In this document: piece by piece, positions 1 to 64,000 of the stretch
Numbering within the stretch: the stretch's first letter is position 1
How the letters are laid out: every line of letters starts with the position of its first letter
Assembly (NCBI GenBank): GCA_013299115.1
Contig: JAAFKA010000008.1
Coordinates: 62,001-126,000 of the forward strand
Length of the DNA: 64,000 nucleotides
From: Cytophagales bacterium
Lineage (GTDB): Bacteria > Bacteroidota > Bacteroidia > Cytophagales > Thermoflexibacteraceae
Reading direction: 5' to 3'
The notes under the pieces: model-generated
The model's input: the letters and a program-made list of their open reading frames with translations, nothing else
Database searches by the model: none
Told to the model about the DNA's origin: nothing
Position numbers and translations under genes: made by a program

Positions 1-1590
1 GACAAATTGGCGGAGGAAACAGCCGACAAAACTGCCCACGAACTCGAAAGAATGGGTTTTACTTCGGGCATGGCTACCAAAATTGTGGATTTGCACCAAA
101 CCCAAACTTTACAAGAGTTGAACGAATTACTTGCAAAAACTCCCGAAGGTTTGTTGGAAGTGTTGCAAATTAAGGGTTTAGGAGCAAAAAAGGTGCAAAC
201 TCTTTGGAAAGAACTTAATTTGACTTCTATCAACGAATTGTTTGAGGCTTGCAAAAATAACCAAGTGGCTGCACTCAAAGGTTTTGGAGAAAAAACCCAA
301 GAAAATATACTAAAAGAAATTAGTTTTAAGGAGGCAAACGCCAAAAAATTGCGGTACGACAAAGCCGAAAAAATAGTTGCTCATTTGCTTCAATCACTCA
401 AAACTTTTGCTGCCTGCCAACAGATAGAAGTGGTTGGGGAGTTTAGGCGTTGTCTGGAGATTGTAGAACAGCTGCAATTTGTCGTTGCCACCACCAAAAT
501 AGAGGAAGTACGCCAATTTATCAATGTTGAAATTGCAGAAATTCGTTACCTGCCCCAAGAGTCGGGAGTTTTTGTGTGGAGAGGACAAATTTTGCCTTTC
601 GAAATGCCTTTAGAGTTTCATTTTCGCCACCCCGATAGTTTTGCCAATCAGGTTTTTATTTTGACTGCCCACGCCAAACATCTCCAAACCAACGTACAAA
701 AAGACAAAAACCTGTTGCAAGTGGCACGCAGCCGACCTTTTGAAGACGAAACAGCCCTCTACAAAGCTGCCAATCTGCCTTACATCACCCCAGAATTGCG
801 CGAGGGAACAGACGAAATAGAAAAAGCCTTTCAAAATAAATTGCCTAACTTGTTGGTTTACAAAGACTTAAAAGGCTGTTTGCATAACCACTCCACATAC
901 AGCGATGGCAAACACACTTTGTTGGCTATGGCTACTGCCACCCGAAACATGGGCTTGCAATATTTTGGTATTTCAGACCATTCGCAAACCGCAAGTTATG
1001 CTGGGGGTTTACCTCCTGTGCGTGTGAAGGAGCAGCACCAAGAAATAGACCAACTCAACGCCCAATTTAAGGACTTCAAAATTTTCAAAGGCATAGAATC
1101 CGATATTTTGGGTGATGGTAGTTTAGATTATGAGCCTGATGTACTCAAAACCTTCGACTTTGTAGTTGCTTCTGTTCATGGCAACCTCAAAATGGACGAG
1201 GAAACAGCTACCCAACGGCTCTTAACAGCTATTGCCAATCCGTACACCACCATTTTGGGACACCCCACAGGCAGGTTGCTACTCCAACGGCAGGGCTACC
1301 CGATAGACCACAGGGCTATAATAACGGCTTGTGCTAAACACCAAGTAGCCATAGAGATTAACGCCAGCCCCTACCGTTTAGATTTGGATTGGCGTTGGGT
1401 GCAATACGCAGTCAATTTGGGTGTACTCATTGCCATTAACCCCGATGCTCACGACACAGAAAGCCTTGCAGATATGCACTACGGCGTATTAGTAGGCAGA
1501 AAAGGAGGCTTGACTGCCCAGCACACCCTCAATGCAATGGATTTGGAAACTATAACAACGTATTTTGATAAAAGGAAAGAGAAAATTTAG
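1..1590 (+). CDS. PolX-like protein with PHP domain, 5'-truncated by window edge
   Basis: Homologue of bacterial family X DNA polymerase / 3'-5' exonuclease (PolX). The reading frame is open at the left edge and the first available codon is TTG at 7, so roughly 50 N-terminal residues probably lie outside. Helix-hairpin-helix motifs (IKGLGAKKV, LKGFGEKT) are near residues 55-100. The nucleotidyl-transferase region keeps GEFRR, but the usual GD-x-D catalytic pair is replaced by E-Q-L-Q (Q155, Q157, numbering from position 7) and the third Asp appears to be Glu, so polymerase activity is probably lost. The C-terminal PHP phosphoesterase domain looks intact: LHNHSTYSDG, GIESDIL, ASVHG, LGHPTGR, INPDAH. 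The expected activity is therefore 3'-5' exonuclease or phosphodiesterase in DNA repair. It converges with fabD across a long hairpin. Confidence 0.88.
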   Translation, partial: DKLAEETADKTAHELERMGFTSGMATKIVDLHQTQTLQELNELLAKTPEGLLEVLQIKGLGAKKVQTLWKELNLTSINELFEACKNNQVAALKGFGEKTQENILKEISFKEANAKKLRYDKAEKIVAHLLQSLKTFAACQQIEVVGEFRRCLEIVEQLQFVVATTKIEEVRQFINVEIAEIRYLPQESGVFVWRGQILPFEMPLEFHFRHPDSFANQVFILTAHAKHLQTNVQKDKNLLQVARSRPFEDETALYKAANLPYITPELREGTDEIEKAFQNKLPNLLVYKDLKGCLHNHSTYSDGKHTLLAMATATRNMGLQYFGISDHSQTASYAGGLPPVRVKEQHQEIDQLNAQFKDFKIFKGIESDILGDGSLDYEPDVLKTFDFVVASVHGNLKMDEETATQRLLTAIANPYTTILGHPTGRLLLQRQGYPIDHRAIITACAKHQVAIEINASPYRLDLDWRWVQYAVNLGVLIAINPDAHDTESLADMHYGVLVGRKGGLTAQHTLNAMDLETITTYFDKRKEKI

Positions 1591-1598
1591 CATTTCAG

Positions 1599-1684
1599 TA
1601 CGTTGGCAATGGTCGCAGACCTTGACAATCGTACTGATGTTTTCTTTCATACGATTGTCAAGGTCTGCGACCATTGCCAACGTA
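1599..1684. terminator. 35-bp perfect inverted repeat (bidirectional terminator-like)
   Basis: Arms 1599-1633 and 1650-1684 are exact reverse complements of 35 nt with a 16-nt loop. It lies between convergent polX and fabD, where a bidirectional terminator is expected, but the stem is far longer than usual. Half of each arm (TACGATTGTCAAGGT and ACCATTGCCAACGTA) recurs in the hairpin at 58442-58486, so this is also a dispersed repeat. Confidence 0.8.
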
Positions 1685-1774
1685 TAAAAATTGCACGCAG
1701 GGCTTTATTGTTCAACCCACAATGGCATTGCTCTTCGAGGTTAGAAGGAATTTGTAATTTACAACTCCCAACAT

Positions 1775-2647
1775 TTACACCGACTCCGCCAAGGCATCTT
1801 TGTGTATTTTTTTCACTAATCCTTGCAATACTTTGCCCGGTCCGCACTCTACAAAATTGGTCGTGCCATCAGCTACCATGTTTTGTATCGTTTGTGTCCA
1901 ACGAACAGGTGCGGTAAGTTGTGCCACCAAATTGCGGCGAATATCGGCAGCTTGCGTGTAAGGTTTGGCATCTACATTTTGGTAAACAGGGCAAATAGCT
2001 TGTTTAAACGAAGTGTTCTCGATAGCAGTAGCCAGCTCTTGTTCGGCTGATTTCATAAGAGGTGAGTGAAAAGCCCCACCCACAGGCAACAATAAAGCAC
2101 GTTTTGCCCCTGCTGCTTTTAGTTTTTCGCAAGCCTCATTTACCGCCTCATGTGTACCTGAAATAACCAACTGACCAGGGCAGTTGTAATTGGCAGCCAC
2201 GACTATGCCCTGAATTTCAGCACATATTTTTTCTACCACCGCATCATCGAGATTCAAAATAGCAGCCATCGTAGAAGGATTGGCTTCGCAAGCCTTTTGC
2301 ATAGCTTCGGCTCTTTTGGCTACTAACCGCAAAGCCTCCTCGAAAGTAAGTACTTGAGCAGCTACCAATGCCGAAAATTCGCCCAGCGAATGTCCTGCTA
2401 CGGCATCAGGCTTAAAATTTTCGATGGTAGAGGCTAAGACAACCGAATGTAAAAAAATGGCGGGCTGGGTTACTTTAGTCTGTTTCAGGTCTTCTTCTGT
2501 GCCTGTAAACAGTACATCTGTTATTCGAAAGCCCAAAATTTGGTTTGCCTGCTCAAATAAGGTTTTAGCTTTGGCGTGGTTGTCATAAAGGTCTTTGCCC
2601 ATGCCTGTAAACTGCGAGCCTTGTCCTGGGAAGATATATGCTTTCAT
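1775..2647 (-). CDS. fabD: malonyl CoA-ACP transacylase
   Basis: Transfers malonyl from CoA to acyl carrier protein, the entry step of fatty-acid elongation, in the cytoplasm. At 290 residues it has the normal family length. The N-terminal GQGSQ (residues 8-12), the nucleophile motif GHSLGE (Ser87), and the general-base motif GAFHSPLM (His194) are all present, as is the C-terminal ECGPGKVL. The ATG at 2647 precedes MKAYIFPGQGSQ and is the only reasonable start. No other fab gene is adjacent. A 106-bp MITE-like element lies directly upstream (2687-2792), within any promoter region. Confidence 0.96.
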   Translation of the reverse strand: MKAYIFPGQGSQFTGMGKDLYDNHAKAKTLFEQANQILGFRITDVLFTGTEEDLKQTKVTQPAIFLHSVVLASTIENFKPDAVAGHSLGEFSALVAAQVLTFEEALRLVAKRAEAMQKACEANPSTMAAILNLDDAVVEKICAEIQGIVVAANYNCPGQLVISGTHEAVNEACEKLKAAGAKRALLLPVGGAFHSPLMKSAEQELATAIENTSFKQAICPVYQNVDAKPYTQAADIRRNLVAQLTAPVRWTQTIQNMVADGTTNFVECGPGKVLQGLVKKIHKDALAESV

Positions 2648-2686
2648 GGTTTGTATTTTATGTTTTGGTTATGGTTTTGTAACATA

Positions 2687-2792
2687 TAAGTAGTTAAACC
2701 CAATTATCCGACACCTTTGAGGTGTCGGATAATTCTGATAATCAGATACATAGACATTAAAACAGTGTCGATTATTTAAGTCTAACTACTTA
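2687..2792. mobile_element. 106-bp MITE-like element, copy 1
   Basis: The element begins TAAGTAGTTAAAC and ends GTCTAACTACTTA, giving 13-bp terminal inverted repeats with one mismatch. Near its left end is an internal hairpin with 13-bp stems (ATTATCCGACACC, loop TTTGA). A second copy of the same length, about 95% identical, is at 59418-59523. There is no coding capacity, so it is presumably non-autonomous. It sits between fabD and the 3' end of the sortilin-like gene. Confidence 0.8.
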
Positions 2793-2833
2793 GCATTATA
2801 TGCTGGAACGTAACATACACTTTTAGTGTGCGA

Positions 2834-2859
2834 TACAAAAATTATCGTAATAACCTCTA
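2834..2859. repeat. solo end of the AGAGGTTATTRCGAT repeat family
   Basis: The 26 nt from TACAAAAATTATCG to TAACCTCTA match the right end of the inverted-repeat element at 11686-11806 exactly. It lies only about 10 nt from the stop codon of the next gene. Related fragments are at about 13156-13170 and 22917-22937. Confidence 0.65.
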
Positions 2860-2868
2860 ATGAAAAAA

Positions 2869-5800
2869 CTACTCTACAACCAATTTCCTCGCCATCACTT
2901 CCCCTTTTGTAGTAGTGGCTTTGATAAGGTAAACCCCTTTGGCAAAGTTTTTCAAATCCAAAGTAGTTTCATTAGCGGGGTTGTTGAGTTGCAACAGTTC
3001 TCTTCCTGTTAAATCTACGATTTGCAAATGCGTAAGGCTTTCGTTAGTACCCAATTTAGGCATAAAAGACAAAGTAATTTGGTCTGTCGCAGGATTTGGA
3101 TAGACCGCAAAGTCTATAAGTTCCAACTTTTGCTCCACTACTTTCACAACAGTTCCCTCTTTGTCATCTTTCTCTGCTCCACTGGCTGCTGCTTGCTGCA
3201 CTACAAAACTGTTAAAAGGTGTGTTAATAGAATTGTTGGCTTGACACACACTTTTTACCCTAAATCGGTAGTAGGCATTAGGAATTAGTCCTGTTACTGT
3301 CCAAGAGTTAGTAGCAACGTAGGCTTGTTGCCCTGCTGCAATGAAATTGCCTGCTGCATCACATTGTTGGTACATTACTTGGTATTGTACGGCATTGGTT
3401 ACAGCTGCCCAACTACAAGTAATTTGTCCTCCTGTTGCTACATTGAAAGTCAGAGGCAACAGAGGGGTTGCACAGGTTTTGTTTCCACTCAAAGTAGGTG
3501 TAAAAGTTGTACCCAAAAACACTCTGTCACCTTGCGTAATATTGTTGCACAAAGTTTGGAGATAAAACTCGTAGGCAACTGCTCCTTCTACGTGCCCAAT
3601 AAGGAAAGTATTGGCAGTATTGGGCAAGAAACGGGCAGTCCAAAAACTAATATTAGCTGGTTTAAAGACCATTAATATCCGTTTGTTGGCATCAGGTGTA
3701 ACATCTGTGTTGGTCCAACTTACTCTAATTCCTGCAAAGTCGGTTGTATGAATTTCGTTGGTAATATTTAAGGTACTCAATGAATGTGTACAACCTGTTC
3801 TGGTAAAAGTTTTGTTAGGGTTTGCATTTACGGTTGTGTTGTAGCTACCATTGGGTGTTGTTACAATGATTGTTCCTGTTGCAAAACCATCATTGGTAAT
3901 AGCCTTAATGGTTGTGTTGTTTATCACTGTAAAGCTGCGTGCTGCCACGCCACCAATACTGACTGCGGTTGTACCAACCAAATTAGTGCCTATAAGGGTA
4001 ACTTCCGTATCCACACCTCCCGAAATAGGCGTAAAGCTGGTAATGGTGGGTGCGGTGGGTGTAAAGGTAATTTGGAAATCGTCTATTGCAACTCCTGCAC
4101 CATTTACACCGCTATCAGACTTAAACGTAAAACGGAAAGCTACATTGGTATTGCCCGCCAAAGAAGAAATATCTCGGCTCATGGTCGCATAAGTGCTTTG
4201 TGTACCTGTGAAGAAAGCTGCACCTGTACCAAAAGCTGCACCACTTAAGCCTACCGTGTTATACCAACCCGCAGCTACCGCAGGGCTTAGCGTCTGCCAA
4301 TTTTTACCTTTATCTAAGGTGTATTCCACAATAAAACCATCATACCCTGCTTCAGTGGCAAATTTGGTGCTGAAAGACAAATTATAGACACCTGCCAAAT
4401 TCATATTGTAGTTTGGCGTAAAGAGATAGGAGGTTGCACTACTTCCATAGCTACCTGTTAGTCCTGTAACCCACGCATTGCTACCACTCACTACACCATC
4501 TTTGCCTGCCACTGCCGAATTGCCTCGCTGCCAAGTTACGCCTTTATTAGAAACACCAAAATCATCGGGGGTGGTTTCAAAATCACCACCGCCTGCCAAA
4601 GTGTAAGGCAAAGTAGTTTTATAGGGCAAAATATGCAAATAATTGGTTTGCGTACTTGTCAAAGAACCATTAACTGTTAAGGCTACTGTTTTCTTGCCTA
4701 TGCTGCTATACGTTACGTTGTGTGGTCCCACTGTGGTTGCGGTGGCGGGGGTTGCTCCTGCACCAAAATTCCAACTATATGTAGTAATATTGCCTAAGGA
4801 ATTGTCGTAAAACTGTATGGGGTCGGTTGCATTTTGGTAGAGTACCAACGCATCTTTTGTTGCAAAAGGGTGAGGTTGGTCGACATTTTCGGCAAAGAAA
4901 CCGACAATAGGCGTAGGCACAAACACATCAGAAACGAATAAACCTCGCCCGTGTGTAGCTGCCAAAACCAAGCCATCGGCAGTTCTGTATTTGAGCATAT
5001 CTATTCTTGTGTTTGCCAAAGTAGAGTTTACAGGTGTCCAATTCGGATTGGCTGCGGTAATGTTGTCTGTTGCCCATACACCTAACTCGGTAGCTATCAA
5101 TACTTCTTGGCGGTTGTTAGGGTTCATCAAAGCCCAACGCACAGGAATATCGGGCAAGCCATAACCTGTTTCGTCTTTGCTTGTCCAAGTAGTGCCACCA
5201 TTGGCGGTGTACCAAACAGATTTGATACCATAATTTGACAGCGTAACCAACAATTCGTTTTCCGAAGCACCGACTTCTATGCACGAAACACTACCCGTTG
5301 CCAAAGCACCCGATGCGGTAAGGTCTGTTGGCGTTTTGGTAGTAGGTGCAGTTGTCATATTGGTAGCTTTATAAACCTTACCAGTAGCAGTGCCAACAAA
5401 AACAGTGGTAGAAGCATGAGGAGAAACTTTAATATGTGTCATATTGGTTGCTCCTGTAATGGTCATATTGGTTGGTGTGCCACCAGGTACAGTCCATCGT
5501 CTAATTCCTGCACTGGGCGTAGTACTTGTACCTCTATACGAATAGAGAAAACCCGTTGTAAAATCGCAAGGATTGATAAAACTACCTGTACTTTGGTCTT
5601 GTGTACCTAAATCAGCAAAACTTGCTCCGCCATCAGTAGAAACATAATAGACATTGTTTGTATAGGCTGTAATGACAGTGTTAGGGTCTGTTTGGTCAAC
5701 GAAACAAAAACCGCCATCACCACCTGTTGCTTCTGCCCCATCTCTGGTTCTCTTGATACCTGCTGCCGAAATAACCAATGAGCCATTGTCTTGGGCACCC

Positions 5801-7398
5801 GCAGCAAAGAAATTATCGGCACTTATGTTTTTCATTGCAGCGGCATAGAATTGCGTAACATTATAATTTTTGTTGCGAGCAGCAAAAGTTGGCGTACCTG
5901 CATTGGCATTGCTACTATAAAATACACCCCCATCACAACCAATCATTAAGGTATTTACATCTGTTGGGCGGAAAATGATGTTGTGAATGTCTGCATGGAC
6001 ATAAGAGTAGCAATTTCCTGTCCAATAAGACATTGGCGACCAAGAAGTGCCACCATTGGTAGTTCTATGTACGTCTATCCCACCTGCAAAAACTGTGTTG
6101 GGGTCTGTGGGGTGAACCGCCAAAATCAAATCATACCAAGATTGACCTCTTGTAAAATCTGTTGTAGAAACTGTGCAATTTTGGTTGTAATATTTAGGAA
6201 CTGCAATCGTAGTCCAAGTAGCACCACCATTGACAGATTTTCTGAACCAAACAATATTTCCCGCATTGCCATCATCTGCCCCGATTGCATAAATGGTTGT
6301 AGCTGCTGTGGTTGCTCCTGTGCTGGGTGCAATGGCAAGTTCTATCCGATAACCTCCTGTTGTGGGTGTAATGGCTGTCCAATTTGCACCATTATCTACC
6401 GACCTCATTACTATTCCTTTGTTGGCTGTGGTATTGAAAAAAGTGCCACAGGCAGCGTAAATATCGCCATTTTGTGCTATTTCAATATCCGAAGCAAAGT
6501 CATATTCTAAGGTATTGGCAGCTACACCAACACCCGAAAAAGGTGCTAAAACCACTGTCCAATTTGCTCCGCCATCAGTAGAACGGAGAATACCACCTGA
6601 ATTTTGCAAAGATTGGGTTGCAACAAATATATGTCCTGAATTATTGACAACGGCTTTTACTATACGCCTAAATGCGGAGGTTGTGGTAGAGGCAAGCCTA
6701 TTCCATGTAACACCACCATCAGTTGTTTTCCAGATACCTGCACCCCGTTGGGCATCACTTCCAAAAAAAGCCTCGCCTGTTGTGGCATAAAATATTTGGG
6801 TGTTAGAAGGGTCATAAGCAATAGAAGAAATTGCAATGTTGTCCCATAAATCATTTACTTTTGTCCAAGACGAATTGGCATCAGTCAAGTCATTGTTATA
6901 CCACAAACCACCACCTACTGCCCCTGCCCAAGCTTTTTTCTTAAAAGGGTCATTCGGGTCAAACATAATGGCACGAGTTCTGCCCCCAATATTGTTGGGT
7001 CCCTTTTCATACCAGTTGGCAGCCGTTGCAGCCTCTGTTCTCCCTCCTTTGATAGATTTGAAGTAAGTTTGCAATTTTTCGGTTTCTGCAAATAGCCTTT
7101 CACGTGGCACATCACCTGTGGCGGGGTCAAAAGTCCGCAAAAAGTCCTGCTCCATAGCCCAGTCGGGTCTGTCTTTTTTCGGTAGCCCAGCTGCTTTGTA
7201 TTGCTGTTTGTTGGCATATTTGCGGTTGCTGTACGGGTGGTTTTTGATAAACTCCTCGTAGGCAAGTTGTTTTGCCTGTGTTTCTTTTGCCTGTTCTGCT
7301 TGCTTTGCATACTCCCAAAGCCCAAAACTTCCTACTGTGCATAAAACACCAGCCACTGCCAGCACTTTTGCTTTGTGTTTTTTGAAAAATGATAACAT
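2869..7398 (-). CDS. large secreted sortilin/BNR-repeat protein with PKD, IPT/TIG, FN3 and T9SS type A sorting tail
   Basis: A 1509-residue exported protein. Residues 8-28 form a hydrophobic signal or anchor after a basic start (FFKKHKAK). From about residue 105, GPNNIGGRTRAI and repeated W-K-T-T-D-G-G-x-T-W blades indicate a VPS10/sortilin-like BNR propeller spanning to about residue 810. A PKD domain follows near 845-910 (YSWNFGAG), then a jelly-roll-like segment, an IPT/TIG domain near 1110-1190, and an FN3 domain near 1310-1400 (YQVMYQQC, YYRFRVKSVC). The last ~75 residues (FAVYPNPATDQ to KGVYLIKATT) are a type A T9SS sorting domain, so it should cross the outer membrane by T9SS and be surface-attached or released. 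Substrate unknown. Probably monocistronic. Confidence 0.88.
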   Translation of the reverse strand: MLSFFKKHKAKVLAVAGVLCTVGSFGLWEYAKQAEQAKETQAKQLAYEEFIKNHPYSNRKYANKQQYKAAGLPKKDRPDWAMEQDFLRTFDPATGDVPRERLFAETEKLQTYFKSIKGGRTEAATAANWYEKGPNNIGGRTRAIMFDPNDPFKKKAWAGAVGGGLWYNNDLTDANSSWTKVNDLWDNIAISSIAYDPSNTQIFYATTGEAFFGSDAQRGAGIWKTTDGGVTWNRLASTTTSAFRRIVKAVVNNSGHIFVATQSLQNSGGILRSTDGGANWTVVLAPFSGVGVAANTLEYDFASDIEIAQNGDIYAACGTFFNTTANKGIVMRSVDNGANWTAITPTTGGYRIELAIAPSTGATTAATTIYAIGADDGNAGNIVWFRKSVNGGATWTTIAVPKYYNQNCTVSTTDFTRGQSWYDLILAVHPTDPNTVFAGGIDVHRTTNGGTSWSPMSYWTGNCYSYVHADIHNIIFRPTDVNTLMIGCDGGVFYSSNANAGTPTFAARNKNYNVTQFYAAAMKNISADNFFAAGAQDNGSLVISAAGIKRTRDGAEATGGDGGFCFVDQTDPNTVITAYTNNVYYVSTDGGASFADLGTQDQSTGSFINPCDFTTGFLYSYRGTSTTPSAGIRRWTVPGGTPTNMTITGATNMTHIKVSPHASTTVFVGTATGKVYKATNMTTAPTTKTPTDLTASGALATGSVSCIEVGASENELLVTLSNYGIKSVWYTANGGTTWTSKDETGYGLPDIPVRWALMNPNNRQEVLIATELGVWATDNITAANPNWTPVNSTLANTRIDMLKYRTADGLVLAATHGRGLFVSDVFVPTPIVGFFAENVDQPHPFATKDALVLYQNATDPIQFYDNSLGNITTYSWNFGAGATPATATTVGPHNVTYSSIGKKTVALTVNGSLTSTQTNYLHILPYKTTLPYTLAGGGDFETTPDDFGVSNKGVTWQRGNSAVAGKDGVVSGSNAWVTGLTGSYGSSATSYLFTPNYNMNLAGVYNLSFSTKFATEAGYDGFIVEYTLDKGKNWQTLSPAVAAGWYNTVGLSGAAFGTGAAFFTGTQSTYATMSRDISSLAGNTNVAFRFTFKSDSGVNGAGVAIDDFQITFTPTAPTITSFTPISGGVDTEVTLIGTNLVGTTAVSIGGVAARSFTVINNTTIKAITNDGFATGTIIVTTPNGSYNTTVNANPNKTFTRTGCTHSLSTLNITNEIHTTDFAGIRVSWTNTDVTPDANKRILMVFKPANISFWTARFLPNTANTFLIGHVEGAVAYEFYLQTLCNNITQGDRVFLGTTFTPTLSGNKTCATPLLPLTFNVATGGQITCSWAAVTNAVQYQVMYQQCDAAGNFIAAGQQAYVATNSWTVTGLIPNAYYRFRVKSVCQANNSINTPFNSFVVQQAAASGAEKDDKEGTVVKVVEQKLELIDFAVYPNPATDQITLSFMPKLGTNESLTHLQIVDLTGRELLQLNNPANETTLDLKNFAKGVYLIKATTTKGEVMARKLVVE

Positions 7399-7631
7399 AA
7401 ATTGTATAGGTTGAAATAAAAATAAAAGATAAAGGATTTTAAAAAGGAAGCAAAACCAAGTAGAGGTAGAATTGTTTTACAAAATTAAATAAATTTTTGT
7501 TAAATTTTCAAATGTTATTTAACAAAAACTTACATTTTGTAGGAATGGTGGGAAATTGTATTTTTTGTTGATAAAACTTAGGACAACCTTACCCCTAAGC
7601 ATTTTTGCTGTCGTATTGCCTCAATCTCAAC

Positions 7632-8486
7632 TCATACTATCATTTTTTCTATTGGCACAACCAAAATTCCTTCTGCTCCTGCAGCTTGCAAACTATCTAT
7701 AATTTGCCAAAAATCGTCTTCCTGCACTACGGAATGTACAGACGACCAGCCAGACATTGCCAAAGGCACAATGGTTGGGCTTTTCATGCCGGGCAAAACT
7801 GCACAAATAGATTCTAATTTTTCGTTGGGTGCGTTGAGCAGAATGTATTTGTTTTTGCGAGATTTCAACACAGCATTGATACGGAAAACTAACTTATCGA
7901 GAATTTTTTTGCCTTCTATACCAAGCAAAGGGTTAGCCACCAAAACTGCTTCTGAAACCATTACTTTCTCCACTTCCTTCAAGCCATTGCTAAACAAAGT
8001 GCTGCCCGAACTCACCAAATCGCAAATGGCATCTGCCAAACCAATACCAGGGGCTATTTCTACTGAGCCACTTATTTCGTGAATGTGAGCCTGCACATCA
8101 CTTTTTTGCAAAAACCTTCGCAAAATATTGGGGTAGGAAGTTGCAATTTTCTTGCCTTGCAAGTCATAAACACTTTGGTAATCATAACCTTTGGCAACTG
8201 CCAACGACAGCCTACATTTGCCAAAACCCAACGGTTGCACCACCGTCAGTTGGTTGCCCTGCTCCAACAAAACATTTTCGCCTACTATGCCTATATCTGC
8301 CACGCCGTCTTGCACATATTTTGGAATATCGTCATCTCTCAGAAAATAGGCTTCCAAAGGAAAATTGCTGGCTTCGGTGCGGAGTTTGCCGCCACCTGCT
8401 GCTATGTCTATGCCACATTCTTTGAGCAACTTTAAAGAGTCTTCAGACAGTCTGCCTGACTTCTGAATAGCTATTTTTAATTTCAT
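7632..8486 (-). CDS. hisG: ATP phosphoribosyltransferase, long form
   Basis: First committed enzyme of histidine biosynthesis (ATP + PRPP to phosphoribosyl-ATP). The 284-residue length matches the long HisG form with a C-terminal ACT-like regulatory domain, so it should be histidine-inhibited and not need HisZ. Motifs: MKLKIAIQKSGRL at the start, DIGIVGENVL near 80, and the PRPP loop region DLVSSGSTL near 165-175. It is not in an operon with other his genes; hisF (21.3 kb) and hisA (53.6 kb) are far away. Confidence 0.96.
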   Translation of the reverse strand: MKLKIAIQKSGRLSEDSLKLLKECGIDIAAGGGKLRTEASNFPLEAYFLRDDDIPKYVQDGVADIGIVGENVLLEQGNQLTVVQPLGFGKCRLSLAVAKGYDYQSVYDLQGKKIATSYPNILRRFLQKSDVQAHIHEISGSVEIAPGIGLADAICDLVSSGSTLFSNGLKEVEKVMVSEAVLVANPLLGIEGKKILDKLVFRINAVLKSRKNKYILLNAPNEKLESICAVLPGMKSPTIVPLAMSGWSSVHSVVQEDDFWQIIDSLQAAGAEGILVVPIEKMIV

Positions 8487-8962
8487 GTTGGTTGGTTTTG
8501 CTACTAAATTTCAACTTGCAAAATAGGCAAAGTTTTAGAAAGTTACTACTGAGGTCGTAAAAATCTTGTTATAGAACTCGGCGTTAATTCAAACGGTTGC
8601 CCTGTAATCATGTTTTTTTACTAATGCCAAAATAGTTGCAACCAAAATGTAAAATTGTTATTTTTCTATAAAGATAACAACTTTGCTATTTTTGGGAAGT
8701 TGCAAAAAAACAATAAATTTGTAAAAATATTATAAATTAAAGCCTTTGGCAGCAGTAATTGGTGTTAAAAACGGAGTTTGTGCTTCAAAATTTTATACAA
8801 CTTTGCAAAAAATAAAGCCACTTAGCCCATCTGAAATGCAGAAGTTGCAAAAATAAGTTTTGCTTTCGGTTTTGAGAAACCGAAAGCACACACCGAAAGC
8901 ACAAAAAAACTTTCGGTTTTGAGAAACCGAAAGCACACACCGAAAGCACATCTTTTTTCTCT
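8487..8962. other. 476-bp intergenic region upstream of hisG
   Basis: No credible coding sequence on either strand. The hisG-proximal part is AT-rich and should hold its promoter, though I see no clean TTG/TAnnTTTG pair. The end near parC carries the palindromic array described at 8862-8950. Confidence 0.6.
8862..8950. repeat. tandem pair of TTTCGGTTTTGAGAAACCGAAA palindromes
   Basis: Two copies of the palindrome (8862-8887 and 8910-8934) are each followed by an identical CACACCGAAAGCACA tail, giving a direct repeat of about 45-48 bp. The stem is CTTTCGGTTT/AAACCGAAAG with loop TGAG. The same palindrome occurs three more times at 18764-18883, so this is a dispersed REP-like family. It lies just past the parC stop. 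Confidence 0.8.
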
Positions 8963-11464
8963 TTATTTTTTCTCCACCCCAACTCCATTCAACAACTTCA
9001 CTGCCTTGATTTTATAACTCGACAAACGGCTACCTACGGCTTTCCAGCCTTTTACTTCGCCTATCACATCGAGGTCGTTTACCATTGTGCCTACTAATTT
9101 TGGTGTTTGGTAGTAGCTAATTTCGGCTTGTGGGTGTTTGTCCATAGTAGCCAAAATCAATTTAGAGCCTTTACTTTCGGAGATGAAACAGAATTTTTTT
9201 CCAATGGTGGTGGTTTCTATTTTAAATCTTTTGACATAATACGTATCTTGCTCACCTACGTAATGTACGGCTGTAATCACTTCTTCGGGCTTAAATTGGG
9301 TAATGACTGCAATTTCACTTGCCTCATAACGGTTTGCTAAGTCGAAAGATGTCAATTCGTAGTTGCCATCTTTAGTTACAACCAAAATTTTGTCTTCGCC
9401 GCTAAAAGTGCCTAATAGTTTGCCACGTTTTTCGGTGTTTAGTCTGCCCACGTTTTCGTCATAGTAAATTTCCAATCCGCCCAGCGTAGAAACTCCAGAT
9501 ACTTTGAGTTTCATATTTTTTACAGGATATTTGGTCAAAATATTTCCTTGCGAGCTGCGACCTTTGATGTCTAACTCCGCAAAATTGTAGTCAAAAACCT
9601 TGATTTTGGCAGTACAGCCTGCTGTTAGTTGCACCATAATTACCTCTGCCTCGCCGTTTGGATTTGCCGTAAAATAATGCACCTTCGAGTTGGCGTTGCC
9701 TTTGGTAAGGTCATATTCCTTATCTCTGGTAATGCCGCCCATCTGAAATCTTTTGACATAAGTAGTGCCACTTTCGCCATCGAGGTAAGCAAGGTTATAA
9801 ACTTTGCGGGTGTCGTCTTTGCTAAACACTTCAGCAAGGATAATGTCCTTGCCCACAAAAACTTTTTCGGCAATTTTTACTACTTTGCATTTGCCATCTT
9901 GGAAAAACACCACCACATCATCTATGTCCGAACAGTCGGAAATAAACTCTGTATTTTCGTCTTTTTTGAGGTTATAACCAATGAAACCACCTTTTTTGTC
10001 CACATACAATTTTTGGTTATTGGCAGCCACTTTGGTTGCAATAATCGTATCGAAGGGGCGAAGTTCGGTTTTTCTCTCACGACCTTTGCCGTATTTGGTC
10101 AGCAAATTTTTGAAGTAATTGACAGCATAGTCTATCAAATGCTCCAAATGGTGTTCTACTTCGGCTTTTTCTTTCTCAAAATCTCTCAACTGTTCGTCTG
10201 CCTTAAACGTATCGTATTTGGAAATACGTTTAATCTTGATTTCGGTCAGTTTTGTCAAATCCTCAGTGGTAATGGTGCGGTAAAACTGCGGTTTGTAAGG
10301 CGTAATTCCTTTGTCTATTCGTTTGATTACGTCTTCCCAAGTGGTTGCCTCTTCTATATCTCGATAAATTTTGTTTTCGATAAATATTTTTTCCAATGAA
10401 GAAAACAAGATTTTTTCCAATAATTCTGCTCGTCTAATTTCCAATTCACGTTTGAGCAAGTCTTTGGTTTGCTCTGTGTTTACCCTCAAAATTTCATTGA
10501 CCGACATAAATTGCGGTTTTTCTCCCACAATTACACAAGCATTAGGCGAAATGGAAACTTCGCACTCCGTAAAGGCATACAAAGCTGAAATAGTTACGTC
10601 TGGCGATACGCCTGCTACCAACTGCACTTGTATCTCTACCTCTTTGGCGGTGTTGTCCACCACTTTTTTAATCTTGATTTTGCCTGCCTCATTTGCCTTT
10701 ACTATCGAGTCCATGACGCTGCCCGTAGTCGTACCATAAGGTATTTCCTTGATTAGCAAGGTTTTATTGTCGGCTTCCTCTATTTTTGCTCGCACTCTCA
10801 CCTTGCCACCTCTGCTGCCTTGTCTGTAATCACTCACGTCTGCGTAGCCCCCTGTGAGGAAATCGGGGAAAATTTCTGCGGTTTTGCCCCTCAAAATATC
10901 GATAGAGGCTTTAATCAATTCGGCAAAATTATGTGGCAAAATTTTGGTAGATAACCCAACAGCAATGCCCTCTACACCCTGTACCAAGAGCAAAGGAAAC
11001 TTAACAGGCAAGGTAATGGGTTCTTTTTTGCGACCATCATAAGAAAGTTGCCAACGTGTGGTTTGGGGATTAAACAAGATTTCGAGGGCAAATTTGGATA
11101 GTCTTGCCTCAATATAACGTGCTGCTGCTGCTCCGTCGCCTGTGCGTACATCACCCCAGTTGCCTTGCGTGTCTATGCAAAGGTCTTTCTGCCCCATGTT
11201 CACCATAGCCTCTGTAATAGAGGCATCGCCATGTGGGTGATATTGCATGGTCTGCCCTATCACATTGGCAACTTTGTTGTAACGACCATCTTCCATTTCG
11301 TTCATGGCATGGAAAATACGGCGTTGAACAGGTTTCAATCCGTCTTCTATGGCAGGCACTGCCCTTTCTAAAATCACATAAGAAGCATATTCTAAAAACC
11401 AATTTTCGTATTTATCACCAACAGGCATTACTTCGCTGTGGATTTGTGAGGTATCATCTTTCAT
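8963..11464 (-). CDS. parC: DNA topoisomerase IV subunit A
   Basis: Type IIA topoisomerase A subunit that breaks and rejoins DNA to decatenate chromosomes. The start is the ATG at 11464 (MKDDTSQIHSEVMPVG); the frame stays open further upstream, but that stretch is low-complexity and not family-like. Conserved features: VILERAVPAIEDGLKPVQRR, the HPHGD box, and the catalytic tyrosine in AAARYIE (Tyr117). At 833 residues with a short C-terminal propeller and no GyrA-box, ParC fits better than GyrA. The partner parE is not in the window. The gene is flanked by repeat elements on both sides. Confidence 0.9.
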   Translation of the reverse strand: MKDDTSQIHSEVMPVGDKYENWFLEYASYVILERAVPAIEDGLKPVQRRIFHAMNEMEDGRYNKVANVIGQTMQYHPHGDASITEAMVNMGQKDLCIDTQGNWGDVRTGDGAAAARYIEARLSKFALEILFNPQTTRWQLSYDGRKKEPITLPVKFPLLLVQGVEGIAVGLSTKILPHNFAELIKASIDILRGKTAEIFPDFLTGGYADVSDYRQGSRGGKVRVRAKIEEADNKTLLIKEIPYGTTTGSVMDSIVKANEAGKIKIKKVVDNTAKEVEIQVQLVAGVSPDVTISALYAFTECEVSISPNACVIVGEKPQFMSVNEILRVNTEQTKDLLKRELEIRRAELLEKILFSSLEKIFIENKIYRDIEEATTWEDVIKRIDKGITPYKPQFYRTITTEDLTKLTEIKIKRISKYDTFKADEQLRDFEKEKAEVEHHLEHLIDYAVNYFKNLLTKYGKGRERKTELRPFDTIIATKVAANNQKLYVDKKGGFIGYNLKKDENTEFISDCSDIDDVVVFFQDGKCKVVKIAEKVFVGKDIILAEVFSKDDTRKVYNLAYLDGESGTTYVKRFQMGGITRDKEYDLTKGNANSKVHYFTANPNGEAEVIMVQLTAGCTAKIKVFDYNFAELDIKGRSSQGNILTKYPVKNMKLKVSGVSTLGGLEIYYDENVGRLNTEKRGKLLGTFSGEDKILVVTKDGNYELTSFDLANRYEASEIAVITQFKPEEVITAVHYVGEQDTYYVKRFKIETTTIGKKFCFISESKGSKLILATMDKHPQAEISYYQTPKLVGTMVNDLDVIGEVKGWKAVGSRLSSYKIKAVKLLNGVGVEKK

Positions 11465-11858
11465 AAAGTAGTAGCAATTTTGGGCAAAGGTAAATAAAAA
11501 ATTGGTGCAAATGAATAAAAATAAAAAAATATTTTTGCAATAAAAAATAATAATTTTTAACCGCAAAGGTCGCAGAGGCTTACGCAAAGTATGCAGAGAT
11601 TATTTCTCAAGATTATCTTTTCTTTGAGTAAACTAAGGAACAGCTACTAAATAAAATTATATCTTTGTATCATAAATAATTGATTATTAGAGGTTATTGC
11701 GATTTGTACCGTACCCTTTGGCGGGGGTTGCCTCCAACTGCAAAGTTAATTAGCTGAAAATCAACAAGTTAATTTTCTATACAAAAATTATCGTAATAAC
11801 CTCTATTAATAAATTAATTTCGTATTTCATACATCATATTTCATATCTATTGCTTACA
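11465..11858. other. divergent intergenic region, parC / glycosyltransferase
   Basis: 394 bp without a credible gene. A TATCTTTG -7-like sequence is at 11660-11667 on the + strand but has no well-spaced TTG. The inverted-repeat element at 11686-11806 separates it from the glycosyltransferase start. Confidence 0.5.
11686..11806. mobile_element. 121-bp inverted-repeat (MITE-like) element
   Basis: The left end ATTAGAGGTTATTGCGAT and the reverse complement of the right end AATAGAGGTTATTACGAT give about 18-bp terminal inverted repeats with two or three mismatches. A solo copy of the right end occurs at 2834-2859, and partial ends near 13156 and 22917. There is no ORF inside. It has inserted, or been retained, in the leader region of the following glycosyltransferase gene. 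Confidence 0.65.
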
Positions 11859-13160
11859 ATGAAAAAAGTTTTGCTTATTACCTATTATTTTCCTCCCTGC
11901 GGAGGAATTGGTGTTTTACGTTGTCTAAAAATAGCCAAATACCTCCGCCAATTTGGTTGGGAGCCTATCATTTATACTGCCGAAAATGCCCACTACCCAA
12001 GTTACGACTACGGCAACCTGAAAGACATACCCGAAGGCATCGAGATTTTGAGGCAACCTATTATTGAGCCTTATACTTTTTACAAAAAATTTACCAAACA
12101 AGCCCCCAACGCCAATGCAAACAATGCCTTAGTAGCCACCGAAGGCAAACGAGATTGGAAACACAGGTTGTCGGTTTGGATACGCAGCAATTTTTTTATA
12201 CCTGATGCACGTGCCTTGTGGATACGTCCTTCGGTGAGATTTTTGACTGACTACCTTGCAAAAAATAAGGTCGATGCCTTATTTTCTGATGGACCTCCGC
12301 ACACCAATACGCTAATTGCAGCTTTGCTCAAAGAAAAAACAGGAATTAAATGGTTGGCAGATTTTCAAGACCCTTGGACTCAGGTGGACTACTACCAACG
12401 CCTAAGTCTTACTTCTTGGGCAGATGCCAAACACCGCAAGCTGGAGCAAAAAGCCTTTAGCCTTGCCGACAAAACCACCATTGTAAGCCCTACATGGAAA
12501 AAAGATTTGGAAAGTATAGGGGCAAAAAATGTTTCGGTTTTACTTTGGGGCTATGACGAAGACGACTTTGCGAACTTGCAACCAACTTACGACAACAAAC
12601 TTACCATTACCCACGCAGGGCTGTTGGGAGATGACCGCAACCCTCGTTGTCTGTTTGAGGCAGTGGCAGAATTGGCAACAGAAATAGGCAGTGATTTTTT
12701 ACAAGCTATTGAAATTCAACTCATTGGGCAAGTGGATACAACTGTAAAACAAACTTACGAAAAGCTGGGAATTGCCAATTTGGTACAATTTATTCCGCAA
12801 ATGGAGAGAAAAGAGGCTTTGCAAAAAGTTGCCAATTCGCAAATTTTGTTGTTGCTACTCAACCAAGCCGACAATGCGATGGGCAGAATACCGGGCAAGT
12901 TATTCGAGTATTTGGCGGTGCAACGCCCTGTGATTTGTTTGGGGCAACCGCAAAGTGATGTGGACAAAATTTTGCAACACACCCACGCAGGACATACCTT
13001 TGGCTACGACAACAAAACTGCACTCAAAGAGCAAATCAGGGTTTACTACCAACAATTTAAGCAAAACGGACACTTGCAACACCAAACTAAAAATTTGGAA
13101 AACTACACCAACAAGCACTTGACTGCACAAGTGGCAGCGTGGTTGGAGGAGTTGGTATAG
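11859..13160 (+). CDS. GT-B fold glycosyltransferase (family 4-like)
   Basis: 433 residues. The ATG at 11859 (MKKVLLITYYFPPCGG) is preferred over an in-frame TTG at 11850. The N-terminal GGIGVLRCLKIAKYL motif and the C-terminal PGKLFEYLAVQRPVI motif, where the acidic residue contacts the nucleotide-sugar phosphate, are typical of GT4-like retaining transferases acting on polysaccharide or glycolipid in the cytoplasm. The sugar and acceptor cannot be read from sequence. It stands alone, with no capsule or O-antigen cluster around it. Confidence 0.85.
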   Translation: MKKVLLITYYFPPCGGIGVLRCLKIAKYLRQFGWEPIIYTAENAHYPSYDYGNLKDIPEGIEILRQPIIEPYTFYKKFTKQAPNANANNALVATEGKRDWKHRLSVWIRSNFFIPDARALWIRPSVRFLTDYLAKNKVDALFSDGPPHTNTLIAALLKEKTGIKWLADFQDPWTQVDYYQRLSLTSWADAKHRKLEQKAFSLADKTTIVSPTWKKDLESIGAKNVSVLLWGYDEDDFANLQPTYDNKLTITHAGLLGDDRNPRCLFEAVAELATEIGSDFLQAIEIQLIGQVDTTVKQTYEKLGIANLVQFIPQMERKEALQKVANSQILLLLLNQADNAMGRIPGKLFEYLAVQRPVICLGQPQSDVDKILQHTHAGHTFGYDNKTALKEQIRVYYQQFKQNGHLQHQTKNLENYTNKHLTAQVAAWLEELV

Positions 13161-13374
13161 AGGTTATTAAGATTTTCATAGCTTTGCTATTTTATGCAGA
13201 AAGTTAAACAGCACCAAGCAAAAAACAAATTCGTGGGTAAAAATAGAATGGTTGGAAATCGTAGAGAAAAGATAATTTAATTTGCACTTCAAAACAAAAT
13301 TCTAAACAATATTTTTAAATACTTGTTTAAATCAAATAATAGTTGTTAATTTGCAATGAAAAATATATCGACCA

Positions 13375-14010
13375 ATGACAGCTAACGCAACAGACCAAAG
13401 CACCGAAGAAAAAATAAAAGAAGCAGCACGCAAAATTTTTTTGCAAAAGGGCTTTGCAGGTACAAAAATTAGAGATATAGCCGACGAAGCCAATATTAAT
13501 ATTGCTTTGCTCAACTATTATTTTCGGAGCAAGGAAAAACTTTTTGATGCCATTTTTGACGAAGCCTTAGCCGAACTTTTATCGGGAATGTTTGCTATAT
13601 TGAATGATAAAAGTCTAAGTTTTGAAGAAAAAATTATCAAAGCCGTTAATTCTGATATAGAAACACTGAAAAAAAGCCCATTTTTGCCAAACTTCGTTTT
13701 CAATGAACTGAATAGCAAGGTAGATAAAATTGTTCAGAAGTTTCCTAACGTCTTGGAATTTGACAACGTGCATTTCGTTGAGCAATTCAATGCAGGGGTT
13801 GCACAAGGAAAGTATCGCAATATTCACCACGAACACGTATATGCCTGTATGCAAGGCATGATTTTGCAACCTTTTATCGAAAAATCTATGTTTTGCTTTC
13901 AACATCAGGGTAAAAGTGCAGAGGAACTGGAGGTTTTATTCATTGAATTTGTCGACAATCACAAACAAATTGTTATAGATATGTTGTTGAATTATTTGGT
14001 TATTCGGTGA
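13375..14010 (+). CDS. TetR/AcrR-family transcriptional regulator
   Basis: 211 residues. The N-terminal TetR helix-turn-helix (residues ~8-55) reads KIKEAARKIFLQKGFAGTKI followed by DIADEANINIALLNYYFRSK, an unmistakable family signature. The C-terminal ligand/dimer domain is variable and gives no hint of the inducer. The ATG at 13375 gives MTANATDQSTEEK. No transporter or enzyme is directly adjacent (citrate synthase is convergent), so the target is unknown. A weak promoter-like TTG-20-TTAATTTG lies just upstream. Confidence 0.93.
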   Translation: MTANATDQSTEEKIKEAARKIFLQKGFAGTKIRDIADEANINIALLNYYFRSKEKLFDAIFDEALAELLSGMFAILNDKSLSFEEKIIKAVNSDIETLKKSPFLPNFVFNELNSKVDKIVQKFPNVLEFDNVHFVEQFNAGVAQGKYRNIHHEHVYACMQGMILQPFIEKSMFCFQHQGKSAEELEVLFIEFVDNHKQIVIDMLLNYLVIR

Positions 14011-14062
14011 GTTAGCAACAAGTATAACAAAAGACGATAATTAAAAAATATAAAAGAAATGC

Positions 14063-14144
14063 GGTAGTGTTACAAATCATGGGGCTGAAACATTCATTTG
14101 TGTATACCCAAACCAATTTTAGCCCCATGATTTGTAGCACTACC
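14063..14144. terminator. long inverted repeat between TetR gene and gltA
   Basis: Arms GGTAGTGTTACAAATCATGG... at 14063-14086 and its complement at 14121-14144 pair over 24 bp with one mismatch, around a 34-nt loop. It lies 3' of the TetR gene and may act as its terminator, or may be a small palindromic element. Confidence 0.6.
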
Positions 14145-14291
14145 CCATTTTTATAGTCAAGTACTCATCACTGTTTGCTTAAGATTTCCATAAAAGGTTT
14201 TTTGGGATTGGACACCTAAAAATACACCTTTGATTGGAAATCTTTTACAATCCTAAACAACCTCTTTTTTTGCTAACTTTTACAAACAAAA
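14145..14291. other. remaining intergenic DNA, no feature seen
   Basis: Part of the 383-bp gap between the TetR gene and gltA. Apart from the inverted repeats listed separately, I see no gene or clear signal here. Confidence 0.5.
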
Positions 14292-14320
14292 CCCCACAAA
14301 AATTTTAGGCTCTTGTGGGG
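14292..14320. terminator. intrinsic terminator for gltA (bidirectional)
   Basis: Stem CCCCACAA/TTGTGGGG. On the minus strand it is followed by TTTTGTTTG and on the plus strand by ATTTTATTTT, so it can terminate gltA from the right and the TetR transcript from the left. Confidence 0.75.
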
Positions 14321-14331
14321 ATTTTATTTTT

Positions 14332-14390
14332 AAGACATTTGCCTGAAGGCAAATATATAGCAAAAGACATTTGCCTGAAGGCGAATATAC
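14332..14390. repeat. two direct copies of a small palindrome next to the gltA stop
   Basis: AAGACATTTGCCTGAAGGC occurs twice (hairpins ATTTGCC-TGAA-GGCAAAT at 14337-14354 and a one-base variant at 14369-14386), 32 bp apart and ending 4 bp from the gltA stop codon. Confidence 0.7.
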
Positions 14391-14393
14391 AGT

Positions 14394-15680
14394 TTATCTA
14401 TTACCCATTGGGATATAAGGACGCAATGGATGCCCTACGTAAATCTGACGAGGACGGCTGATAGGCAATTTGTGTTCTACCATTTCTTTCCACTGGGCTA
14501 TCCAACCGGGCAGACGACCTATTGCAAACATGACTGTAAACATTTCTGTCGGAATACCCATAGCTTTGTAGATAATGCCCGAATAGAAATCTACGTTTGG
14601 ATAGAGTTTTCTTTCTACAAAATAAGGGTCATTGAGGGCTATGTGTTCCAATTCTTTGGCAATTTCCAATAAAGGGTCTCTTACGCCCAATTTATTGAGA
14701 ATATTGTCGCAAGCACCTTTGATTATTTTGGCACGAGGGTCGTAGTTTTTATACACACGATGCCCAAAGCCCATTAAACGGAATTTGCTGTTTTTGTCTT
14801 TGGCTTTTTCTACATATTTTTTCACATTGCCGCCGTCTGCGTGAATAGCCTCCAACATTTCAATTACTTCTTGGTTTGCTCCGCCATGCAAAGGTCCCCA
14901 CAAAGCATTGATACCGCCAGCCACAGCCGAAAACAAACTTGCTTGCGAAGAACCAACTACTCTTACCGTAGCAGCCGAACAATTTTGTTCGTGGTCTGCG
15001 TGTAAAATGAGTAACTTGTTCAAGGCATCAATCACTACGGGGTCTGCATCATATTTTTCTGTTGGGAAAGCAAACATCATAGACAAGAAATTGGCACAAT
15101 AATCCAAAGAATTATTTGGATAATTTAAGGGGTGTCCAATTTCGTTTTTGTATGACCACGCTGCAATGGTAGGCATTTTTGCCAACAAACGAATGATATT
15201 CAAATCTACTTCTTCGGGTGATTGTGTAGGCGAAATAGAATTTGGGTAAAAGGCTGTCAATGAGCTAATTAAAGACGACAATACGCCCATAGGGTGAGCT
15301 TCGGAAGGAAAACCGTCTAAAATTTTACGCATATTCTCATGTACCATCGTATGCTTGGTAATGTCTTCTTGGAATTTGTGCAGGGTCGGTTTGTTGGGCA
15401 GTTCGCCATAAATCAACAAATAAGCCACTTCTAAAAACGAAGATTTTTCGGCTAATTCCTCTATGGCATAGCCTCTATAACGCAAAATGCCCTGTTCGCC
15501 ATCTAAAAACGTGATAGCACTCGTATTAGAGCCTGTGTTTTTGTAGCCAGGGTCTAAGGTAATCAAGCCTGATTCATCGCGTAACTTGTTGATATCAAGT
15601 GCTAATTCTTTTTCAGTGCCTTCTACCACAGGCAAAATGTATTTCTTGCCTTCGAAGATAAGTTCTGCGTATCTTGACAT
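14394..15680 (-). CDS. gltA: citrate synthase (type II)
   Basis: Condenses acetyl-CoA and oxaloacetate at the entry to the TCA cycle. 428 residues, the length of the hexameric, Gram-negative type with an N-terminal extension. Conserved segments: LRYRGYAIEEL near 85, LLILHADHEQN near 230, GPLHGGANQ with a catalytic His near 270, FGHRVYKNYDPR near 310, and the acidic catalytic region DFYSGI near 370. ATG at 15680. Ends next to two small palindromes and a clear terminator, so it is probably a single-gene transcript. Confidence 0.97.
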   Translation of the reverse strand: MSRYAELIFEGKKYILPVVEGTEKELALDINKLRDESGLITLDPGYKNTGSNTSAITFLDGEQGILRYRGYAIEELAEKSSFLEVAYLLIYGELPNKPTLHKFQEDITKHTMVHENMRKILDGFPSEAHPMGVLSSLISSLTAFYPNSISPTQSPEEVDLNIIRLLAKMPTIAAWSYKNEIGHPLNYPNNSLDYCANFLSMMFAFPTEKYDADPVVIDALNKLLILHADHEQNCSAATVRVVGSSQASLFSAVAGGINALWGPLHGGANQEVIEMLEAIHADGGNVKKYVEKAKDKNSKFRLMGFGHRVYKNYDPRAKIIKGACDNILNKLGVRDPLLEIAKELEHIALNDPYFVERKLYPNVDFYSGIIYKAMGIPTEMFTVMFAIGRLPGWIAQWKEMVEHKLPISRPRQIYVGHPLRPYIPMGNR

Positions 15681-15824
15681 GGTTTATATAGAGTTTTGGT
15701 AATTTTTGTTTAATGCCGAAAGATATAAAATTAAACCAATAAAGCAATAAGGAAACAATTTTATTTCGAGCTTGATTCCAAGAATAATTTTTGCCCCTTC
15801 GTATTTTTATTCCCTAAAAACAAA

Positions 15825-15853
15825 ACTTTTCAGGCTCAAAGAACCTGAAAAGT
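15825..15853 (-). terminator. intrinsic terminator downstream of the anti-sigma/WD40 gene
   Basis: On the minus strand the stem ACTTTTCAGG/CCTGAAAAGT is followed by TTTTGTTTTT. It is about 180 nt past the stop at 16035, beyond a REP-like cluster, and just upstream of gltA. Confidence 0.6.
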
Positions 15854-15893
15854 CCAACAATTACAAGCAACTATAAACAATCTTCTAAATGTT

Positions 15894-16034
15894 CTCACGT
15901 TTCGTGAGGCTATTTCTGTTCCCTACGTTGCACGTAGGGCTATTATTGTTTAACCTCTTCGAGGTTATGTAAATTTTCTTTACAACCCTGAAAGGGTTGA
16001 ACAATAATAGCCTCACGTGCAACGTGGGGAGAGG
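15894..16034. repeat. nested REP-like palindrome cluster
   Basis: In about 140 bp there are CTCACG/CGTGAG (15894-15908), CCCTACGTTGCACGTAGGG (15921-15939), AACCTCTTCGAGGTT (15952-15966) and CAACCCTGAAAGGGTTG (15983-15999). An outer pair, CTATTATTGTTTAACC (15940-15955) with GGTTGAACAATAATAG (15995-16010), brackets the inner hairpins. This layout resembles Bacteroidota REP/BIME-type elements. It ends at the stop codon of the upstream gene. The rest of the 354-bp gap (15681-15893) holds the gltA leader and the terminator at 15825. Confidence 0.7.
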
Positions 16035-18740
16035 TTATCCCACAGGTGCAGCTTTATTTTTTTGCAAATAGGCTTTCAAATCATCGACTTGCAAAATAGG
16101 TTTGGGGTTGCTGAACACAAACCGACAAGGGGCTTGTTTCTTTTGCAAGTATGGTTTTACCAATGCCCTAAATTCCTCTGCTGTATAGACAACTACTTGA
16201 CTATCAGGCAATACAACGACTAATTGGTTGCTTGTTCCTCGCATAAAGCGGAGGTTGATTTGATTGCCAAATGCCAATCTTTGCACAATCGTACCCTTGT
16301 CGCCTGTGATAAAAAATACTTTCAGGTCATTTGTATTTTGGTGCAAATGCTGCAATTCATCGGCTAAGGCAAATTCGGCTGTAACTTCCAAACCATTTGC
16401 TCGGTCTTCGGGTCTGTCCCAGTTATAGATACCAAAATTTTGCAATTTGTAACTTCTCAACAACACAGCTTCGTTTGCCCTTCTGATGTCCTCAACTTTC
16501 CTCTGGGCTGCAAGGGCTGCATCATATTGGCGAATGAGGTCGTTGAGTTGGGTAACTCTCCGCACAAGGGCAGGATTTTGCTTGCCGTTGAGGGTAGCTA
16601 TTTGCTGCTCTGTTTCAGTTTCTTGATAGATTTTGATAGTAAAAGCCACATTGTCGCCATATTGCTTGGTTTCCTCCGAATTTTTTGGTTTGCAATACAA
16701 GTTCAGTTGCCACAAATTGGCATCAACTTTTGCACGAGGTTTCCACAAATAAACCACACTTTCCTCTTCGCTTGGTTTGCCATCTGGTGTTTGTTGTTCT
16801 TGTTTGTTTTTGCGAGCAACACCCAAACTCACAAAAGACTTGCCATCGGGTGCAAATTCGGCTTGCTTAGTCGTTTGATTGACTTGGAAACTGCACAACA
16901 ACTTAAAGTTTTCGGCTACACTCCAAATTTTAATGGTTTGGTCTTTGGCAAAAGTTATCAACTGTTGTCCATCTGCTGAAAAAGTAGCTTTTTGCACAAA
17001 ATTTTGGTGATTTTTCAAAATATTTACCAATTCGCCACCTTTGTAAATGTTTACCGCAGTGCCTACAATACGAGCTTCGTAGGGCATTGTGTTGGTTTTT
17101 TGGTTAGTAACAGTGGCAAAATCTTGCACACTTTTTCTACCTCCAGCTTCTATTAAGGCTATAATTTTGCCCTGCAAATCCCAAATTTTGGTAAAACCAC
17201 CCATATAAGCCACAATTTTGGTGTCGTTATCAGCAAAAGTAACTGCACTAATCACATTGGGGTTATGCCCAAAAGTTTGCAACAATTTTCCTTCTTTCGT
17301 GTCCCAAAGGCTTACCAAACCACCCGCCACCGAAAGCAAATGCTTAGAGTCGGCAGAGAACAAAAGTTGTTTTACTACGTCGGGGTGTCCTTCCAAGTCG
17401 TGTAGCAATTTGCCTTGCGAGTCCCAGAGTTTGGCACCGCCACCTGCTGCCGTAGCCAGCAGTTTTCCGTTTGGCGAGAATTTTACTTCATTTACCTCCG
17501 CAGGGTGTCCGCCTAAAACCACAGGTCGGTAGAGGTCTTGGGTCAATTCTACTTCTCTCCAAGCCCTGTCCAGCACCCAATAATTTTTGGAAGAACGAGG
17601 GTGGTGGTTTTCATCGGCTTTGCCCGCATACTCCCACACAAGGTTTGCAAAAGATTTGGTGGCAGGATTAGTTAAGGTATCAAACCGCAAACGGAAGAAA
17701 TTACGGCTGTCAATGGCACGGTTGCTCTTGCGTTGAATAGTAATTTGCTGTTCGGCATTTTGGGCTGCTTTGACTTGTTCGGCAGCTATGTCGGCTTTTT
17801 CTTTTTCTATTTGCGTTTGGTAATTTTGGCTAAATACACCCAAAGCCGAGTCTATTTTGGCTTGTCGGTCTAAGTTATTTTCTGTATTGGCAATACCCAA
17901 ATATTTCCAATAACCTGATTTTGAGCCTGTTGCAGCAGCCAAATCGGGGCTGTCCGCAGGTGCAGGACTTTGAGCATAAGCAGCCGAAAAAATAGGGAAG
18001 TTGTAAGTCGTTTGGTTATGTTTGTTGGTTTGGTCGTAATAATAAAACCTAAAATCATTGCCCGCCACAAAACTTGCCATTTTTACTTCTATGTTTTTAT
18101 CAGGGGCAATGAAAACAGGATTTTCTTGTTGAAAACCTCTCAACTCAAACATTCCTGCCGACTCAAATTGCTGCGTGATGCCTGCCGAGTCGTAAGTCAT
18201 GTCAATTCCCGATGCCAAAATCTGAGCTGCCTCGTGAAATTCCCGATAATGCAGTTGCACTTTGCCCTCGATAGGTTGGTTGTTTTTGTCCACAAAAGCA
18301 TTTTGCGGAATGTTCAACTTTGTTCCATTCGGCAATTTGATAGTGCCACCAACCTCCGTATCTACTACAAAATGATTGAAAGGCACGTCTGTTTTGCTAA
18401 AAACAGGTTGTACAGGTGTAATATTGGGCAAGTGCAAAGCCATTGGTGTTGGAATTGGCGTTTGGTTGTACCACCAAACGCCGCCCACCATGCCGAGCAA
18501 AACCGTAGCCGCCATAGCCCATTGTGTAGGAGATTTTGCAATTTTACTTTTGAATAAAGCAAACAAATTGCTGGCTTGTTTAGGCATTTCGTCAAGGTTC
18601 TTGTCCAATTTGTCGCCTTGCGTAGCTTGTTTTGCTTTTGCGTCTAAACCAGCCTCTATTTTGCCCCAAAGGTCGTTGTCGGGTTCAAAAGAAGGCAAAT
18701 TGTCAATAGCTTTTCTTAGATTTTTGTCTTTATCTTTCAT
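16035..18740 (-). CDS. membrane anti-sigma-like protein fused to an exported WD40 propeller
   Basis: 901 residues. Residues 1-70 are a soluble, charged N-terminus (FEPDNDLWGKIEAGLD) typical of Bacteroidota anti-sigma factors. One membrane segment lies at about 72-90 (WAMAATVLLGMVGGVWWY). After it comes a domain (~120-240) with GTIKLPNGTKLNIPQNAF and VQLHYREF, often found in Bacteroidota surface proteins, then a charged helical linker (~290-340) and WD40-like blades (~405-700; VNEVKFSPNGKLLATAAGG, KLWDSQGKLLHDLEGHPD, TKIWDLQGK). By topology the propeller is periplasmic. It follows the ECF sigma gene by 188 bp, so it probably holds that sigma factor at the membrane and responds to an envelope signal. 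Regulation by a sigma factor is inferred, not shown. Confidence 0.75.
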   Translation of the reverse strand: MKDKDKNLRKAIDNLPSFEPDNDLWGKIEAGLDAKAKQATQGDKLDKNLDEMPKQASNLFALFKSKIAKSPTQWAMAATVLLGMVGGVWWYNQTPIPTPMALHLPNITPVQPVFSKTDVPFNHFVVDTEVGGTIKLPNGTKLNIPQNAFVDKNNQPIEGKVQLHYREFHEAAQILASGIDMTYDSAGITQQFESAGMFELRGFQQENPVFIAPDKNIEVKMASFVAGNDFRFYYYDQTNKHNQTTYNFPIFSAAYAQSPAPADSPDLAAATGSKSGYWKYLGIANTENNLDRQAKIDSALGVFSQNYQTQIEKEKADIAAEQVKAAQNAEQQITIQRKSNRAIDSRNFFRLRFDTLTNPATKSFANLVWEYAGKADENHHPRSSKNYWVLDRAWREVELTQDLYRPVVLGGHPAEVNEVKFSPNGKLLATAAGGGAKLWDSQGKLLHDLEGHPDVVKQLLFSADSKHLLSVAGGLVSLWDTKEGKLLQTFGHNPNVISAVTFADNDTKIVAYMGGFTKIWDLQGKIIALIEAGGRKSVQDFATVTNQKTNTMPYEARIVGTAVNIYKGGELVNILKNHQNFVQKATFSADGQQLITFAKDQTIKIWSVAENFKLLCSFQVNQTTKQAEFAPDGKSFVSLGVARKNKQEQQTPDGKPSEEESVVYLWKPRAKVDANLWQLNLYCKPKNSEETKQYGDNVAFTIKIYQETETEQQIATLNGKQNPALVRRVTQLNDLIRQYDAALAAQRKVEDIRRANEAVLLRSYKLQNFGIYNWDRPEDRANGLEVTAEFALADELQHLHQNTNDLKVFFITGDKGTIVQRLAFGNQINLRFMRGTSNQLVVVLPDSQVVVYTAEEFRALVKPYLQKKQAPCRFVFSNPKPILQVDDLKAYLQKNKAAPVG

Positions 18741-18763
18741 TTTTTTGAGTATTTTTGTTTGTG

Positions 18764-18883
18764 ATTTCGGTTTCTCAAAACCGAAATGTTACTTGTGCTT
18801 TCGGTTTCTCAAAACCGAAATGTTACTAAAACCACAGGCTAAAGCCTATGTTACATTTACTTTTGGTTTTGAGAAACCAAAAG
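18764..18883. repeat. three TTTCGGTTT-(TGAG/CTCA)-AAACCGAAA palindromes
   Basis: Copies are at 18764-18787, 18798-18820 and 18860-18883 (the last a variant with TTTTGG/CCAAAA). They belong to the same family as 8862-8950. They fill the gap between the sigma and anti-sigma genes, together with short GGACTAAAGTCC-like and AGGCTAAAGCCT palindromes, and could attenuate or process the shared transcript. Confidence 0.75.
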
Positions 18884-18928
18884 CACTACATATTTTTTTG
18901 TGCGGACTAAAGTCCACACTACATGAAG

Positions 18929-19465
18929 CTATTTCAAGGCTTTTTGCAGTAGTTTTTTTGCATGGGACAACTGCGATTTGCTTGTGCCTTCTGCTATTTG
19001 GAGTAAATTGGCAACTTCCTTGTGCGAATAACCTTCTACTTCTATCAACGTAAACACTGCTCTGCACCCATCGGGCAGGTTTCTTATGGCATAGTCTAAA
19101 TCTTCGCCAGTGATGTCGCCTTGCCACGCAGGAGTTTCTTGATTTGCTGCTGTTTCATAAGTTTCATAGTGCCTTTTCCACTTGTTTTTATACAAGGCTT
19201 TTCGTATCACAATGGTTTTGAGCCACGAGCCGAAAGACGACTCTTGTCTAAAAGTGTTTAAATCTGTAAATGCAGCAATAAAAGCCTCTTGCAAGGCATC
19301 ATGTGCATCATCTGCATCAGCCAAAATGCGGTAAGCTACGGTAAACATGGCAGTTTTGTAACTTTCGTATAGTTGGCGTTGTGCAAGACGGTCTTGTTGC
19401 AAGCATCGCTGAATCAGCGTAGGTTCAGGAGTTGTCAAAGTCGGCAGAGGCTGAAGTTTTTCCAC
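18929..19465 (-). CDS. ECF-family RNA polymerase sigma-70 factor
   Basis: 178 residues. Region 2 (~30-90) includes LYESYKTAMFTVAYRIL, DALQEAFIAAF and SFGSWLKTIVIRKA; region 4 (~120-175) includes LPDGCRAVFTLIEVEGYSHKE and the helix-turn-helix VANLLQIAEGTSKSQLSHAK. Both are standard for ECF sigma factors of Bacteroidota. The next gene in the same direction is the membrane anti-sigma/WD40 protein, its likely regulator. The target regulon cannot be read from the window. Confidence 0.93.
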   Translation of the reverse strand: MEKLQPLPTLTTPEPTLIQRCLQQDRLAQRQLYESYKTAMFTVAYRILADADDAHDALQEAFIAAFTDLNTFRQESSFGSWLKTIVIRKALYKNKWKRHYETYETAANQETPAWQGDITGEDLDYAIRNLPDGCRAVFTLIEVEGYSHKEVANLLQIAEGTSKSQLSHAKKLLQKALK

Positions 19466-19710
19466 AAGTTACTTTAATTGTTTGATATAGAGAGTAACAG
19501 AGTGGGCAAAAGGTTGTATGAGGTGAAAAAAAAAATGTAAAAAAAATTATTTTTTTGTATATTTGGAAATACTTTGGCAATCCTCTATAAAAAGTATTGT
19601 GCAAGAAATTACCACAACCCTAACAAAAGTATCTATTTGTTATAAGGAGTTTTGCAGTTCTTTGTCTGAGCAAGCAAAAAATCTTGTTTTGTAAAACAAT
19701 AGTGAATTGC

Positions 19711-20544
19711 TTATTTTTTCACTAATGCCAAAGGTGTTTTCAGGTTTTCGTATTTTGTCAAATCGATATCCACTGCACCAACAAACATTTTTGCCTTAAT
19801 TTTGATAGGAATACGGTTGGCATCATTTGAAATCCAAATTTTGATAGATTCTTTACCATCAAAAAGGTCATTGCCTGGCATCAAGGGTACAATTACTTCT
19901 GTATTCACTTTGCCAACTTTTGAAGACAAAACATCTTTGCCCAAGTATTTGATAGCCAATTTGTAGTTTTTATTTTCAAAGAAACCGTCAATCGTTAGGG
20001 TATCACCTACTTTTTTATTCGTAAAATCCAAAGTCCTCAAAAAATAGTATCCGCTTACCATGTCCTGCACATTGGTAGGTATCTTGTATTGTTCCACTTT
20101 TTCGGGGTCTTTGTTGGTTGTATGTCGCAATTCTGCTGTTTTATTGAAGTGGTCAAAAATAACAGTTTCTTTTTTGCGATACTTTCCTTCCTCTATATTC
20201 CGATAAAACTTGTGGGGAATCATAGCCGAAGTGTCTATATACGACTGCCAAGTGTCGTTTATCCGCAGCATAGCTGCAAAAATACCAACAGATTTGCCTG
20301 TGATGTCCACCTTGTAACAAGGTCTGGAATTGACCGTATGAATTTGAGGGTCTAAATAAACCACCGATTCACCTGCACTGAGGAAAGAATAGTGAGCCAG
20401 ATACGATAGCTTTTCGCCACGTCTAAAATTGTTGTTTTTTACCACTCGATAGCCGCCATCATATTGATTGACAAATTGGAAGGCACAAAGCAACAAAAAG
20501 GCAATGCTGCCCATGAGCCAAAAAGTTTTCTGCCGAAATTTCAT
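19711..20544 (-). CDS. DUF3108 domain protein, exported
   Basis: 277 residues. A hydrophobic N-terminal segment (FWLMGSIAFLLLCAFQF, ~8-24) is a signal peptide or anchor. The rest matches the DUF3108 pattern: FRRGEKLSYLAHYSFLSAGE, PCYKVDITGKSVG, and KIWISNDANRIPIKIKAKMF. Family members are predicted envelope proteins of unknown function. 166 bp beyond its stop lies an AT-rich stretch, then the sigma gene on the same strand. No partner is evident. Confidence 0.8.
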   Translation of the reverse strand: MKFRQKTFWLMGSIAFLLLCAFQFVNQYDGGYRVVKNNNFRRGEKLSYLAHYSFLSAGESVVYLDPQIHTVNSRPCYKVDITGKSVGIFAAMLRINDTWQSYIDTSAMIPHKFYRNIEEGKYRKKETVIFDHFNKTAELRHTTNKDPEKVEQYKIPTNVQDMVSGYYFLRTLDFTNKKVGDTLTIDGFFENKNYKLAIKYLGKDVLSSKVGKVNTEVIVPLMPGNDLFDGKESIKIWISNDANRIPIKIKAKMFVGAVDIDLTKYENLKTPLALVKK

Positions 20545-20636
20545 CTGAGTAGTTTGTTATGTGTTTGTTCTTGCAAGTAAACGAAAATATTTTTGAAAAG
20601 TTACAAAAACCTAATAAGAGGTCTATTTCATATTTT

Positions 20637-21236
20637 CTATTTCTTTTTGTAAACCGTAGTTTCGCCATAAATATTGGCGTATTTGATTTCTATTGCAATA
20701 TTTTTTCGTACCAATTTTTCGGCAAATTTCATTTCTTTTACGCCAAAAACCAAAATTGTTTCTCCTGCCCCAAATACTTTTGCATCTATGGGGTTGGTAG
20801 AATAATAATCGTAATTGAAGGTAGAGTCTTTGACTATTTCTTTTGCCAACACAACAAAATCTGTGTATTTTTTGCCATCGCAAGAATAGGTTACTTCCTC
20901 CACTATGGCAGCCCCTACACCTTTGTTTTGTACCTCACAACAAAATCCATTGCCCGAAATACCTGTACTTGCCTCCAAATATGCCCACACCGCAGCCTTT
21001 TGTTGGTTTTGCATAATTTGGGTTTGCAAAGCCGTTATCACAAAAGTAAACAAACTGATGAGCAAAGACAGGGTTGCAAAAATCATTTCCAAACCTATTT
21101 TTTTCTTGTTGGCTTGGTTGAGATTTGCGTTTTGCGTTGCATTATTTTGATTATTTTCATTGCTTGGGTTTGTATATGGCGTGTTGGTGCTGTTTACAGT
21201 TGCAGCAAGTTCGTTGTTTGGGTTGTCCATTGGCAA
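20637..21236 (-). CDS. hypothetical single-pass membrane protein
   Basis: 199 residues, not recognised. Residues 1-45 are rich in Asn, Thr and Gln (low complexity). A basic KKK precedes one strong membrane segment (~51-70, MIFATLSLLISLFTFVITAL). The remainder (~80-199) looks like a compact soluble domain with two Cys (FCCEVQNKG) and beta-rich sequence, perhaps a sandwich outside the membrane. The start may be at 21236 or two codons later (MPM). It lies between hisF and the DUF3108 gene on the same strand, but spacing does not force an operon. Confidence 0.65.
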   Translation of the reverse strand: MPMDNPNNELAATVNSTNTPYTNPSNENNQNNATQNANLNQANKKKIGLEMIFATLSLLISLFTFVITALQTQIMQNQQKAAVWAYLEASTGISGNGFCCEVQNKGVGAAIVEEVTYSCDGKKYTDFVVLAKEIVKDSTFNYDYYSTNPIDAKVFGAGETILVFGVKEMKFAEKLVRKNIAIEIKYANIYGETTVYKKK

Positions 21237-21290
21237 GTTAGTAGTTAGTAAGTTAGTTGATAATCAATATTTTAAATTCAACATTCAAAA

Positions 21291-22046
21291 TTAACCTCTT
21301 ATTTTAATTCCTTCTTGTTTTAGATAGGCTTTGAGGGGCTGCATTTCTATTTCTTTGTAGTGAAACACACTGGCAGCTAAGGCTGCATCCGCATTTGCAT
21401 TTTTGAAAACCTCAGCAAAATGCTGCGGTGTGCCAGCCCCACCCGAAGCAATGACGGGAATAGGCAAAGAATCTGTTAAAGATTTGGTTAGGTCAATAGC
21501 AAAACCGTTTTTAGTGCCATCGTGTAGCATAGAAGTTAGCAAAATTTCTCCACAGCCTCTTTCAGCTGCTTCTTTTGCCCACGCCAACGTGTGTAGCGAG
21601 GTTTGTACCCTGCCCCCGTTGAGATAAACCCACCATGCTTGGGCTATATAGTTGGTGTCTATTGCCAACACCACACACTGACTGCCAAAAGCTGCTGCCA
21701 ACTCGTCTATCAATTTCGGATTTTTAACGGCTGCGGTGTTGATAGAAATTTTATCTGCCCCTGCATGGAGCAAAGCCCCCACGTCTTCCACAGACGAAAC
21801 GCCGCCACCCACACAAAAAGGTATGTTGATATGAGCAGCCACTCGTTTAACTAAGGCTGTCATCGTTTTTCGTTTTTCGTTGGTTGCCGTAATATCCAAA
21901 AACACCAATTCGTCTGCACCTTGTGCGGCATAGTAAGCCCCCAACTCTACGGCATCGCCCACTGTTTTTATGTTCTCAAAATTGATTCCTTTGACTGTTT
22001 GCCCATCTTTTACGTCTAAGCAAGGGATAATTCTTTTGGTGAGCAT
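21291..22046 (-). CDS. hisF: imidazole glycerol phosphate synthase, cyclase subunit
   Basis: 251 residues, (beta/alpha)8 barrel. Catalytic Asp in IPCLDVKDG near residue 11, and phosphate-binding CVGGGVSS and [12 protein letters not shown]. The second acidic catalytic residue is expected in VLAIDTNY near 130. Works with HisH (not in the window) to make IGP and AICAR in histidine biosynthesis. Separated from the other his genes seen here (hisG, hisA). Confidence 0.97.
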
Positions 22047-22102
22047 GAGATTAAGTAAGGGGTGGTGTTACAGATTGTATGCTGCAATAATTGGATAAAT
22101 TG

Positions 22103-22132
22103 TTGAAAAATTGCAATAAAGACATAACTTTG
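22103..22132 (+). promoter_or_regulatory. promoter candidate upstream of maf
   Basis: TTG (22103-22105), a 19-nt spacer and TAACTTTG (22125-22132) match the Bacteroidota -33/-7 consensus. The start codon of maf is about 170 nt further, so the transcript would have a long leader containing the hairpin at 22136-22163. Confidence 0.45.
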
Positions 22133-22135
22133 CAC

Positions 22136-22163
22136 AATGACTTTTGTCCTAATAAAAGTCATT
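22136..22163. other. hairpin in the maf leader
   Basis: AATGACTTTT and AAAAGTCATT form a perfect 10-bp stem with an 8-nt loop. A wider imperfect pairing (TTTGCACAATGAC with GTCTCATTGCGATAGTGCAAA) encloses it to 22204. Function unknown; it may be a structured leader or a small repeat. Confidence 0.5.
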
Positions 22164-22300
22164 TGTCTGGGTGACACCCCGTCTCATTGCGATAGTGCAA
22201 ATATAAAAAAAAATGATATAAAATCTACAGGAAAACAAAATTTTTACTTTTTTATCCTTAGAATGTGGTTTAAATCTCACGAAGAATAATTAATCTAAAA

Positions 22301-22861
22301 ATGTATCAGTTAATTTTAGCTTCCAATTCGCCACGCCGCCAAGCTATGCTCAAAGAGTTGGGCATAGCTTTTCGGGTGCAGACCAAAGACATAGACGAAT
22401 CTTTTGACCCGCAGTTGCCACCTCAAGAAGTGCCAGCTATGCTTGCCAAACGCAAAGCTGCAGCTTTTATGGCTGAATTGCAGCCCGAAGAAGTGTTGCT
22501 TACAGCAGATACAGTGGTAATTTGCGAAGGGCAAATACTCAATAAGCCTGAAAATTTCGACCAAGCTGTTGAGATGCTTACCTTGCTTTCGGGCAAAAAA
22601 CACGAAGTGGTTACGGCTTTTTGCTTAACTTCTCTCCAAAAACAAGTCTGTATTAGCGACCAAACAGCCGTTTATTTCAGACCTTTGCCCCTCGATGCAA
22701 TCAAACATTATGTAACCACTTACAAACCTTACGACAAAGCAGGTAGTTATGGTGTGCAGGAGTGGATAGGCATGACGGGCATCACACGCATAGAAGGGTC
22801 TTACTTTACAGTGGTTGGCTTGCCTGTGCATTTGGTTTATGAGGCATTGCAAAATTGGTAG
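22301..22861 (+). CDS. maf: Maf family nucleoside triphosphate pyrophosphatase
   Basis: 186 residues. ILASNSPRRQAMLKELG at the start is the Maf signature; LLTADTVV near 68-72 carries the catalytic Asp; KPYDKAGSYGVQEWIG and IEGSYFTVVGLPV complete the family pattern. Cleaves dTTP/UTP-type or modified nucleotides to monophosphates, a house-cleaning role sometimes linked to septum control. The SYGVQ region is of the YhdE (dTTP/UTP) type; this subtype is inferred. Confidence 0.93.
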   Translation: MYQLILASNSPRRQAMLKELGIAFRVQTKDIDESFDPQLPPQEVPAMLAKRKAAAFMAELQPEEVLLTADTVVICEGQILNKPENFDQAVEMLTLLSGKKHEVVTAFCLTSLQKQVCISDQTAVYFRPLPLDAIKHYVTTYKPYDKAGSYGVQEWIGMTGITRIEGSYFTVVGLPVHLVYEALQNW

Positions 22862-23037
22862 TGTAGCAATAGTTTTTTTGGATATTTATTGAAAATCCTC
22901 TAAATTTACTTACATTTATTAGAGGTTATTACAATTAACAGCATTGGAGTCTAGACTTTGTCTTTAAGTCATTGAAAACCAATTAGTTAAACCGCAGGCT
23001 GGTGGCAGCCCCGCCAAAGCCTACAATACAAAATATT

Positions 23038-24123
23038 ATGAAAACTACCACCCAAACCATTAACTGGTCGCAGATTTATGCCTTAGCAGGGCTGAATGCT
23101 GCCGTTGTCATCAGTTGGATAGCCTATCACAACTACCAACCGAAGGTATTAGAAAAATTTGAGTTTACAGAATTGGCTGGTTTCCTGACCATAGCCCAAG
23201 CCCTTGTGTTGGTTTGTATTCCGCCTATTGCTGGTTATGTGGGAGATTTGGTTATCAAAAGAGGAGGAAGTCATTTTTTGGTTTTTACTATTGGGGCTGG
23301 CGTTACAGCTATGACTTTTATGGCGGTGGCATTTAGTGCAACAGGTACGTTGCCTGCCTTGCGAAGTGCTTTGCCTTTTATGATAGTGATTTGGCTGATA
23401 TCGATGAATATTTTTCATAGCCCTGCCAATTCCTTGCTCGAAATGTTTGCTCCTGCACGTGAACTGCCTTTGGTCATGTCGGTCATTGCCCTCATAACAG
23501 AATTGTTGTATGGCATAGAGCCTATTGTGGTGTTGATAGTCGATGCCATTGGTGCTGTGCTTACTTTTGTTACAGGTGGCGTGTTGCTGATTGTTTCGGG
23601 TTATTTTTTTCGCAAAACTACGGCTAATATGAGTTTTGAACGAAGTGTAGAAACGCAAAGCCGAACAGACAATTTTGTATTGGTTATTTTGGCGGGGCTA
23701 TTGTTTGGTTTGGTCGATGCCCTCATCACCAATGATGCCACCTTGTCGGCTTGGTTTGGCAACAGATTTGCAAGCCTTTCTGCCTCCGAAAATATGAATA
23801 GCTATGTAATTTGCGGTATTTTGATTACAGCAGCTTTTGCCACTTTGCCTGTGAGCAAAATCATTAATTTGGACAATATCCAAAAAGTTTTGTTCGGTAG
23901 TTTGGTGGCTTGTGTCCTTGTTTGTGGCTTGCTCTTTGCCATTCAACAAGTTTGGATTAGCTTGTTTCTCTGTGCTTTGTTGGGTGTTTTGTTCAGCATA
24001 GCTGCGGTTACAGCTTTTCCGTATGCTATCAAACATATTTCGGCTACCAACATCACACTCGGTACAGGTTTATTTTTTGGTAGTTTCAAAATAGTTGATT
24101 CTTTGCTCAATGTGTTGTGGTAA
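23038..24123 (+). CDS. MFS-like multi-pass membrane protein
   Basis: 361 residues from the ATG at 23038; a GTG at 23002 in the same frame gives a less likely extension. About ten hydrophobic segments run through the protein, with FLTIAQALVLVCIPPIAGYVGDL and a basic loop early, as in major-facilitator transporters. Substrate not recognisable. It directly precedes a second MFS gene, separated by a promoter-like TATCTTTG (24131-24138) and the long hairpin at 24152-24218. Confidence 0.7.
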   Translation: MKTTTQTINWSQIYALAGLNAAVVISWIAYHNYQPKVLEKFEFTELAGFLTIAQALVLVCIPPIAGYVGDLVIKRGGSHFLVFTIGAGVTAMTFMAVAFSATGTLPALRSALPFMIVIWLISMNIFHSPANSLLEMFAPARELPLVMSVIALITELLYGIEPIVVLIVDAIGAVLTFVTGGVLLIVSGYFFRKTTANMSFERSVETQSRTDNFVLVILAGLLFGLVDALITNDATLSAWFGNRFASLSASENMNSYVICGILITAAFATLPVSKIINLDNIQKVLFGSLVACVLVCGLLFAIQQVWISLFLCALLGVLFSIAAVTAFPYAIKHISATNITLGTGLFFGSFKIVDSLLNVLW

Positions 24124-24151
24124 TTTTGCCTATCTTTGCCAAAAATAATAC

Positions 24152-24218
24152 TTTTAGCAAGTTTTTTCAAAGATGACATCTTTCGAAAAGATGTCATCTT
24201 TAAAAAAACTTGCTAAAA
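24152..24218. repeat. common-tip hairpin H1 (GATGACATC family)
   Basis: Left arm 24152-24183 pairs with the right arm ending at 24218, with one mismatch and one bulge. The inner 33 nt (AAAGATGACATCTTT, CGA, AAAGATGTCATCTTT) are shared with the hairpins at 32934-33008 and 55494-55559, whereas the outer stem TTTTAGCAAGTTTTTT is unique to this site. It lies between the two MFS genes and can act as a terminator of the first or an attenuator of the second. Confidence 0.8.
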
Positions 24219-24233
24219 CTCCCCAAAACCTCA

Positions 24234-25472
24234 ATGACCTACAATCCATATAGTACCCTCGAAAACAAAGAATTTCGTTTTTTTCTTGGTTTGCGTTTAG
24301 CTGTTACCCTTGCCATTCAGATAGAGGCGGTGGTGGTAGGCTGGCAGGTATATGACCTCACCAAAGATGCCTTTTCGTTAGGGCTGATTGGTTTGGCAGA
24401 GGCAATTCCCGCCATTTGTGTAGCCTTGTATGCAGGACATCTGGCAGATGTGAGCAACCGCAAACATATTATGGTGGTGGTGCTTAGTCTGTTGCTTTTT
24501 TGTGGCATAGGTTTGTGGGGGCTAACCACCTTCGGCAAAGCACTTCCACAAGGGGAACTTTTATTGGGAATTTATGCTATCATCTTTTTAACAGGTGTAG
24601 CCAGAGGTTTTTTAAGTCCTACAACTACGGCTTTTATGGGGCAAATAGTGGACAAAAGTCTTTACAAAAATGCAGTAACGTGGAGTAGCAATGTGTGGCA
24701 AACAGCCTTTGTTGTAGGCTCGGCTGTGGCAGGATTATTGTATGCAAGTATAGGCATAGAGCATACGTATTTGGTGCAGGTAGGTTTGTTAGTTGTTGGG
24801 CTGTTTTGCTTGCTCAATATTGCCTCCAAACCTATTCCGCATTACGTAAAAGGCGAAAGTATAAGCACACGCATAGGCGAAGGTTTGCGTTTTGTATTTC
24901 GCAATCAACTGTTAATCAGTGCTTTGTCCTTAGATTTGTTTGCTGTTTTGTTTGGCGGGGCAGTAGCTTTGTTGCCTATTTTTGCCAAAGATATTTTGAA
25001 TGTAGGGGCAACAGGTTTGGGTGTTTTGCGGGCTATGCCTGCCGTTGGTGCTGTTTGCATGGCGTTGTGGTTGGCTTACCGACCTATTGGCAAAAATGCG
25101 GGCAAAATCCTGTTGTGGTGCGTAGCTGGTTTTGGTTTGGCTACGGTAGCTTTTGGATTTTCTACCAACTTTTGACTTTCTTTGTTCTGCCTTTTCTTGA
25201 CAGGTGCTTTTGACGGTGTGAGTGTGGTAGTTCGCAGCACCTTAGTACAAACCCTTACGCCTGACTATATGAAAGGTAGAGTATCGTCTGTAAACAGCAT
25301 TTTTATAGGCTCTTCCAATGAAATAGGTGCTTTTGAGTCGGGAGTGGCTGCAAGATTTATGGGCGTAGTACCTTCGGTAGTTTTTGGTGGTTGTATGACG
25401 GTGGTAGTGGTTGTAGTGATAGCTTTTGCTGCCAAAAAATTATTGAGATTGGATTTAAGGAATGTGCATTAA
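24234..25472 (+). pseudogene. MFS transporter (EntS/enterobactin-exporter type) with in-frame TGA
   Basis: The ATG at 24234 opens a 12-helix MFS protein (VVVGWQVYDLTKDAFSLGL, AGHLADVSNRKHIMVV, TGVARGFLSPTTTAF). The frame is interrupted by TGA at 25173-25175 after GFSTNF, then continues without any frame change as LSLFCLFLTGAFDGVSVVVR to the stop at 25472. The homologous position is normally a large residue such as Trp (TGG), so a single G-to-A change is the simplest explanation. The upstream part alone (313 residues) would lack the last helices. The downstream part has only TTG or late ATG starts. Either a recent pseudogene, a sequencing error, or a readthrough stop. Confidence 0.8.
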
Positions 25473-25490
25473 ACTGTTGCAGCCCAACTT

Positions 25491-26363
25491 TTATTTATTG
25501 ACAACATAAACTCCTGAAACAATCAAAACCATACCTAAAAAGTGCCAAATAGTTAAAACTTCACCTGCCTGAAATCCCCAAAACAGGGCAACCACAGGAA
25601 TCAGGTAAGTGGTCATACTTGCCTGCACAGCCGAACTAATTTGAACCAATTTATTAAACAAAATAAGGGCAAAAGCACTACCCAAAACTCCCAAAATGAC
25701 AAGATAAAACAAGGCTTTTGGTGCAGCTTCGTGGGTTTGCATACGTAATAGGAAATCGGAAGTAAGCAAGTAGGTAAATGCAAAAGGTGCGGTGCAAGTC
25801 AAGGCACAGGCAGCTACATAGAGAGGTTTAATACCTCCTAAGTGTTGCCTTACTACATTGATACTGATACCATAAAACAAAGTAGCTATCATTACATACA
25901 ATACATGGTAATCTATATTGCCCACGCTACCATCATTTCGCAACAAACTTAAACTACAAGCCCCCGCAAAACCAAGTAGCAAACCAACTACCTGCTGTTT
26001 TTTCAACAAGGTTTGAAAAGCTATGATGCCTACCAGTAAGGTAAACAAAGGGGTAAGTGCATTCAAAATGCCTGTAACCGAACTACTAAGTGAGGTTTGG
26101 GCAAGAGGAAAAAGAAAAGCAGGCAGCAAATTACCTATCCAACCTGAAATTGCCACATATTTCCATTTATCTAAGGGAATTTTCCTAAAAATAAAAATGG
26201 TAAGTGGAGCAAAAGCAAGGGCTGCAATAGCCATTCGCAAAGCACCTACTTGATAAGGAGAAAAGACAGCTAAAGCCTCTTTCATCAACACAAAAGAACT
26301 ACCCCAAATTAATGCCAATATGGAAATTAACAACCAAGATAAGGTACTGTAAGATAGTTTCAT
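25491..26363 (-). CDS. EamA/DMT-family permease
   Basis: 290 residues with about ten transmembrane helices in two EamA repeats: the first starts LISILALIWGSSFVLMKEAL, the second VLYVMIATLFYGISINVVR near residue 155. The loop P-Y-Q-V-G-A-L-R is typical. Members export small metabolites or amino acids; the substrate is unknown. It converges with the interrupted MFS gene, 18 bp apart. Start ATG 26363. Confidence 0.9.
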   Translation of the reverse strand: MKLSYSTLSWLLISILALIWGSSFVLMKEALAVFSPYQVGALRMAIAALAFAPLTIFIFRKIPLDKWKYVAISGWIGNLLPAFLFPLAQTSLSSSVTGILNALTPLFTLLVGIIAFQTLLKKQQVVGLLLGFAGACSLSLLRNDGSVGNIDYHVLYVMIATLFYGISINVVRQHLGGIKPLYVAACALTCTAPFAFTYLLTSDFLLRMQTHEAAPKALFYLVILGVLGSAFALILFNKLVQISSAVQASMTTYLIPVVALFWGFQAGEVLTIWHFLGMVLIVSGVYVVNK

Positions 26364-26632
26364 TATAAGATTATCCGTAACAAGTCGTTGCTATTTTTGC
26401 GAAGCCTTGGAATCAAGTTTGAAATGAAATTAGAGAAATTTTAAAAAAGGTTAAATACTGTCATATTTTATGTTTGTTTTTGAATTGCAAAATAAAAAAA
26501 TTAAAATAAAACTATATCGCATTTAACCTTAAAACAAAGATATGAAATTTCTGCACTTTTAGCAAGAAATATATCAAAAAAAGAAATTGCTTTGCAAGTT
26601 AGAACTAGCCTATGTTTATTCATTTGGCTTTT

Positions 26633-26815
26633 ATGAATAAATTGCGACAACTTATGGAGGAACAGCAACTATCAAAAGCAGACCTTGCCAAAAAATTAAA
26701 AACCTCAAAAAGTTATATCACGCAACTTTTTATAGGAGATAAACTTATTAACCTTAGCTTGCTTGCCCGCATTCAAACGGTTTTTAATGTGAGTTTTGAA
26801 ATTGTGTTGAAGTAA
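26633..26815 (+). CDS. small XRE-type helix-turn-helix protein
   Basis: 60 residues from the ATG at 26633 (67 from 26612). It is almost entirely a Cro/C1-type HTH: LRQLMEEQQLSKADLAKKL followed by KTSKSYITQLFIGDKLINL. The length suggests a stand-alone antitoxin or operator-binding protein. It opens the accessory region and ends just before a strong terminator. Confidence 0.75.
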   Translation: MNKLRQLMEEQQLSKADLAKKLKTSKSYITQLFIGDKLINLSLLARIQTVFNVSFEIVLK

Positions 26816-26836
26816 TGTTTTGTATGATATTTCCCC

Positions 26837-26878
26837 CTTTCCAAAAGCTATTTCCTCTTTTGGAAAGTTTTTTTATTT
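26837..26878 (+). terminator. intrinsic terminator of the small HTH gene
   Basis: CTTTCCAAAAG/CTTTTGGAAAG stem (26837-26867) followed by TTTTTTTATTTT. Almost the same hairpin, including part of the loop, recurs at 31907-31937, so terminator DNA has been copied within the region. Confidence 0.8.
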
Positions 26879-26939
26879 TCCCAAAAAAACACCTCAAAAA
26901 CTTTACATTTCAAATCTAAACCACTACATTTGCAAACAG

Positions 26940-26990
26940 AAAAGAGTAAACTACTCCCTCTGCCAAGTAGAGGGAGTAGTTTACTCTTTT
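26940..26990. terminator. 22-bp perfect hairpin
   Basis: AAAAGAGTAAACTACTCCCTCT (26940-26961), 7-nt loop, and its exact complement (26969-26990), followed by a T-rich stretch. It overlaps the 3' end of the small minus-strand ORF that stops at 26981. Confidence 0.75.
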
Positions 26991-27241
26991 TCTTTTCCCC
27001 AAATTTTGAGGTTTCTACTACTCCACTCTGTCAATACCCATTTTTCTTTTGGGTAAGCACTTTTTAGTTCGTTAATATTTGTTGCATTTAATTTTGTAGG
27101 TGTTAAAGCCACCACAATTGGATTTTTCTCGTGAGTTGCCTCTGTCAATACGATGCGGGCAAGTTCTGTTTGTTGAGAGAGAAAAATAGCTATTGGATTT
27201 TGTAGTAGTTCGGGCAACAATGCAATTTGTTCTAAGGACAA
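26981..27241 (-). pseudogene. possible remnant of a phage MuF-C-like domain
   Basis: 86 residues from a TTG at 27241, with the frame open upstream but lacking any ATG. The pattern NPIAIFLSQ... then VVALTPTK...NINELKSAYPKEKW weakly recalls the C-terminal barrel domain of phage/polyvalent (MuF-C-like) proteins. The missing start and its place among other gene remains suggest a truncated piece. Family assignment is tentative. Confidence 0.35.
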
Positions 27242-27291
27242 ATTATATAAGTTTGCTATTTTAGTTTTTCATTTTTTACAAAGAAATATTC

Positions 27292-27323
27292 TTTGCAAAC
27301 CCACCCAAAATTTCCTATCTTTA
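27292..27323 (+). promoter_or_regulatory. promoter of xisH remnant/xisI
   Basis: TTTG (27292-27295), 20-nt spacer, TATCTTTA (27316-27323). The whole segment GCAAACCCACCCAAAATTTC is closely similar to the DUF433 gene promoter at 31984-32014. Confidence 0.55.
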
Positions 27324-27344
27324 CATACATTCTAAAAAAAATAT

Positions 27345-27526
27345 ATGGCAGCAAAGGATTTTTATCACCAACAAGTACGAGAAATTTTAATAGCAGAAGG
27401 TTGGATTATTACCCACGACCCCTATTTTTTGAAGATGCTTTTTTCAGAGAAATTATTACAATCTATCATCTAAAATTGCTTATCTTTGATGAAAATAATA
27501 GGAATAAACTCGTATGGAAACCTTAG
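27345..27526 (+). pseudogene. xisH remnant with internal deletion and frameshift
   Basis: The start MAAKDFYHQQVREILIAEGW followed by ITHDP is the N-terminus of the XisH family (fdxN-element excision control). After about 28 residues the frame breaks; the adjacent frame then encodes FFREIITIYHLKLLIFDENN and ends near LVWKP, which is the XisH C-terminus. About 75 middle residues, which would hold the endonuclease-like core, are missing. The 3' end overlaps the start of xisI by 13 nt, the usual xisH-xisI arrangement. Confidence 0.75.
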
Positions 27527-27855
27527 CAAACTACAAAGAAATTGTAAAAAATGCCCTTGCTGACATTGCAGCTAAAATTCCTTCTGACGAAAATGTAGAA
27601 GTAGAAACCATTTTTGACGATACCAGAGGGCATTATTTATTGTTTACAGTCGGGTGGTATCATAATACCAGAGAATATGCTGCCTTGTTGCACATAGACA
27701 TCAAACTCAACGGAAAAGTCTATATTCAACACGACGGTACAGACCTTGAATTTGCTTTGCGTTTGACCGAAAAAGGAATTTTGGCATCGCATATTGTCAT
27801 TGCTTATCGTACACCATTACAACGCAAATTTTTGCCACAATTTGCAACGGCTTAG
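27514..27855 (+). CDS. xisI: XisI-family protein
   Basis: 113 residues. VETIFDDTRGHYLLFTVGW, then LLHIDIKLNGKVYIQHDGTD and the C-terminal YRTPLQRKFLPQFA are the XisI pattern. XisI/XisH pairs were first described as controllers of fdxN-element excision in cyanobacteria and are now seen as a mobile, possibly toxin-antitoxin-like pair in many genomes. Here XisI is intact while XisH is gutted. The ATG at 27514 lies inside the xisH 3' end. Confidence 0.85.
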   Translation: METLANYKEIVKNALADIAAKIPSDENVEVETIFDDTRGHYLLFTVGWYHNTREYAALLHIDIKLNGKVYIQHDGTDLEFALRLTEKGILASHIVIAYRTPLQRKFLPQFATA

Positions 27856-27879
27856 TTTGTAATAGCAATATTTGAATTA

Positions 27880-28073
27880 AAAAAAATTCATAGTACAACC
27901 TCCGCCATACTACGAATAAAAAACTTCTTTATTTGTTACTACTCTTTATTTCATCACCTGCACCCACCCCTTACACGTTTTCCCTTGTGGCGAAGTGAGC
28001 AAATAGTAGTATGTGCCAGCTTCTACGTTGTGTCCCCAGTCGTTTTGGTAGTTGTCGGAGGAGAAAACAGGGT
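27880..28073. repeat. ~190-bp direct repeat, left copy
   Basis: This block matches 32873-33137 at roughly 94% (about 12 differences), in the same orientation, once the 68-nt hairpin present only in the right copy is set aside. It covers 3'-flanking DNA (including the imperfect hairpin TCATAGTAC...TACTACGAA) plus the last ~42 codons of a PKD/CHU_C gene. Together the copies bracket about 4.8 kb of toxin-antitoxin genes. Confidence 0.85.
27946..28073 (-). pseudogene. 3' fragment of a third giant PKD/CHU_C gene
   Basis: Minus-strand translation gives FSSDNYQNDWGHNVEAGTYY and then LLTSPQGKTCKGWVQVMK and a stop at 27946, nearly identical to the C-termini of the two giant proteins. Homology stops abruptly at about 28073, where a toxin-gene tail begins. 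So only the last ~42 codons remain. Confidence 0.88.
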
Positions 28074-28083
28074 TTAGGATTTT

Positions 28084-28200
28084 TTAGCTATATTTATTTT
28101 TGTTTGGATTTTTGCGACTATCAAAAAATGCTAAAATAACAAGAGCATTTTCTTTTACCCGATAAAACATTGCATTTGTCCAGATTATCTTTCTTTCCAT
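28084..28200 (-). pseudogene. RelE/ParE toxin tail (module C)
   Basis: Encodes MERKIIWTNAMFYRVKENAL continuing VILAFFDSRKNPNKNKYS. FYRV-(x)n-VxILxFFDxRxNPxK is the C-terminal third of RelE/ParE-type toxins; compare IYRVENQIVVIVNTIFDTRQ in the intact toxin at 32532. The N-terminal ~60 residues are absent. It overlaps the end of the antitoxin-like gene by about 16 nt. A fortuitous ATG at 28200 could allow a 38-residue product, without catalytic potential. Confidence 0.7.
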
Positions 28201-28427
28201 TGTTCAAAATAGGCTGTAATGGTTTGCTGCGGTACTATGTCTTGCTCATTTTCACTCTCTTGCATAGAAGTTTGTAAAATTTCTTGTTCGGTTGCCGACG
28301 GGTCGTCAAGTATATCAATAGCTTGACTAACAGGCTGAATAACAAGCCTTTCTACGCCTCTTAGCATCTCTAAAACTAATTTGGCTATGATTTCGTTTTG
28401 TGTAGAAATTTGAAATTGATAGGTCAT
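28185..28427 (-). CDS. putative antitoxin (module C)
   Basis: 80 residues beginning MTYQFQISTQNEIIAKLVLE, with an acidic tail. Small acidic two-part proteins of this form precede RelE-type toxins in Bacteroidota. Position and size match the antitoxins at 28669 and 29531. Its toxin is reduced to a tail. It lies 46 nt downstream (on this strand) of an XRE-gene tail, as in the other two modules. Name by context rather than by clear family match. Confidence 0.55.
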   Translation of the reverse strand: MTYQFQISTQNEIIAKLVLEMLRGVERLVIQPVSQAIDILDDPSATEQEILQTSMQESENEQDIVPQQTITAYFEQWKER

Positions 28428-28473
28428 TCTCTTATCGTTTTAAACACTATAATAGTTGCCATAAAGATACAAA

Positions 28474-28565
28474 TTATTTTGTTTTACCTCTCAAAAAACT
28501 GTTGATTTCTTTTAAACTTTCGTTTTCCCTTTCTAAGAGGGAGATTTTTTCTTTGAGAAATTACA
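28474..28565 (-). pseudogene. XRE regulator 3' fragment (module C)
   Basis: The minus strand reads FLKEKISLLERENESLKEIN then SFLRGKTK and stop. This is the coiled-coil C-terminus of an XRE regulator such as the one at 29856-30290 (FLKEKI shared). It begins 3 nt after the end of the module B toxin tail. The DNA-binding part is missing. Confidence 0.65.
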
Positions 28566-28567
28566 AA

Positions 28568-28705
28568 TCAAAATATACTTTTATCCGCATTTTGCCTGAC
28601 ATCAAAAAAGTCAATTAAAATAACATTCGGCTCTGCAACTTTGTAGAATAAAGCTATTTGCTTGCTTATCAATAACTTGCGAACAGTTTTTTCTTTCTCT
28701 GAGGC
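28568..28705 (-). pseudogene. RelE/ParE toxin tail (module B)
   Basis: In one frame the minus strand encodes SQVIDKQIALFYKVAEPNVI and LIDFFDVRQNADKSIF followed by TGA, again the FYxV...FFDxRQN tail of a RelE-type toxin. It overlaps the 3' end of the antitoxin-like gene 28669-28941 in another frame. The N-terminal two thirds is missing. Confidence 0.65.
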
Positions 28706-28941
28706 TGAATTTCTTGTTTTACGTTGTCGTGGGTGTGTAGGTTGGCGATATTTTCACTTTGCTGCAAAGACTGTTGCAGTCTTTGCTGTTGTGGCACAGT
28801 CAAGTCGTCAAGAATATCAGTTGTTTGCTCACGTTGAAAGCTACTAACCAATTTATACAAAGTTTCTAATACTTGTATATCATTGAGATTGTCTATCAAC
28901 TGACGAAAATTATTTTTGAGAACAACAAGGTCTGTTTGCAT
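28669..28941 (-). CDS. putative antitoxin (module B)
   Basis: 90 residues starting MQTDLVVLKNNFRQLIDNLN, with LTVPQQQRLQQSLQQSE in the middle, a pattern common in antitoxins paired with RelE. The last residues (KKKLFASY) probably run into the joined toxin tail and are not original. Same order as modules A and C: XRE tail, antitoxin, toxin. Confidence 0.55.
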   Translation of the reverse strand: MQTDLVVLKNNFRQLIDNLNDIQVLETLYKLVSSFQREQTTDILDDLTVPQQQRLQQSLQQSENIANLHTHDNVKQEIQPQRKKKLFASY

Positions 28942-28975
28942 AAATTTAGGCTATTGTTTCTACAAAACTACAAAA

Positions 28976-29066
28976 TTATTTCTCCTTTTGCAACACCGCC
29001 ACCGTATTTCGCAGGTCTGCAATGGTGAGTTGCTGAGAGGGAAATTTTTTCTTTGAGAAATTGGTT
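28976..29066 (-). pseudogene. XRE regulator 3' fragment (module B)
   Basis: Near-duplicate of the last ~90 nt of the XRE gene 29856-30290. In one frame it reads QQLTIADLRNTVAVLQKEK and stop. Compared with the XRE gene, five of the six differences in this segment are silent in that frame. It begins 4 nt beyond the stop of the vapC-like gene. The rest of the regulator is absent. Confidence 0.7.
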
Positions 29067-29069
29067 TTG

Positions 29070-29534
29070 TTATCTTTGCTCTACGTAATGCACTTTAAAA
29101 AATATAGTATCAAGATGCAAAAAATCTTTGTCCGTTGTTATCAAATCTGCTTGTAAACTGTGGGCAGTGGCTGCTATCCACAAATCATTTTTACCCATAT
29201 TTTTGGCACCTTCGCCTTTTTTTAGAGGAACTTGTGAATTTTTACCTTGACTATGTGCATCTATTTCTACATAACTTTGTATCAACATATCATCTGCTTC
29301 ATTAGAAACTGTAACAATTTCTATATCACTAAACAAAGTTGATAATTTATTCATTTTTTCTTCTCCCCAGCCTAATTGCTTGGCAATAGATAAAATTTCG
29401 GCAACAGAAACAAAGCTAATAAAAGTTTGGTTTTGCGAACTATCAAAAGGCTGAAAAATAATATCGATATATTTCCAAGTAGTGGAATTGCGAATAATGT
29501 GGATTAACACATTGGTATCTATGACATATCTCAT
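29070..29534 (-). CDS. PIN-domain (VapC-like) ribonuclease toxin (module A)
   Basis: 154 residues from the ATG at 29534, which overlaps the antitoxin stop by 4 nt (ATGA). PIN-domain acidic residues are all visible: MRYVIDTNVLI (Asp6), SVAEIL (Glu), NDLWIAATA (Asp), and TTDKDF (Asp). So it should be an active Mg-dependent RNase. It forms a translationally coupled pair with the gene upstream. An upstream extension of the frame to 29585 lies inside the antitoxin and is not used. Confidence 0.88.
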   Translation of the reverse strand: MRYVIDTNVLIHIIRNSTTWKYIDIIFQPFDSSQNQTFISFVSVAEILSIAKQLGWGEEKMNKLSTLFSDIEIVTVSNEADDMLIQSYVEIDAHSQGKNSQVPLKKGEGAKNMGKNDLWIAATAHSLQADLITTDKDFLHLDTIFFKVHYVEQR

Positions 29535-29833
29535 TTTTTGCGAAGAGCTAATAACATTTCTACACTTTCTGTGCCTTCCCAGCAACCAACTAAAAGATTT
29601 TTATTGACAGGTTTGTAAACATAATTCGTTGCCAAAATTTCTTTTACTGTTTTGGGCTTAAAATTAATGCTCCAATTTGTGATTTTTGGTGTAGCTAATG
29701 ACGGATTTAATGCTTGATTCTCTACTTTTTCTTTAATCGTATGTATCAATTTTTGTTGCTCGACAATAGGCAACTGCAACGCTAAATTTAATAGCTGTTC
29801 ATAACTTAATTGAATATTGAATTGATAGTCCAT
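29531..29833 (-). CDS. antitoxin of the PIN-domain toxin (module A)
   Basis: 100 residues, MDYQFNIQLSYEQLLNLALQ at the start. The N-terminal half resembles DUF2281/VapB-like antitoxins of PIN toxins; the C-terminal half (NYVYKPVNKNLLVGCWEGTE) is likely the toxin-binding tail. Coupled to the toxin by a 4-nt overlap. It starts about 23-30 nt after the XRE regulator gene, so the three genes form one transcript. Confidence 0.75.
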   Translation of the reverse strand: MDYQFNIQLSYEQLLNLALQLPIVEQQKLIHTIKEKVENQALNPSLATPKITNWSINFKPKTVKEILATNYVYKPVNKNLLVGCWEGTESVEMLLALRKK

Positions 29834-29855
29834 TGTATTTTCTGTTTACACAAAG

Positions 29856-30290
29856 TTACAAAATTATTTCTCCTTTTGCAAAACCGCAACTGTATTTCGC
29901 AAATCTGTAATGGTGAGTTGCTGAGAGTGTAATTTTTTCTTTCAGAAATTGGTTTTCTTGTTCTTTTGCCTCAACTTTTGCTTCGATACTTTTTATTAAT
30001 TCATCTCTATTGCTATAATGTGTAACATTGCCAATGACTAAACCAATATGACTATTTTGGTTTTGTTGGCTGCTGCTATTGATTGAAAAAGTTTCAGGTA
30101 AAAACTCTTGTATGGGAACATTCAGTTTTTTAGAAAAATTTACAACTTGTTCTATATCAATAGAAGTTTCGTTTCTTTCTAAACGTGAATAGGTGGGTGC
30201 AGAAACACCCAATAAGTCTGCCATTTCACTTTGGCTAAATTTCCGTTCTTCTCTGGCTGCAAAAAGCCTTGTGCCTATACGCATTTTCAT
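29856..30290 (-). CDS. XRE-family regulator with coiled-coil tail (module A)
   Basis: 144 residues. The HTH (~5-60) reads RLFAAREERKFSQSEMADLL then GVSAPTYSRLERNETSIDIE. A linker and a charged helix follow (IEAKVEAKEQENQFLKEKI). The final ~23 residues (ATHHYRFAKYSC...) look out of frame: skipping one base restores QQLTITDLRNTVAVLQKEK ending at 29864, the frame supported by silent differences with the copy at 28976-29066. An A6 run (GAAAAAATT) is the likely slip site. The protein likely autoregulates the TA transcript it heads. Confidence 0.8.
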   Translation of the reverse strand: MKMRIGTRLFAAREERKFSQSEMADLLGVSAPTYSRLERNETSIDIEQVVNFSKKLNVPIQEFLPETFSINSSSQQNQNSHIGLVIGNVTHYSNRDELIKSIEAKVEAKEQENQFLKEKITLSATHHYRFAKYSCGFAKGEIIL

Positions 30291-30490
30291 TGTTTCAATT
30301 TTTGAATGAGCCCTTACGATTTTTGATTTGTATTGTTGTAGATGTATAAATTATTTTTGTGAATAAGTGTAACCTACAAAAAATTAATTAAAGCAAGCTA
30401 ATATACCTCTTTTGCGGTATATTTTATTGGTTTTTGTATTTTAACTTTGCACACAAAATTATTAATAATCTTTTAAACTCAACTAAAATT

Positions 30491-31295
30491 ATGAAAAAAA
30501 TAGTTTTAAATTCTTTTTTAGCCTTTGTTATAAGTTGTGCTTTTTTGACAGCTTGTAAGAAAGAAGAAACCACACCTGCAAACAATACAGGTGGAGGCAC
30601 AAATACAGGTGGCGGCGGTACTACAACAGGAAAATATTACCACAGGTTTGATAACTTATTATCCATTTGATGGCAATGCAAATAATACTGTCAATAGTAA
30701 TATTTTAAGTATTGTTAATGGGCTTTTCTTAACAAGTGATAAAAACGGAAAAGCTAACAGTGCTTATGAATTTTCAGGTACAAGTAGTTATATTGATTTA
30801 GGAAGAGCAGATATCGCATTAGGCAAAAATTTTACTATTTCTGTCTGGGCTAAACCTAATAAATCTTCTATAAGACCACTAATCTCATCTTATAAAATTG
30901 ACCCTAATGGTTGGAAAGGTTTTGGTTACAAAACTTGGGATATTAACGTAAATAATGGAGCATTTGGAGTATATTTTTCAGATTTGAATAATATAACACT
31001 TAGTAGTGCAAATGGCAAAGATTATGCCGATGCTAACTGGCATAATTTTGTGGTAACTTACAATAGTACAAAACTAATGCTTTATGTTGATAATGCCTTA
31101 GTTGCTCAAAAAGATGTTCAAGGAGAAATATTAAGTGCTTCTAAACCAAATATTTTTATAGGACACGAAGCAAGTGAAAAATATCATTCAAGTACATTAG
31201 TTACAACATATTTTCGTGGTGCAATGGACGAAGTTCGTATTTACAACCGCAGTATGTCTGCTGCTGATATAGATTTGTTGTATAAAAGCTACTAA
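30491..31295 (+). pseudogene. LamG-domain lipoprotein with frameshift in a G-rich linker
   Basis: The ATG at 30491 gives a lipoprotein signal (MKKIVLNSFLAFVISCAFLT then AC at the lipobox, followed by KKEE) and a Gly/Thr-rich linker. That frame stops at 30670. The +1 frame carries the remainder: TTGLITYYPFDGNANNTV, YIDLGRADIALGKNFTISVW, and MDEVRIYNRSMSAADIDLLY, a complete LamG/concanavalin-A-like domain ending at 31295. The break lies between about 30608 and 30645, where the DNA is GGTGGCGGCGGTACTACAAC. This could be a mutation, a sequencing error, or a phase-variable switch. Confidence 0.8.
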
Positions 31296-31434
31296 AAATT
31301 TGTTTAAATATTTTTTCAAGTTGCAACCCCACCGTTACAGCTTTTTTTATTAAATATTTTGAAATATTTATTGTTTTTAATATTTTTATTTATTTAATTT
31401 GCAAGCAATTCAATAAATAAAACTTAAAAAATCT

Positions 31435-31830
31435 ATGTTACACTTAGCAGATAATCTTGTAGCCGAAATTGTAGGTAATATTTACGCTGGCTGGAATGTT
31501 TTTGTGCATAAACAAACACACAAGTTGGCAATGTATGTGGCAGACAGTAGCTACTTAGAGCCTGATGAGGAAGAATACCTAAAAGTACAACAAAATCCAA
31601 ATAATTATTTGCAAATTTTTCCAATGACTGATTACGAAACATATTCAATAGTGGAAAATTTTATAAACAATGTAGGTATTGATGCCTTAAATAAAGAATT
31701 AGACAAATATAAAGGTCAATTAGGGAATTTAAGACGTGCTATACAAAATAGTAATTATTCTGAAAAATGGTATAGTTTTTTAAGAAATGCACAAATGGCA
31801 CATACGAAAGAACAATTAGAAGGATTATAA
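31435..31830 (+). CDS. UPF0158-family protein
   Basis: 131 residues. The order VFVHKQTHKLAMYVAD, then an acidic DEEEYLKVQQNPNNYLQIFP, then EKWYSFLRNAQM matches UPF0158: a short strand, an acidic segment with Y-L-x-I-x-P, and a late W-Y-x-F motif. Function unknown. It sits in the accessory region between the LamG gene and the DUF433 gene. Confidence 0.75.
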   Translation: MLHLADNLVAEIVGNIYAGWNVFVHKQTHKLAMYVADSSYLEPDEEEYLKVQQNPNNYLQIFPMTDYETYSIVENFINNVGIDALNKELDKYKGQLGNLRRAIQNSNYSEKWYSFLRNAQMAHTKEQLEGL

Positions 31831-31906
31831 AAGTGCTTTCTAATATTTTGCCATTTCATCTTTAAATACTTCCCACAAACACAACGAAAGTGCAGCATTT
31901 TTTTCA

Positions 31907-31937
31907 CTTTCCAAAAGCCATTTTCTCTTTTGGAAAG
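31907..31937. terminator. hairpin homologous to 26837-26867
   Basis: CTTTCCAAAAG, 9-nt loop, CTTTTGGAAAG, then GGGTATTATTTT. Terminates the UPF0158 gene or is a copied spacer; the same hairpin follows the small HTH gene. Confidence 0.65.
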
Positions 31938-31983
31938 GGGTATTATTTTCCTAAATTTTCCACTTCAAAAAAAATTACAATAC

Positions 31984-32014
31984 TTGCAAACCAAGCCAAA
32001 ATTTCCTATCTTTG
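31984..32014 (+). promoter_or_regulatory. promoter of the DUF433 gene
   Basis: TTG (31984-31986), 20-nt spacer, TATCTTTG (32007-32014). The spacer and flanks (GCAAACCAAGCCAAAATTTC) closely match those of the xisH/xisI promoter. Confidence 0.6.
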
Positions 32015-32036
32015 TTTTAGACTAAATTTTACGCCC

Positions 32037-32234
32037 ATGTATGCACAATTTATCGTTAGAAATCCTGAAATTATGCAAGGAAAACCTATTATCAAAGGTA
32101 CACGAATAACAGTTGAGTTGGTTATTCGTAAACTTTCGGGAGGTTATACCGTAGAGGAAATTGTGGCAATGTACCCACATTTGAACAGGTTGCAGATTTT
32201 GGCAGCCTTAGAATATTTTGAAAATTGCAATTAA
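32037..32234 (+). CDS. DUF433 domain protein (antitoxin-like)
   Basis: 65 residues from the ATG at 32037, 23 nt after the promoter -7; an open frame upstream to 31890 is not family-like. IVRNPEIMQGKPIIKGTRIT then VELVIRKLSGGYTVEEIVAMYP is the canonical DUF433 winged-helix pattern. DUF433 proteins usually pair with PIN-like (DUF5615) toxins, but none follows here; instead a ParDE-type pair begins 34 nt downstream. Confidence 0.9.
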   Translation: MYAQFIVRNPEIMQGKPIIKGTRITVELVIRKLSGGYTVEEIVAMYPHLNRLQILAALEYFENCN

Positions 32235-32267
32235 TTTTTGTAACTTAGCTAATAAAATCACAAAGCT

Positions 32268-32504
32268 ATGCACGTAACCCAAAATATAGAAGCCCAAAAA
32301 TTGTGGCTTATTCAACAACTTTTATTGGTACAAGATATGGCATTGATAGAACAACTAAAAAATGTTTTATTTGCCCACACACCTACACTTTTGCCCATGT
32401 CGTGGGGAGAATTGCAAAATCGAATAGCTAACTCCGAACAAGATTATCAAAACCAAAACTATGTAACGACAGAGGAGTTGGAAAACGAAATAGAAAATTG
32501 GTAA
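32268..32504 (+). CDS. ParD/RelB-like antitoxin
   Basis: 78 residues, MHVTQNIEAQKLWLIQQLLL with an acidic C-terminus (TTEELENEIENW). Placed 27 nt before an intact RelE/ParE toxin, so its role as antitoxin follows from context. The middle MSWGELQNRIANSEQDY resembles other addiction-module antitoxins of Bacteroidota. Confidence 0.75.
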   Translation: MHVTQNIEAQKLWLIQQLLLVQDMALIEQLKNVLFAHTPTLLPMSWGELQNRIANSEQDYQNQNYVTTEELENEIENW

Positions 32505-32531
32505 TCCTACAACTAATATACGCAACAACTA

Positions 32532-32849
32532 ATGCCAGCAAAACTAAAAATATTGTGGACAGCACAAGCACAAAAAGACTTAAAAGAAATTTTTAATTTT
32601 CTTTACAGCACCTCGCAGTCAAAAGAAATAGCCAAAAAAGTAGTGCAAAAAATCAAAAACAAGGTAAATTCTCTAAGCACAATAAGTGCAGAAAGTGGAC
32701 AAATACAGGCAGGTTTAGATAGTGTTTATACTTATCGTTATTTAGTTGTTGGTAATTATAAAGTTATTTATCGTGTTGAAAACCAGATAGTTGTAATAGT
32801 AAATACCATTTTTGATACAAGGCAAGACCCAAGTAAATTAAAGGTTTAA
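32532..32849 (+). CDS. RelE/ParE-family toxin
   Basis: 105 residues. KILWTAQAQKDLKEIFNFLY at the N-terminus and YKVIYRVENQIVVIVNTIFD then TRQDPSKL at the C-terminus define a complete ParE/RelE toxin. It is the intact counterpart of the two tail fragments at 28084 and 28568. Co-transcribed with the antitoxin gene before it. ParE-type members hit gyrase and RelE-type cut mRNA; which applies here cannot be told. Confidence 0.9.
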   Translation: MPAKLKILWTAQAQKDLKEIFNFLYSTSQSKEIAKKVVQKIKNKVNSLSTISAESGQIQAGLDSVYTYRYLVVGNYKVIYRVENQIVVIVNTIFDTRQDPSKLKV

Positions 32850-32872
32850 CTATTTTCTAATTTGAAAAATCT

Positions 32873-33137
32873 ATTCAAAAAAAATTCGTAGTACAACCTC
32901 CGCCATACTACGAATAAAAAACTTCTTTATTTGGTAGCAACAAAAAGTAGTTGCAAAGATGACATCTTTCTAAAAGATGTCATCTTTGCAACTACTTTTT
33001 GTTACTACTCTCTACCTCATCACCTGCACCCACCCCTTACAACTTTTCCCTTGTGGCGAAGTGAGCAAATAGTAGTACGTGCCAGCCTCTGTGTGGTGTC
33101 CCCAGTCGTTTTGGTAGTTGTCGGAGGAGAAAATAGG
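32873..33137. repeat. ~190-bp direct repeat, right copy (with hairpin insertion)
   Basis: Counterpart of 27880-28073. It includes the 3' flank of the 2565-residue gene and its last ~42 codons. Relative to the left copy it carries 68 extra nt (about 32934-33001), which form the hairpin described next. Confidence 0.85.
32934..33008. repeat. common-tip hairpin H2 (GATGACATC family)
   Basis: Arms 32934-32969 and 32973-33008 pair over 36 nt with one mismatch. The inner AAAGATGACATCTTT/AAAGATGTCATCTTT is the family core; the outer GTAGCAACAAAAAGTAGTTGC is specific to this site. The homologous DNA at 27935/27936 lacks the hairpin. It lies between the convergent toxin and giant PKD genes, 3 nt from the latter's stop. 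Confidence 0.85.
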
Positions 33138-36100
33138 GCTACCATTGCGGTTATAAACCTCCAATTTCCAGCCCGACTGCACAAAGTCTAACACGAAGTT
33201 GTCGTTTTTGCCATCATTGTTTGGCGTGATGACGTTGGCAGGTTTCACACTTTCGGCTTTGATTTTTTGACTGCTTGTCTTTTTGCAAACGCCATTGAAA
33301 ACCTCTAAAATAATTTCGTATTCTCCTGATTGTCCGTAGCTGTATGGTTTGGGATTTTTGCCCTCTAAGATGTCGCCATTACCCATCAGCCAACGATAGT
33401 TGCCTTCGCCACTATCTTGGCTGCGGTTGGTGAACTGCACCGTTGCATTTTGCCCACATTCAGACGAAATTTGCAACTCAAAAACAGGCTTAATCGGTGG
33501 CACAACTGTTACCAACAGGGCTGTATCGTAAAAACAACCTTTGGCATTAAACACCCGAACTTTGTATAAAGTGGTGCTTTCGGGTGAGGCAACAGGGCTG
33601 GCACTATTGGCATTGCTTAGTCCTCTTGCGGGTGTCCACTCGTATTTTACGCCGCCTGTGGCTGTCAATTTGATGCCTTCCCCTGCACAAATTGTGGGTT
33701 TTGCAGGCTGCAAAGTGATTTTTTTGTAAAAATCAACCTCATTTTCCTCTATCGTTAGCCTTTTTTCGGTGGTGGTGCTGCAAGCCTGATTTGTGCCTTT
33801 TAGCTTGATTGTATATTTTCCTGCTGTGGCATAACGGAAAGCTGGCGGTGTTTCGCCTGTGTAGGTGCTGCCATTGCCAAAATCCCAAACATAAACCAAA
33901 CCATGACGAAGACGAGGCGTAATTTGCACCAACGGAAGCACTTGGTCGCAACTTTCTACTAAGGTTACATCAAACTCTGCTTGAACAGGTGGCAATACGT
34001 TTACCCAAACCGAAGTATCTTTTCTGCAACCTAATTGGTTGGTTATCAAGACATTGTATAAAGTGCTTTGCGTAGGTGCTGCTTTGGGATTTGCAATGTT
34101 CGGGTTGCTTAAACCTGTTGCAGGTGTCCACAAATAAGTCAAATTGTTGCCACCTTGCACTGCCAACTGCACCGAGTCGCCAAGACAAAGCTGCTGGGCA
34201 GGCGAAACTTGCAAGAAATTGGCAAAATTGTAATTGGCGTTTTCTTTGTAGTTCAGTTGGTAGGTTTTTACCACCACGCAAGCTGCATTGCGAACATTCA
34301 ACGTAATGGTATAAGTTCCTGCTGCTGCATAACGGAAAGGGGCAGGATTTCGCAAATTGGAGGTTTGCCCATTGCCAAAATCCCAAACATAACTCACATT
34401 TTCCAACGGAGAAGACAAATTATTGAGGGTTACTAAGGGAAATTGTGTGCAGTTTTCACTCAATTTGACCTCAAAATTGGTGGTAATTTTTGGAAAAACC
34501 TGTACTGTCAAGGTCGTATCTTTTCGGCAATTCAAGGCATTGAAAATTTGTACCTGATAGGTTGTCGTTTGGCTGGGGCTTGCTTTGGGGTTGGCAATGG
34601 TGGCGTTGCTCAACCCTGTGGCGGGTGTCCAGACGTACCTTGTGCCGCCGCTAACTTGCAACTGCACTGTATCTCCTGCACAAATAGCCCGATAAGGCTG
34701 AATAGTTGGCAAAATTTGTTGATTTCGGCGAATATCAATTACCCTATCCGTAAAATCACGACAAACTTGTCCGTTGTAGGCAGTCAAACGAATGACATAA
34801 CGACCTTCTTGGGTGTAATTGACTGTCGGATTGGGCAAAGATGAGGTTTGTCCGTTGCCAAAATCCCACAAATAGCCCAAAGCATTGGCAGACTGATTTT
34901 GCAAAATAACCGAAGGAAAAACCGAGCAAGAGTCCACTGTGCGAGCAGTAAAATTGGCAGTAGGTTTGGTAAATACGGTTAGCGTAACAGGAATATCTTT
35001 GAAACAGCCCCCAGCATTGCTCACCCGAACTGTGTAAGTAGTTGTAACAGAAGGGTTTGCAATCGGATTGGCAATATTCGGGTTGCTCAAACCTGTTGTG
35101 GGAGTCCAAGCGTAGGAAGTACCACCAGAAGCCGACAAACTAATGCTTGTGCCTACACATAGCAGCATATCACCTGATGCACGTGCATCCAGACTCGGAT
35201 TAGGGTCTATTACAATAGTCCGTTGGCTACTTCTTTCGCAACCATCGGCATTGCGGACTGTCAAGGTTACAGGATAAGTTCCTGCGGTGGCGTATCTAAA
35301 TGGAGTTGGGTTTTGGTCTGTGGAGGTTTGTCCATTGCCAAAATCCCACAAATAAGTTGCACCAACGCCAGCAACCGAATTGTTAGTAATTGTAACCAAA
35401 GGCATTGTTGCACAAGGCTCTGTTATGGCGTGTGCAAAAATTGCTGTTGGTCTTTCGTTCACTTCTACGGTTACTGTTTCGGTTTTTTGGCAAGTGCCAT
35501 TGGAAATTACCACACTGTAAGTTGTTGTAACAGAAGGGTTTGCAACTGGATTGGCAATGTTTGGGTTGCTTAGTCCTGTTGCGGGTGTCCACGTGTAAGA
35601 CGTGCCACCTGTTGCCAAGAGTGGTGTGCTGGTGGTTTCGCAAATTCTTTGCAGTGGCGAAATTGTAGAAACAATAGGATTTCCTGCTGTTACTGTTACG
35701 TTGTTTGTTATGGTTCTTTCGCAACCATTGGCATTGCGGACTGTCAAGGTTACAGGATAAGTTCCTGCGGTGGCGTATCTAAATGGAGTTGGGTTTTGGT
35801 CTGTGGAGGTTTGTCCATTGCCAAAATCCCACAAATAAGTTGCACCAACGCCAGCAACCGAATTGTTAGTAATTGTAACCAAAGGCATTATTGCACAAGG
35901 CTCTGTTATGGCGTGTGCAAAAATTGCTGTTGGTCTTTCGTTCACTTCTACGGTTACTGTTTCGGTTTTTTGGCAAGTGCCATTGGAAATTACCACACTG
36001 TAAGTTGTTGTGGTTGTGGGGTTTGCAACTGGATTGGCAATATTGGGGTTGCTTAGTCCTGTTGTTGGTGTCCACGTATAGCTTGTTCCACCTGTTGCTA

Positions 36101-39100
36101 AGAGTGGCGTGCTGGTGGTTTCACAAATTCTTTGCAGTGGCGAAATTGTGCTAACAATAGGATTTCCTGCTGTTACAGTTACGTTGTTGGTAATTATTCT
36201 TTCGCAACCATTCGCATTGCGGACTGTCAATGTTACAACATAGTTTCCTGCTGCTGCATAACGGAAAGGTGCAGGGTTTTGGTCTGTGGAGGTTTGCCCA
36301 TTGCCAAAATCCCACAAATAAGTTGCACCAACGCCAGCAACCGAATTGTTAGTAATTGTAACCAAAGGCATTGTTGCACAAGGCTCTGTTATGGCGTGTG
36401 CAAAAATTGCAGTTGGTCTTTCGTTCACTTCTACGGTTACTGTTTCGGTTTTTTGGCAAGTGCCATTGGAAATTACCACACTGTAAGTTGTTGTAACAGA
36501 AGGGTTTGCAATAGGATTGGCAATGTTGGGGTTGCTTAGTCCTGTTGCAGGTGTCCACGTGTAACTTGTTCCACCTGTTGCCAAGAGTGGGGTGCTGGTG
36601 GTTTCGCAAATTCTTTGCAGTGGTGAAATTGTAGAAACAATAGGACTTCCTGCTGTTACTGTTACGCTGTTTGTTATGGTTCTTTCGCAACCATTGGCAT
36701 TGCGGACTGTCAAAGTTATAGGATAAGTTCCTGTTGCTGCATAACGGAAAGGTGCAGGGTTTTGGTCTGCGGAGGTTTGCCCATTGCCAAAATCCCACAA
36801 ATAAGTTGCACCAACGCCAGCAACCGAATTGTTAGTAATTGTAACCAAAGGCATTGTTGCACAAGGCTCTGTTATGGCGTGTGCAAAAATTGCTGTTGGT
36901 CTTTCGTTCACTTCTACGGTTACTGTTTCGGTTTTTTGGCAAGTGCCATTGGAAATTACCACACTATAAGTTGTTGTGGTTGTGGGGTTTGCAATAGGAT
37001 TGGCAATATTTGGGTTGCTTAGTCCTGTTGTTGGTGTCCACGTGTAACTTGTGCCACCTGTTGCTTCTAATTGGCTATAATTTCCGATACAAATTGTGTC
37101 ATCGCTGCTAATAGTGGTTTGTATAGTATTATTGTTAATTGTAATATTTTGGAAATAAGTTGCTATACAAGAAGTTGAAGGGTTTGTTGTTAATCTAATT
37201 GTATAATTACCGGGTTGATAATTAATGGTTGGGGGATTTTGTAAATTGGAGGTTTGCCCATTACCAAAATCCCATAAATAAGTTGTACCTACTTGATTAA
37301 TAGAATTATTTGTTAAAATGACTTGGGTATTGATGATGCAAGTTGGCTGAATGTTAGTAGAAAATGCTGGTGCAACTAAGGTTCTAACTGTTACAGTAAT
37401 TGCAGTATCTTTTACACAACCCGAAATAGCATTTATAATTTTTACTGTGTAGGTTGTGGTTTGTGTGGGGCTTGCAATGGGGTTGGCAATAGTAGCATTA
37501 TCCAAACCTGTTGTAGGTGTCCATGCATAGGAAGTTCCGCCTCTTGCATTTAATTGTGTAGAACTTCCTACACAAATATTTGAATTATTTACAGATGCCT
37601 CTGCCACAGGTAATATGATTATTAATTTGCTAATAGTTTTTGTACAGGTATTTGGACTCGTAATGGTAAGACTTGCTCTATAATTTCCTACTTTGTAAGT
37701 AATTGGGGGTGGATTTTGTAAAGAAGAAGTCTGTCCGTTACCAAAATTCCATAAATAGGTTGCACCACCAATCAGGGGACTATTGAAGTTTACATTTAGT
37801 CGGTTTCCATTTTCTATGCAGGAATAGCTAAAATTAAAATCTGTAAAAGGTAGAGGCTTTACAGTAATGGTTACCATTGTGTCTTTCGTACATTTATTAT
37901 CATAGTCTATTCTGACATGATAGGTGGTGGTGGTAGTAGGATTGGCTATTGGATTTGCAATGGTAGGATTGTTTAGCCCTATGGTAGGGGTCCATGTATA
38001 GCTTGTGCCTCCATAAGCATTTAGTTGTGTAGATTCTCCAATGCAAATTGTCTTGCCATCGCTAATTAAGTTATTGGTTGTTAAGCTAATTACTCTACTT
38101 GTATTTACTGTACAGCTAGCATTGGTAGCACTTAAACTAACAGGATAATTGCCTGCTTGTGTTATGGTAAAAATGGGTTCAAAAGCATTAGAAGTGCCAA
38201 AAACACCTAAATTCCAATGATAACTTGTGGCTCCCCTGCTTTCATTACGTAATTTAACTGTTATGGGAAAACAAATAACGGCTTTCTGAATAGGAAGTCC
38301 AGTAGCTATATCGATAGGCGTAAACTTTGCTTCTAAGGGGTTGATATTCATCTTGAATGCTGCATTATTCCAGACCAGTCCGTTTGTATTCCGCCAGGCA
38401 TTGGGCGTAGTAGGCAGGGAGTTATCGCCAATACACATGGATTGATATACAATTCCGTCTTTAGAAAAACGACTTGTGCCGCCGTCTACATGATTATAGC
38501 CGGTCAGCCCCCCAAAAAAGGTTGCATATTCTAAACGACTACAATTTTTTCCATACATTGCTAAATAAAATGTGCTTGGCTGGGCTGTGGGGTACAAAGC
38601 ATCAGGAGTTGTCATAAAACTATTTACCTCTCCCCAGCCCGATAAAAAAATTGTTCCACAATTACTTACCATAAAAGCAGTAGGGGCTAAGACAGAAATA
38701 TTAGATGTTGGGGAGCCTAATTTTGTAGACCACAAGACAGTTGTGAGTGAGGAATTAAATTTGTAAAGGAAATGACCACTGTTTGTTCCATTATTATAAG
38801 TATTCGGCGAAATAGGGTGATTGCCCACAGAATTACCAAATACATACACATTGTCGTCTGTATCTATATCCATCATATAAAGGTGGTCAATATCTCCACT
38901 AAGAGAACCTAAGAAAGTGCTGCTCAACAAAACTCCATTGGCTGAATATTTGCGAATAAAACCATCTGTATTTTCTCGATAGAGAGGCATGGCAGCCGTT
39001 GGGGTGGCGTTAAAATTATCACTTTGTGTAGTGCCAGCCACAATTATATCTCCTGCCGTTGTAATTGCAACGCTGTATGCCCCGTCATCATTGCTGCCAC

Positions 39101-40709
39101 CTATGTAAGTACTCCATTGTAAGGCACTCAAATTAGCAGATAAACGAAAAACTACTCCATCTTCTGAACCTAAGGCTGAAGAGCCTATCCCTCCATTTAC
39201 AGTTGGGAAATTATCAGAATTACTAACAGAGGCTACATATATATTGTCGTTGCTATCTAAATCTACCTCTCCTCTTAACGCATCTCCATATATTGGTCGC
39301 AAGTTCCACACAGTACCGTCAGAGCCATTACCTCCAACAAAAGTAGCCGAAATAAGTTGCGAACCAGTTGGGTTTAAGATAGCTATTGCAATATCAAAAT
39401 CTCCGTTATGTGTACGGTCATAAGCACCCAAAGTAGTAGGATAATCATCAGACATAGTGGTAGACATCACAACCAAATTTCCTTGAGAATTAACGATTAG
39501 ACTATTTGGAGAATCAAATGTAGCACCACCTAAAAAGGTTGCATACAATAAATTTGTACCATCTGGATTAAACTTTAATACCAAAATATCTTGTACTCCA
39601 CCAAATGTCATATCAAAAGCCCCCGTAGTAGGAGGCACATCTTGCCCAAAAGCAATGCCCCCTGCATAAAGATTACCGTCATTGTCAAAAGTTGCAGTCA
39701 TACCATAGTTATTTACATTACTACCTGAGTAACTTGCAAATATCAATTCAGGGTCTATCACCAATTCTTTTGCCACATCATACTCTCCCAATTCAAAGGT
39801 TACTACACTGTCTTTCAACACAAATTTGGAAGGAATTTCTACTTTTTCGCCTTCAATAAGTTGGTAGCAATAAGGCTTTTGCTCCATAAAATCCAATACG
39901 CTGGTGCCTATTTGTAAATTACCTTCCTTGTCTAAGTTCAGTTGCGTTGCCCCTTTGTATTTCAGTTGAATTTGTTTTGGGTTGGCTTGGGGTGCAACAA
40001 TGAACTCATATTTTAGTCTTGTTTCGGTAGCTACATACCGCATCATAATGCCCTCGTAGAGTTTCTGAAACTCCAACTGGTTGTAGGCTTTGAGGTTACT
40101 TGTCCATTTAGACTGGTCGTTGCCAATGAAATAGTTGTAGTTTTCGGTACTTTCGCCTATGGGACTGATAAAACTTTGGGGATTTGCACCCAAAAATTCT
40201 ACTTCAACACCGTGTCCTTTACTATGATTTGTTTGATTTTTGTGATTGGTTTGATTTTGGGGTTTTGTTTGATTTTTGTGATTGGTTTGATTTTGGGGTT
40301 TTGTTTGATTTTTGTGATTGGTTTGATTTTGGGGTTTTGTTTGATTTTTGTGATTGGTTTGATTTTGGGAATTTGTTTGATTGTTGTGATTGGTTTGATT
40401 GTCGATATTTTCTTGATGTGCTTGCTCACCTGCGTTGTGTACGTGGTCGTGTTGGTGTGCGGTGGCTGCGGGGTCTAAAAAAGAGTACAGCACTGCGTTG
40501 TGTTTCACAAACAAAGCCCCGTTGGGAATGGTTGCCCTAAACAGCACTTGGCTGTCCCATTGGTTTCGGTTTTGAATAAATTTGTAATTGGTCTGCACCG
40601 CAGGCGTGGCGGTAAGAGGTGCTTTTTTGTTAGCTAGTAAGGCTGAATTTTGGGCAAAAACATTGGTAATACTTGCAAAGCAAAGCAAGAGAATGGTAAA
40701 AATTTTCAT
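33012..40709 (-). CDS. giant secreted PKD/Ig-repeat protein with CHU_C (T9SS type B) tail, 2565 aa
   Basis: Signal peptide MKIFTILLLCFASITNVFAQ. Residues ~100-165 are an NQTN/KNQTKPQ low-complexity repeat. About 165-325 is a conserved Bacteroidota domain (VEFLGANPQSF, YNYFIGNDQSKW, PKQIQLKYKGA; DUF7948-like), then an SBBP-type propeller (~325-770; YATFLGG, DIDTDDNVYVFG). From ~800 to 2470 are alternating Ig-like (TSYTWTPTTGLSNPNIANP) and PKD (YLWDFGNGQTS) units of ~160 residues. The last ~90 residues (ANVITPNNDGKNDNFVLDF) are the gliding-motility-type sorting domain. Likely a surface adhesin or motility filament exported by T9SS. Tandem paralogue of the next gene. Confidence 0.92.
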   Translation of the reverse strand: MKIFTILLLCFASITNVFAQNSALLANKKAPLTATPAVQTNYKFIQNRNQWDSQVLFRATIPNGALFVKHNAVLYSFLDPAATAHQHDHVHNAGEQAHQENIDNQTNHNNQTNSQNQTNHKNQTKPQNQTNHKNQTKPQNQTNHKNQTKPQNQTNHKNQTNHSKGHGVEVEFLGANPQSFISPIGESTENYNYFIGNDQSKWTSNLKAYNQLEFQKLYEGIMMRYVATETRLKYEFIVAPQANPKQIQLKYKGATQLNLDKEGNLQIGTSVLDFMEQKPYCYQLIEGEKVEIPSKFVLKDSVVTFELGEYDVAKELVIDPELIFASYSGSNVNNYGMTATFDNDGNLYAGGIAFGQDVPPTTGAFDMTFGGVQDILVLKFNPDGTNLLYATFLGGATFDSPNSLIVNSQGNLVVMSTTMSDDYPTTLGAYDRTHNGDFDIAIAILNPTGSQLISATFVGGNGSDGTVWNLRPIYGDALRGEVDLDSNDNIYVASVSNSDNFPTVNGGIGSSALGSEDGVVFRLSANLSALQWSTYIGGSNDDGAYSVAITTAGDIIVAGTTQSDNFNATPTAAMPLYRENTDGFIRKYSANGVLLSSTFLGSLSGDIDHLYMMDIDTDDNVYVFGNSVGNHPISPNTYNNGTNSGHFLYKFNSSLTTVLWSTKLGSPTSNISVLAPTAFMVSNCGTIFLSGWGEVNSFMTTPDALYPTAQPSTFYLAMYGKNCSRLEYATFFGGLTGYNHVDGGTSRFSKDGIVYQSMCIGDNSLPTTPNAWRNTNGLVWNNAAFKMNINPLEAKFTPIDIATGLPIQKAVICFPITVKLRNESRGATSYHWNLGVFGTSNAFEPIFTITQAGNYPVSLSATNASCTVNTSRVISLTTNNLISDGKTICIGESTQLNAYGGTSYTWTPTIGLNNPTIANPIANPTTTTTYHVRIDYDNKCTKDTMVTITVKPLPFTDFNFSYSCIENGNRLNVNFNSPLIGGATYLWNFGNGQTSSLQNPPPITYKVGNYRASLTITSPNTCTKTISKLIIILPVAEASVNNSNICVGSSTQLNARGGTSYAWTPTTGLDNATIANPIASPTQTTTYTVKIINAISGCVKDTAITVTVRTLVAPAFSTNIQPTCIINTQVILTNNSINQVGTTYLWDFGNGQTSNLQNPPTINYQPGNYTIRLTTNPSTSCIATYFQNITINNNTIQTTISSDDTICIGNYSQLEATGGTSYTWTPTTGLSNPNIANPIANPTTTTTYSVVISNGTCQKTETVTVEVNERPTAIFAHAITEPCATMPLVTITNNSVAGVGATYLWDFGNGQTSADQNPAPFRYAATGTYPITLTVRNANGCERTITNSVTVTAGSPIVSTISPLQRICETTSTPLLATGGTSYTWTPATGLSNPNIANPIANPSVTTTYSVVISNGTCQKTETVTVEVNERPTAIFAHAITEPCATMPLVTITNNSVAGVGATYLWDFGNGQTSTDQNPAPFRYAAAGNYVVTLTVRNANGCERIITNNVTVTAGNPIVSTISPLQRICETTSTPLLATGGTSYTWTPTTGLSNPNIANPVANPTTTTTYSVVISNGTCQKTETVTVEVNERPTAIFAHAITEPCAIMPLVTITNNSVAGVGATYLWDFGNGQTSTDQNPTPFRYATAGTYPVTLTVRNANGCERTITNNVTVTAGNPIVSTISPLQRICETTSTPLLATGGTSYTWTPATGLSNPNIANPVANPSVTTTYSVVISNGTCQKTETVTVEVNERPTAIFAHAITEPCATMPLVTITNNSVAGVGATYLWDFGNGQTSTDQNPTPFRYATAGTYPVTLTVRNADGCERSSQRTIVIDPNPSLDARASGDMLLCVGTSISLSASGGTSYAWTPTTGLSNPNIANPIANPSVTTTYTVRVSNAGGCFKDIPVTLTVFTKPTANFTARTVDSCSVFPSVILQNQSANALGYLWDFGNGQTSSLPNPTVNYTQEGRYVIRLTAYNGQVCRDFTDRVIDIRRNQQILPTIQPYRAICAGDTVQLQVSGGTRYVWTPATGLSNATIANPKASPSQTTTYQVQIFNALNCRKDTTLTVQVFPKITTNFEVKLSENCTQFPLVTLNNLSSPLENVSYVWDFGNGQTSNLRNPAPFRYAAAGTYTITLNVRNAACVVVKTYQLNYKENANYNFANFLQVSPAQQLCLGDSVQLAVQGGNNLTYLWTPATGLSNPNIANPKAAPTQSTLYNVLITNQLGCRKDTSVWVNVLPPVQAEFDVTLVESCDQVLPLVQITPRLRHGLVYVWDFGNGSTYTGETPPAFRYATAGKYTIKLKGTNQACSTTTEKRLTIEENEVDFYKKITLQPAKPTICAGEGIKLTATGGVKYEWTPARGLSNANSASPVASPESTTLYKVRVFNAKGCFYDTALLVTVVPPIKPVFELQISSECGQNATVQFTNRSQDSGEGNYRWLMGNGDILEGKNPKPYSYGQSGEYEIILEVFNGVCKKTSSQKIKAESVKPANVITPNNDGKNDNFVLDFVQSGWKLEVYNRNGSPIFSSDNYQNDWGHHTEAGTYYYLLTSPQGKSCKGWVQVMR
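35222..37060. repeat. 483-bp (161-aa) near-identical tandem repeats
   Basis: The marker TTCTTTCGCA (or close variant) recurs at 35231, 35714, 36197 and 36680, exactly 483 bp apart. Each unit encodes one Ig-like plus one PKD domain (TAIFAHAITEPCA, VGATYLWDFGNGQTS). Copies differ at only a few positions, so they are recently amplified or homogenised, unlike the diverged units on either side. Confidence 0.95.
40225..40402. repeat. 36-bp minisatellite (NQTNHKNQTKPQ), longer allele
   Basis: About 4.7 copies of a 36-bp unit (TTTTTGTGATTGGTTTGATT...) encode the 12-residue NQTNHKNQTKPQ repeat near the N-terminus of the 2565-residue protein. The paralogue at 46262-46370 has about 2.7 copies. Repeat number changes keep the frame. 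Confidence 0.9.
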
Positions 40710-40859
40710 TTTAGGATTGGTTTTGTTTTATTTATTAGACACTTTTGAAGTGTCGGACAAATGAGTTTTGAGGACTTTGGATTGCAAACTTTAATTGCAA
40801 TGAATTTTTTTGCAAAAATAACAAATATATTTTGATTTGTTGTGCTTTACATAAAAAAA
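40710..40859. other. upstream region of the 2565-aa gene
   Basis: Contains a small hairpin GACACTTTTGAAGTGTC (40738-40754), similar to the internal hairpin of the 106-bp MITE, and two overlapping minus-strand -7-like sequences (TATTTTTG at 40813-40820, TATATTTG at 40822-40829) without a clear -33. Confidence 0.4.
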
Positions 40860-40916
40860 CTATGTGTGCTATGTGTTAAAAAAAATTTTACGACATCATA
40901 AACATAGCACACATAG
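40860..40916 (-). terminator. hairpin after the 1910-aa gene
   Basis: CTATGTGTGCTATG (40860-40873) and CATAGCACACATAG (40903-40916) pair perfectly over 14 bp with a 29-nt loop, 25 nt past the stop at 40942. A probable end of the surA-like/giant-protein transcript. Confidence 0.6.
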
Positions 40917-40941
40917 CTAAGAACTTCAAAGATGAAACTCT

Positions 40942-43900
40942 CTACCTCAACACCTGAACCCAACCCTTACAAGTTTTTCCTTGTGGCGAAGTGAGCAAAT
41001 AGTAATATGTGCCAGATTCCATGTTGCTGCCCCAGTCGTTTTGGTAGTTGGAGGAGGAGAAAACGGAGCTACCATTGCGGTTATAAACTTCAAATTTCCA
41101 GCCTTCGTTGAGAATATCTAACACAAATCTGTCGTTTTTGCCATCGTTGTTTGGCGTGATGACGTTGGCGGGTTTTATGGTTTCTACCTTCACTTTTTGG
41201 CTTTTGGTTTTCTTGCAAATCCCATTAAACATTTCCAAAATTATTTCGTATTCTCCCGATTTTTCGAAGTCATAGTCGGCAGGATTTCGGGTTTTTAACT
41301 CCTCTCCGTTGCTCAGTGTCCACTTGTATTCGCCTGTGCCTGTGCTGCGGTTGATAAACTTGACAGTGCCATTTTTGCCACATTCGGAGGTTACTTGGAG
41401 TTCAAATTCTGGTTTGAGTTCATTGATAACAGTGAGCAAAACGGCAGTATCTTTGAAACAGCCTTGTGCATTGGTTATTCGCACATTGTAACGAGTGGTG
41501 GCTGTGGGCGTGGCTATGGGGTTGGCAATGTTTGGGTTGCTCAATCCTGTTGTGGGAGTCCAGACATACTTTGTGCCACCTGTTGCCACTAATTGCGTGT
41601 TGCTACCTTCACACAAAGTTTGTGGGGCAGAAATGGTGGCATTGGTAACTTTGCTATCCTCAATCTTGACGATTTGCGTAAATTTGGGGCTGCAAAGTCC
41701 ATTAGATAGGGTTAAGCTAATGGTGTAAGTACCTACTTTTGTATAGCGAAATGCTGTTGTAAACATATTATTAGAGGTTTGCCCATTACCAAAATCCCAA
41801 AAATAGGTCATATTGGGTAATGACGCAAATTTATTTCGTATGGTAACTAAGGGCAGTGCATCGCAACTATTAGTACCAGAAAGTATAACCTCAAAATCAG
41901 GAATAGGTCTTGGCTGCACAAATAGCGTAACAATAGCAGTGCTTCTGCAAGTTCCATTGGTGATTGTAACAGTATAAGAAGTTGTTTGTGAAGGAGTTGC
42001 AATTGGATTGGCAATGTTAGGGTTGCTCAATCCTCTACTTGGAGTCCACACATAAGAAGTGCCTCCTGTGGCAAAAAGTTGTGTACTTTGTTCTTCGCAT
42101 ACGATTGCAGACTCGGAAATTGTTGTTAAAAAGAAGCTGCTACCATTTGCAGCAATGACTAAATTTTTTGTTATTGCGTTTTCGCAGGCAGTCCCTCTAT
42201 TGATAGTTAGTTTTATCCTGTAAGTTCCCTCATACGCATAGGTTACAGGATTTGGGTTTTGCAGATTGGAGGTTTCTCCGTTCCCAAAACTCCATAAATA
42301 CGTTGCACCTTGTTGATGTGGCGTTTTATTTGTTAGCGAAATTCTTGGTACATTCACACAACCTTGTGGTAGCACTATATCAAAATCTGGGCTTGCATTT
42401 GGCAATACCTCTACGGTTACTTTTCGTTCCACAAAACAGTTTGCATTGTTAGCTATTTTTACTGTGTAAGTAGTTGTTTCTGTTGGGCTTGCAGTTGGAT
42501 TGGATATAGTTGTATTGTCAAGTCCTGTGCTTGGACTCCAAAGATAAGAAACGCCACCAAATGCTTGTAGTGGTGTACTTGTGCCAGCACAAATTGTTCT
42601 ATTAGACGAAATAGCACCAGCAATTCCATTTGGATTTCTTGCTATTGCAATGGTATTTGTAACTGTTTGGCTACATACTGTTTGGCTATTGGTAGTCAAA
42701 CGAATAGTATAATTTCCATTGGTTGCATACCTGAATGGTGGTGGATTTTGCAGCGTAGAAGTTTGTCCATTGCCAAAATTCCAAAGATAGGTTGCACCTG
42801 CTTGGTGGACAGAATTATTGGAAATGGTTATCAAAGGCATAGTCTCGCAATCTATACTTTGAGAAACAGTAAAAATAGGTACAACAGGATTTGCAACATT
42901 TACCGTAAGTGAGGTATCTTTAAAACAACCTGAAACAGTATTGGAAATTCGTACTGTATAGGTAGTGGTTTCGGTAGGGCTAGCTCTCGGCGTGGCAACA
43001 TTCGGATTGTCTAAGCCTGTGGTTGGAGTCCAGCTATAGGCATTGCCTCCAAATGCAAACAAAGCTGTATTGCCTCCTCTACAAATTCGATTTGGCTGAC
43101 TAATCGTAGGATTTATTGTATTTACATTTGCAACAGGTATATTGATTTCTTTTGTTATAGTAGAATCGCAACCAGGAAACTGACCTTCGGTAATAGTGAG
43201 GCGAATGGATTTAAGCCCTGATGAAGTAAAACGAAATGGGGCAATATCTCTTGTAGTTTGTGGTGGTAAATCTGTAATAGTCCAAGTATAATTGTATTGG
43301 TCACTATTGGGCGTATTGTTTACTATTCTTACCAAAGGATAGGTTGTGCAATAGGGATTTTCGACTATTACAGTAAAGTCTGTTGCTATTTTTGGTCTTA
43401 CAGTAACAGTAACAGAAGTATCTTTTACACAAGTTCCTCTTGTGATTTTGACATTATAAGTAGTTGTTTGCAAAGGAGTTACAAAAATTATAGATTCAGT
43501 AGGATTGGCAATGCCTTGTGTGGGACTCCACTGGTAGGTATCTCCCCCACGAGCCGAAAGGGGAATTCGGTTGCCTCTACATATTACACTATTGCGACTT
43601 ACAGAAAAATTGTCATTTATCGTAATCATTTTACTAATAGTGGTTTTACAAGTGGTGGGGCTTGTAAAAGATAGTTTAACAATATAATTGCCTCTTATGA
43701 TATAGTTTATTGGTGGAGGATTTTGCAAAGTTGAGGTTTGTCCGTTGCCAAAATCCCAAAAAAAAGTGCCATTGTTTGGAGATAAATTAGTAAAGGTAAC
43801 TGTTGTGCTACATTTGTCATCTGTGATAAAATCTATGTTTGCTTTTGGTAAAACAAAAACAGTTACAGCCGTATCTTTGCTGCATCGGTTGGCATAGTTT

Positions 43901-46674
43901 ATTTTTACTTTATAAGTGGTGGTGGTAGTTGGTGTAGCAATCGGATTAGAAATAGTTGCATTACTCAATCCTGTTGCGGGTGTCCACGTATAAACAGTGC
44001 CACCAAAGGCATTTAGTTGTGTAGATTCTCCTTGACAAATGGTTACGTTGGGGCTAACCAATGGGGCAAACTCTTGGGTTTTGATAGTTTTTGTTGTTTC
44101 GTTTATACAATTTTCAGCATCTCTGATTCGCAACGTAAAATTGTAACTGCCTACCGAAGTAAGGGTAATAGTAGGCTCAAAAGCTGTGGAAGTGCCAAAA
44201 CTGCCCAAATTCCACGAATAATTGCCTGTACTACCCAAATTGGTATCATTTTTTAGCTTGATAGTGACAGGTAAACAAATAATAGGTTGCGAAATTTCTG
44301 CACCTGTTGCTACGTCTATGAAGGTAAATTTGGGAGCTAAAGCATTGACATTCAACTTAAACACAGCATTGTTGCAGTTTCCAATACCTTTTTCACGTTT
44401 CCAAGCATTGGGTGTGGTGGGTAAACCTGTGTTGCAAACACACATCGCTTGATAAGCTGTACCATTTTTTGAAAAACGACTGGTGCCCCCGTCTGTATGG
44501 TTTTCTCCCAAAGAAGAGCCAAAAAAAGTAGCATATTTTAGGCTTTTGCAATCTTTTTCGTACATAGCCAAATAAAAATTATCTCCTGTGGTGGTGGTAG
44601 TTACAAGAGCATCTGGCGTAGTAGGAAAACCTAATACATTTTCGTTACTATAACTAAATTCTTTCTTAATACCTGACCCCGACAAGTAGATTGTCCCACA
44701 ATCACTAACCATAAAAGCTTTGGGAGATAGCATATTATTTGAACTAACTGACCCTATTTTTGTAGACCAAAGTACATTTCGTAAAGTAGGATTGAACTTA
44801 TACATAAAATGTCCACCATTGGTAGTTGAGTAAGTATTGGGCGAAATAGAGTGTCTGCCTGTGGAGTTACCAAAAACATACACATTATTGTCTGTATCTA
44901 TATCCATCATATATAGTTGGTCTATCTGATTATTGGGAGAACCAACGAATGTACTGCTTAGTAAAATGCCTGTGGCATCATATCTGCGAATAAAACCATC
45001 TATATTGCCTTGATAGGTAGGCATAGCTGCCAATGCAGTAACTTGAAAATCAAAGCTTTGTGTAATACCTGCCACAATTACTTCGTTTGTGGTTGTAATG
45101 GCAACACTGTATGCAACTTCTAAATCATCGCCTCCTATGTAGGTACTCCATTGCAAAGCACTTAAATTAGGAGAAAGACGAAAAACAACTCCATCTTGTA
45201 AGCCTGAAAGAGAAGCATCTCCACCCGTTGCCCCAACAGTAGGAAAGTTAGCTGAACTTGTAACGGAAGCTATATATACGTTGTCATTGGCATCTAAATC
45301 AATTTCTCCTCTTATTTCATCTCCATACATTAGTTTTAACCTGTGTGTATAACCATCTAAACCCCACCCACCCACAAAAGTAGATGCCAAAAGTTGCGAA
45401 CCTGTTGGGTTGAGCATAGACACTGCAATATCATAATCTCCATTGTAAATAGGGTCATAACTATTTGAAGTAGTAGGATAATCTGACGAAGAGGTGCTTG
45501 CCATGATAAGCAAATTGCCAGCTTTATTGACAATCAAACTATTGGGGTTGTCGTAATCTTTGCCACCTAAAAAAGTTGCATACAATACGTCTGTACCTGT
45601 TGAGTTGAATTTTAAAATTAAAATATCCTGAATACCATTAAAAGTTATATCAAAAGCCCCATTAGTTGGGGGTACATTTTGCCCAAAAACTATTCCGCCT
45701 GCATAAAGATTACCTTCCTCGTCAAAAGTTGCGGACATACCAAAATTATTGGCGTTGCTGCCCGAATAAGAAGCAAACACCAATTCAGGGTCTATCACCA
45801 ATTCTTTTGCCACATCATACTCACCCAATTCAAACGTAACCACACTATCTTTCAACACAAATTTAGAAGGAATTTCTACTTTTTCGCCTTCAATAAGTTG
45901 GTAGCAATAAGGTTTTTGCTCCATAAAATCTAATACACTGGTGCCTATTTGCAAATTGCCTTCTTTGTCTAAGTTCAGTTGCGTTGCCCCTTTGTATTTC
46001 AGTTGAATTTGTTTTGGGTTGGCTTGGGGTGCAACAATGAACTCGTATTTTAGCCTGTTTTCAGTAGCCACATACCGCATCATAATGCCCTCGTAGAGTT
46101 TTTGAAACTCTAATTGGTTGTAGGCTTTGAGGTTGCTTGCCCATTTGCTCTGGTCGTTGCCAATGAAATAGTTGTAGTTTTCGGTACTTTCGCCTATGGG
46201 ACTGATAAAACTTTGGGGATTTGCACCCAAAAATTCTACCTCAACACCGTGTCCTTTACTATGATTTGTTTGATTTTTGTGATTGGTTTGATTTTGGGGT
46301 TTTGTTTGATTTTTGTGATTGGTTTGATTTTGGGGTTTTGTTTGATTTTTGTGATTGGTTTGATTGTCGAGATTTTCTTGATGTGCTTGCTCTCCTGCGT
46401 TGTGTACGTGGTCGTGTTGGTGTGCGGTGGCTGCGGGGTCTAAAAAAGAGTACAGCACTGCATTTTGTTTCACAAACAAAGCCCCGTTGGGAATGGTTGC
46501 CCTAAACAGCACTTGGCTGTCCCATTGGTTGCGGTTTTGAATAAATTTGTAATTGGTCTGCACCGCAGGCGTGGCGGTGAGAGGTGCTTTTTTGTTAGCA
46601 AGCTGGGCTGAGTTTTGGGCAAAAACATTGGTGATGCCCACAAAGCAAAGCAAGAGGGTTATAAAAACTTTCAT
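40942..46674 (-). CDS. giant secreted PKD/Ig-repeat protein with CHU_C (T9SS type B) tail, 1910 aa
   Basis: Paralogue of the 2565-residue protein with the same domain order: signal peptide MKVFITLLLCFVGITNVFAQ, NQTN minisatellite (~95-140), DUF7948-like domain (~145-305), SBBP propeller (~310-760), then Ig/PKD pairs (~780-1820) and a CHU_C tail (ANVITPNNDGKNDRFVLDIL to KTCKGWVQVLR). The first ~310 residues are almost identical to the paralogue while the propeller and PKD units have diverged, pointing to gene conversion at the N-terminal part. It begins 25 nt after the surA-like gene on the same strand, so the two are probably cotranscribed. Confidence 0.92.
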   Translation of the reverse strand: MKVFITLLLCFVGITNVFAQNSAQLANKKAPLTATPAVQTNYKFIQNRNQWDSQVLFRATIPNGALFVKQNAVLYSFLDPAATAHQHDHVHNAGEQAHQENLDNQTNHKNQTKPQNQTNHKNQTKPQNQTNHKNQTNHSKGHGVEVEFLGANPQSFISPIGESTENYNYFIGNDQSKWASNLKAYNQLEFQKLYEGIMMRYVATENRLKYEFIVAPQANPKQIQLKYKGATQLNLDKEGNLQIGTSVLDFMEQKPYCYQLIEGEKVEIPSKFVLKDSVVTFELGEYDVAKELVIDPELVFASYSGSNANNFGMSATFDEEGNLYAGGIVFGQNVPPTNGAFDITFNGIQDILILKFNSTGTDVLYATFLGGKDYDNPNSLIVNKAGNLLIMASTSSSDYPTTSNSYDPIYNGDYDIAVSMLNPTGSQLLASTFVGGWGLDGYTHRLKLMYGDEIRGEIDLDANDNVYIASVTSSANFPTVGATGGDASLSGLQDGVVFRLSPNLSALQWSTYIGGDDLEVAYSVAITTTNEVIVAGITQSFDFQVTALAAMPTYQGNIDGFIRRYDATGILLSSTFVGSPNNQIDQLYMMDIDTDNNVYVFGNSTGRHSISPNTYSTTNGGHFMYKFNPTLRNVLWSTKIGSVSSNNMLSPKAFMVSDCGTIYLSGSGIKKEFSYSNENVLGFPTTPDALVTTTTTGDNFYLAMYEKDCKSLKYATFFGSSLGENHTDGGTSRFSKNGTAYQAMCVCNTGLPTTPNAWKREKGIGNCNNAVFKLNVNALAPKFTFIDVATGAEISQPIICLPVTIKLKNDTNLGSTGNYSWNLGSFGTSTAFEPTITLTSVGSYNFTLRIRDAENCINETTKTIKTQEFAPLVSPNVTICQGESTQLNAFGGTVYTWTPATGLSNATISNPIATPTTTTTYKVKINYANRCSKDTAVTVFVLPKANIDFITDDKCSTTVTFTNLSPNNGTFFWDFGNGQTSTLQNPPPINYIIRGNYIVKLSFTSPTTCKTTISKMITINDNFSVSRNSVICRGNRIPLSARGGDTYQWSPTQGIANPTESIIFVTPLQTTTYNVKITRGTCVKDTSVTVTVRPKIATDFTVIVENPYCTTYPLVRIVNNTPNSDQYNYTWTITDLPPQTTRDIAPFRFTSSGLKSIRLTITEGQFPGCDSTITKEINIPVANVNTINPTISQPNRICRGGNTALFAFGGNAYSWTPTTGLDNPNVATPRASPTETTTYTVRISNTVSGCFKDTSLTVNVANPVVPIFTVSQSIDCETMPLITISNNSVHQAGATYLWNFGNGQTSTLQNPPPFRYATNGNYTIRLTTNSQTVCSQTVTNTIAIARNPNGIAGAISSNRTICAGTSTPLQAFGGVSYLWSPSTGLDNTTISNPTASPTETTTYTVKIANNANCFVERKVTVEVLPNASPDFDIVLPQGCVNVPRISLTNKTPHQQGATYLWSFGNGETSNLQNPNPVTYAYEGTYRIKLTINRGTACENAITKNLVIAANGSSFFLTTISESAIVCEEQSTQLFATGGTSYVWTPSRGLSNPNIANPIATPSQTTSYTVTITNGTCRSTAIVTLFVQPRPIPDFEVILSGTNSCDALPLVTIRNKFASLPNMTYFWDFGNGQTSNNMFTTAFRYTKVGTYTISLTLSNGLCSPKFTQIVKIEDSKVTNATISAPQTLCEGSNTQLVATGGTKYVWTPTTGLSNPNIANPIATPTATTRYNVRITNAQGCFKDTAVLLTVINELKPEFELQVTSECGKNGTVKFINRSTGTGEYKWTLSNGEELKTRNPADYDFEKSGEYEIILEMFNGICKKTKSQKVKVETIKPANVITPNNDGKNDRFVLDILNEGWKFEVYNRNGSSVFSSSNYQNDWGSNMESGTYYYLLTSPQGKTCKGWVQVLR
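46262..46370. repeat. 36-bp minisatellite (NQTNHKNQTKPQ), shorter allele
   Basis: About 2.7 copies of the same 36-bp unit found at 40225-40402, at the same place in the paralogous protein. Confidence 0.9.
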
Positions 46675-46699
46675 GTTAAGGCTGTTTTTATTTGCAAAA

Positions 46700-48052
46700 C
46701 TAAAAACTTTTCATTATTTCGCACCTATCATATTCAGGGTCTATGTCAATAAACAGTTCTTTTTTGGTTTTTTCAAACCATTTCATCATCAGTTTATTTT
46801 TTTCTTCCGACAAGGCATAGTTGTAAATCCGTTGGTAATCTGTTTCTAAGGTCAAACTATGCGGAGGCAACATATTTTTGAAGTAAATCATACGCACTGC
46901 TTCTTTGCCGTCCTCCAAACGATATTGCACTGGTTTGGTAACCTCGCCAACTTTCATGGTGTCAATAGTCATAAAAACACCTGTTTCGAGATTATCTACG
47001 GACATTCGCGAACCACCTTCTTCTTCGTCTGCCAACATACCACCGCGCATTTTGCTTGCCTTGTCGTCAGAATGGGTAGCCGTTGCTTTTTCGAAAGTGA
47101 TTTTCTTTGCCACGATTTCATTGCGAATACTATCCATAAAACGGATAGTGGTTTGTATATCAGGCACAGAAGGTTTTGGGCGGAGCAAAATATGGCGTGA
47201 ATGGTACATATTGCCCCTGCGGTCTAAGAGTTGAATAAGGTGAATACCAAACTCCGACTGCACAGGTTCAGAAAGTTGTCCTACTTCCAATTTTAAGGCT
47301 GCAGCCTCAAATGGCGGCACCAATGCCCCACGTCCTTGCCAGCCCAAATCTCCGCCTAAACTTGCACTACCTAAGTCTTCTGAATGTTTGGAGGCTAATT
47401 CTTCAAATTTTTCGCCTGCCAACACTTGACGTTTATAGGCTAACAACTGTTCTTTTATCCGTTGTGTTTCTTCTTTATTTACAGTAGGCATTTTCATAAA
47501 GACGCCAACTTCTACCTCTTTCGACACAAAAGGTACACTATCTTTGGGAATGTCGTTAAAAAACTTTTTCACTTGACGAGGAGTAACTTTGGCATCTTTG
47601 CCGAGTTCTTGCTGCATTTTTTGCAGGGTCATTTGTTCTGCCAACTGTGGACGAAGTTCCTCTTTCAGTTGAGCTGCTGTTTTGCCCAAGGTAGCCTCCA
47701 TTTTTTCTAAGGAACTAAATTGCTGCTGCATATATTGCATTCTCCGTTCTAACTGCGAAGTAATAGCACCTTCATCTACCTTAATGGTATCAATTTCGGC
47801 TTTGGCAAGCATCATTTTGTTGATAACCAACTGCTGAAGCATTTGGCAAGGCACGTAATCGGGCAAAGTGCTAACTTTATTTTGCTCTTTGAGTTTTGCC
47901 AATGCCAATTCCAAATCAGATTTCAACACGACGTGGTTGTCTATTTTGGCTATGATTTTGTCTATGGTGATGCCTACACCTTGCCCAAACAAGGGCTGCC
48001 AATTACTCCCCAAACAGAGAAGTAAAGCATAAAAAATTATTTTTCTGAACAT
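46700..48052 (-). CDS. SurA-like peptidyl-prolyl cis-trans isomerase / periplasmic chaperone
   Basis: 450 residues from the ATG at 48052 (MFRKIIFYALLLCLGSNWQ, signal peptide ending near FGQG); the frame extends upstream to 48136 but without a signal peptide. SurA N-domain ~22-170 (IDKIIAKIDNHVVLKSDLEL), first PpiC parvulin domain ~175-285 (GSASLGGDLGWQGRGALVPP, EFGIHLIQLLDRR), second ~288-385 (YHSRHILLRPKP), helical C-terminus. It should assist outer-membrane or secreted protein folding in the periplasm. The giant T9SS substrate lies directly downstream, a likely client. Confidence 0.9.
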   Translation of the reverse strand: MFRKIIFYALLLCLGSNWQPLFGQGVGITIDKIIAKIDNHVVLKSDLELALAKLKEQNKVSTLPDYVPCQMLQQLVINKMMLAKAEIDTIKVDEGAITSQLERRMQYMQQQFSSLEKMEATLGKTAAQLKEELRPQLAEQMTLQKMQQELGKDAKVTPRQVKKFFNDIPKDSVPFVSKEVEVGVFMKMPTVNKEETQRIKEQLLAYKRQVLAGEKFEELASKHSEDLGSASLGGDLGWQGRGALVPPFEAAALKLEVGQLSEPVQSEFGIHLIQLLDRRGNMYHSRHILLRPKPSVPDIQTTIRFMDSIRNEIVAKKITFEKATATHSDDKASKMRGGMLADEEEGGSRMSVDNLETGVFMTIDTMKVGEVTKPVQYRLEDGKEAVRMIYFKNMLPPHSLTLETDYQRIYNYALSEEKNKLMMKWFEKTKKELFIDIDPEYDRCEIMKSF

Positions 48053-48195
48053 ATTTGTTGTATAGTCGCCAAAGGCGAATGGTTTTTCATACAAGTCAAT
48101 CATTGTGTCTATGGTAGGCAAAAGTTCGAATTTCATTTTGCTGGAAAACTTTTCTATTAAATGATAATACCAATGCCGAATAGCAAATTAACAAA

Positions 48196-48228
48196 AAACT
48201 TTCCAAATCTTAAAGACTTGGAAAGTTT
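48196..48228 (-). terminator. intrinsic terminator of infB
   Basis: On the minus strand AAACTTTCCAAGTCT, 3-nt loop, AGATTTGGAAAGTTT (15 bp, one mismatch) followed by TTTTGTT, 31 nt past the infB stop. Confidence 0.8.
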
Positions 48229-48258
48229 AAATAGGTTAATTTATGAATGTTTAACAAA

Positions 48259-51200
48259 CTACAATTTGCGTTTTACCTCTTTTTGTTCGAAGACCTCTAA
48301 GGTATCGCCAATTCTAATGTCGTTAAAGTTTTTAACACTCAATCCGCAGTCGAAACCAAATTTCACTTCGGCTACGTCATCTTTAAACCTTTTTAGGCTG
48401 CTAAGGTCTGCTCCGCCAGTGTCGCCACCGCCATAGACTACAATGCCTTCGCGTATCACACGCACCTTAGATTGGCGTTTTACATAGCCGTCTGTTACCA
48501 TACAACCTGCAATGATGCCGACTTTGCTAATTTTAAAGATTTCTCTTATTTCTATGTTACCAACTATAATTTCCTCAAAAACAGGAGCTAACATACCTTC
48601 CATGGCTGCTTTCACTTCGTTGATAGCATCATAGATAATGGAGTACATACGCACATCTACCTGTTCTTGCTCACCCAGACGTTTTGCATTGACCGAAGGA
48701 CGTACTTGGAAACCAATGATAATGGCATCGGAGGCTGCTGCCAACAGAATGTCTGATTCTGAAATCTGCCCTACGCCTTTGTGAATTACTTTGACCTCTA
48801 TTTCGGCTGTGCTTAGTTTCAATAAAGAGTCTGACAAAGCCTCCACTGAGCCGTCCACGTCGCCTTTTACTATCAAGTTCAACTGTTTGAAAGTACCCAA
48901 AGCTATACGTCTGCCCAAATCTCCCAATGTAGTTCGTTTGGTGGTTCTGATGCTTTGCTCACGCAATAACTGTTCACGTTTGGTAGCAATTTCGCGTGCT
49001 GCTCTTTCGTTTTCCATCACAATAAACTTGTCGCCTGCTTGTGGGGCACCGTTGAAACCTATCACTTGGACAGGAACAGAAGGACCTGCCATCTGAATCC
49101 GTTTGCCTGTGTGGTCGGTCATGGCTTTTACTTTGCCGTAGTGAGAACCTGCCAAAATAGCATCGCCCACTCGCAACGTACCTGTTTGAATGAGGACGGT
49201 TGTAACATAACCACGCCCTTTGTCTAAGGTAGCCTCTACGACTGCACCCGCAGCCTTGCGTTTCGGATTGGCTTTGAGTTCTAATAAATCAGACTCTACC
49301 AATACTTTTTCCAACAACTCCTCTATATTTAATCCTTTTTTGGCAGAAATTTCTTGGTCTTGGTATTTGCCACCCCACGATTCTACCAAAATGTTTAGAC
49401 TTGCTAATTCTTTGCGTATTTTCTCCGCATCTGCACCTGCCTTGTCTATTTTGTTGAAGGCAAACACAATAGGCACACCAGCATTTTGGGCGTGGTTGAT
49501 AGCCTCTTTGGTTTGGGGCATTACGCTGTCGTCTGCTGCAATGACAATAATGGCTACGTCTGTAACTTTTGCACCTCTGGCACGCATAGCCGTAAAAGCC
49601 TCGTGTCCTGGTGTATCTAAAAACGTAATTTGTCTGCCCGATTTGGTTTTCACGTCATACGCCCCTATGTGTTGGGTAATACCACCTGCTTCTTTTTCCA
49701 CCACTTTTGTACGGCGAATAAAGTCGAGCAAAGATGTTTTGCCGTGGTCAACGTGTCCCATAATGGTTACGATTGGTGCCCTTGCTACCAAATCTTTGGG
49801 GTCGTCTGCTACTTCTGCTTCTTCTACTGCTATTTCTTGTTCGGCAGTGGTAAACTCTACTGTATAACCAAACTCATCGGCAATAAACATAATAGCCTCA
49901 GCGTCAAGACGTTGGTTGATAGAAACGAACATACCAAACGACAAGCATTTAGAGATTACTTCGTTTACAGATACCTCCATCATGGTAGCCAAATCGTTGG
50001 CGGAGATAAACTCTGCCACTTTGAGTACACTGTTGTTTGCATCTTGTTCGTTTTGCAATTCCTCCTGCTTACGAGCATTGGCAATTTTCTTTTCTCTCTT
50101 GTTTAACCTCCGTTGGCTGTTTTTATTTTCATTCAAACGAGCCAGCGTATTCTTGATTTGCTCTTGAATTTCTTTGTCTGTAACTTCTGCGGGTACTAAC
50201 GGCTTTTTAACATTGGCGTTGTTAGTATTCGTTGTGTTGTTACTTCTGTTTTGGTTGTTGTTATTCCGATTTTGGTTATTATTGTTATTTCGGTTTTGGT
50301 TGTTGTTATTGTTCCGATTTTGGTTGTTGTTATTGTTCCGATTCTGGTTATTGTTGCCAGTATTGGTAGTCGTGCCTGTATTGGCGGTTGTGCCTGTTTT
50401 GTCGCCTTCGTTTTTGTTTTTGTTGCGAATACGTTTGCGTTTTTTCTTTTTCAGGCTGGCGTCATCAGACGAGGCAACGGGTTTTCCTTTGCGTTTGTCG
50501 GCAGGATTCGGCAATTCTATTTTGCCCAATACGGTCAAACCTTGCAATTTGTCGGCTTTTGCCTCTATCAAACTGCTACCACTGTCTTTGAAGTCTTGGA
50601 TAAATTGCTTATCTTTTTTCTGCGACATCACCTCCGAAACGGTGAAGTTCTTTTTAGAATCGTCTAAGTTTTTGTCTGCATCGAGATTTTTGTCATCAGG
50701 CAATTCTACTTTTTCGATAGGTTTTTCATAAGGCATTATCACAGGTTGTTTGTGTTTGTAGCCTTGTCCTTGCGAATGGTGATGATGGTGTTGCGACTTG
50801 TTTACAGGGTTTTGGTTATTATTTTTTTGGTTATTGTTGCCCTGTTGCGAATTATTTTTGTTAAAGTTTCCTTTGTTATCATTCGACTTGTTTTCGTGTC
50901 CTTTATTTTCGTGTCCCTTGTTGTGTGGGTTGTTGTGGTGCTGGTCTTTGTGCTGCCCTTGCCCTTTGTTGTGGTTTTGGTTATGACCACCTTGATTATG
51001 GCTGTGTTGATTTCTATTTTGATTGCCTTTGTTGTCGTTTTTATCGTTAGTATTCGAATTTTTATTGGCATTCAAGTCGATTTTACCCAATACAGTAAGC
51101 CCCTGAAGTTTGGTTTTGCCCACTTCGGTTTCGTCTTTTTCGTTCTTGATTTCGGGTGTGTTTACGTTTTTGATAAAGATTTCTTTGTCATCTTTGTCTT

Positions 51201-51465
51201 TCCGTTTCTCCTGTGGCTTGTCCGATTTGATAATAACATCATTGTGAGATTTGTTGATGTTGATGTTTGCAGCTTTGTTTTTGTCCACCACAGAGGCTGC
51301 AAACTCTTTCTGCAAGAGGGCATACTGGTCTTGGTTGATTTGAAAGTTGGGGTCTGTACGCATAGTGAACCCCTTAGAACTAAGAAAGTCTGAAACTGTC
51401 TTAATACTTACGTTCAAGTTCTTGGCTGCTTGCACCAATCTCCACATTTTTTTGTCGTCTGCCAT
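48259..51465 (-). CDS. infB: translation initiation factor IF-2
   Basis: 1068 residues, longer than the usual ~900 because of low-complexity inserts. The N-terminal IF2N domain ([20 protein letters not shown]) is followed by two disordered stretches: His/Asn/Lys-rich (~130-230) and Asn/Arg-rich (~365-420, repeated NRNNNNNQ units). A second IF2N-like region is near 480-540. The GTPase core follows (~565-735): [20 protein letters not shown]. Domains III/IV end at KEVKRKL. Brings initiator tRNA to the 30S subunit and promotes 50S joining. nusA is not directly upstream. Start ATG 51465. Confidence 0.97.
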
Positions 51466-51683
51466 AATCTGATTTGTTCGGCACTAAATAATATGAGTTT
51501 AGTAAACAAAACATTGTTTAGTCGAGAAATTGAGTAGCCCAAACAGCCTATCTAAGTTGCGTTTTTCTTACATACAAGTAGAGTTCAACATTTTAGAGTT
51601 TGATTAGAGTTCAATTTCTTTGGGTGTATTTGCCAAAAATGCCGATTTCTTGGTAGTTTACACTCCTGTAAATAAAAGTTTTG

Positions 51684-51715
51684 CAAAGGTAGTGAAAAAT
51701 ATATTGAACTCACAA
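51684..51715 (-). promoter_or_regulatory. promoter candidate for infB
   Basis: On the minus strand TTG (51715-51713), 21-nt spacer, TACCTTTG (51691-51684). Confidence 0.5.
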
Positions 51716-51855
51716 CTAATTGTTAGTTTTATTTAAGTGGTTTCCAATTTATTTTGTAGAAAGAAATTGAAAGACCAAGCAAAGGAATATATACTTTAAA
51801 TAAAAGAGAAAATTACCATAAAAGCTGTGTTTCACAAGTTTTTAGGATTTTATTG

Positions 51856-51886
51856 TTGCAATATTGCTCAATATTCACTATTTTTG
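51856..51886 (+). promoter_or_regulatory. promoter candidate for the Rpn-family gene
   Basis: TTG (51856-51858), 20-nt spacer, TATTTTTG (51879-51886), about 30 nt before the start codon. Confidence 0.5.
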
Positions 51887-51916
51887 ATTTCCTAAACAAC
51901 CCAATAAAATAATAAT

Positions 51917-52783
51917 ATGCCAGACAAATACATTAATCCATTTACTGACTTTGGTTTCAAAAAAATCTTTGGTGAGGAGGCAAACAAAGACCTCTTGCAA
52001 GATTTTATTCAAACTTTATTACCCGAAAAAGGTAGGTTGATAACCCTCAATTATCTCAAAACTGAGCAGTTGGGCAGGGCAGAAACTGAACGAAAAGCCA
52101 TATTCGATTTGTATTGCGAAAATGAAAAAGGTGAAAAGTTTATTGTGGAGTTGCAACGAGCCGAACAAGAATATTTTAAAGGGGGCTGCCACCAGCAAAG
52201 AAGTATTTATTATTCTACGTTTGCTATCCAAGAACAGGCGAAGAAAGGAAAGTGGGATTACAACTGGCAAGGGGTTTATACCATTGCCATTATGGATTTC
52301 ACCTTTACCCAAACACAACACAAAAACGTAAAAACGGAAGTGGTGCTGTATGATGAAGAAAACAAAGTGGTGTTTTCGCACAAATTGAAGTATATTTACT
52401 TGGAAATGAACAAGTTTACCAAAGCCGCAGAGGAACTGGTGAATTACTATGAAAAATGGTTATTTGTTCTCAAAAATCTCCATTTGTTAAACGAAATTCC
52501 CAAAGAATTGCAAGAAGCAGCCTTTCAAAAAGTGTTCAACATAGCTGAAATTGCCAAATACAAACCCAAAGAAAGACAGGACTATGAAGACAGCCTGAAA
52601 CACTACCGAGATATGGAAAACTCGTTGGAGGTGCAGTATAATGCAGGGGCAAAGGACACCAAAAAAGAAATTGCGTTGAATGCTATCAAAGAAGGCTTAT
52701 CTGATGAGTTGATTATCAAACTCACAGGTTTAGAAATTGAGCAAATAGAGAAATTGAGGAACGAAGGAGAGGAAAAAGAGTAA
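51917..52783 (+). CDS. Rpn-family recombination-promoting nuclease / PD-(D/E)XK transposase-like protein
   Basis: 288 residues. INPFTDFGFKKIFGEEANKD at the start, AIFDLYCENEKGEKFIVELQ near 62-82 with the D-(x)n-ExQ nuclease core, and CHQQRSIYYSTFAIQEQAKK are the Rpn/YhgA-like (PDDEXK_2) signature. Such proteins are found in many copies in Bacteroidota and promote RecA-independent recombination; some are anti-phage. The C-terminus (LSDELIIKLTGLEIEQIEKL) is the short repeat often seen in the family. No transposon ends seen around it. Confidence 0.9.
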   Translation: MPDKYINPFTDFGFKKIFGEEANKDLLQDFIQTLLPEKGRLITLNYLKTEQLGRAETERKAIFDLYCENEKGEKFIVELQRAEQEYFKGGCHQQRSIYYSTFAIQEQAKKGKWDYNWQGVYTIAIMDFTFTQTQHKNVKTEVVLYDEENKVVFSHKLKYIYLEMNKFTKAAEELVNYYEKWLFVLKNLHLLNEIPKELQEAAFQKVFNIAEIAKYKPKERQDYEDSLKHYRDMENSLEVQYNAGAKDTKKEIALNAIKEGLSDELIIKLTGLEIEQIEKLRNEGEEKE

Positions 52784-52791
52784 GGCTATGC

Positions 52792-53649
52792 TTATTTAAT
52801 ACTCACCCAATTTATTTCTTCATCACGTCTAAACCATGTCAGTTGGCGTTTGGCATAGCGGCGACTGTTTTGTTTGAGGAGTTGCACGCAAGTTTTCCAA
52901 TCATACAATCCATCGAGGTAGTCGAATATTTCTTTGTAACCTACGGTTTGCAGGGCGTTGTGGTGGCGGTAAGGCAGCAGGTTTTGGGCTTCTTGCAACA
53001 GTCCTTGTTCGAGCATCATATCCATGCGAGCATCTATGCGGGCATACAGGTCTTGCCTTTCTCTATCCAAACCAATTTTTTCGATAGCAAAAGGGCGAGG
53101 CGTAGGCTGATTTTTTCGAAATGAAGAATAGGGTTTGCCACTGGCTATGCAAACCTCCAAGGCACGCAAAACTCGTTGAGGGTTTGCTTGGTCTATCTGT
53201 TGGTAATAAGCAAAATCCAATGCTTTTAGTTGTTCCAATAGCAGTGCAAGTCCTTCATTTTCAAGCTGTTGGTTTAGGTTTGTTCGCAACTGTTCAGGCA
53301 CTTCGGGCATTTCGTCTATTCCTTTGCAAACAGCATCGATGTATAAACCAGAGCCACCTGTCAAGATAATAGTTTCGTGTTGCTCAAACAATTTTTGCAA
53401 CAAAGCCAAAGCCTCTCTTTCATATTGCCCTACGTTATAATCTTGGGTAATGCTGTGCGAATTGATAAAATAATGCGGTGCAGCAGCCAATTCTTCGGCT
53501 GTGGGTTTGGCAGTGCCTATGTTCAACTCCCTATAAAATTGGCGAGAGTCGGCAGAAAGAATAACAGTTTGTAGCTGCTGTGCCAACTTTATGCTGTAAG
53601 CTGTTTTGCCAACGGCAGTGGCACCGACTATGACGAGTAGTTTTTTCAA
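52792..53649 (-). CDS. miaA: tRNA dimethylallyltransferase
   Basis: 285 residues. P-loop IVGATAVGKTAYS at the N-terminus, SADSRQFYREL, and LTGGSGLYIDAVCKGI. Adds dimethylallyl to A37 of tRNAs reading UNN codons. The start is a TTG (53649-53647) overlapping the hisA TGA stop, giving MKKLLVIVG; no ATG is suitably placed, so translation is probably coupled to hisA. The length is slightly short of the common ~300. Confidence 0.95.
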   Translation of the reverse strand: MKKLLVIVGATAVGKTAYSIKLAQQLQTVILSADSRQFYRELNIGTAKPTAEELAAAPHYFINSHSITQDYNVGQYEREALALLQKLFEQHETIILTGGSGLYIDAVCKGIDEMPEVPEQLRTNLNQQLENEGLALLLEQLKALDFAYYQQIDQANPQRVLRALEVCIASGKPYSSFRKNQPTPRPFAIEKIGLDRERQDLYARIDARMDMMLEQGLLQEAQNLLPYRHHNALQTVGYKEIFDYLDGLYDWKTCVQLLKQNSRRYAKRQLTWFRRDEEINWVSIK

Positions 53650-54353
53650 AGGATAGTTTCTATTTGTATTTTATTTTCGTACAAAGCTTTGCCAATAATA
53701 ATACCCGAACACCCTATGTTTTTGGCATCTTGTACATCGGCAAGGCTACTTACTCCGCCACTTGCAATGAGGTATAAATCTGGGAAATGTTGCAATATTT
53801 TTTGATATAATTCTGTGGCTATGCCCTGCAATTTGCCATCTTTGCTAATATCAGTGCAAAAAATTTGCCTAATTCCCTCTTTATAGTAGGTTTGAATAAA
53901 GTCCAAAACATCGATATTGGTTGTTTCAAACCAACCAGCTACAGCTATTTTTTCGTTTCGCACATCAGCACCTAATAAAATTTTTGCAGCCCCAAACTCG
54001 GCTACCCATTCCAAAAACAAGGCTTGATTTTTAACGGCTATACTGCCAATACTCACAAAAGCAGCACCCGAATTAAAGATTTGCTGTACGGCTTCTTTGG
54101 TCTTGATACCGCCACCAAAATCTATACTTAATTTGGTTTGATTGGCTATTGCCTCCAATACTTTGCCATTCATTACTTTGCCCGCCTTTGCCCCATCTAA
54201 ATCTACCAAATGTAACCTCTTTACGCCAGCAGTTTCAAATTTTTTGGCTACTTCTACAGGGTTTTCGCTGTAAATAGTTTTTTGACTATAATCCCCTTCG
54301 GTTAGTCTGACGCATTTGCCGTCTATGAGGTCTATGGCAGGTATGATTTGCAT
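53646..54353 (-). CDS. hisA: phosphoribosylformimino-5-aminoimidazole carboxamide ribotide isomerase
   Basis: 235 residues from the ATG at 54353 (MQIIPAIDLIDGKCVRL); an earlier in-frame ATG at 54374 adds seven residues with no family support. Catalytic Asp in AIDLIDGK and the second in ICTDISKDGKLQG; phosphate-binding FGGGIKTK and IASGGVSS. Fourth step of histidine synthesis. Overlaps miaA by 4 nt and follows the glycosyltransferase gene closely, forming an apparent operon. Confidence 0.96.
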   Translation of the reverse strand: MQIIPAIDLIDGKCVRLTEGDYSQKTIYSENPVEVAKKFETAGVKRLHLVDLDGAKAGKVMNGKVLEAIANQTKLSIDFGGGIKTKEAVQQIFNSGAAFVSIGSIAVKNQALFLEWVAEFGAAKILLGADVRNEKIAVAGWFETTNIDVLDFIQTYYKEGIRQIFCTDISKDGKLQGIATELYQKILQHFPDLYLIASGGVSSLADVQDAKNIGCSGIIIGKALYENKIQIETIL

Positions 54354-54386
54354 ATTGTGATTCCAAGTTTTCATATTGCATACATA

Positions 54387-55457
54387 TTATCTCATATCTG
54401 TTCCTAATGCTTTTTTAAGTTGATTTCGCAAGGCAAGAGGCAAAAAACTGCACAATTTTCGCAAAACCCTAAAAGCAAAACTTTCAACTACTTTTACCTT
54501 GCGACTTTCTACCAAAATCTCATGTTGGGCTGCAAAAGCACAAGGAATACGATGCAAGTCTTGATAAATTTTTGTTTTGGTAAGTTGCATAAAAGGCTCA
54601 AAAATAGGTTTCAATTCGGGCATATCGTCCAGTGTGAGGTCTATCCATTCGGCTATTTGGTTTGGGTTGCTGGGTCGGTAGCCTGTGTAGTGAAAACAAA
54701 CCAACGGAATAGTATCATTCACATAAAATACGCCATCTTTTTGGCTAATTTTTCTCTCGTGAAAACTCCAACAGCCGACATTGTAACCTAAATTACGAAC
54801 TATACAAGTCTTGTCAAAATAAATAGGCACTAAGTTAAACCAAATTTGGTCAACAAACAATCCTGCATAATTTGTAGGGAAACATTGATTTTTCAAATTC
54901 TTGCTCCACCAAGAAACAAATTCTCTGCCTTGTGAGGTGTTTTTAAAAGCACAGAAACCAGCATTATACAAACCCATCAATAAAAATACTCTGTCCTCAT
55001 AAGGATTTTTAGGCAAAAGAGAAGTTTTTACTTCTGCCAATGGCGTTTGATAAGGCGGTGGTAAACTGCAATGGGGTGTAACAAAAATATCATAATTTTG
55101 CAGTTGGTGTTCCAACCAAGTAAAAGGTTGGAACACCAACATATCGCCGTCTAAATAAATAATATGCTCTGGATTGTAACGCAGCAGCAGAGCCTCTGCC
55201 ATAATCCCTTTGAGTGCCATTAATAAGCTAAATACATCATAATAGGTTAATAATTGTTGAAATTCAGGTATTGAGAACTCCTCTATCCAGTGAATATCAA
55301 ATGAAAAATTATACTTTGTAAGGTCTAACAAAGGTGGTGCTTGGTCTGCAATACAAACAATAAATTTATAATCGGGGTTGTGTTTTAAAAAAGAACTGGC
55401 TACGGCTTCTGCCTGCCACAAATAATTGATACTTGATACATTATAGGCTAATTTCAT
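54387..55457 (-). CDS. GT-A-type glycosyltransferase (family 8-like)
   Basis: 356 residues. NVSSINYLWQAEAVASSFLK at the N-terminus, YLDGDMLVF near 100 (the metal-binding DxD), FYLMGLYNAG-type VFLLMGLYNAGFCAFK, and NLGYNVGCWSFHER further on. The pattern matches GT8/glycogenin-like nucleotide-sugar transferases often seen in Bacteroidota polysaccharide loci. Acceptor unknown. Thirty-odd bases before hisA on the same strand; hairpin H3 lies just upstream. Confidence 0.8.
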   Translation of the reverse strand: MKLAYNVSSINYLWQAEAVASSFLKHNPDYKFIVCIADQAPPLLDLTKYNFSFDIHWIEEFSIPEFQQLLTYYDVFSLLMALKGIMAEALLLRYNPEHIIYLDGDMLVFQPFTWLEHQLQNYDIFVTPHCSLPPPYQTPLAEVKTSLLPKNPYEDRVFLLMGLYNAGFCAFKNTSQGREFVSWWSKNLKNQCFPTNYAGLFVDQIWFNLVPIYFDKTCIVRNLGYNVGCWSFHERKISQKDGVFYVNDTIPLVCFHYTGYRPSNPNQIAEWIDLTLDDMPELKPIFEPFMQLTKTKIYQDLHRIPCAFAAQHEILVESRKVKVVESFAFRVLRKLCSFLPLALRNQLKKALGTDMR

Positions 55458-55493
55458 TTTTTTGTTTCATTATTTTTTAGATGTAATAAAATA

Positions 55494-55559
55494 CGTTTAA
55501 AAATTGTGTAAAGATGTCATCTTTTTCGAAAGATGACATCTTTACACAATTTTTAAACG
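55494..55559. repeat. common-tip hairpin H3 (GATGACATC family)
   Basis: Arms 55494-55524 and 55529-55559 are perfect 31-nt complements with loop TTCG. The inner AAAGATGTCATCTTT and AAAGATGACATCTTT are shared with H1 and H2; the outer CGTTTAAAAATTGTGT is specific. It stands between the histidine kinase stop (55572) and the glycosyltransferase start (55457). Confidence 0.85.
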
Positions 55560-55571
55560 GCTATCAACTGT

Positions 55572-57200
55572 TTACCTTTTCAACGGCACCACCACCGTAA
55601 ACACTGTTCCCTTGCCAATAGCTGTTTCTACCTGAACAGTCCCTTCCAATTTGTCTAAGGCATTTTTGAGAATATATAAACCCAAACCAGAACCTTTGGA
55701 GTTTTCGGAGGCTCGGTAAAACATATTGAATAACTTGCTTATGGCTTCTTCTCTTATTCCTTGTCCGTTGTCTATTACCTTGATTTGCAGTTGTTTAGGT
55801 TGTTTTTTCGTGATTTCTATTCTCAAATAAGGGTCGTTGCGGTGAATACGTGCAAACATTAGGGCATTTTCAGCCAAATTTTGTATGATAATTCGCAATA
55901 AATTTTCATCTGTATAAATAGGGCTGGCAAGTTGCAAATAAGTTTCCCAACGCACCAAATTATAATGAACTGTATCCACCAAATTGATTTTTATTTGGTT
56001 TAGCAACCGATGAAAATCTATCTCTTTTTCCTCTATGGCTGTTTCTTTTATTTTGTTCAAACCTATCAATTCATCTAAAATTCCGTTTAGTCGAGTAATA
56101 CTTTGCTGAATAATTTGCAAATATTCTTGCGATTTATTCACATCAAGCACCTCCAATTTCATTACTTCGTACAGACCCAAAACCGTAGCTATGGGACCCC
56201 GAAGGTCATGCGAAGCCCTATACACGAAGGTATCTAATTCATTGTTTTTGTATTGCAATTCTATTTGTGATTTTTTGGCTTGTTCTTCGCTGGCTTTCAA
56301 AAAATCTTGCATAGCCTTCATCTCTTCCATATTTTGCAGCAATTCCTCGTATTGACTTCGCAGTTCTTCGGTTAGCACCTTTTCATTTTCAAGGTAGTCT
56401 TCTATCTTTTTTTGTGCAGCTTTTTGGTGCGAAATATCATGGGCTGCATAACATACGCCCGCCACCGCATAGTTTACATACAAAGGCGTCAAGCTAATTT
56501 GATACCAATGATGTTCTTTTGTGGTTTTGTCCTCAACCATTCTTTCATAAAAAGCACTTTCTCCTGCCAAAATAGCTTGCAATCTTTGCTGAAACTCCGC
56601 TTTTACTTCGGGCTGCACCATTGCCAACGCATCATCACCTATGGTTAGGTGGTAGCCAAATAAAGCCTGCGAAACTCTTTGGGCATTTTCGTTTAACTTA
56701 ATGATTTTGAAGTCTGTATCTAAAATGACAAAAATCGTAGCTGTACTATTAAAAACAGCCTTCAATAGTTGTTTAGACTGTACTAAGGCTTTTTCCAATC
56801 CCTGTTGGCGGGTTACATCTCTGCCTACGGCATACGCCACACCGTTAGCCTTGATATGCAACTGCCAGGATACTGTCAAATAATTGCCATCTGCCTTCCG
56901 ATAACGATTTTGGTACTCATACAAATCTCCTTCTTTGCCCACAAAATCTAAAATAGTTCTGTTGGTGCTGTCCACCTCTTCGGGGTGCAAAAAATAGGTA
57001 AGGTTTTGCGACAACAAAAAAGATTTTTCATAGCCCAATGCCTTGACAAAAGAAGGACTCACCTGCAAAAAACGTCTGCGAAAAAAAGTACATAGAAAAT
57101 CTGCCGAAAAATTGAAAAAGTCGTCTTTGTCAATTCCTCGCAGCAATTCGTTTTCTTTTTTCAGTCTTTCGTTTTCTTGTAAAAGTTCCTCAATAGTCAT
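55572..57200 (-). CDS. PAS-domain sensor histidine kinase
   Basis: 542 residues, no transmembrane helix, so cytoplasmic. A short coiled coil (~1-20) leads into PAS domain 1 (~25-135; SPSFVKALGYEKSFLLSQ, GRDVTRQ) and PAS domain 2 (~145-265; ATIFVILDTDFKIIKLNENA). A long helix (~265-320) precedes HisKA with the phospho-acceptor in RASHDLRGPI (His331). HATPase_c (~430-540) has ENALMFAR (N box), VIDNGQGI (G1), GSGLGLYIL (G2). No response regulator is adjacent. The start follows a 362-bp repeat-filled gap. Confidence 0.92.
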   Translation of the reverse strand: MTIEELLQENERLKKENELLRGIDKDDFFNFSADFLCTFFRRRFLQVSPSFVKALGYEKSFLLSQNLTYFLHPEEVDSTNRTILDFVGKEGDLYEYQNRYRKADGNYLTVSWQLHIKANGVAYAVGRDVTRQQGLEKALVQSKQLLKAVFNSTATIFVILDTDFKIIKLNENAQRVSQALFGYHLTIGDDALAMVQPEVKAEFQQRLQAILAGESAFYERMVEDKTTKEHHWYQISLTPLYVNYAVAGVCYAAHDISHQKAAQKKIEDYLENEKVLTEELRSQYEELLQNMEEMKAMQDFLKASEEQAKKSQIELQYKNNELDTFVYRASHDLRGPIATVLGLYEVMKLEVLDVNKSQEYLQIIQQSITRLNGILDELIGLNKIKETAIEEKEIDFHRLLNQIKINLVDTVHYNLVRWETYLQLASPIYTDENLLRIIIQNLAENALMFARIHRNDPYLRIEITKKQPKQLQIKVIDNGQGIREEAISKLFNMFYRASENSKGSGLGLYILKNALDKLEGTVQVETAIGKGTVFTVVVPLKR

Positions 57201-57562
57201 TAGTTGATTAGCTGATTGATACCAATTTGAGTTGTAAGTTGCGTAGTGTCAATGTAGAACGGACTTTAGTCCGTTTTTTTGACATTTTCGGTGTCAAATA
57301 TGCCCATCACTACATCTAAATTTCGATTTTCATTCACAAAAATGGACTAAAGTCTTTCTGCCATTGTTTGTGTCCTCACAAATGACATTTCGCACTCCTC
57401 CGTTCAACCATTGCCAAAGTCTATCGACTATTGGCAAGGTTTCACTAAAACTTTGGCAGTGGCTTAGGCAGCCCCGTACTTTTTGCACCCTGCCAATAGT
57501 TTCGACCTCCTCCGTTCAACCATTGCCAAAGTCTATCGACTATTGGCAAGGTTTCACTGATT
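57201..57562. other. repeat-filled intergenic region
   Basis: 362 bp without a gene. It includes ACGGACTTTAGTCCGT (57254-57269), a TGACATTTTCGGTGTCA hairpin, a segment (GACTAAAGTC... TTTGTGTCCTCACAAA) resembling the DNA after gatC at 63748-63810 in reverse, and the 52-bp direct repeats described next. Confidence 0.6.
57395..57558. repeat. pair of identical 52-bp direct repeats flanking a diverged inverted copy
   Basis: CTCCTCCGTTCAACCATTGC... occurs identically at 57395-57446 and 57507-57558. Each holds an internal inverted pair (TTGCCA/TGGCAA). The 60-bp spacer contains diverged reverse-complement pieces (AAACTTTGGCAGTGG, TGCCAATAGTTTCGA). The last copy ends 5 nt from the AMP nucleosidase stop. 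Confidence 0.75.
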
Positions 57563-58336
57563 TTACTCAAAACGCAAGTGTTTGACAGATTCGCCAGAAT
57601 TTGCCAACTCTAACAAAGCATCTATACCTATTTCCAAGTGTTTTTCTGCAAAATTGGAAGTTACATTTTTATCACTTTCAGCAGTTTTTACTCCTTCTGG
57701 CACCATTGGGTTGTCCGATACCAACAACAAAGCCCCATGTGGTATTTCATTGATAAAACCGACTGTAAAAATAGTAGCAGTTTCCATATCTATACACATT
57801 GCCCTTGTTTTGCGGAGATATTTCTTAAATTTTCTGTCGTGTTCCCACACCCTACGATTGGTTGTATAAACTGTACCTGTCCAATAATCCATTTCTTGCT
57901 TTTTAATCATAGAAGAAACGGCACGTTGCAAACGGAAAGAAGGCAGAGCAGGAATTTCAGGAGGCATATAGTCGTTGCTTGTACCTTCGCCCCTGATGGC
58001 TGCAATGGGTAGCACCAAATCTCCTAATTGCGTTTTCTTTTTCAAGCCGCCACATTTGCCCAAAAACAAAACAGCTTTGGGGTCAATAGCCGAAAGTAAA
58101 TCCATAACCGTAGCAGCCATAGCACTTCCCATGCCGAAATTGATGAGGGTAATACGCCCATGCGTAACGGTTTGCATAGGTTTGCCTACGCCCACAATCT
58201 CTACGCCAAATTTTTGGGCAAACATTTCCAAATAATTGCTAAAATTAGTTAGCAAAATATAATCTCCAAATGCCTCTAAAGGTGTGCCTGTATAGCGAGG
58301 CAACCAGTTGGCTACAATGTCTTCTTTTGTTTTCAT
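57563..58336 (-). CDS. amn: AMP nucleosidase
   Basis: 257 residues. Short Bacteroidota form lacking the E. coli N-terminal domain. MTVTHGRITLINFGMGSAMA, LFLGKCGGL, GDLVLPIAAIRGEG and ALLLVSDNPMVPEGVKT are typical of this phosphorylase-superfamily enzyme that splits AMP to adenine and ribose 5-phosphate; the Met-Glu in DMETATIF is the ribose-binding residue pair. TATCTTTG on the minus strand (58369-58362) just before the start is a likely -7 element. Confidence 0.92.
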   Translation of the reverse strand: MKTKEDIVANWLPRYTGTPLEAFGDYILLTNFSNYLEMFAQKFGVEIVGVGKPMQTVTHGRITLINFGMGSAMAATVMDLLSAIDPKAVLFLGKCGGLKKKTQLGDLVLPIAAIRGEGTSNDYMPPEIPALPSFRLQRAVSSMIKKQEMDYWTGTVYTTNRRVWEHDRKFKKYLRKTRAMCIDMETATIFTVGFINEIPHGALLLVSDNPMVPEGVKTAESDKNVTSNFAEKHLEIGIDALLELANSGESVKHLRFE

Positions 58337-58361
58337 AAGTTTATTGGTAGTGGTAAGGTTG

Positions 58362-58369
58362 CAAAGATA
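58362..58369 (-). promoter_or_regulatory. -7 promoter element of the AMP nucleosidase gene
   Basis: TATCTTTG on the minus strand, 26 nt before the start codon; no clear TTG at the -33 position. Confidence 0.4.
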
Positions 58370-58441
58370 AAATTTTCATTCGACTCTCCTATTGGTAAGT
58401 GTGAATTATTTGCAAAAAGTAATTATTTAGGTGTTAATTTT

Positions 58442-58486
58442 TTATACGATTGTCAAGGTGCGAAAAGCACCATTGCCAACGTATAA
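58442..58486. terminator. imperfect hairpin related to 1599-1684
   Basis: TTATACGATTGTCAAGGTGC pairs imperfectly with GCACCATTGCCAACGTATAA across AAAA-type loop. Its halves are the same 15-mers as in the polX/fabD hairpin, joined by a different centre. It follows the TPR gene (stop 58505, minus strand). Confidence 0.7.
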
Positions 58487-58504
58487 AAAATGCAAATATA
58501 TACT

Positions 58505-59374
58505 TTACTTGCCTTCCAACTGTTTCAAATAGCCATCAGTTTGCATCAACACCGCAGGGTCTTTGCTCTGCTTTTTCAACTCCTCCAATAGCTTGATTGC
58601 CTCTGTTTTTTTGCCACTTTCGCCCAAACTATAAGCCAACAGAAATTTTGCTTCTGCGTTATCTGCCTGTAAACCAAGTATTTGTTGAAAACGACCAATG
58701 GCTTTGTCGAACTGTCCTGACTGAATAGACAATTTACCCAAACTCATCAAGGCAAATATATTTTCGGGTTCTTCCTTTAACACTTCCCGAATCAACAAAA
58801 TGCCCTGCATAGGCGTAGGCGAAGCCACATAAGTCAAGCCCAGCTTGATTTTCACTTCCGAAAGGTTAGGGTTTTGGTCTAAGGCTTTTTGGAAATATTG
58901 GCGGGCTTTTTCTCCCACGTTTTGTGCCTTTTTTTCGTCCATCGTAAATTGCAAAGCCCCATAATAAGCATCACCTGTGCGTACAAAATTGCCTACATTC
59001 GCATAGTTTTTAGCAAAGTTTTCGGCAAAATAGGCAGCCGAGTCGTATTGGTTGGCACTTTGCAACAAAGAAACCAAAGAATCTAACCAAACAGTTTTGT
59101 CTTTTTCGGTGTTTGCCTTGTCCATTTTTTGTTGCAAAGCAGCTACTTGTTTGCGTTGGTCGGCAGTCAATTCGGCTTGGTGCATGGTTTGCAAATTAGG
59201 CTGTGTTTGGGTAGCCGAATCAGGTGCTGCGGTTGCGTCTTTTTCTATTGTAGGTTGCTTGTTTTCAGTTTGCAGTGCCTTGTCGGGGTTTTTCACAACG
59301 GTTTTGGGCAGAAACGACAAGCCCACAATCACCACAAGGGCAGCTACTAACAAAAGATATTGAGTTTTTTGCAT
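58505..59374 (-). CDS. TPR-repeat membrane-anchored protein
   Basis: 289 residues. N-terminal membrane segment (YLLLVAALVVIVGLSFL, ~6-22), a Thr/Asp/Gln-rich linker, then helices from ~75 with tetratricopeptide repeats (ENIFALMSLGKLSIQSGQFD, NAEAKFLLAYSLGESGKKTE). Probably periplasmic, acting as a scaffold for an envelope complex; partner unknown. Known TPR proteins of this layout occur across Bacteroidota. Confidence 0.8.
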   Translation of the reverse strand: MQKTQYLLLVAALVVIVGLSFLPKTVVKNPDKALQTENKQPTIEKDATAAPDSATQTQPNLQTMHQAELTADQRKQVAALQQKMDKANTEKDKTVWLDSLVSLLQSANQYDSAAYFAENFAKNYANVGNFVRTGDAYYGALQFTMDEKKAQNVGEKARQYFQKALDQNPNLSEVKIKLGLTYVASPTPMQGILLIREVLKEEPENIFALMSLGKLSIQSGQFDKAIGRFQQILGLQADNAEAKFLLAYSLGESGKKTEAIKLLEELKKQSKDPAVLMQTDGYLKQLEGK

Positions 59375-59417
59375 AAATTAAGGTTATTAATTGATTTATT
59401 AACTGAGATAAGTTGTG

Positions 59418-59523
59418 TAAGTGGTTAAACCCAATTATTCGACAACTTTGAGGTGTCGGATAATTCTGATAATCAGATACATAGACACTAAAACACTGTC
59501 GATTATTTAAGTCTAACTACTTA
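59418..59523. mobile_element. 106-bp MITE-like element, copy 2
   Basis: Same length and ends (TAAGTGGTTAAAC... GTCTAACTACTTA) as 2687-2792, with about five differences. It lies upstream of the TPR gene. In both copies the internal hairpin is near the left end; here two of its 13 stem pairs are broken. Confidence 0.8.
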
Positions 59524-59605
59524 ATTTGGTAGAGAACAAAAATAATTTAACCCTCTATTAGATTGAAAACCGAGAATATAATAAAATCTTATGTGATTTG
59601 TATTG

Positions 59606-60232
59606 CTAAAACTTCAATGGGTCTAAGTGTTTAAAATGTCCGTTCATTTTAATAATGCTTTTTGTTCTTTCCATTTCACGCACCACAGGCACAGTTTTTT
59701 TGAGATGAGTAGTCAAAAATTGCAATCTTTCGGTTTCTGTTAAAATTTGCAACAGTTCATATTCTTGTTCATGCGAAAGTCCAACTTTATGAGCATAATA
59801 GTAAGATAAAAATGGCAAATCGTCTTTGATAGACACTTGCACATTCAGAACTTCATACAAAATAGTCAATTCTTCCAAGAACCATATTTTTTCTAAGGAG
59901 TCGGCAACCTCATTGGTTGTTTGTATATAAGCTACCTCACCACCTGCATGCAGTTTATTTGGAATTGGATTGACAAAAGTATCTAACCTAAATACACGAA
60001 CTCCTTTTGTTTTAATGTCTAACCTTCCATCTTCGTATTGGTTGCTTACCTCTACTATTTGCACCTCTGTCCCAAACTCTTGCACCTGTCCATTAAGATA
60101 AAACGGAATACCAAAATTAGTACGTTGTTTCAAACAATCTCCTATTAACTGCCGATAACGGTTTTCGAAGATATGTAGATTAAGAGATTCTTGTGGGAAA
60201 ACTACCAAATTGAGTGGAAATAAAGATAACAT
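59606..60232 (-). CDS. LON substrate-binding domain protein
   Basis: 208 residues. LSLFPLNLVVFPQESLNLHI and FENRYRQLIGDC are the start of the Lon N-terminal (LAN/LON) domain; VEVSNQYEDGRLDIKTKGVR continues it. There is no ATPase or protease domain, so it is a stand-alone LON-domain protein of uncertain role, perhaps protein-binding. Divergent from recG across about 180 bp. Confidence 0.88.
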   Translation of the reverse strand: MLSLFPLNLVVFPQESLNLHIFENRYRQLIGDCLKQRTNFGIPFYLNGQVQEFGTEVQIVEVSNQYEDGRLDIKTKGVRVFRLDTFVNPIPNKLHAGGEVAYIQTTNEVADSLEKIWFLEELTILYEVLNVQVSIKDDLPFLSYYYAHKVGLSHEQEYELLQILTETERLQFLTTHLKKTVPVVREMERTKSIIKMNGHFKHLDPLKF

Positions 60233-60260
60233 GAGATAGGAATTTTAATTTACCATGCTG

Positions 60261-60290
60261 TAAAGATAAAAAACATTTTGTTACAGGCAA
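60261..60290 (-). promoter_or_regulatory. promoter of the LON-domain gene
   Basis: On the minus strand TTG (60290-60288), 19-nt spacer, TATCTTTA (60268-60261), about 29 nt before the start. Confidence 0.55.
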
Positions 60291-60359
60291 TAGATAACTA
60301 TCAAGTTTTATGCCTCACAAAATTGCGAGTTGCCAACTACTAACAAAGCCTTACAACTA

Positions 60360-60389
60360 TTGCTTTACTTATAATTTTTCGTATTTTTG
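60360..60389 (+). promoter_or_regulatory. promoter of recG
   Basis: TTG (60360-60362), 19-nt spacer, TATTTTTG (60382-60389), 21 nt before the ATG at 60411. Confidence 0.55.
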
Positions 60390-60410
60390 TTTCCAATTCC
60401 CTGTTGTTTC

Positions 60411-62510
60411 ATGTCAAACTTTTTCGATACGCCTTTAAGTCAAGTGGCTGGTTTGCAAGCTGCAAAAGCTGCTTTGTTGGCAAAAGAGGTAAATATTTTT
60501 ACCTATGGAGATTTGTTGCTCTACTTTCCGTTTCGGTACGAAGACCGCAGCAAGTTTTACACCGTAGCCGAAATTACGGAAGACTACCCTTTTGTGCAGT
60601 TGAAAGGGCATATTTCGTCTATTAGCGTATTGGGCGAAGGCGAAAAAAGGCGAATGACAGCCATTTTTACTGATGGCACAGGTGATGTAGAGTTGGTTTG
60701 GTTTAAAGGTTTGGATTTTGTAGCCAACAAAATAAGAAAAGGCGTAGAATATATTTTGTTTGGTAAACCTACTTTGTTTGGCAAAAGATTCAACATAGCC
60801 CACCCCGAAATGGAGGTTTTTATAGAGGGCAAGGTACAAGAACAGCTTTTTATGCCTCTCTACAACAGCACCGAAAGAATGAAAAAACGGGGCTTAGAGT
60901 CGCGGGGCTTGTCGCAACTTATCAAAAAAATATTGCCTGCTGCTTTGCCCCAACTCCAAGAAAATTTGCCTTTGTATCTGTTAGACAAGTACAAACTAAT
61001 AGGCAAGGCAACGGCAGTGCAGCAAATTCACTTTCCGCAAAGTCCTCGCCACCTGCACCACGCCCAAAGAAGGCTAAAATTTGAGGAACTTTTTTTTGTG
61101 CAAATCAACTTGTTGCAACAGCAAAAGGTGCTGAAGGATAAAAATTTGGGTTTGCCCCTCAAAAATATACCTACTTTGCACAAATTTTATAAAGAACATT
61201 TGCCTTTTGACTTGACTAATGCCCAAAAAAGAGTAATCAAAGAAATTTATGAAGATGTGAAGTCGGGCAAACAAATGAACAGATTGTTGCAGGGAGATGT
61301 GGGCAGTGGCAAAACAATGGTGGCTTTTATTTGTGCGTTGATGGCGGTGGACAACGAGGCTCAGGCTTGCCTGATGGCACCTACCGAAATTTTGGCGGAG
61401 CAGCACCTCAACAGTTTGCGACCTTTTGCCGAAAAATTGGGAATTACCATAGAAAGACTCACAGGGTCGAGCAAGGTAAAAGAAAGAAGGCAAATTCACG
61501 AAACCTTGTTGAGTGGAGAACTCAAAATTTTGGTGGGAACTCATGCTTTGCTGGAGGACGTGGTGCAGTTTAAAAACTTGGCTCTTTGTATCATAGACGA
61601 ACAGCACCGTTTTGGCGTGGCTCAACGTGCCAAATTGTGGGCAAAAAACGCCAATTTTTTTCCTCACGTGCTGGTCATGACGGCTACACCCATTCCGCGT
61701 ACTTTGGCAATGACTGTTTATGGCGACCTCGATGTGTCGGTCATAGACGAATTGCCCGTAGGCAGAAAACCAATCAAAACCGTACACAAATACGATTCGG
61801 CAAGACTCGAAGTCTTTGGTTTTATGCGAAAGGAAATAGAAAAAGGCAGACAAATCTATTTGGTTTATCCTTTAATTGAGGAATCGGAGGCAATGGACTA
61901 CAAAAACCTCATGGACGGCTACGAATCCGTAGCACGTGCTTTTCCTGAATATCCAATTTCGATAGTGCATGGGCAGATGAAACCCGCCGACAAGGATTTC
62001 GAAATGCAACGATTTATGAAGGCAGAAACCAAAATTATGGTCGCAACGACTGTGATAGAGGTAGGCGTAAACGTACCCAATGCTTCGGTTATGGTCATAG
62101 AAAGTGCCGAAAGGTTTGGTTTGTCGCAACTGCACCAGCTGCGTGGTCGTGTGGGGCGGGGAGCCGAGCAGTCGTATTGTGTGCTGATGACAGGGTTCAA
62201 ACTAAGCAAAGACTCCCGCATACGCATAGAAACAATGGTAAAAACAAACAATGGTTTCGAAATTGCCGATATAGACATGAAACTCCGAGGTCCTGGCGAC
62301 ATGACAGGCACACAACAAAGTGGGGTATTGGATTTCAAAATTGCAGATTTAGGTACAGACCAAGCCATTTTGCAGGAGGCAAGAAAATGTGCAGCCGAAA
62401 TTTTGGAGGAAGACGCCGCCTTAGAAAAGCCTGAAAATCAACCCATTCAGTCGTATTTGGCTAATAGAAAAACCAACAACGGAAAAGTTACGTGGAGTTT
62501 GATAAGTTGA
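60411..62510 (+). CDS. recG: ATP-dependent DNA helicase RecG
   Basis: 699 residues from the ATG at 60411 (MSNFFDTPLSQVAGLQ); a TTG eight codons upstream is in frame but lies in the promoter. Wedge/OB domain ~1-170 (LLYFPFRYEDRS, VQLKGHISSI), helicase domain 1 with LLQGDVGSGKTMVA (Walker A) and DEQHRFGVAQR (DEQH box), MTATPIPRTLAMTVYGDLDV, helicase domain 2 with VIEVGVNVPNASVMVIE and QLRGRVGRG. Remodels stalled forks and branched DNA. Convergent with mlaF, 33 bp apart. Confidence 0.97.
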   Translation: MSNFFDTPLSQVAGLQAAKAALLAKEVNIFTYGDLLLYFPFRYEDRSKFYTVAEITEDYPFVQLKGHISSISVLGEGEKRRMTAIFTDGTGDVELVWFKGLDFVANKIRKGVEYILFGKPTLFGKRFNIAHPEMEVFIEGKVQEQLFMPLYNSTERMKKRGLESRGLSQLIKKILPAALPQLQENLPLYLLDKYKLIGKATAVQQIHFPQSPRHLHHAQRRLKFEELFFVQINLLQQQKVLKDKNLGLPLKNIPTLHKFYKEHLPFDLTNAQKRVIKEIYEDVKSGKQMNRLLQGDVGSGKTMVAFICALMAVDNEAQACLMAPTEILAEQHLNSLRPFAEKLGITIERLTGSSKVKERRQIHETLLSGELKILVGTHALLEDVVQFKNLALCIIDEQHRFGVAQRAKLWAKNANFFPHVLVMTATPIPRTLAMTVYGDLDVSVIDELPVGRKPIKTVHKYDSARLEVFGFMRKEIEKGRQIYLVYPLIEESEAMDYKNLMDGYESVARAFPEYPISIVHGQMKPADKDFEMQRFMKAETKIMVATTVIEVGVNVPNASVMVIESAERFGLSQLHQLRGRVGRGAEQSYCVLMTGFKLSKDSRIRIETMVKTNNGFEIADIDMKLRGPGDMTGTQQSGVLDFKIADLGTDQAILQEARKCAAEILEEDAALEKPENQPIQSYLANRKTNNGKVTWSLIS

Positions 62511-62543
62511 ATAATTTAGTAGAATAGTAGTCAAACTTCAAAC

Positions 62544-63302
62544 TTATTTTGCTGCCCTGCCCGAAAACTTACGCATGAGTTTGTTAGTAAACACAAATTC
62601 TTGGAGTTCTGGTACTTCTGCGTGCATAATGTTCTCGTTGTTGCCTTCCCAAAGTTTTGACCCTTGATAAATAAACATAATATTTTCGCCAATTTCCATA
62701 ATAGAATTCATATCGTGGCTTACCACAATGGTCGTGATATTAAACTCTTTCGTAATTTCTTGTATCAAATTGTCTATACGGATAGAGGTCAAAGGGTCTA
62801 AGCCCGAATTGGGTTCATCGCAAAACAAATATTGCGGATTTAGCACAATGGCACGTGCTATGCCGACACGTTTTTTCATACCTCCCGAAATTTCAGAGGG
62901 CATTTTTTTGGCTGCTGCCGATAAATCTACTCTTTGCAAGCAAAAATTCACTCGGTCTGCTTTTTCGCTGGCGGGCATATTGGTAAGCATATCCAACGGA
63001 AATCTCACATTTTCCTCTACTGTTTTGGAGTCAAACAAGGCGGAGGCTTGAAAAAGCATACCAATTTCTCGCCGAATCTCTTGCTGAACATGGCGGTTGG
63101 CAGTAACAAAGTTTCTTTCATCAAACAAGATTTCGCCAGAGTCGGGATACATCAACCCCACTATGTTTTTGAGCAATACACTTTTGCCTGTTCCACTTGC
63201 TCCTATAATAAAATTGGTAACTCCTGTGTGGAATACTCCGCTGATTCCTTTCAAAATCTCTCTGCCTTGAAAAGATTTTTTTATGTTTCTTAGCTCTATC
63301 AT
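62544..63302 (-). CDS. mlaF: ABC transporter ATPase of the MlaF type
   Basis: 252 residues. Walker A GASGTGKSVLL, Q-loop near GMLFQASALFDSKTV (the S-x-L-F-D form typical of the Mla/Ttg2A subfamily), signature SGGMKKRVGIARA, Walker B YLFCDEPNSGLDP, and H-loop VSHDMNS. Powers phospholipid transfer between outer and inner membrane with MlaE and MlaD. The permease gene is expected further upstream or elsewhere and is not next to it here: the divergent neighbour is gatC. Confidence 0.9.
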   Translation of the reverse strand: MIELRNIKKSFQGREILKGISGVFHTGVTNFIIGASGTGKSVLLKNIVGLMYPDSGEILFDERNFVTANRHVQQEIRREIGMLFQASALFDSKTVEENVRFPLDMLTNMPASEKADRVNFCLQRVDLSAAAKKMPSEISGGMKKRVGIARAIVLNPQYLFCDEPNSGLDPLTSIRIDNLIQEITKEFNITTIVVSHDMNSIMEIGENIMFIYQGSKLWEGNNENIMHAEVPELQEFVFTNKLMRKFSGRAAK

Positions 63303-63425
63303 GTTGCAATGATACTGAATTTGATAAAAAATTCATTCATTTTATTGTAAAAATATTATCAGCCAATGACGCACAATTACATTGTTAAAACAAGTTTGTA
63401 AGTTTTAAATTATATTTTTTTTTGC

Positions 63426-63433
63426 TACCTTTG
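63426..63433 (+). promoter_or_regulatory. -7 promoter element of gatC
   Basis: TACCTTTG about 20 nt before the gatC start; an AT-rich stretch precedes it but no well-spaced TTG. Confidence 0.4.
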
Positions 63434-63453
63434 CCATCAAAACATAAATTATT

Positions 63454-63741
63454 ATGAAAATAGATAAAGAACTCCTCCACAAAATAGCTCACTTGGCTCG
63501 TTTGGATTTTAACGAACAAGACGAAACTAAAATGATAGACAGCCTAAACGAAATCCTCGATTGGGTGGAGCAACTAAACGAAGTAGACACCACAGGGGTA
63601 AAAGCCCTTACGCACATGTCCGTAGAGGTTAATGCTCTTAGAGAAGATATTATGTTGCCGCCTTTGCCCCACGAAAAAGGCTTACTCAATGCCCCACGAA
63701 AAGACTCGGACTACTTTAGAGTGCCAAAGGTAATAGAATAA
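63454..63741 (+). CDS. gatC: Asp-tRNA(Asn)/Glu-tRNA(Gln) amidotransferase subunit C
   Basis: 95 residues. MKIDKELLHKIAHLARLDFN and EILDWVEQLNEVDTTGVKAL then LREDIMLPPLPHEKGLLNAP are the full GatC pattern, ending KDSDYFRVPKVIE. Stabilises the GatA amidase subunit in making Gln-tRNA or Asn-tRNA. gatA and gatB are not in the window. Confidence 0.96.
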   Translation: MKIDKELLHKIAHLARLDFNEQDETKMIDSLNEILDWVEQLNEVDTTGVKALTHMSVEVNALREDIMLPPLPHEKGLLNAPRKDSDYFRVPKVIE

Positions 63742-63818
63742 TAATTGTTTGTGAGGACACAAATAATGGCAAAAGAATAATAATTGTAGCATAGACTTTA
63801 GTTTGTGCCGCCAAGTAC
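63742..63818. repeat. dispersed repeat after gatC
   Basis: TTTGTGAGGACACAAA followed by ATAGACTTTAGTTTGTG resembles, in reverse complement, 57340-57380 (GGACTAAAGTC... TTTGTGTCCTCACAAA). Confidence 0.5.
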
Positions 63819-63865
63819 AATTTTTACCTATCGGGTGGCTCTGAGCCACCCGATAGGTAAAAATT
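63819..63865. terminator. perfect 23-bp hairpin after gatC
   Basis: AATTTTTACCTATCGGGTGG... (63819-63841) and its exact complement (63843-63865) around a single T. It lies 78 nt after gatC and 33 nt before lepB. Confidence 0.8.
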
Positions 63866-63897
63866 ATTTAATTTCCTATTTCATATCTACCTCCAAG

Positions 63898-64000
63898 ATG
63901 TTAAAATTTTTGCAAAAAAAATCTAAAGATGAAGGTGTTGCTGCTCGCAAACCGCAAAAAAGTCAAGCCAGAGAATGGTTTGATGCGGTAATAGTGGCAG
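63898..64000 (+). CDS. lepB: signal peptidase I, N-terminal fragment (runs off window)
   Basis: The ATG at 63898 opens MLKFLQKKSKDEGVAARKPQ then KSQAREWFDAVIVA at the edge. A short basic head followed by S-x-x-R-E-W-F-D-A-x-x-x-A at the start of the first membrane helix is the usual N-terminus of Bacteroidota signal peptidase I. The catalytic parts lie outside, so the call rests on this motif alone. Confidence 0.65.
   Translation, partial: MLKFLQKKSKDEGVAARKPQKSQAREWFDAVIVA

Follow-up and report, generated by a model that had tools for sequence, protein, structure and literature searches.

The locus considered here raises the question of whether an ECF sigma factor gene and the gene that comes after it on the same strand, coding for a 901-aa protein with WD40 repeats, form a sigma/anti-sigma pair, and what kind of envelope part such an anti-sigma factor would carry. 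In the window, the whole 64-kb stretch of DNA that was analyzed, the relevant features are as follows.

18929-19465, minus strand: ECF sigma factor gene (178 aa, regions 2 and 4)
18741-18928, minus strand: intergenic stretch of 188 nt with dispersed palindromes and two small hairpins
18764-18787, 18798-18821 and, as a variant, 18860-18883: palindromes between the two genes
16035-18740, minus strand: ORF of the putative membrane-bound anti-sigma factor (901 aa)
18540-18740, minus strand: cytoplasmic head, residues 1-67, with PDNDLWGKI (P-x3-LW-x2-I) at residues 20-28
18468-18527, minus strand: predicted membrane helix, residues 72-91 (hydropathy, charge and AlphaFold2 model)
18021-18383, minus strand: first part of the ZU5/GAIN-like envelope core, residues 120-240, with a YREFH...ASGI motif
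17922-18017, minus strand: flexible linker, residues 242-273, with FPIFSAAYAQ at 248-257 (AYAQ at 17970-17981)
16731-17540, minus strand: WD40 propeller, residues 401-670, inserted within the core
16473-16574, minus strand: long helix, residues 723-756 (AlphaFold2 model)
16410-16469, minus strand: presumed closing hairpin of the ZU5/GAIN-like core, residues 758-777, with RSYKLQNFGIYNWD at 762-775
16113-16394, minus strand: C-terminal small beta domain, residues 783-876 (AlphaFold2 model)

The 178-aa ORF is an ECF sigma factor, containing only Sigma-70 regions 2 and 4 in about 180 aa: it matches the Pfam domains Sigma70_r2 (PF04542, 3.4e-13) and Sigma70_r4_2 (PF08281, 2.4e-13), both over their cut-offs, and the NCBIfam model TIGR02937 (2.1e-22). 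For the 901-aa protein, no anti-sigma model was matched in NCBIfam or among the best 25 of 32 families in Pfam, and its head is predicted, at low confidence (AlphaFold2 block-mean pLDDT 43-56), to consist of helices at residues 5-13, 24-40 and 44-67. A profile built from 5 such heads gave 43 matches, some of them within one gene, in all 13 genomes of the family to which the window belongs. Thirty of these matches came with loci (4 are query rows, and two others, L191 and L203, represent one gene), and in 29 of the 30 an ECF ORF is encoded upstream on the same strand, at a spacing of -10 to +386 nt that does not exceed 100 nt in 22; the sole exception, L175, has just 173 bases of contig upstream. 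The genome that contains the window encodes 5 head matches, 4 of them behind ECF genes; the fifth (C67:83092-83241) lies 45 nt from an ECF match (C67:83286-83444).

The same association was seen in two sets of ORFs that match the core below 1e-20, leaving out two L148 fragments and one L078 ORF; the sets share seven sequences, their class limits were set by the analyst, and the sigma profiles, built from sigma factors neighboring such proteins, bring in mild circularity. With counts to be read in that light, a sigma or sigma-like gene precedes 42 of the 46 forms with a head and a membrane helix in the 80-ORF set from named genomes (2 of the remaining 4 have no room upstream and 2 have none) and 12 of the 14 headed forms in the 41-ORF set (1 without room, 1 with none), versus 0 of 31 and 0 of 26 signal-peptide forms, respectively (3 without room in each set; 3 ORFs in the first set and 1 in the second are cut). 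The spacing between the paired genes is within -11 to +13 nt in 44 of 54 pairs (two sequences counted twice). The 188-nt gap in the window, which contains a highly stable RNA fold and a terminator-like site, departs from this pattern and counts against the pairing. The tight linkage of heads to sigma genes supports the sigma/anti-sigma pairing, which had been proposed in the first-pass annotation. We infer that the head binds the sigma factor, and likewise the direction of signaling.

Could the two genes be unrelated neighbors, with the 901-aa protein serving as an envelope scaffold whose N-terminus is incidental? The wide gap filled by dispersed repeats would fit such a view, as would the headless family members, signal-peptide proteins for which no upstream sigma gene was found; however, an ECF gene precedes 29 of the 30 head loci and the signal-peptide forms have such genes in neither ORF set, which makes this explanation highly improbable. 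The 901-aa protein might instead act positively on the sigma factor, as a FecR-like regulator or co-activator, rather than inhibit it; same-strand adjacency alone does not reveal whether regulation is positive or negative. However, Pfam searches of residues 1-400 and 614-901 (E up to 10) find no FecR domain, and the zinc anti-sigma motif Hx3Cx2C is present in the heads of seven family members (L043 to L049), out of thirteen WD40-bearing proteins, window protein counted; an activating role is thus unlikely. The window head itself is devoid of Hx3Cx2C, a motif that, according to PMC7406223, occurs in about 56% of class I anti-sigma domains and is not needed for membership in the class.

The single membrane helix predicted in the earlier reading of the 901-aa protein was recovered at residues 72-91, with a weak Kyte-Doolittle value of 1.08 and a good GES value of 1.68. 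There are 3 Lys or Arg residues in the 15 positions before this helix and 0 in the 15 after it, and the excess therefore predicts an N-in/C-out orientation. Hydropathy and charge are the basis on which a cytoplasmic head leading into a single membrane helix is assigned. Three relatives (L042, L051, and L052) combine the same core and propeller with a signal peptide with Cys, recognized by eye, and these carriers of the same WD40 array support placing the propeller outside. Homology and charge thereby provide a computational demonstration that the envelope part of the 901-aa protein is located on the outside. The previously proposed order, an envelope domain followed by WD40 blades on the far side of the membrane, holds for the outside location; the propeller, however, is an insert in the core and not a C-terminal tail.

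The propeller itself is easily recognized. Pfam detects WD40 repeats (PF00400, 9.5e-23) in four stretches of the protein, AlphaFold2 models the propeller at about residues 401-670, and the 50 matches listed to solved WD40 propellers have Z scores of 19.9-22.9 and rmsd values of 2.8-4.8 over 232-250 aligned residues; the order of the modeled strands points to a propeller of about six blades. The fold search with the full-length model was filled by propellers and is uninformative on the other parts. Homologues with the same fusion comprise 13 distinct WD40-bearing family proteins, window included, and the propeller is missing from most family members examined, so it is an optional insert inside the core. 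The insert may have been gained once or more often: a quick tree of 102 rows, from which duplicates and rows lacking a C-terminal match had been removed, needs at least 4 parsimony changes of WD40 presence, but many of its branches are weak and the starred ones force only 1 WD40 change each in the headed group and the signal-peptide group. Literature searches revealed no report of a periplasmic WD40 anti-sigma factor in Bacteroidetes or of a WD40 anti-sigma factor in Planctomycetes, and a search on ECF, anti-sigma, and beta-propeller in Bacteroidetes returned nothing pertinent, as judged by title. A periplasmic WD40 propeller had been regarded as unusual, but location alone has a precedent in the phylum: for the type IX secretion system protein PorE, sequence and modeling likewise predict a WD40 propeller in the periplasm (PMC7192894). 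The location by itself is therefore less unusual than stated.

The present analysis adds that the envelope part into which the propeller is inserted belongs to a family that Pfam and NCBIfam hardly cover. Searches of 51 family members detected propeller models only, among the best 25 of 32 families, in Pfam and three models with one member each in NCBIfam, one of them an "anti-sigma factor" at 6.4e-5. The Pfam collection, including ZU5, had no match to residues 1-400 and 614-901 of the window protein at E up to 10, and the core profile had no sequence match in the PDB at the same limit of E up to 10. Residues 120-240 of the window protein are modeled by AlphaFold2 with block-mean pLDDT of 86-98. 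Structural comparison with VIA-align was made on the core of a homologue (L082), not that of the window protein, and its Z scores of 9.2-10.2 to ZU5, 8.4-8.9 to GAIN, 8.2 to NLRP1, and 6.1 to another GAIN receptor have to be viewed against the best Z of 7-8 that models without a clear match usually reach. Foldseek with the core model found nothing under E 0.001, so the ZU5/GAIN reading rests on VIA-align. On these models, the envelope domain and the near-C-terminal hairpin appear to form one ZU5/GAIN-like core, with a small beta domain after it, which in L082 has weak fold matches (Z of 6 or less). The Arg, Asn, and Asp of the hairpin motif RSYKLQNFGIYNWD are invariant in 51 of 51 aligned rows. 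FIIND domains are cleaved before Ser and GAIN domains before Ser or Thr. At the presumed scissile turn, whose residue equivalence was deduced from match ranges, 49 of 51 aligned rows have Gly instead of a Ser/Thr nucleophile. The core was found in 20 of 395 genomes of the phylum, own genome included, and is therefore not universal there.

The propeller might instead serve as a static tether to an envelope complex, with the head acting as an anti-sigma domain and the signal read by the ZU5/GAIN-like core or the C-terminal domain. Propeller-less relatives are indeed many (in the 80-ORF set, 40 sigma-linked head forms have fewer than three WD40 repeats versus 2 with at least three), and the core fold is predicted well in a propeller-less model. 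However, the propeller sits inside the core rather than at its end, which favors coupling between the two, and the tether, while a real possibility, is the less probable role.

The flexible linker that follows the first part of the core has pLDDT mostly below 50 in the window protein. A signal-peptidase-like AxA-Q/D motif is present in this linker in 13 of 13 distinct WD40-bearing proteins, a count without a shuffle control; a separate linker test parsed 9 of 12 rows with WD40, 7 of 9 with a large insert, and 50 of 81 short ones. In a more far-reaching reading, the envelope part would be a bacterial counterpart of GAIN and FIIND signaling, in which a ligand of the propeller, or force on it, loosens the split core and signal peptidase cuts an internal AxA-Q site that is normally shielded, the propeller being the handle that gates sigma release. 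The WD40-bearing members would, if so, be a distinct class of sensors with the general signal peptidase as site-1 protease. AxAQ is also found in headless signal-peptide forms (L042, L051, L052, L060, and L095), so the motif need not serve sigma release. Taken as a whole, this signal-peptidase-gated scheme is improbable.

The three palindromes reported earlier between the two genes were all confirmed: two are near-identical 34-mers and one is a variant, and two further small hairpins can be seen by eye in the same stretch. They had been suggested to tune the sigma to anti-sigma ratio. The RNA of 18741-18928 does fold far more stably than shuffled sequences (z of -9.7), and 18700-19700 contains 5 terminator-like sites versus 0.8 in shuffles, one of which, 18850-18833, lies between the two genes on the strand that is transcribed. 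However, strict copies of the palindrome number 78 across the genome, its 14-mer core is found 147 times in the genome versus 1 for the reversed pattern, and it is present twice elsewhere in the window, at 8864-8890 and 8911-8937. The palindromes thus belong to a repeat scattered over the genome, which leaves a role special to this pair unsupported. A specific device that sets the ratio is very doubtful, although the folding and the terminator-like site could still act locally. Promoter-like sites near the pair show no excess (2 versus 2.4 in shuffles). The neighboring genes (DUF3108, citrate synthase, and two more) gave self-matches only among the related loci fetched, so they offer no hint of a regulon.

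The locus thus probably pairs an ECF sigma factor with an anti-sigma factor bound to the membrane, in which an envelope signal bound by the propeller would shift the split core, with proteolysis then freeing the sigma factor. The architecture and the tight linkage of head and sigma genes, both established computationally, form the basis of this reading. The N-terminal head would lie in the cytoplasm and keep the sigma factor tethered to the inner membrane, with the single helix spanning the membrane. Outside, the ZU5/GAIN-like domain would be closed by a hairpin that comes much later in the sequence, the propeller and the long helix being inserted between. An envelope protein or peptide that the propeller may sense would probably shift this split domain so that the chain becomes open to a first cleavage, either in the AYAQ linker or closer to the membrane, whereupon site-2 proteolysis would release the sigma factor.

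The small cytoplasmic head, one membrane helix, and outside part, as well as the gene position close behind an ECF sigma gene, are shared with membrane-bound class I anti-sigma factors of the RseA, RsiW, RskA, RsiV, and RsiP type. In contrast to these, the window head has no zinc motif and is missed by Pfam, its sigma binding being putative, and a WD40 propeller interrupts the ZU5/GAIN-like core that makes up the outside part. According to PMC8999054, the ECF57 sigma factors are likewise an ECF system using WD40 repeats, but theirs are WD40-like and located in the sigma factor's own C-terminal extension, whereas here they belong to a separate membrane protein and lie outside. PorE, as described in PMC7192894, is similarly a Bacteroidota envelope protein for which a WD40 propeller in the periplasm, with a small beta domain after it, is predicted; unlike the window protein, it is a lipoprotein of the outer membrane, contains TPR and OmpA-C domains, and is presented there as a secretion-system component and not a sigma regulator. 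The ZU5, FIIND, and GAIN domains of ankyrin, NLRP1, and adhesion GPCRs share their fold with the L082 core model, apparently including the last hairpin, and a fold likeness extends to the bacterial ZU5 autopeptidases (PMC3482391). The window family differs from them in the Gly that replaces the nucleophile and in having no sequence match to Pfam ZU5.

The system in the window therefore appears to be of a familiar envelope-sensing type whose sensor is uncatalogued and has a WD40 propeller inserted. In a published survey (PMC7406223), only 6% of ECF genes in Bacteroidetes have a class I anti-sigma domain nearby, versus 32% on average; the family described here supplies many candidate ECF partners unnamed in current domain libraries. 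Within this family the same outside module is combined with several dissimilar heads, in most cases next to a sigma or sigma-like gene, the WD40 propeller being optional, and the family may tie ECF signaling to a fold otherwise familiar in ankyrin, NLRP1, and adhesion GPCRs.

The 901-aa ORF of the window lies downstream of an ECF sigma factor gene, on the same strand:

18929-19465, minus strand: ECF sigma factor gene, 178 aa (regions 2 and 4 by Pfam)
16035-18740, minus strand: 901-aa ORF, 188 nt downstream of the ECF sigma gene

The N-terminal head of the 901-aa protein contains the sequence PDNDLWGKI, which fits the motif P-x3-LW-x2-I. The same genome has 13 ECF matches, 12 of them over the cut-off, and 4 of these, including that in the window, are followed by an LW-type head and a membrane helix. 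In region 4, these four sigma factors share, as judged by eye, an EGYxHxEIAxxLxIxExTSKSQ-like pattern, which in one of them reads HKEVA. A profile built from five heads produced 43 matches (some within one gene), distributed among all 13 genomes of the window's family. Of the 30 head matches having loci (4 of which are query rows and two, L191 and L203, are one gene), 29 have an ECF ORF upstream in the same orientation, at distances from -10 to +386 nt, 22 of them within 100 nt; the single exception has only 173 bases available upstream. This gene linkage supports the earlier pairing of the ECF sigma factor with a putative anti-sigma factor and is the best evidence for the head as a putative sigma-binding domain. 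The ORFs at L191/L203 (genome and contig G002:C39) and L192 (G003:C168) have two or three head matches each, and tandem copies of the sigma-linked head may therefore exist.

Pfam recognized WD40 repeats in the 901-aa protein (E 9.5e-23) and zero families in residues 1-400 and 614-901, at E values up to 10; the whole protein matched zero NCBIfam families, and a search of its own genome found no second copy of residues 1-400. The AlphaFold2 model (56 aligned sequences; mean pLDDT 79.9, pTM 0.52) includes, at low confidence, head helices at residues 5-13, 24-40, and 44-67 and a membrane helix at 71-91, followed by a well-modelled envelope domain (~120-236), a disordered linker (242-273), the propeller (401-670), and a long helix (723-756) that precedes a C-terminal beta part. 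The modelled propeller matched solved WD40 structures with Z scores of 19.9-22.9, and its strand order points to about six blades. On the Kyte-Doolittle scale the membrane helix scores weakly, but on GES it stands out clearly; positive charges number 3 among the 15 residues that precede it and 0 among the 15 that follow. Given this helix and charge pattern, the propeller should be outside the membrane, in agreement with the first-pass annotation. In three relatives, L042, L051, and L052, the same core and propeller follow a signal peptide (identified by eye), which independently places the propeller outside; these proteins have a Cys near the lipobox position, preceded by a noncanonical residue.

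The relatives with which the genome keeps company place it in the order Cytophagales of the Bacteroidota. The full-length query had matches in 44 of 148 related genomes, some of them via WD40 only. Many relatives align only at residues ~110-240 and 735-870, and these regions form a conserved core that is also present in propeller-less proteins (mostly 430-530 aa in signal-peptide forms and 500-630 aa in membrane forms). Searches with 51 family members recognized solely propellers among the 25 Pfam families shown and almost nothing in NCBIfam. The envelope part belongs to a wider, uncatalogued family.

The fold of the core was examined using a model of L082, a propeller-less relative (mean pLDDT 90.8, pTM 0.79). 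Since Foldseek alone found nothing under E 0.001 for the core model, and models that match nothing clearly commonly reach best Z scores of 7-8, assignment of a ZU5/GAIN/FIIND-like fold rests on the agreement of 10 of the first 11 rows. The best PDB chains were ankyrin ZU5 domains (Z 9.2-10.2, rmsd 2.9-3.2, 120-130 residues aligned), along with adhesion-GPCR GAIN domains (Z 8.4-8.9) and the NLRP1 FIIND (Z 8.2); a microtubule-doublet row, 9fqr (Z 9.2), falls among them. The next rows were another adhesion GPCR (Z 6.1) and usher domains, which match the C-terminal part (Z 5.9 and lower). As only ~125 residues align across a range of about 43-341, we infer that a long insertion separates the hairpin at 324-341 from the rest of the domain that it closes. 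The signature of this hairpin, RxFx[VI]xxFG[IV]YNxD, has invariant R, N, and D in all 51 family rows and G in 49. FIIND domains are cleaved before a Ser, whereas this family has a Gly at the turn, in what appears to be the equivalent position, so that canonical self-cleavage of the core is not expected.

The propeller is located inside that long insertion; in the alignment, the region where it falls is short in the propeller-less members. Counted with a purpose-built repeat profile, at least three WD40 repeats accompany the core in 13 distinct proteins, 10 with a head and membrane helix (the window protein included) and 3 with a signal peptide. In the tree, the window protein groups with one from the same genus (SH-aLRT 99), and is compatible with different numbers of WD40 gains. 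A large middle insert with fewer than three recognized WD40 repeats was seen in L055, L157 (same as L058), L062, L080, L124, L141, L156, L070, and L077. As two of the three scanned (L055 and L070, not L077) had weak beta-propeller matches, this insert may be a diverged propeller. Searches of open-licence papers turned up no description of an anti-sigma factor whose outside part contains a WD40 domain. In concept, the nearest published counterparts are the ECF57 sigma factors, which have WD40 extensions (PMC8999054), and PorE with its predicted periplasmic WD40 domain (PMC7192894).

The disordered linker ahead of the propeller contains the sequence FPIFSAAYAQ in the window protein. Among nine parsable WD40 linkers, A-x-A-Q is found in eight and [AV]-x-A-[QD] in all nine, versus means of 0.45 and 0.89 in shuffled linkers (maximum never >4). 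The motif is present in 0 of 7 large-insert controls and in 1 of 50 short ones, whose linkers are shorter. The 13 distinct WD40-bearing proteins include three pairs of close relatives, so that about ten are independent; over all 13, the respective counts are 11 and 13. In L046 and L047, the motif lies earlier in the linker. PMC8844934 describes signal peptidase as a site-1 protease that acts on the anti-sigma factors RsiV and RsiP, and AxA as the site it uses most often. The motif is a possible cutting site, although it also occurs in headless signal-peptide forms and is one whole domain distant from the membrane helix.

The region between the two genes contains a palindrome that is dispersed through the genome. 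The window has this and several other repeats:

8864-8945 and 18759-18886: palindrome TTTCGGTTT-N4-AAACCGAAA, 78 genome sites in all, often in short arrays
24152-24218, 32934-33008, and 55494-55559: another dispersed palindrome, around AAAGATGTCATCTTT; its arms are long and near-perfect
15920-16030: 47-nt inverted repeat and additional nested ones, at the 3' end of the 901-aa ORF
33000-46600: two similar regions with long arrays of ~483-nt repeats and 18-nt tandem repeats, perhaps encoding giant repetitive surface proteins

A tuning of the sigma/anti-sigma ratio by the intergenic palindromes that is special to this pair is not supported, given the 78 strict copies genome-wide and 147 copies of the core 14-mer (71 and 76 on the two strands) versus 1 of the reversed pattern. 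In the family, 44 of 54 gene pairs are spaced at -11 to +13 nt, versus 188 nt in the window, where the dispersed repeat may have pushed the genes apart. The strong folding of this region, together with a terminator-like site that the transcribed strand carries, makes it possible that transcript or translation is affected locally, though not in a way special to this pair.

At least four head types can be distinguished by eye: LW, zinc-motif (class I, Hx3Cx2C; L043-L049), YLxG-type (L053, L070, and L077), and short basic, the last in most propeller-less forms. Zinc-type heads adjoin sigma-like genes, except for L047, where a search of the locus found none upstream. Six such genes, upstream of zinc-motif WD40 forms, encode proteins of 320-342 aa:

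L043:5023-6048; L044:5526-6551; L045:593-1552
L046:9157-10131; L048:6405-7427; L049:5033-6022

Pfam had zero matches in the five proteins scanned (all except L044). TIGR02937 (ECF sigma) matched weakly, always below cut-off, at 1.2e-4 to 6.7e-4 in three of the five and 0.013 in a fourth, with no match in the fifth; profile comparison with ECF sigmas gave a probability of 72% (E 3.4e-5). These proteins may make up a divergent sigma family that carries a long extension at the C-terminus.

Of the 80 family ORFs taken from named genomes (3 of them cut), 46 combine a head with a membrane helix, and 42 of these have a sigma or sigma-like gene upstream; two of the others lack room and two lack such a gene. 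None of the 31 signal-peptide forms, 3 without room, has a sigma gene upstream. In a second set of 41 ORFs (1 cut), which contains the window and shares 7 sequences with the first, the counts are 12 of 14 headed forms (1 without room, 1 without the gene) and 0 of 26 signal-peptide forms (3 without room). The analyst set the class limits for both sets. Sigma linkage in this family thus follows the head rather than the envelope core.
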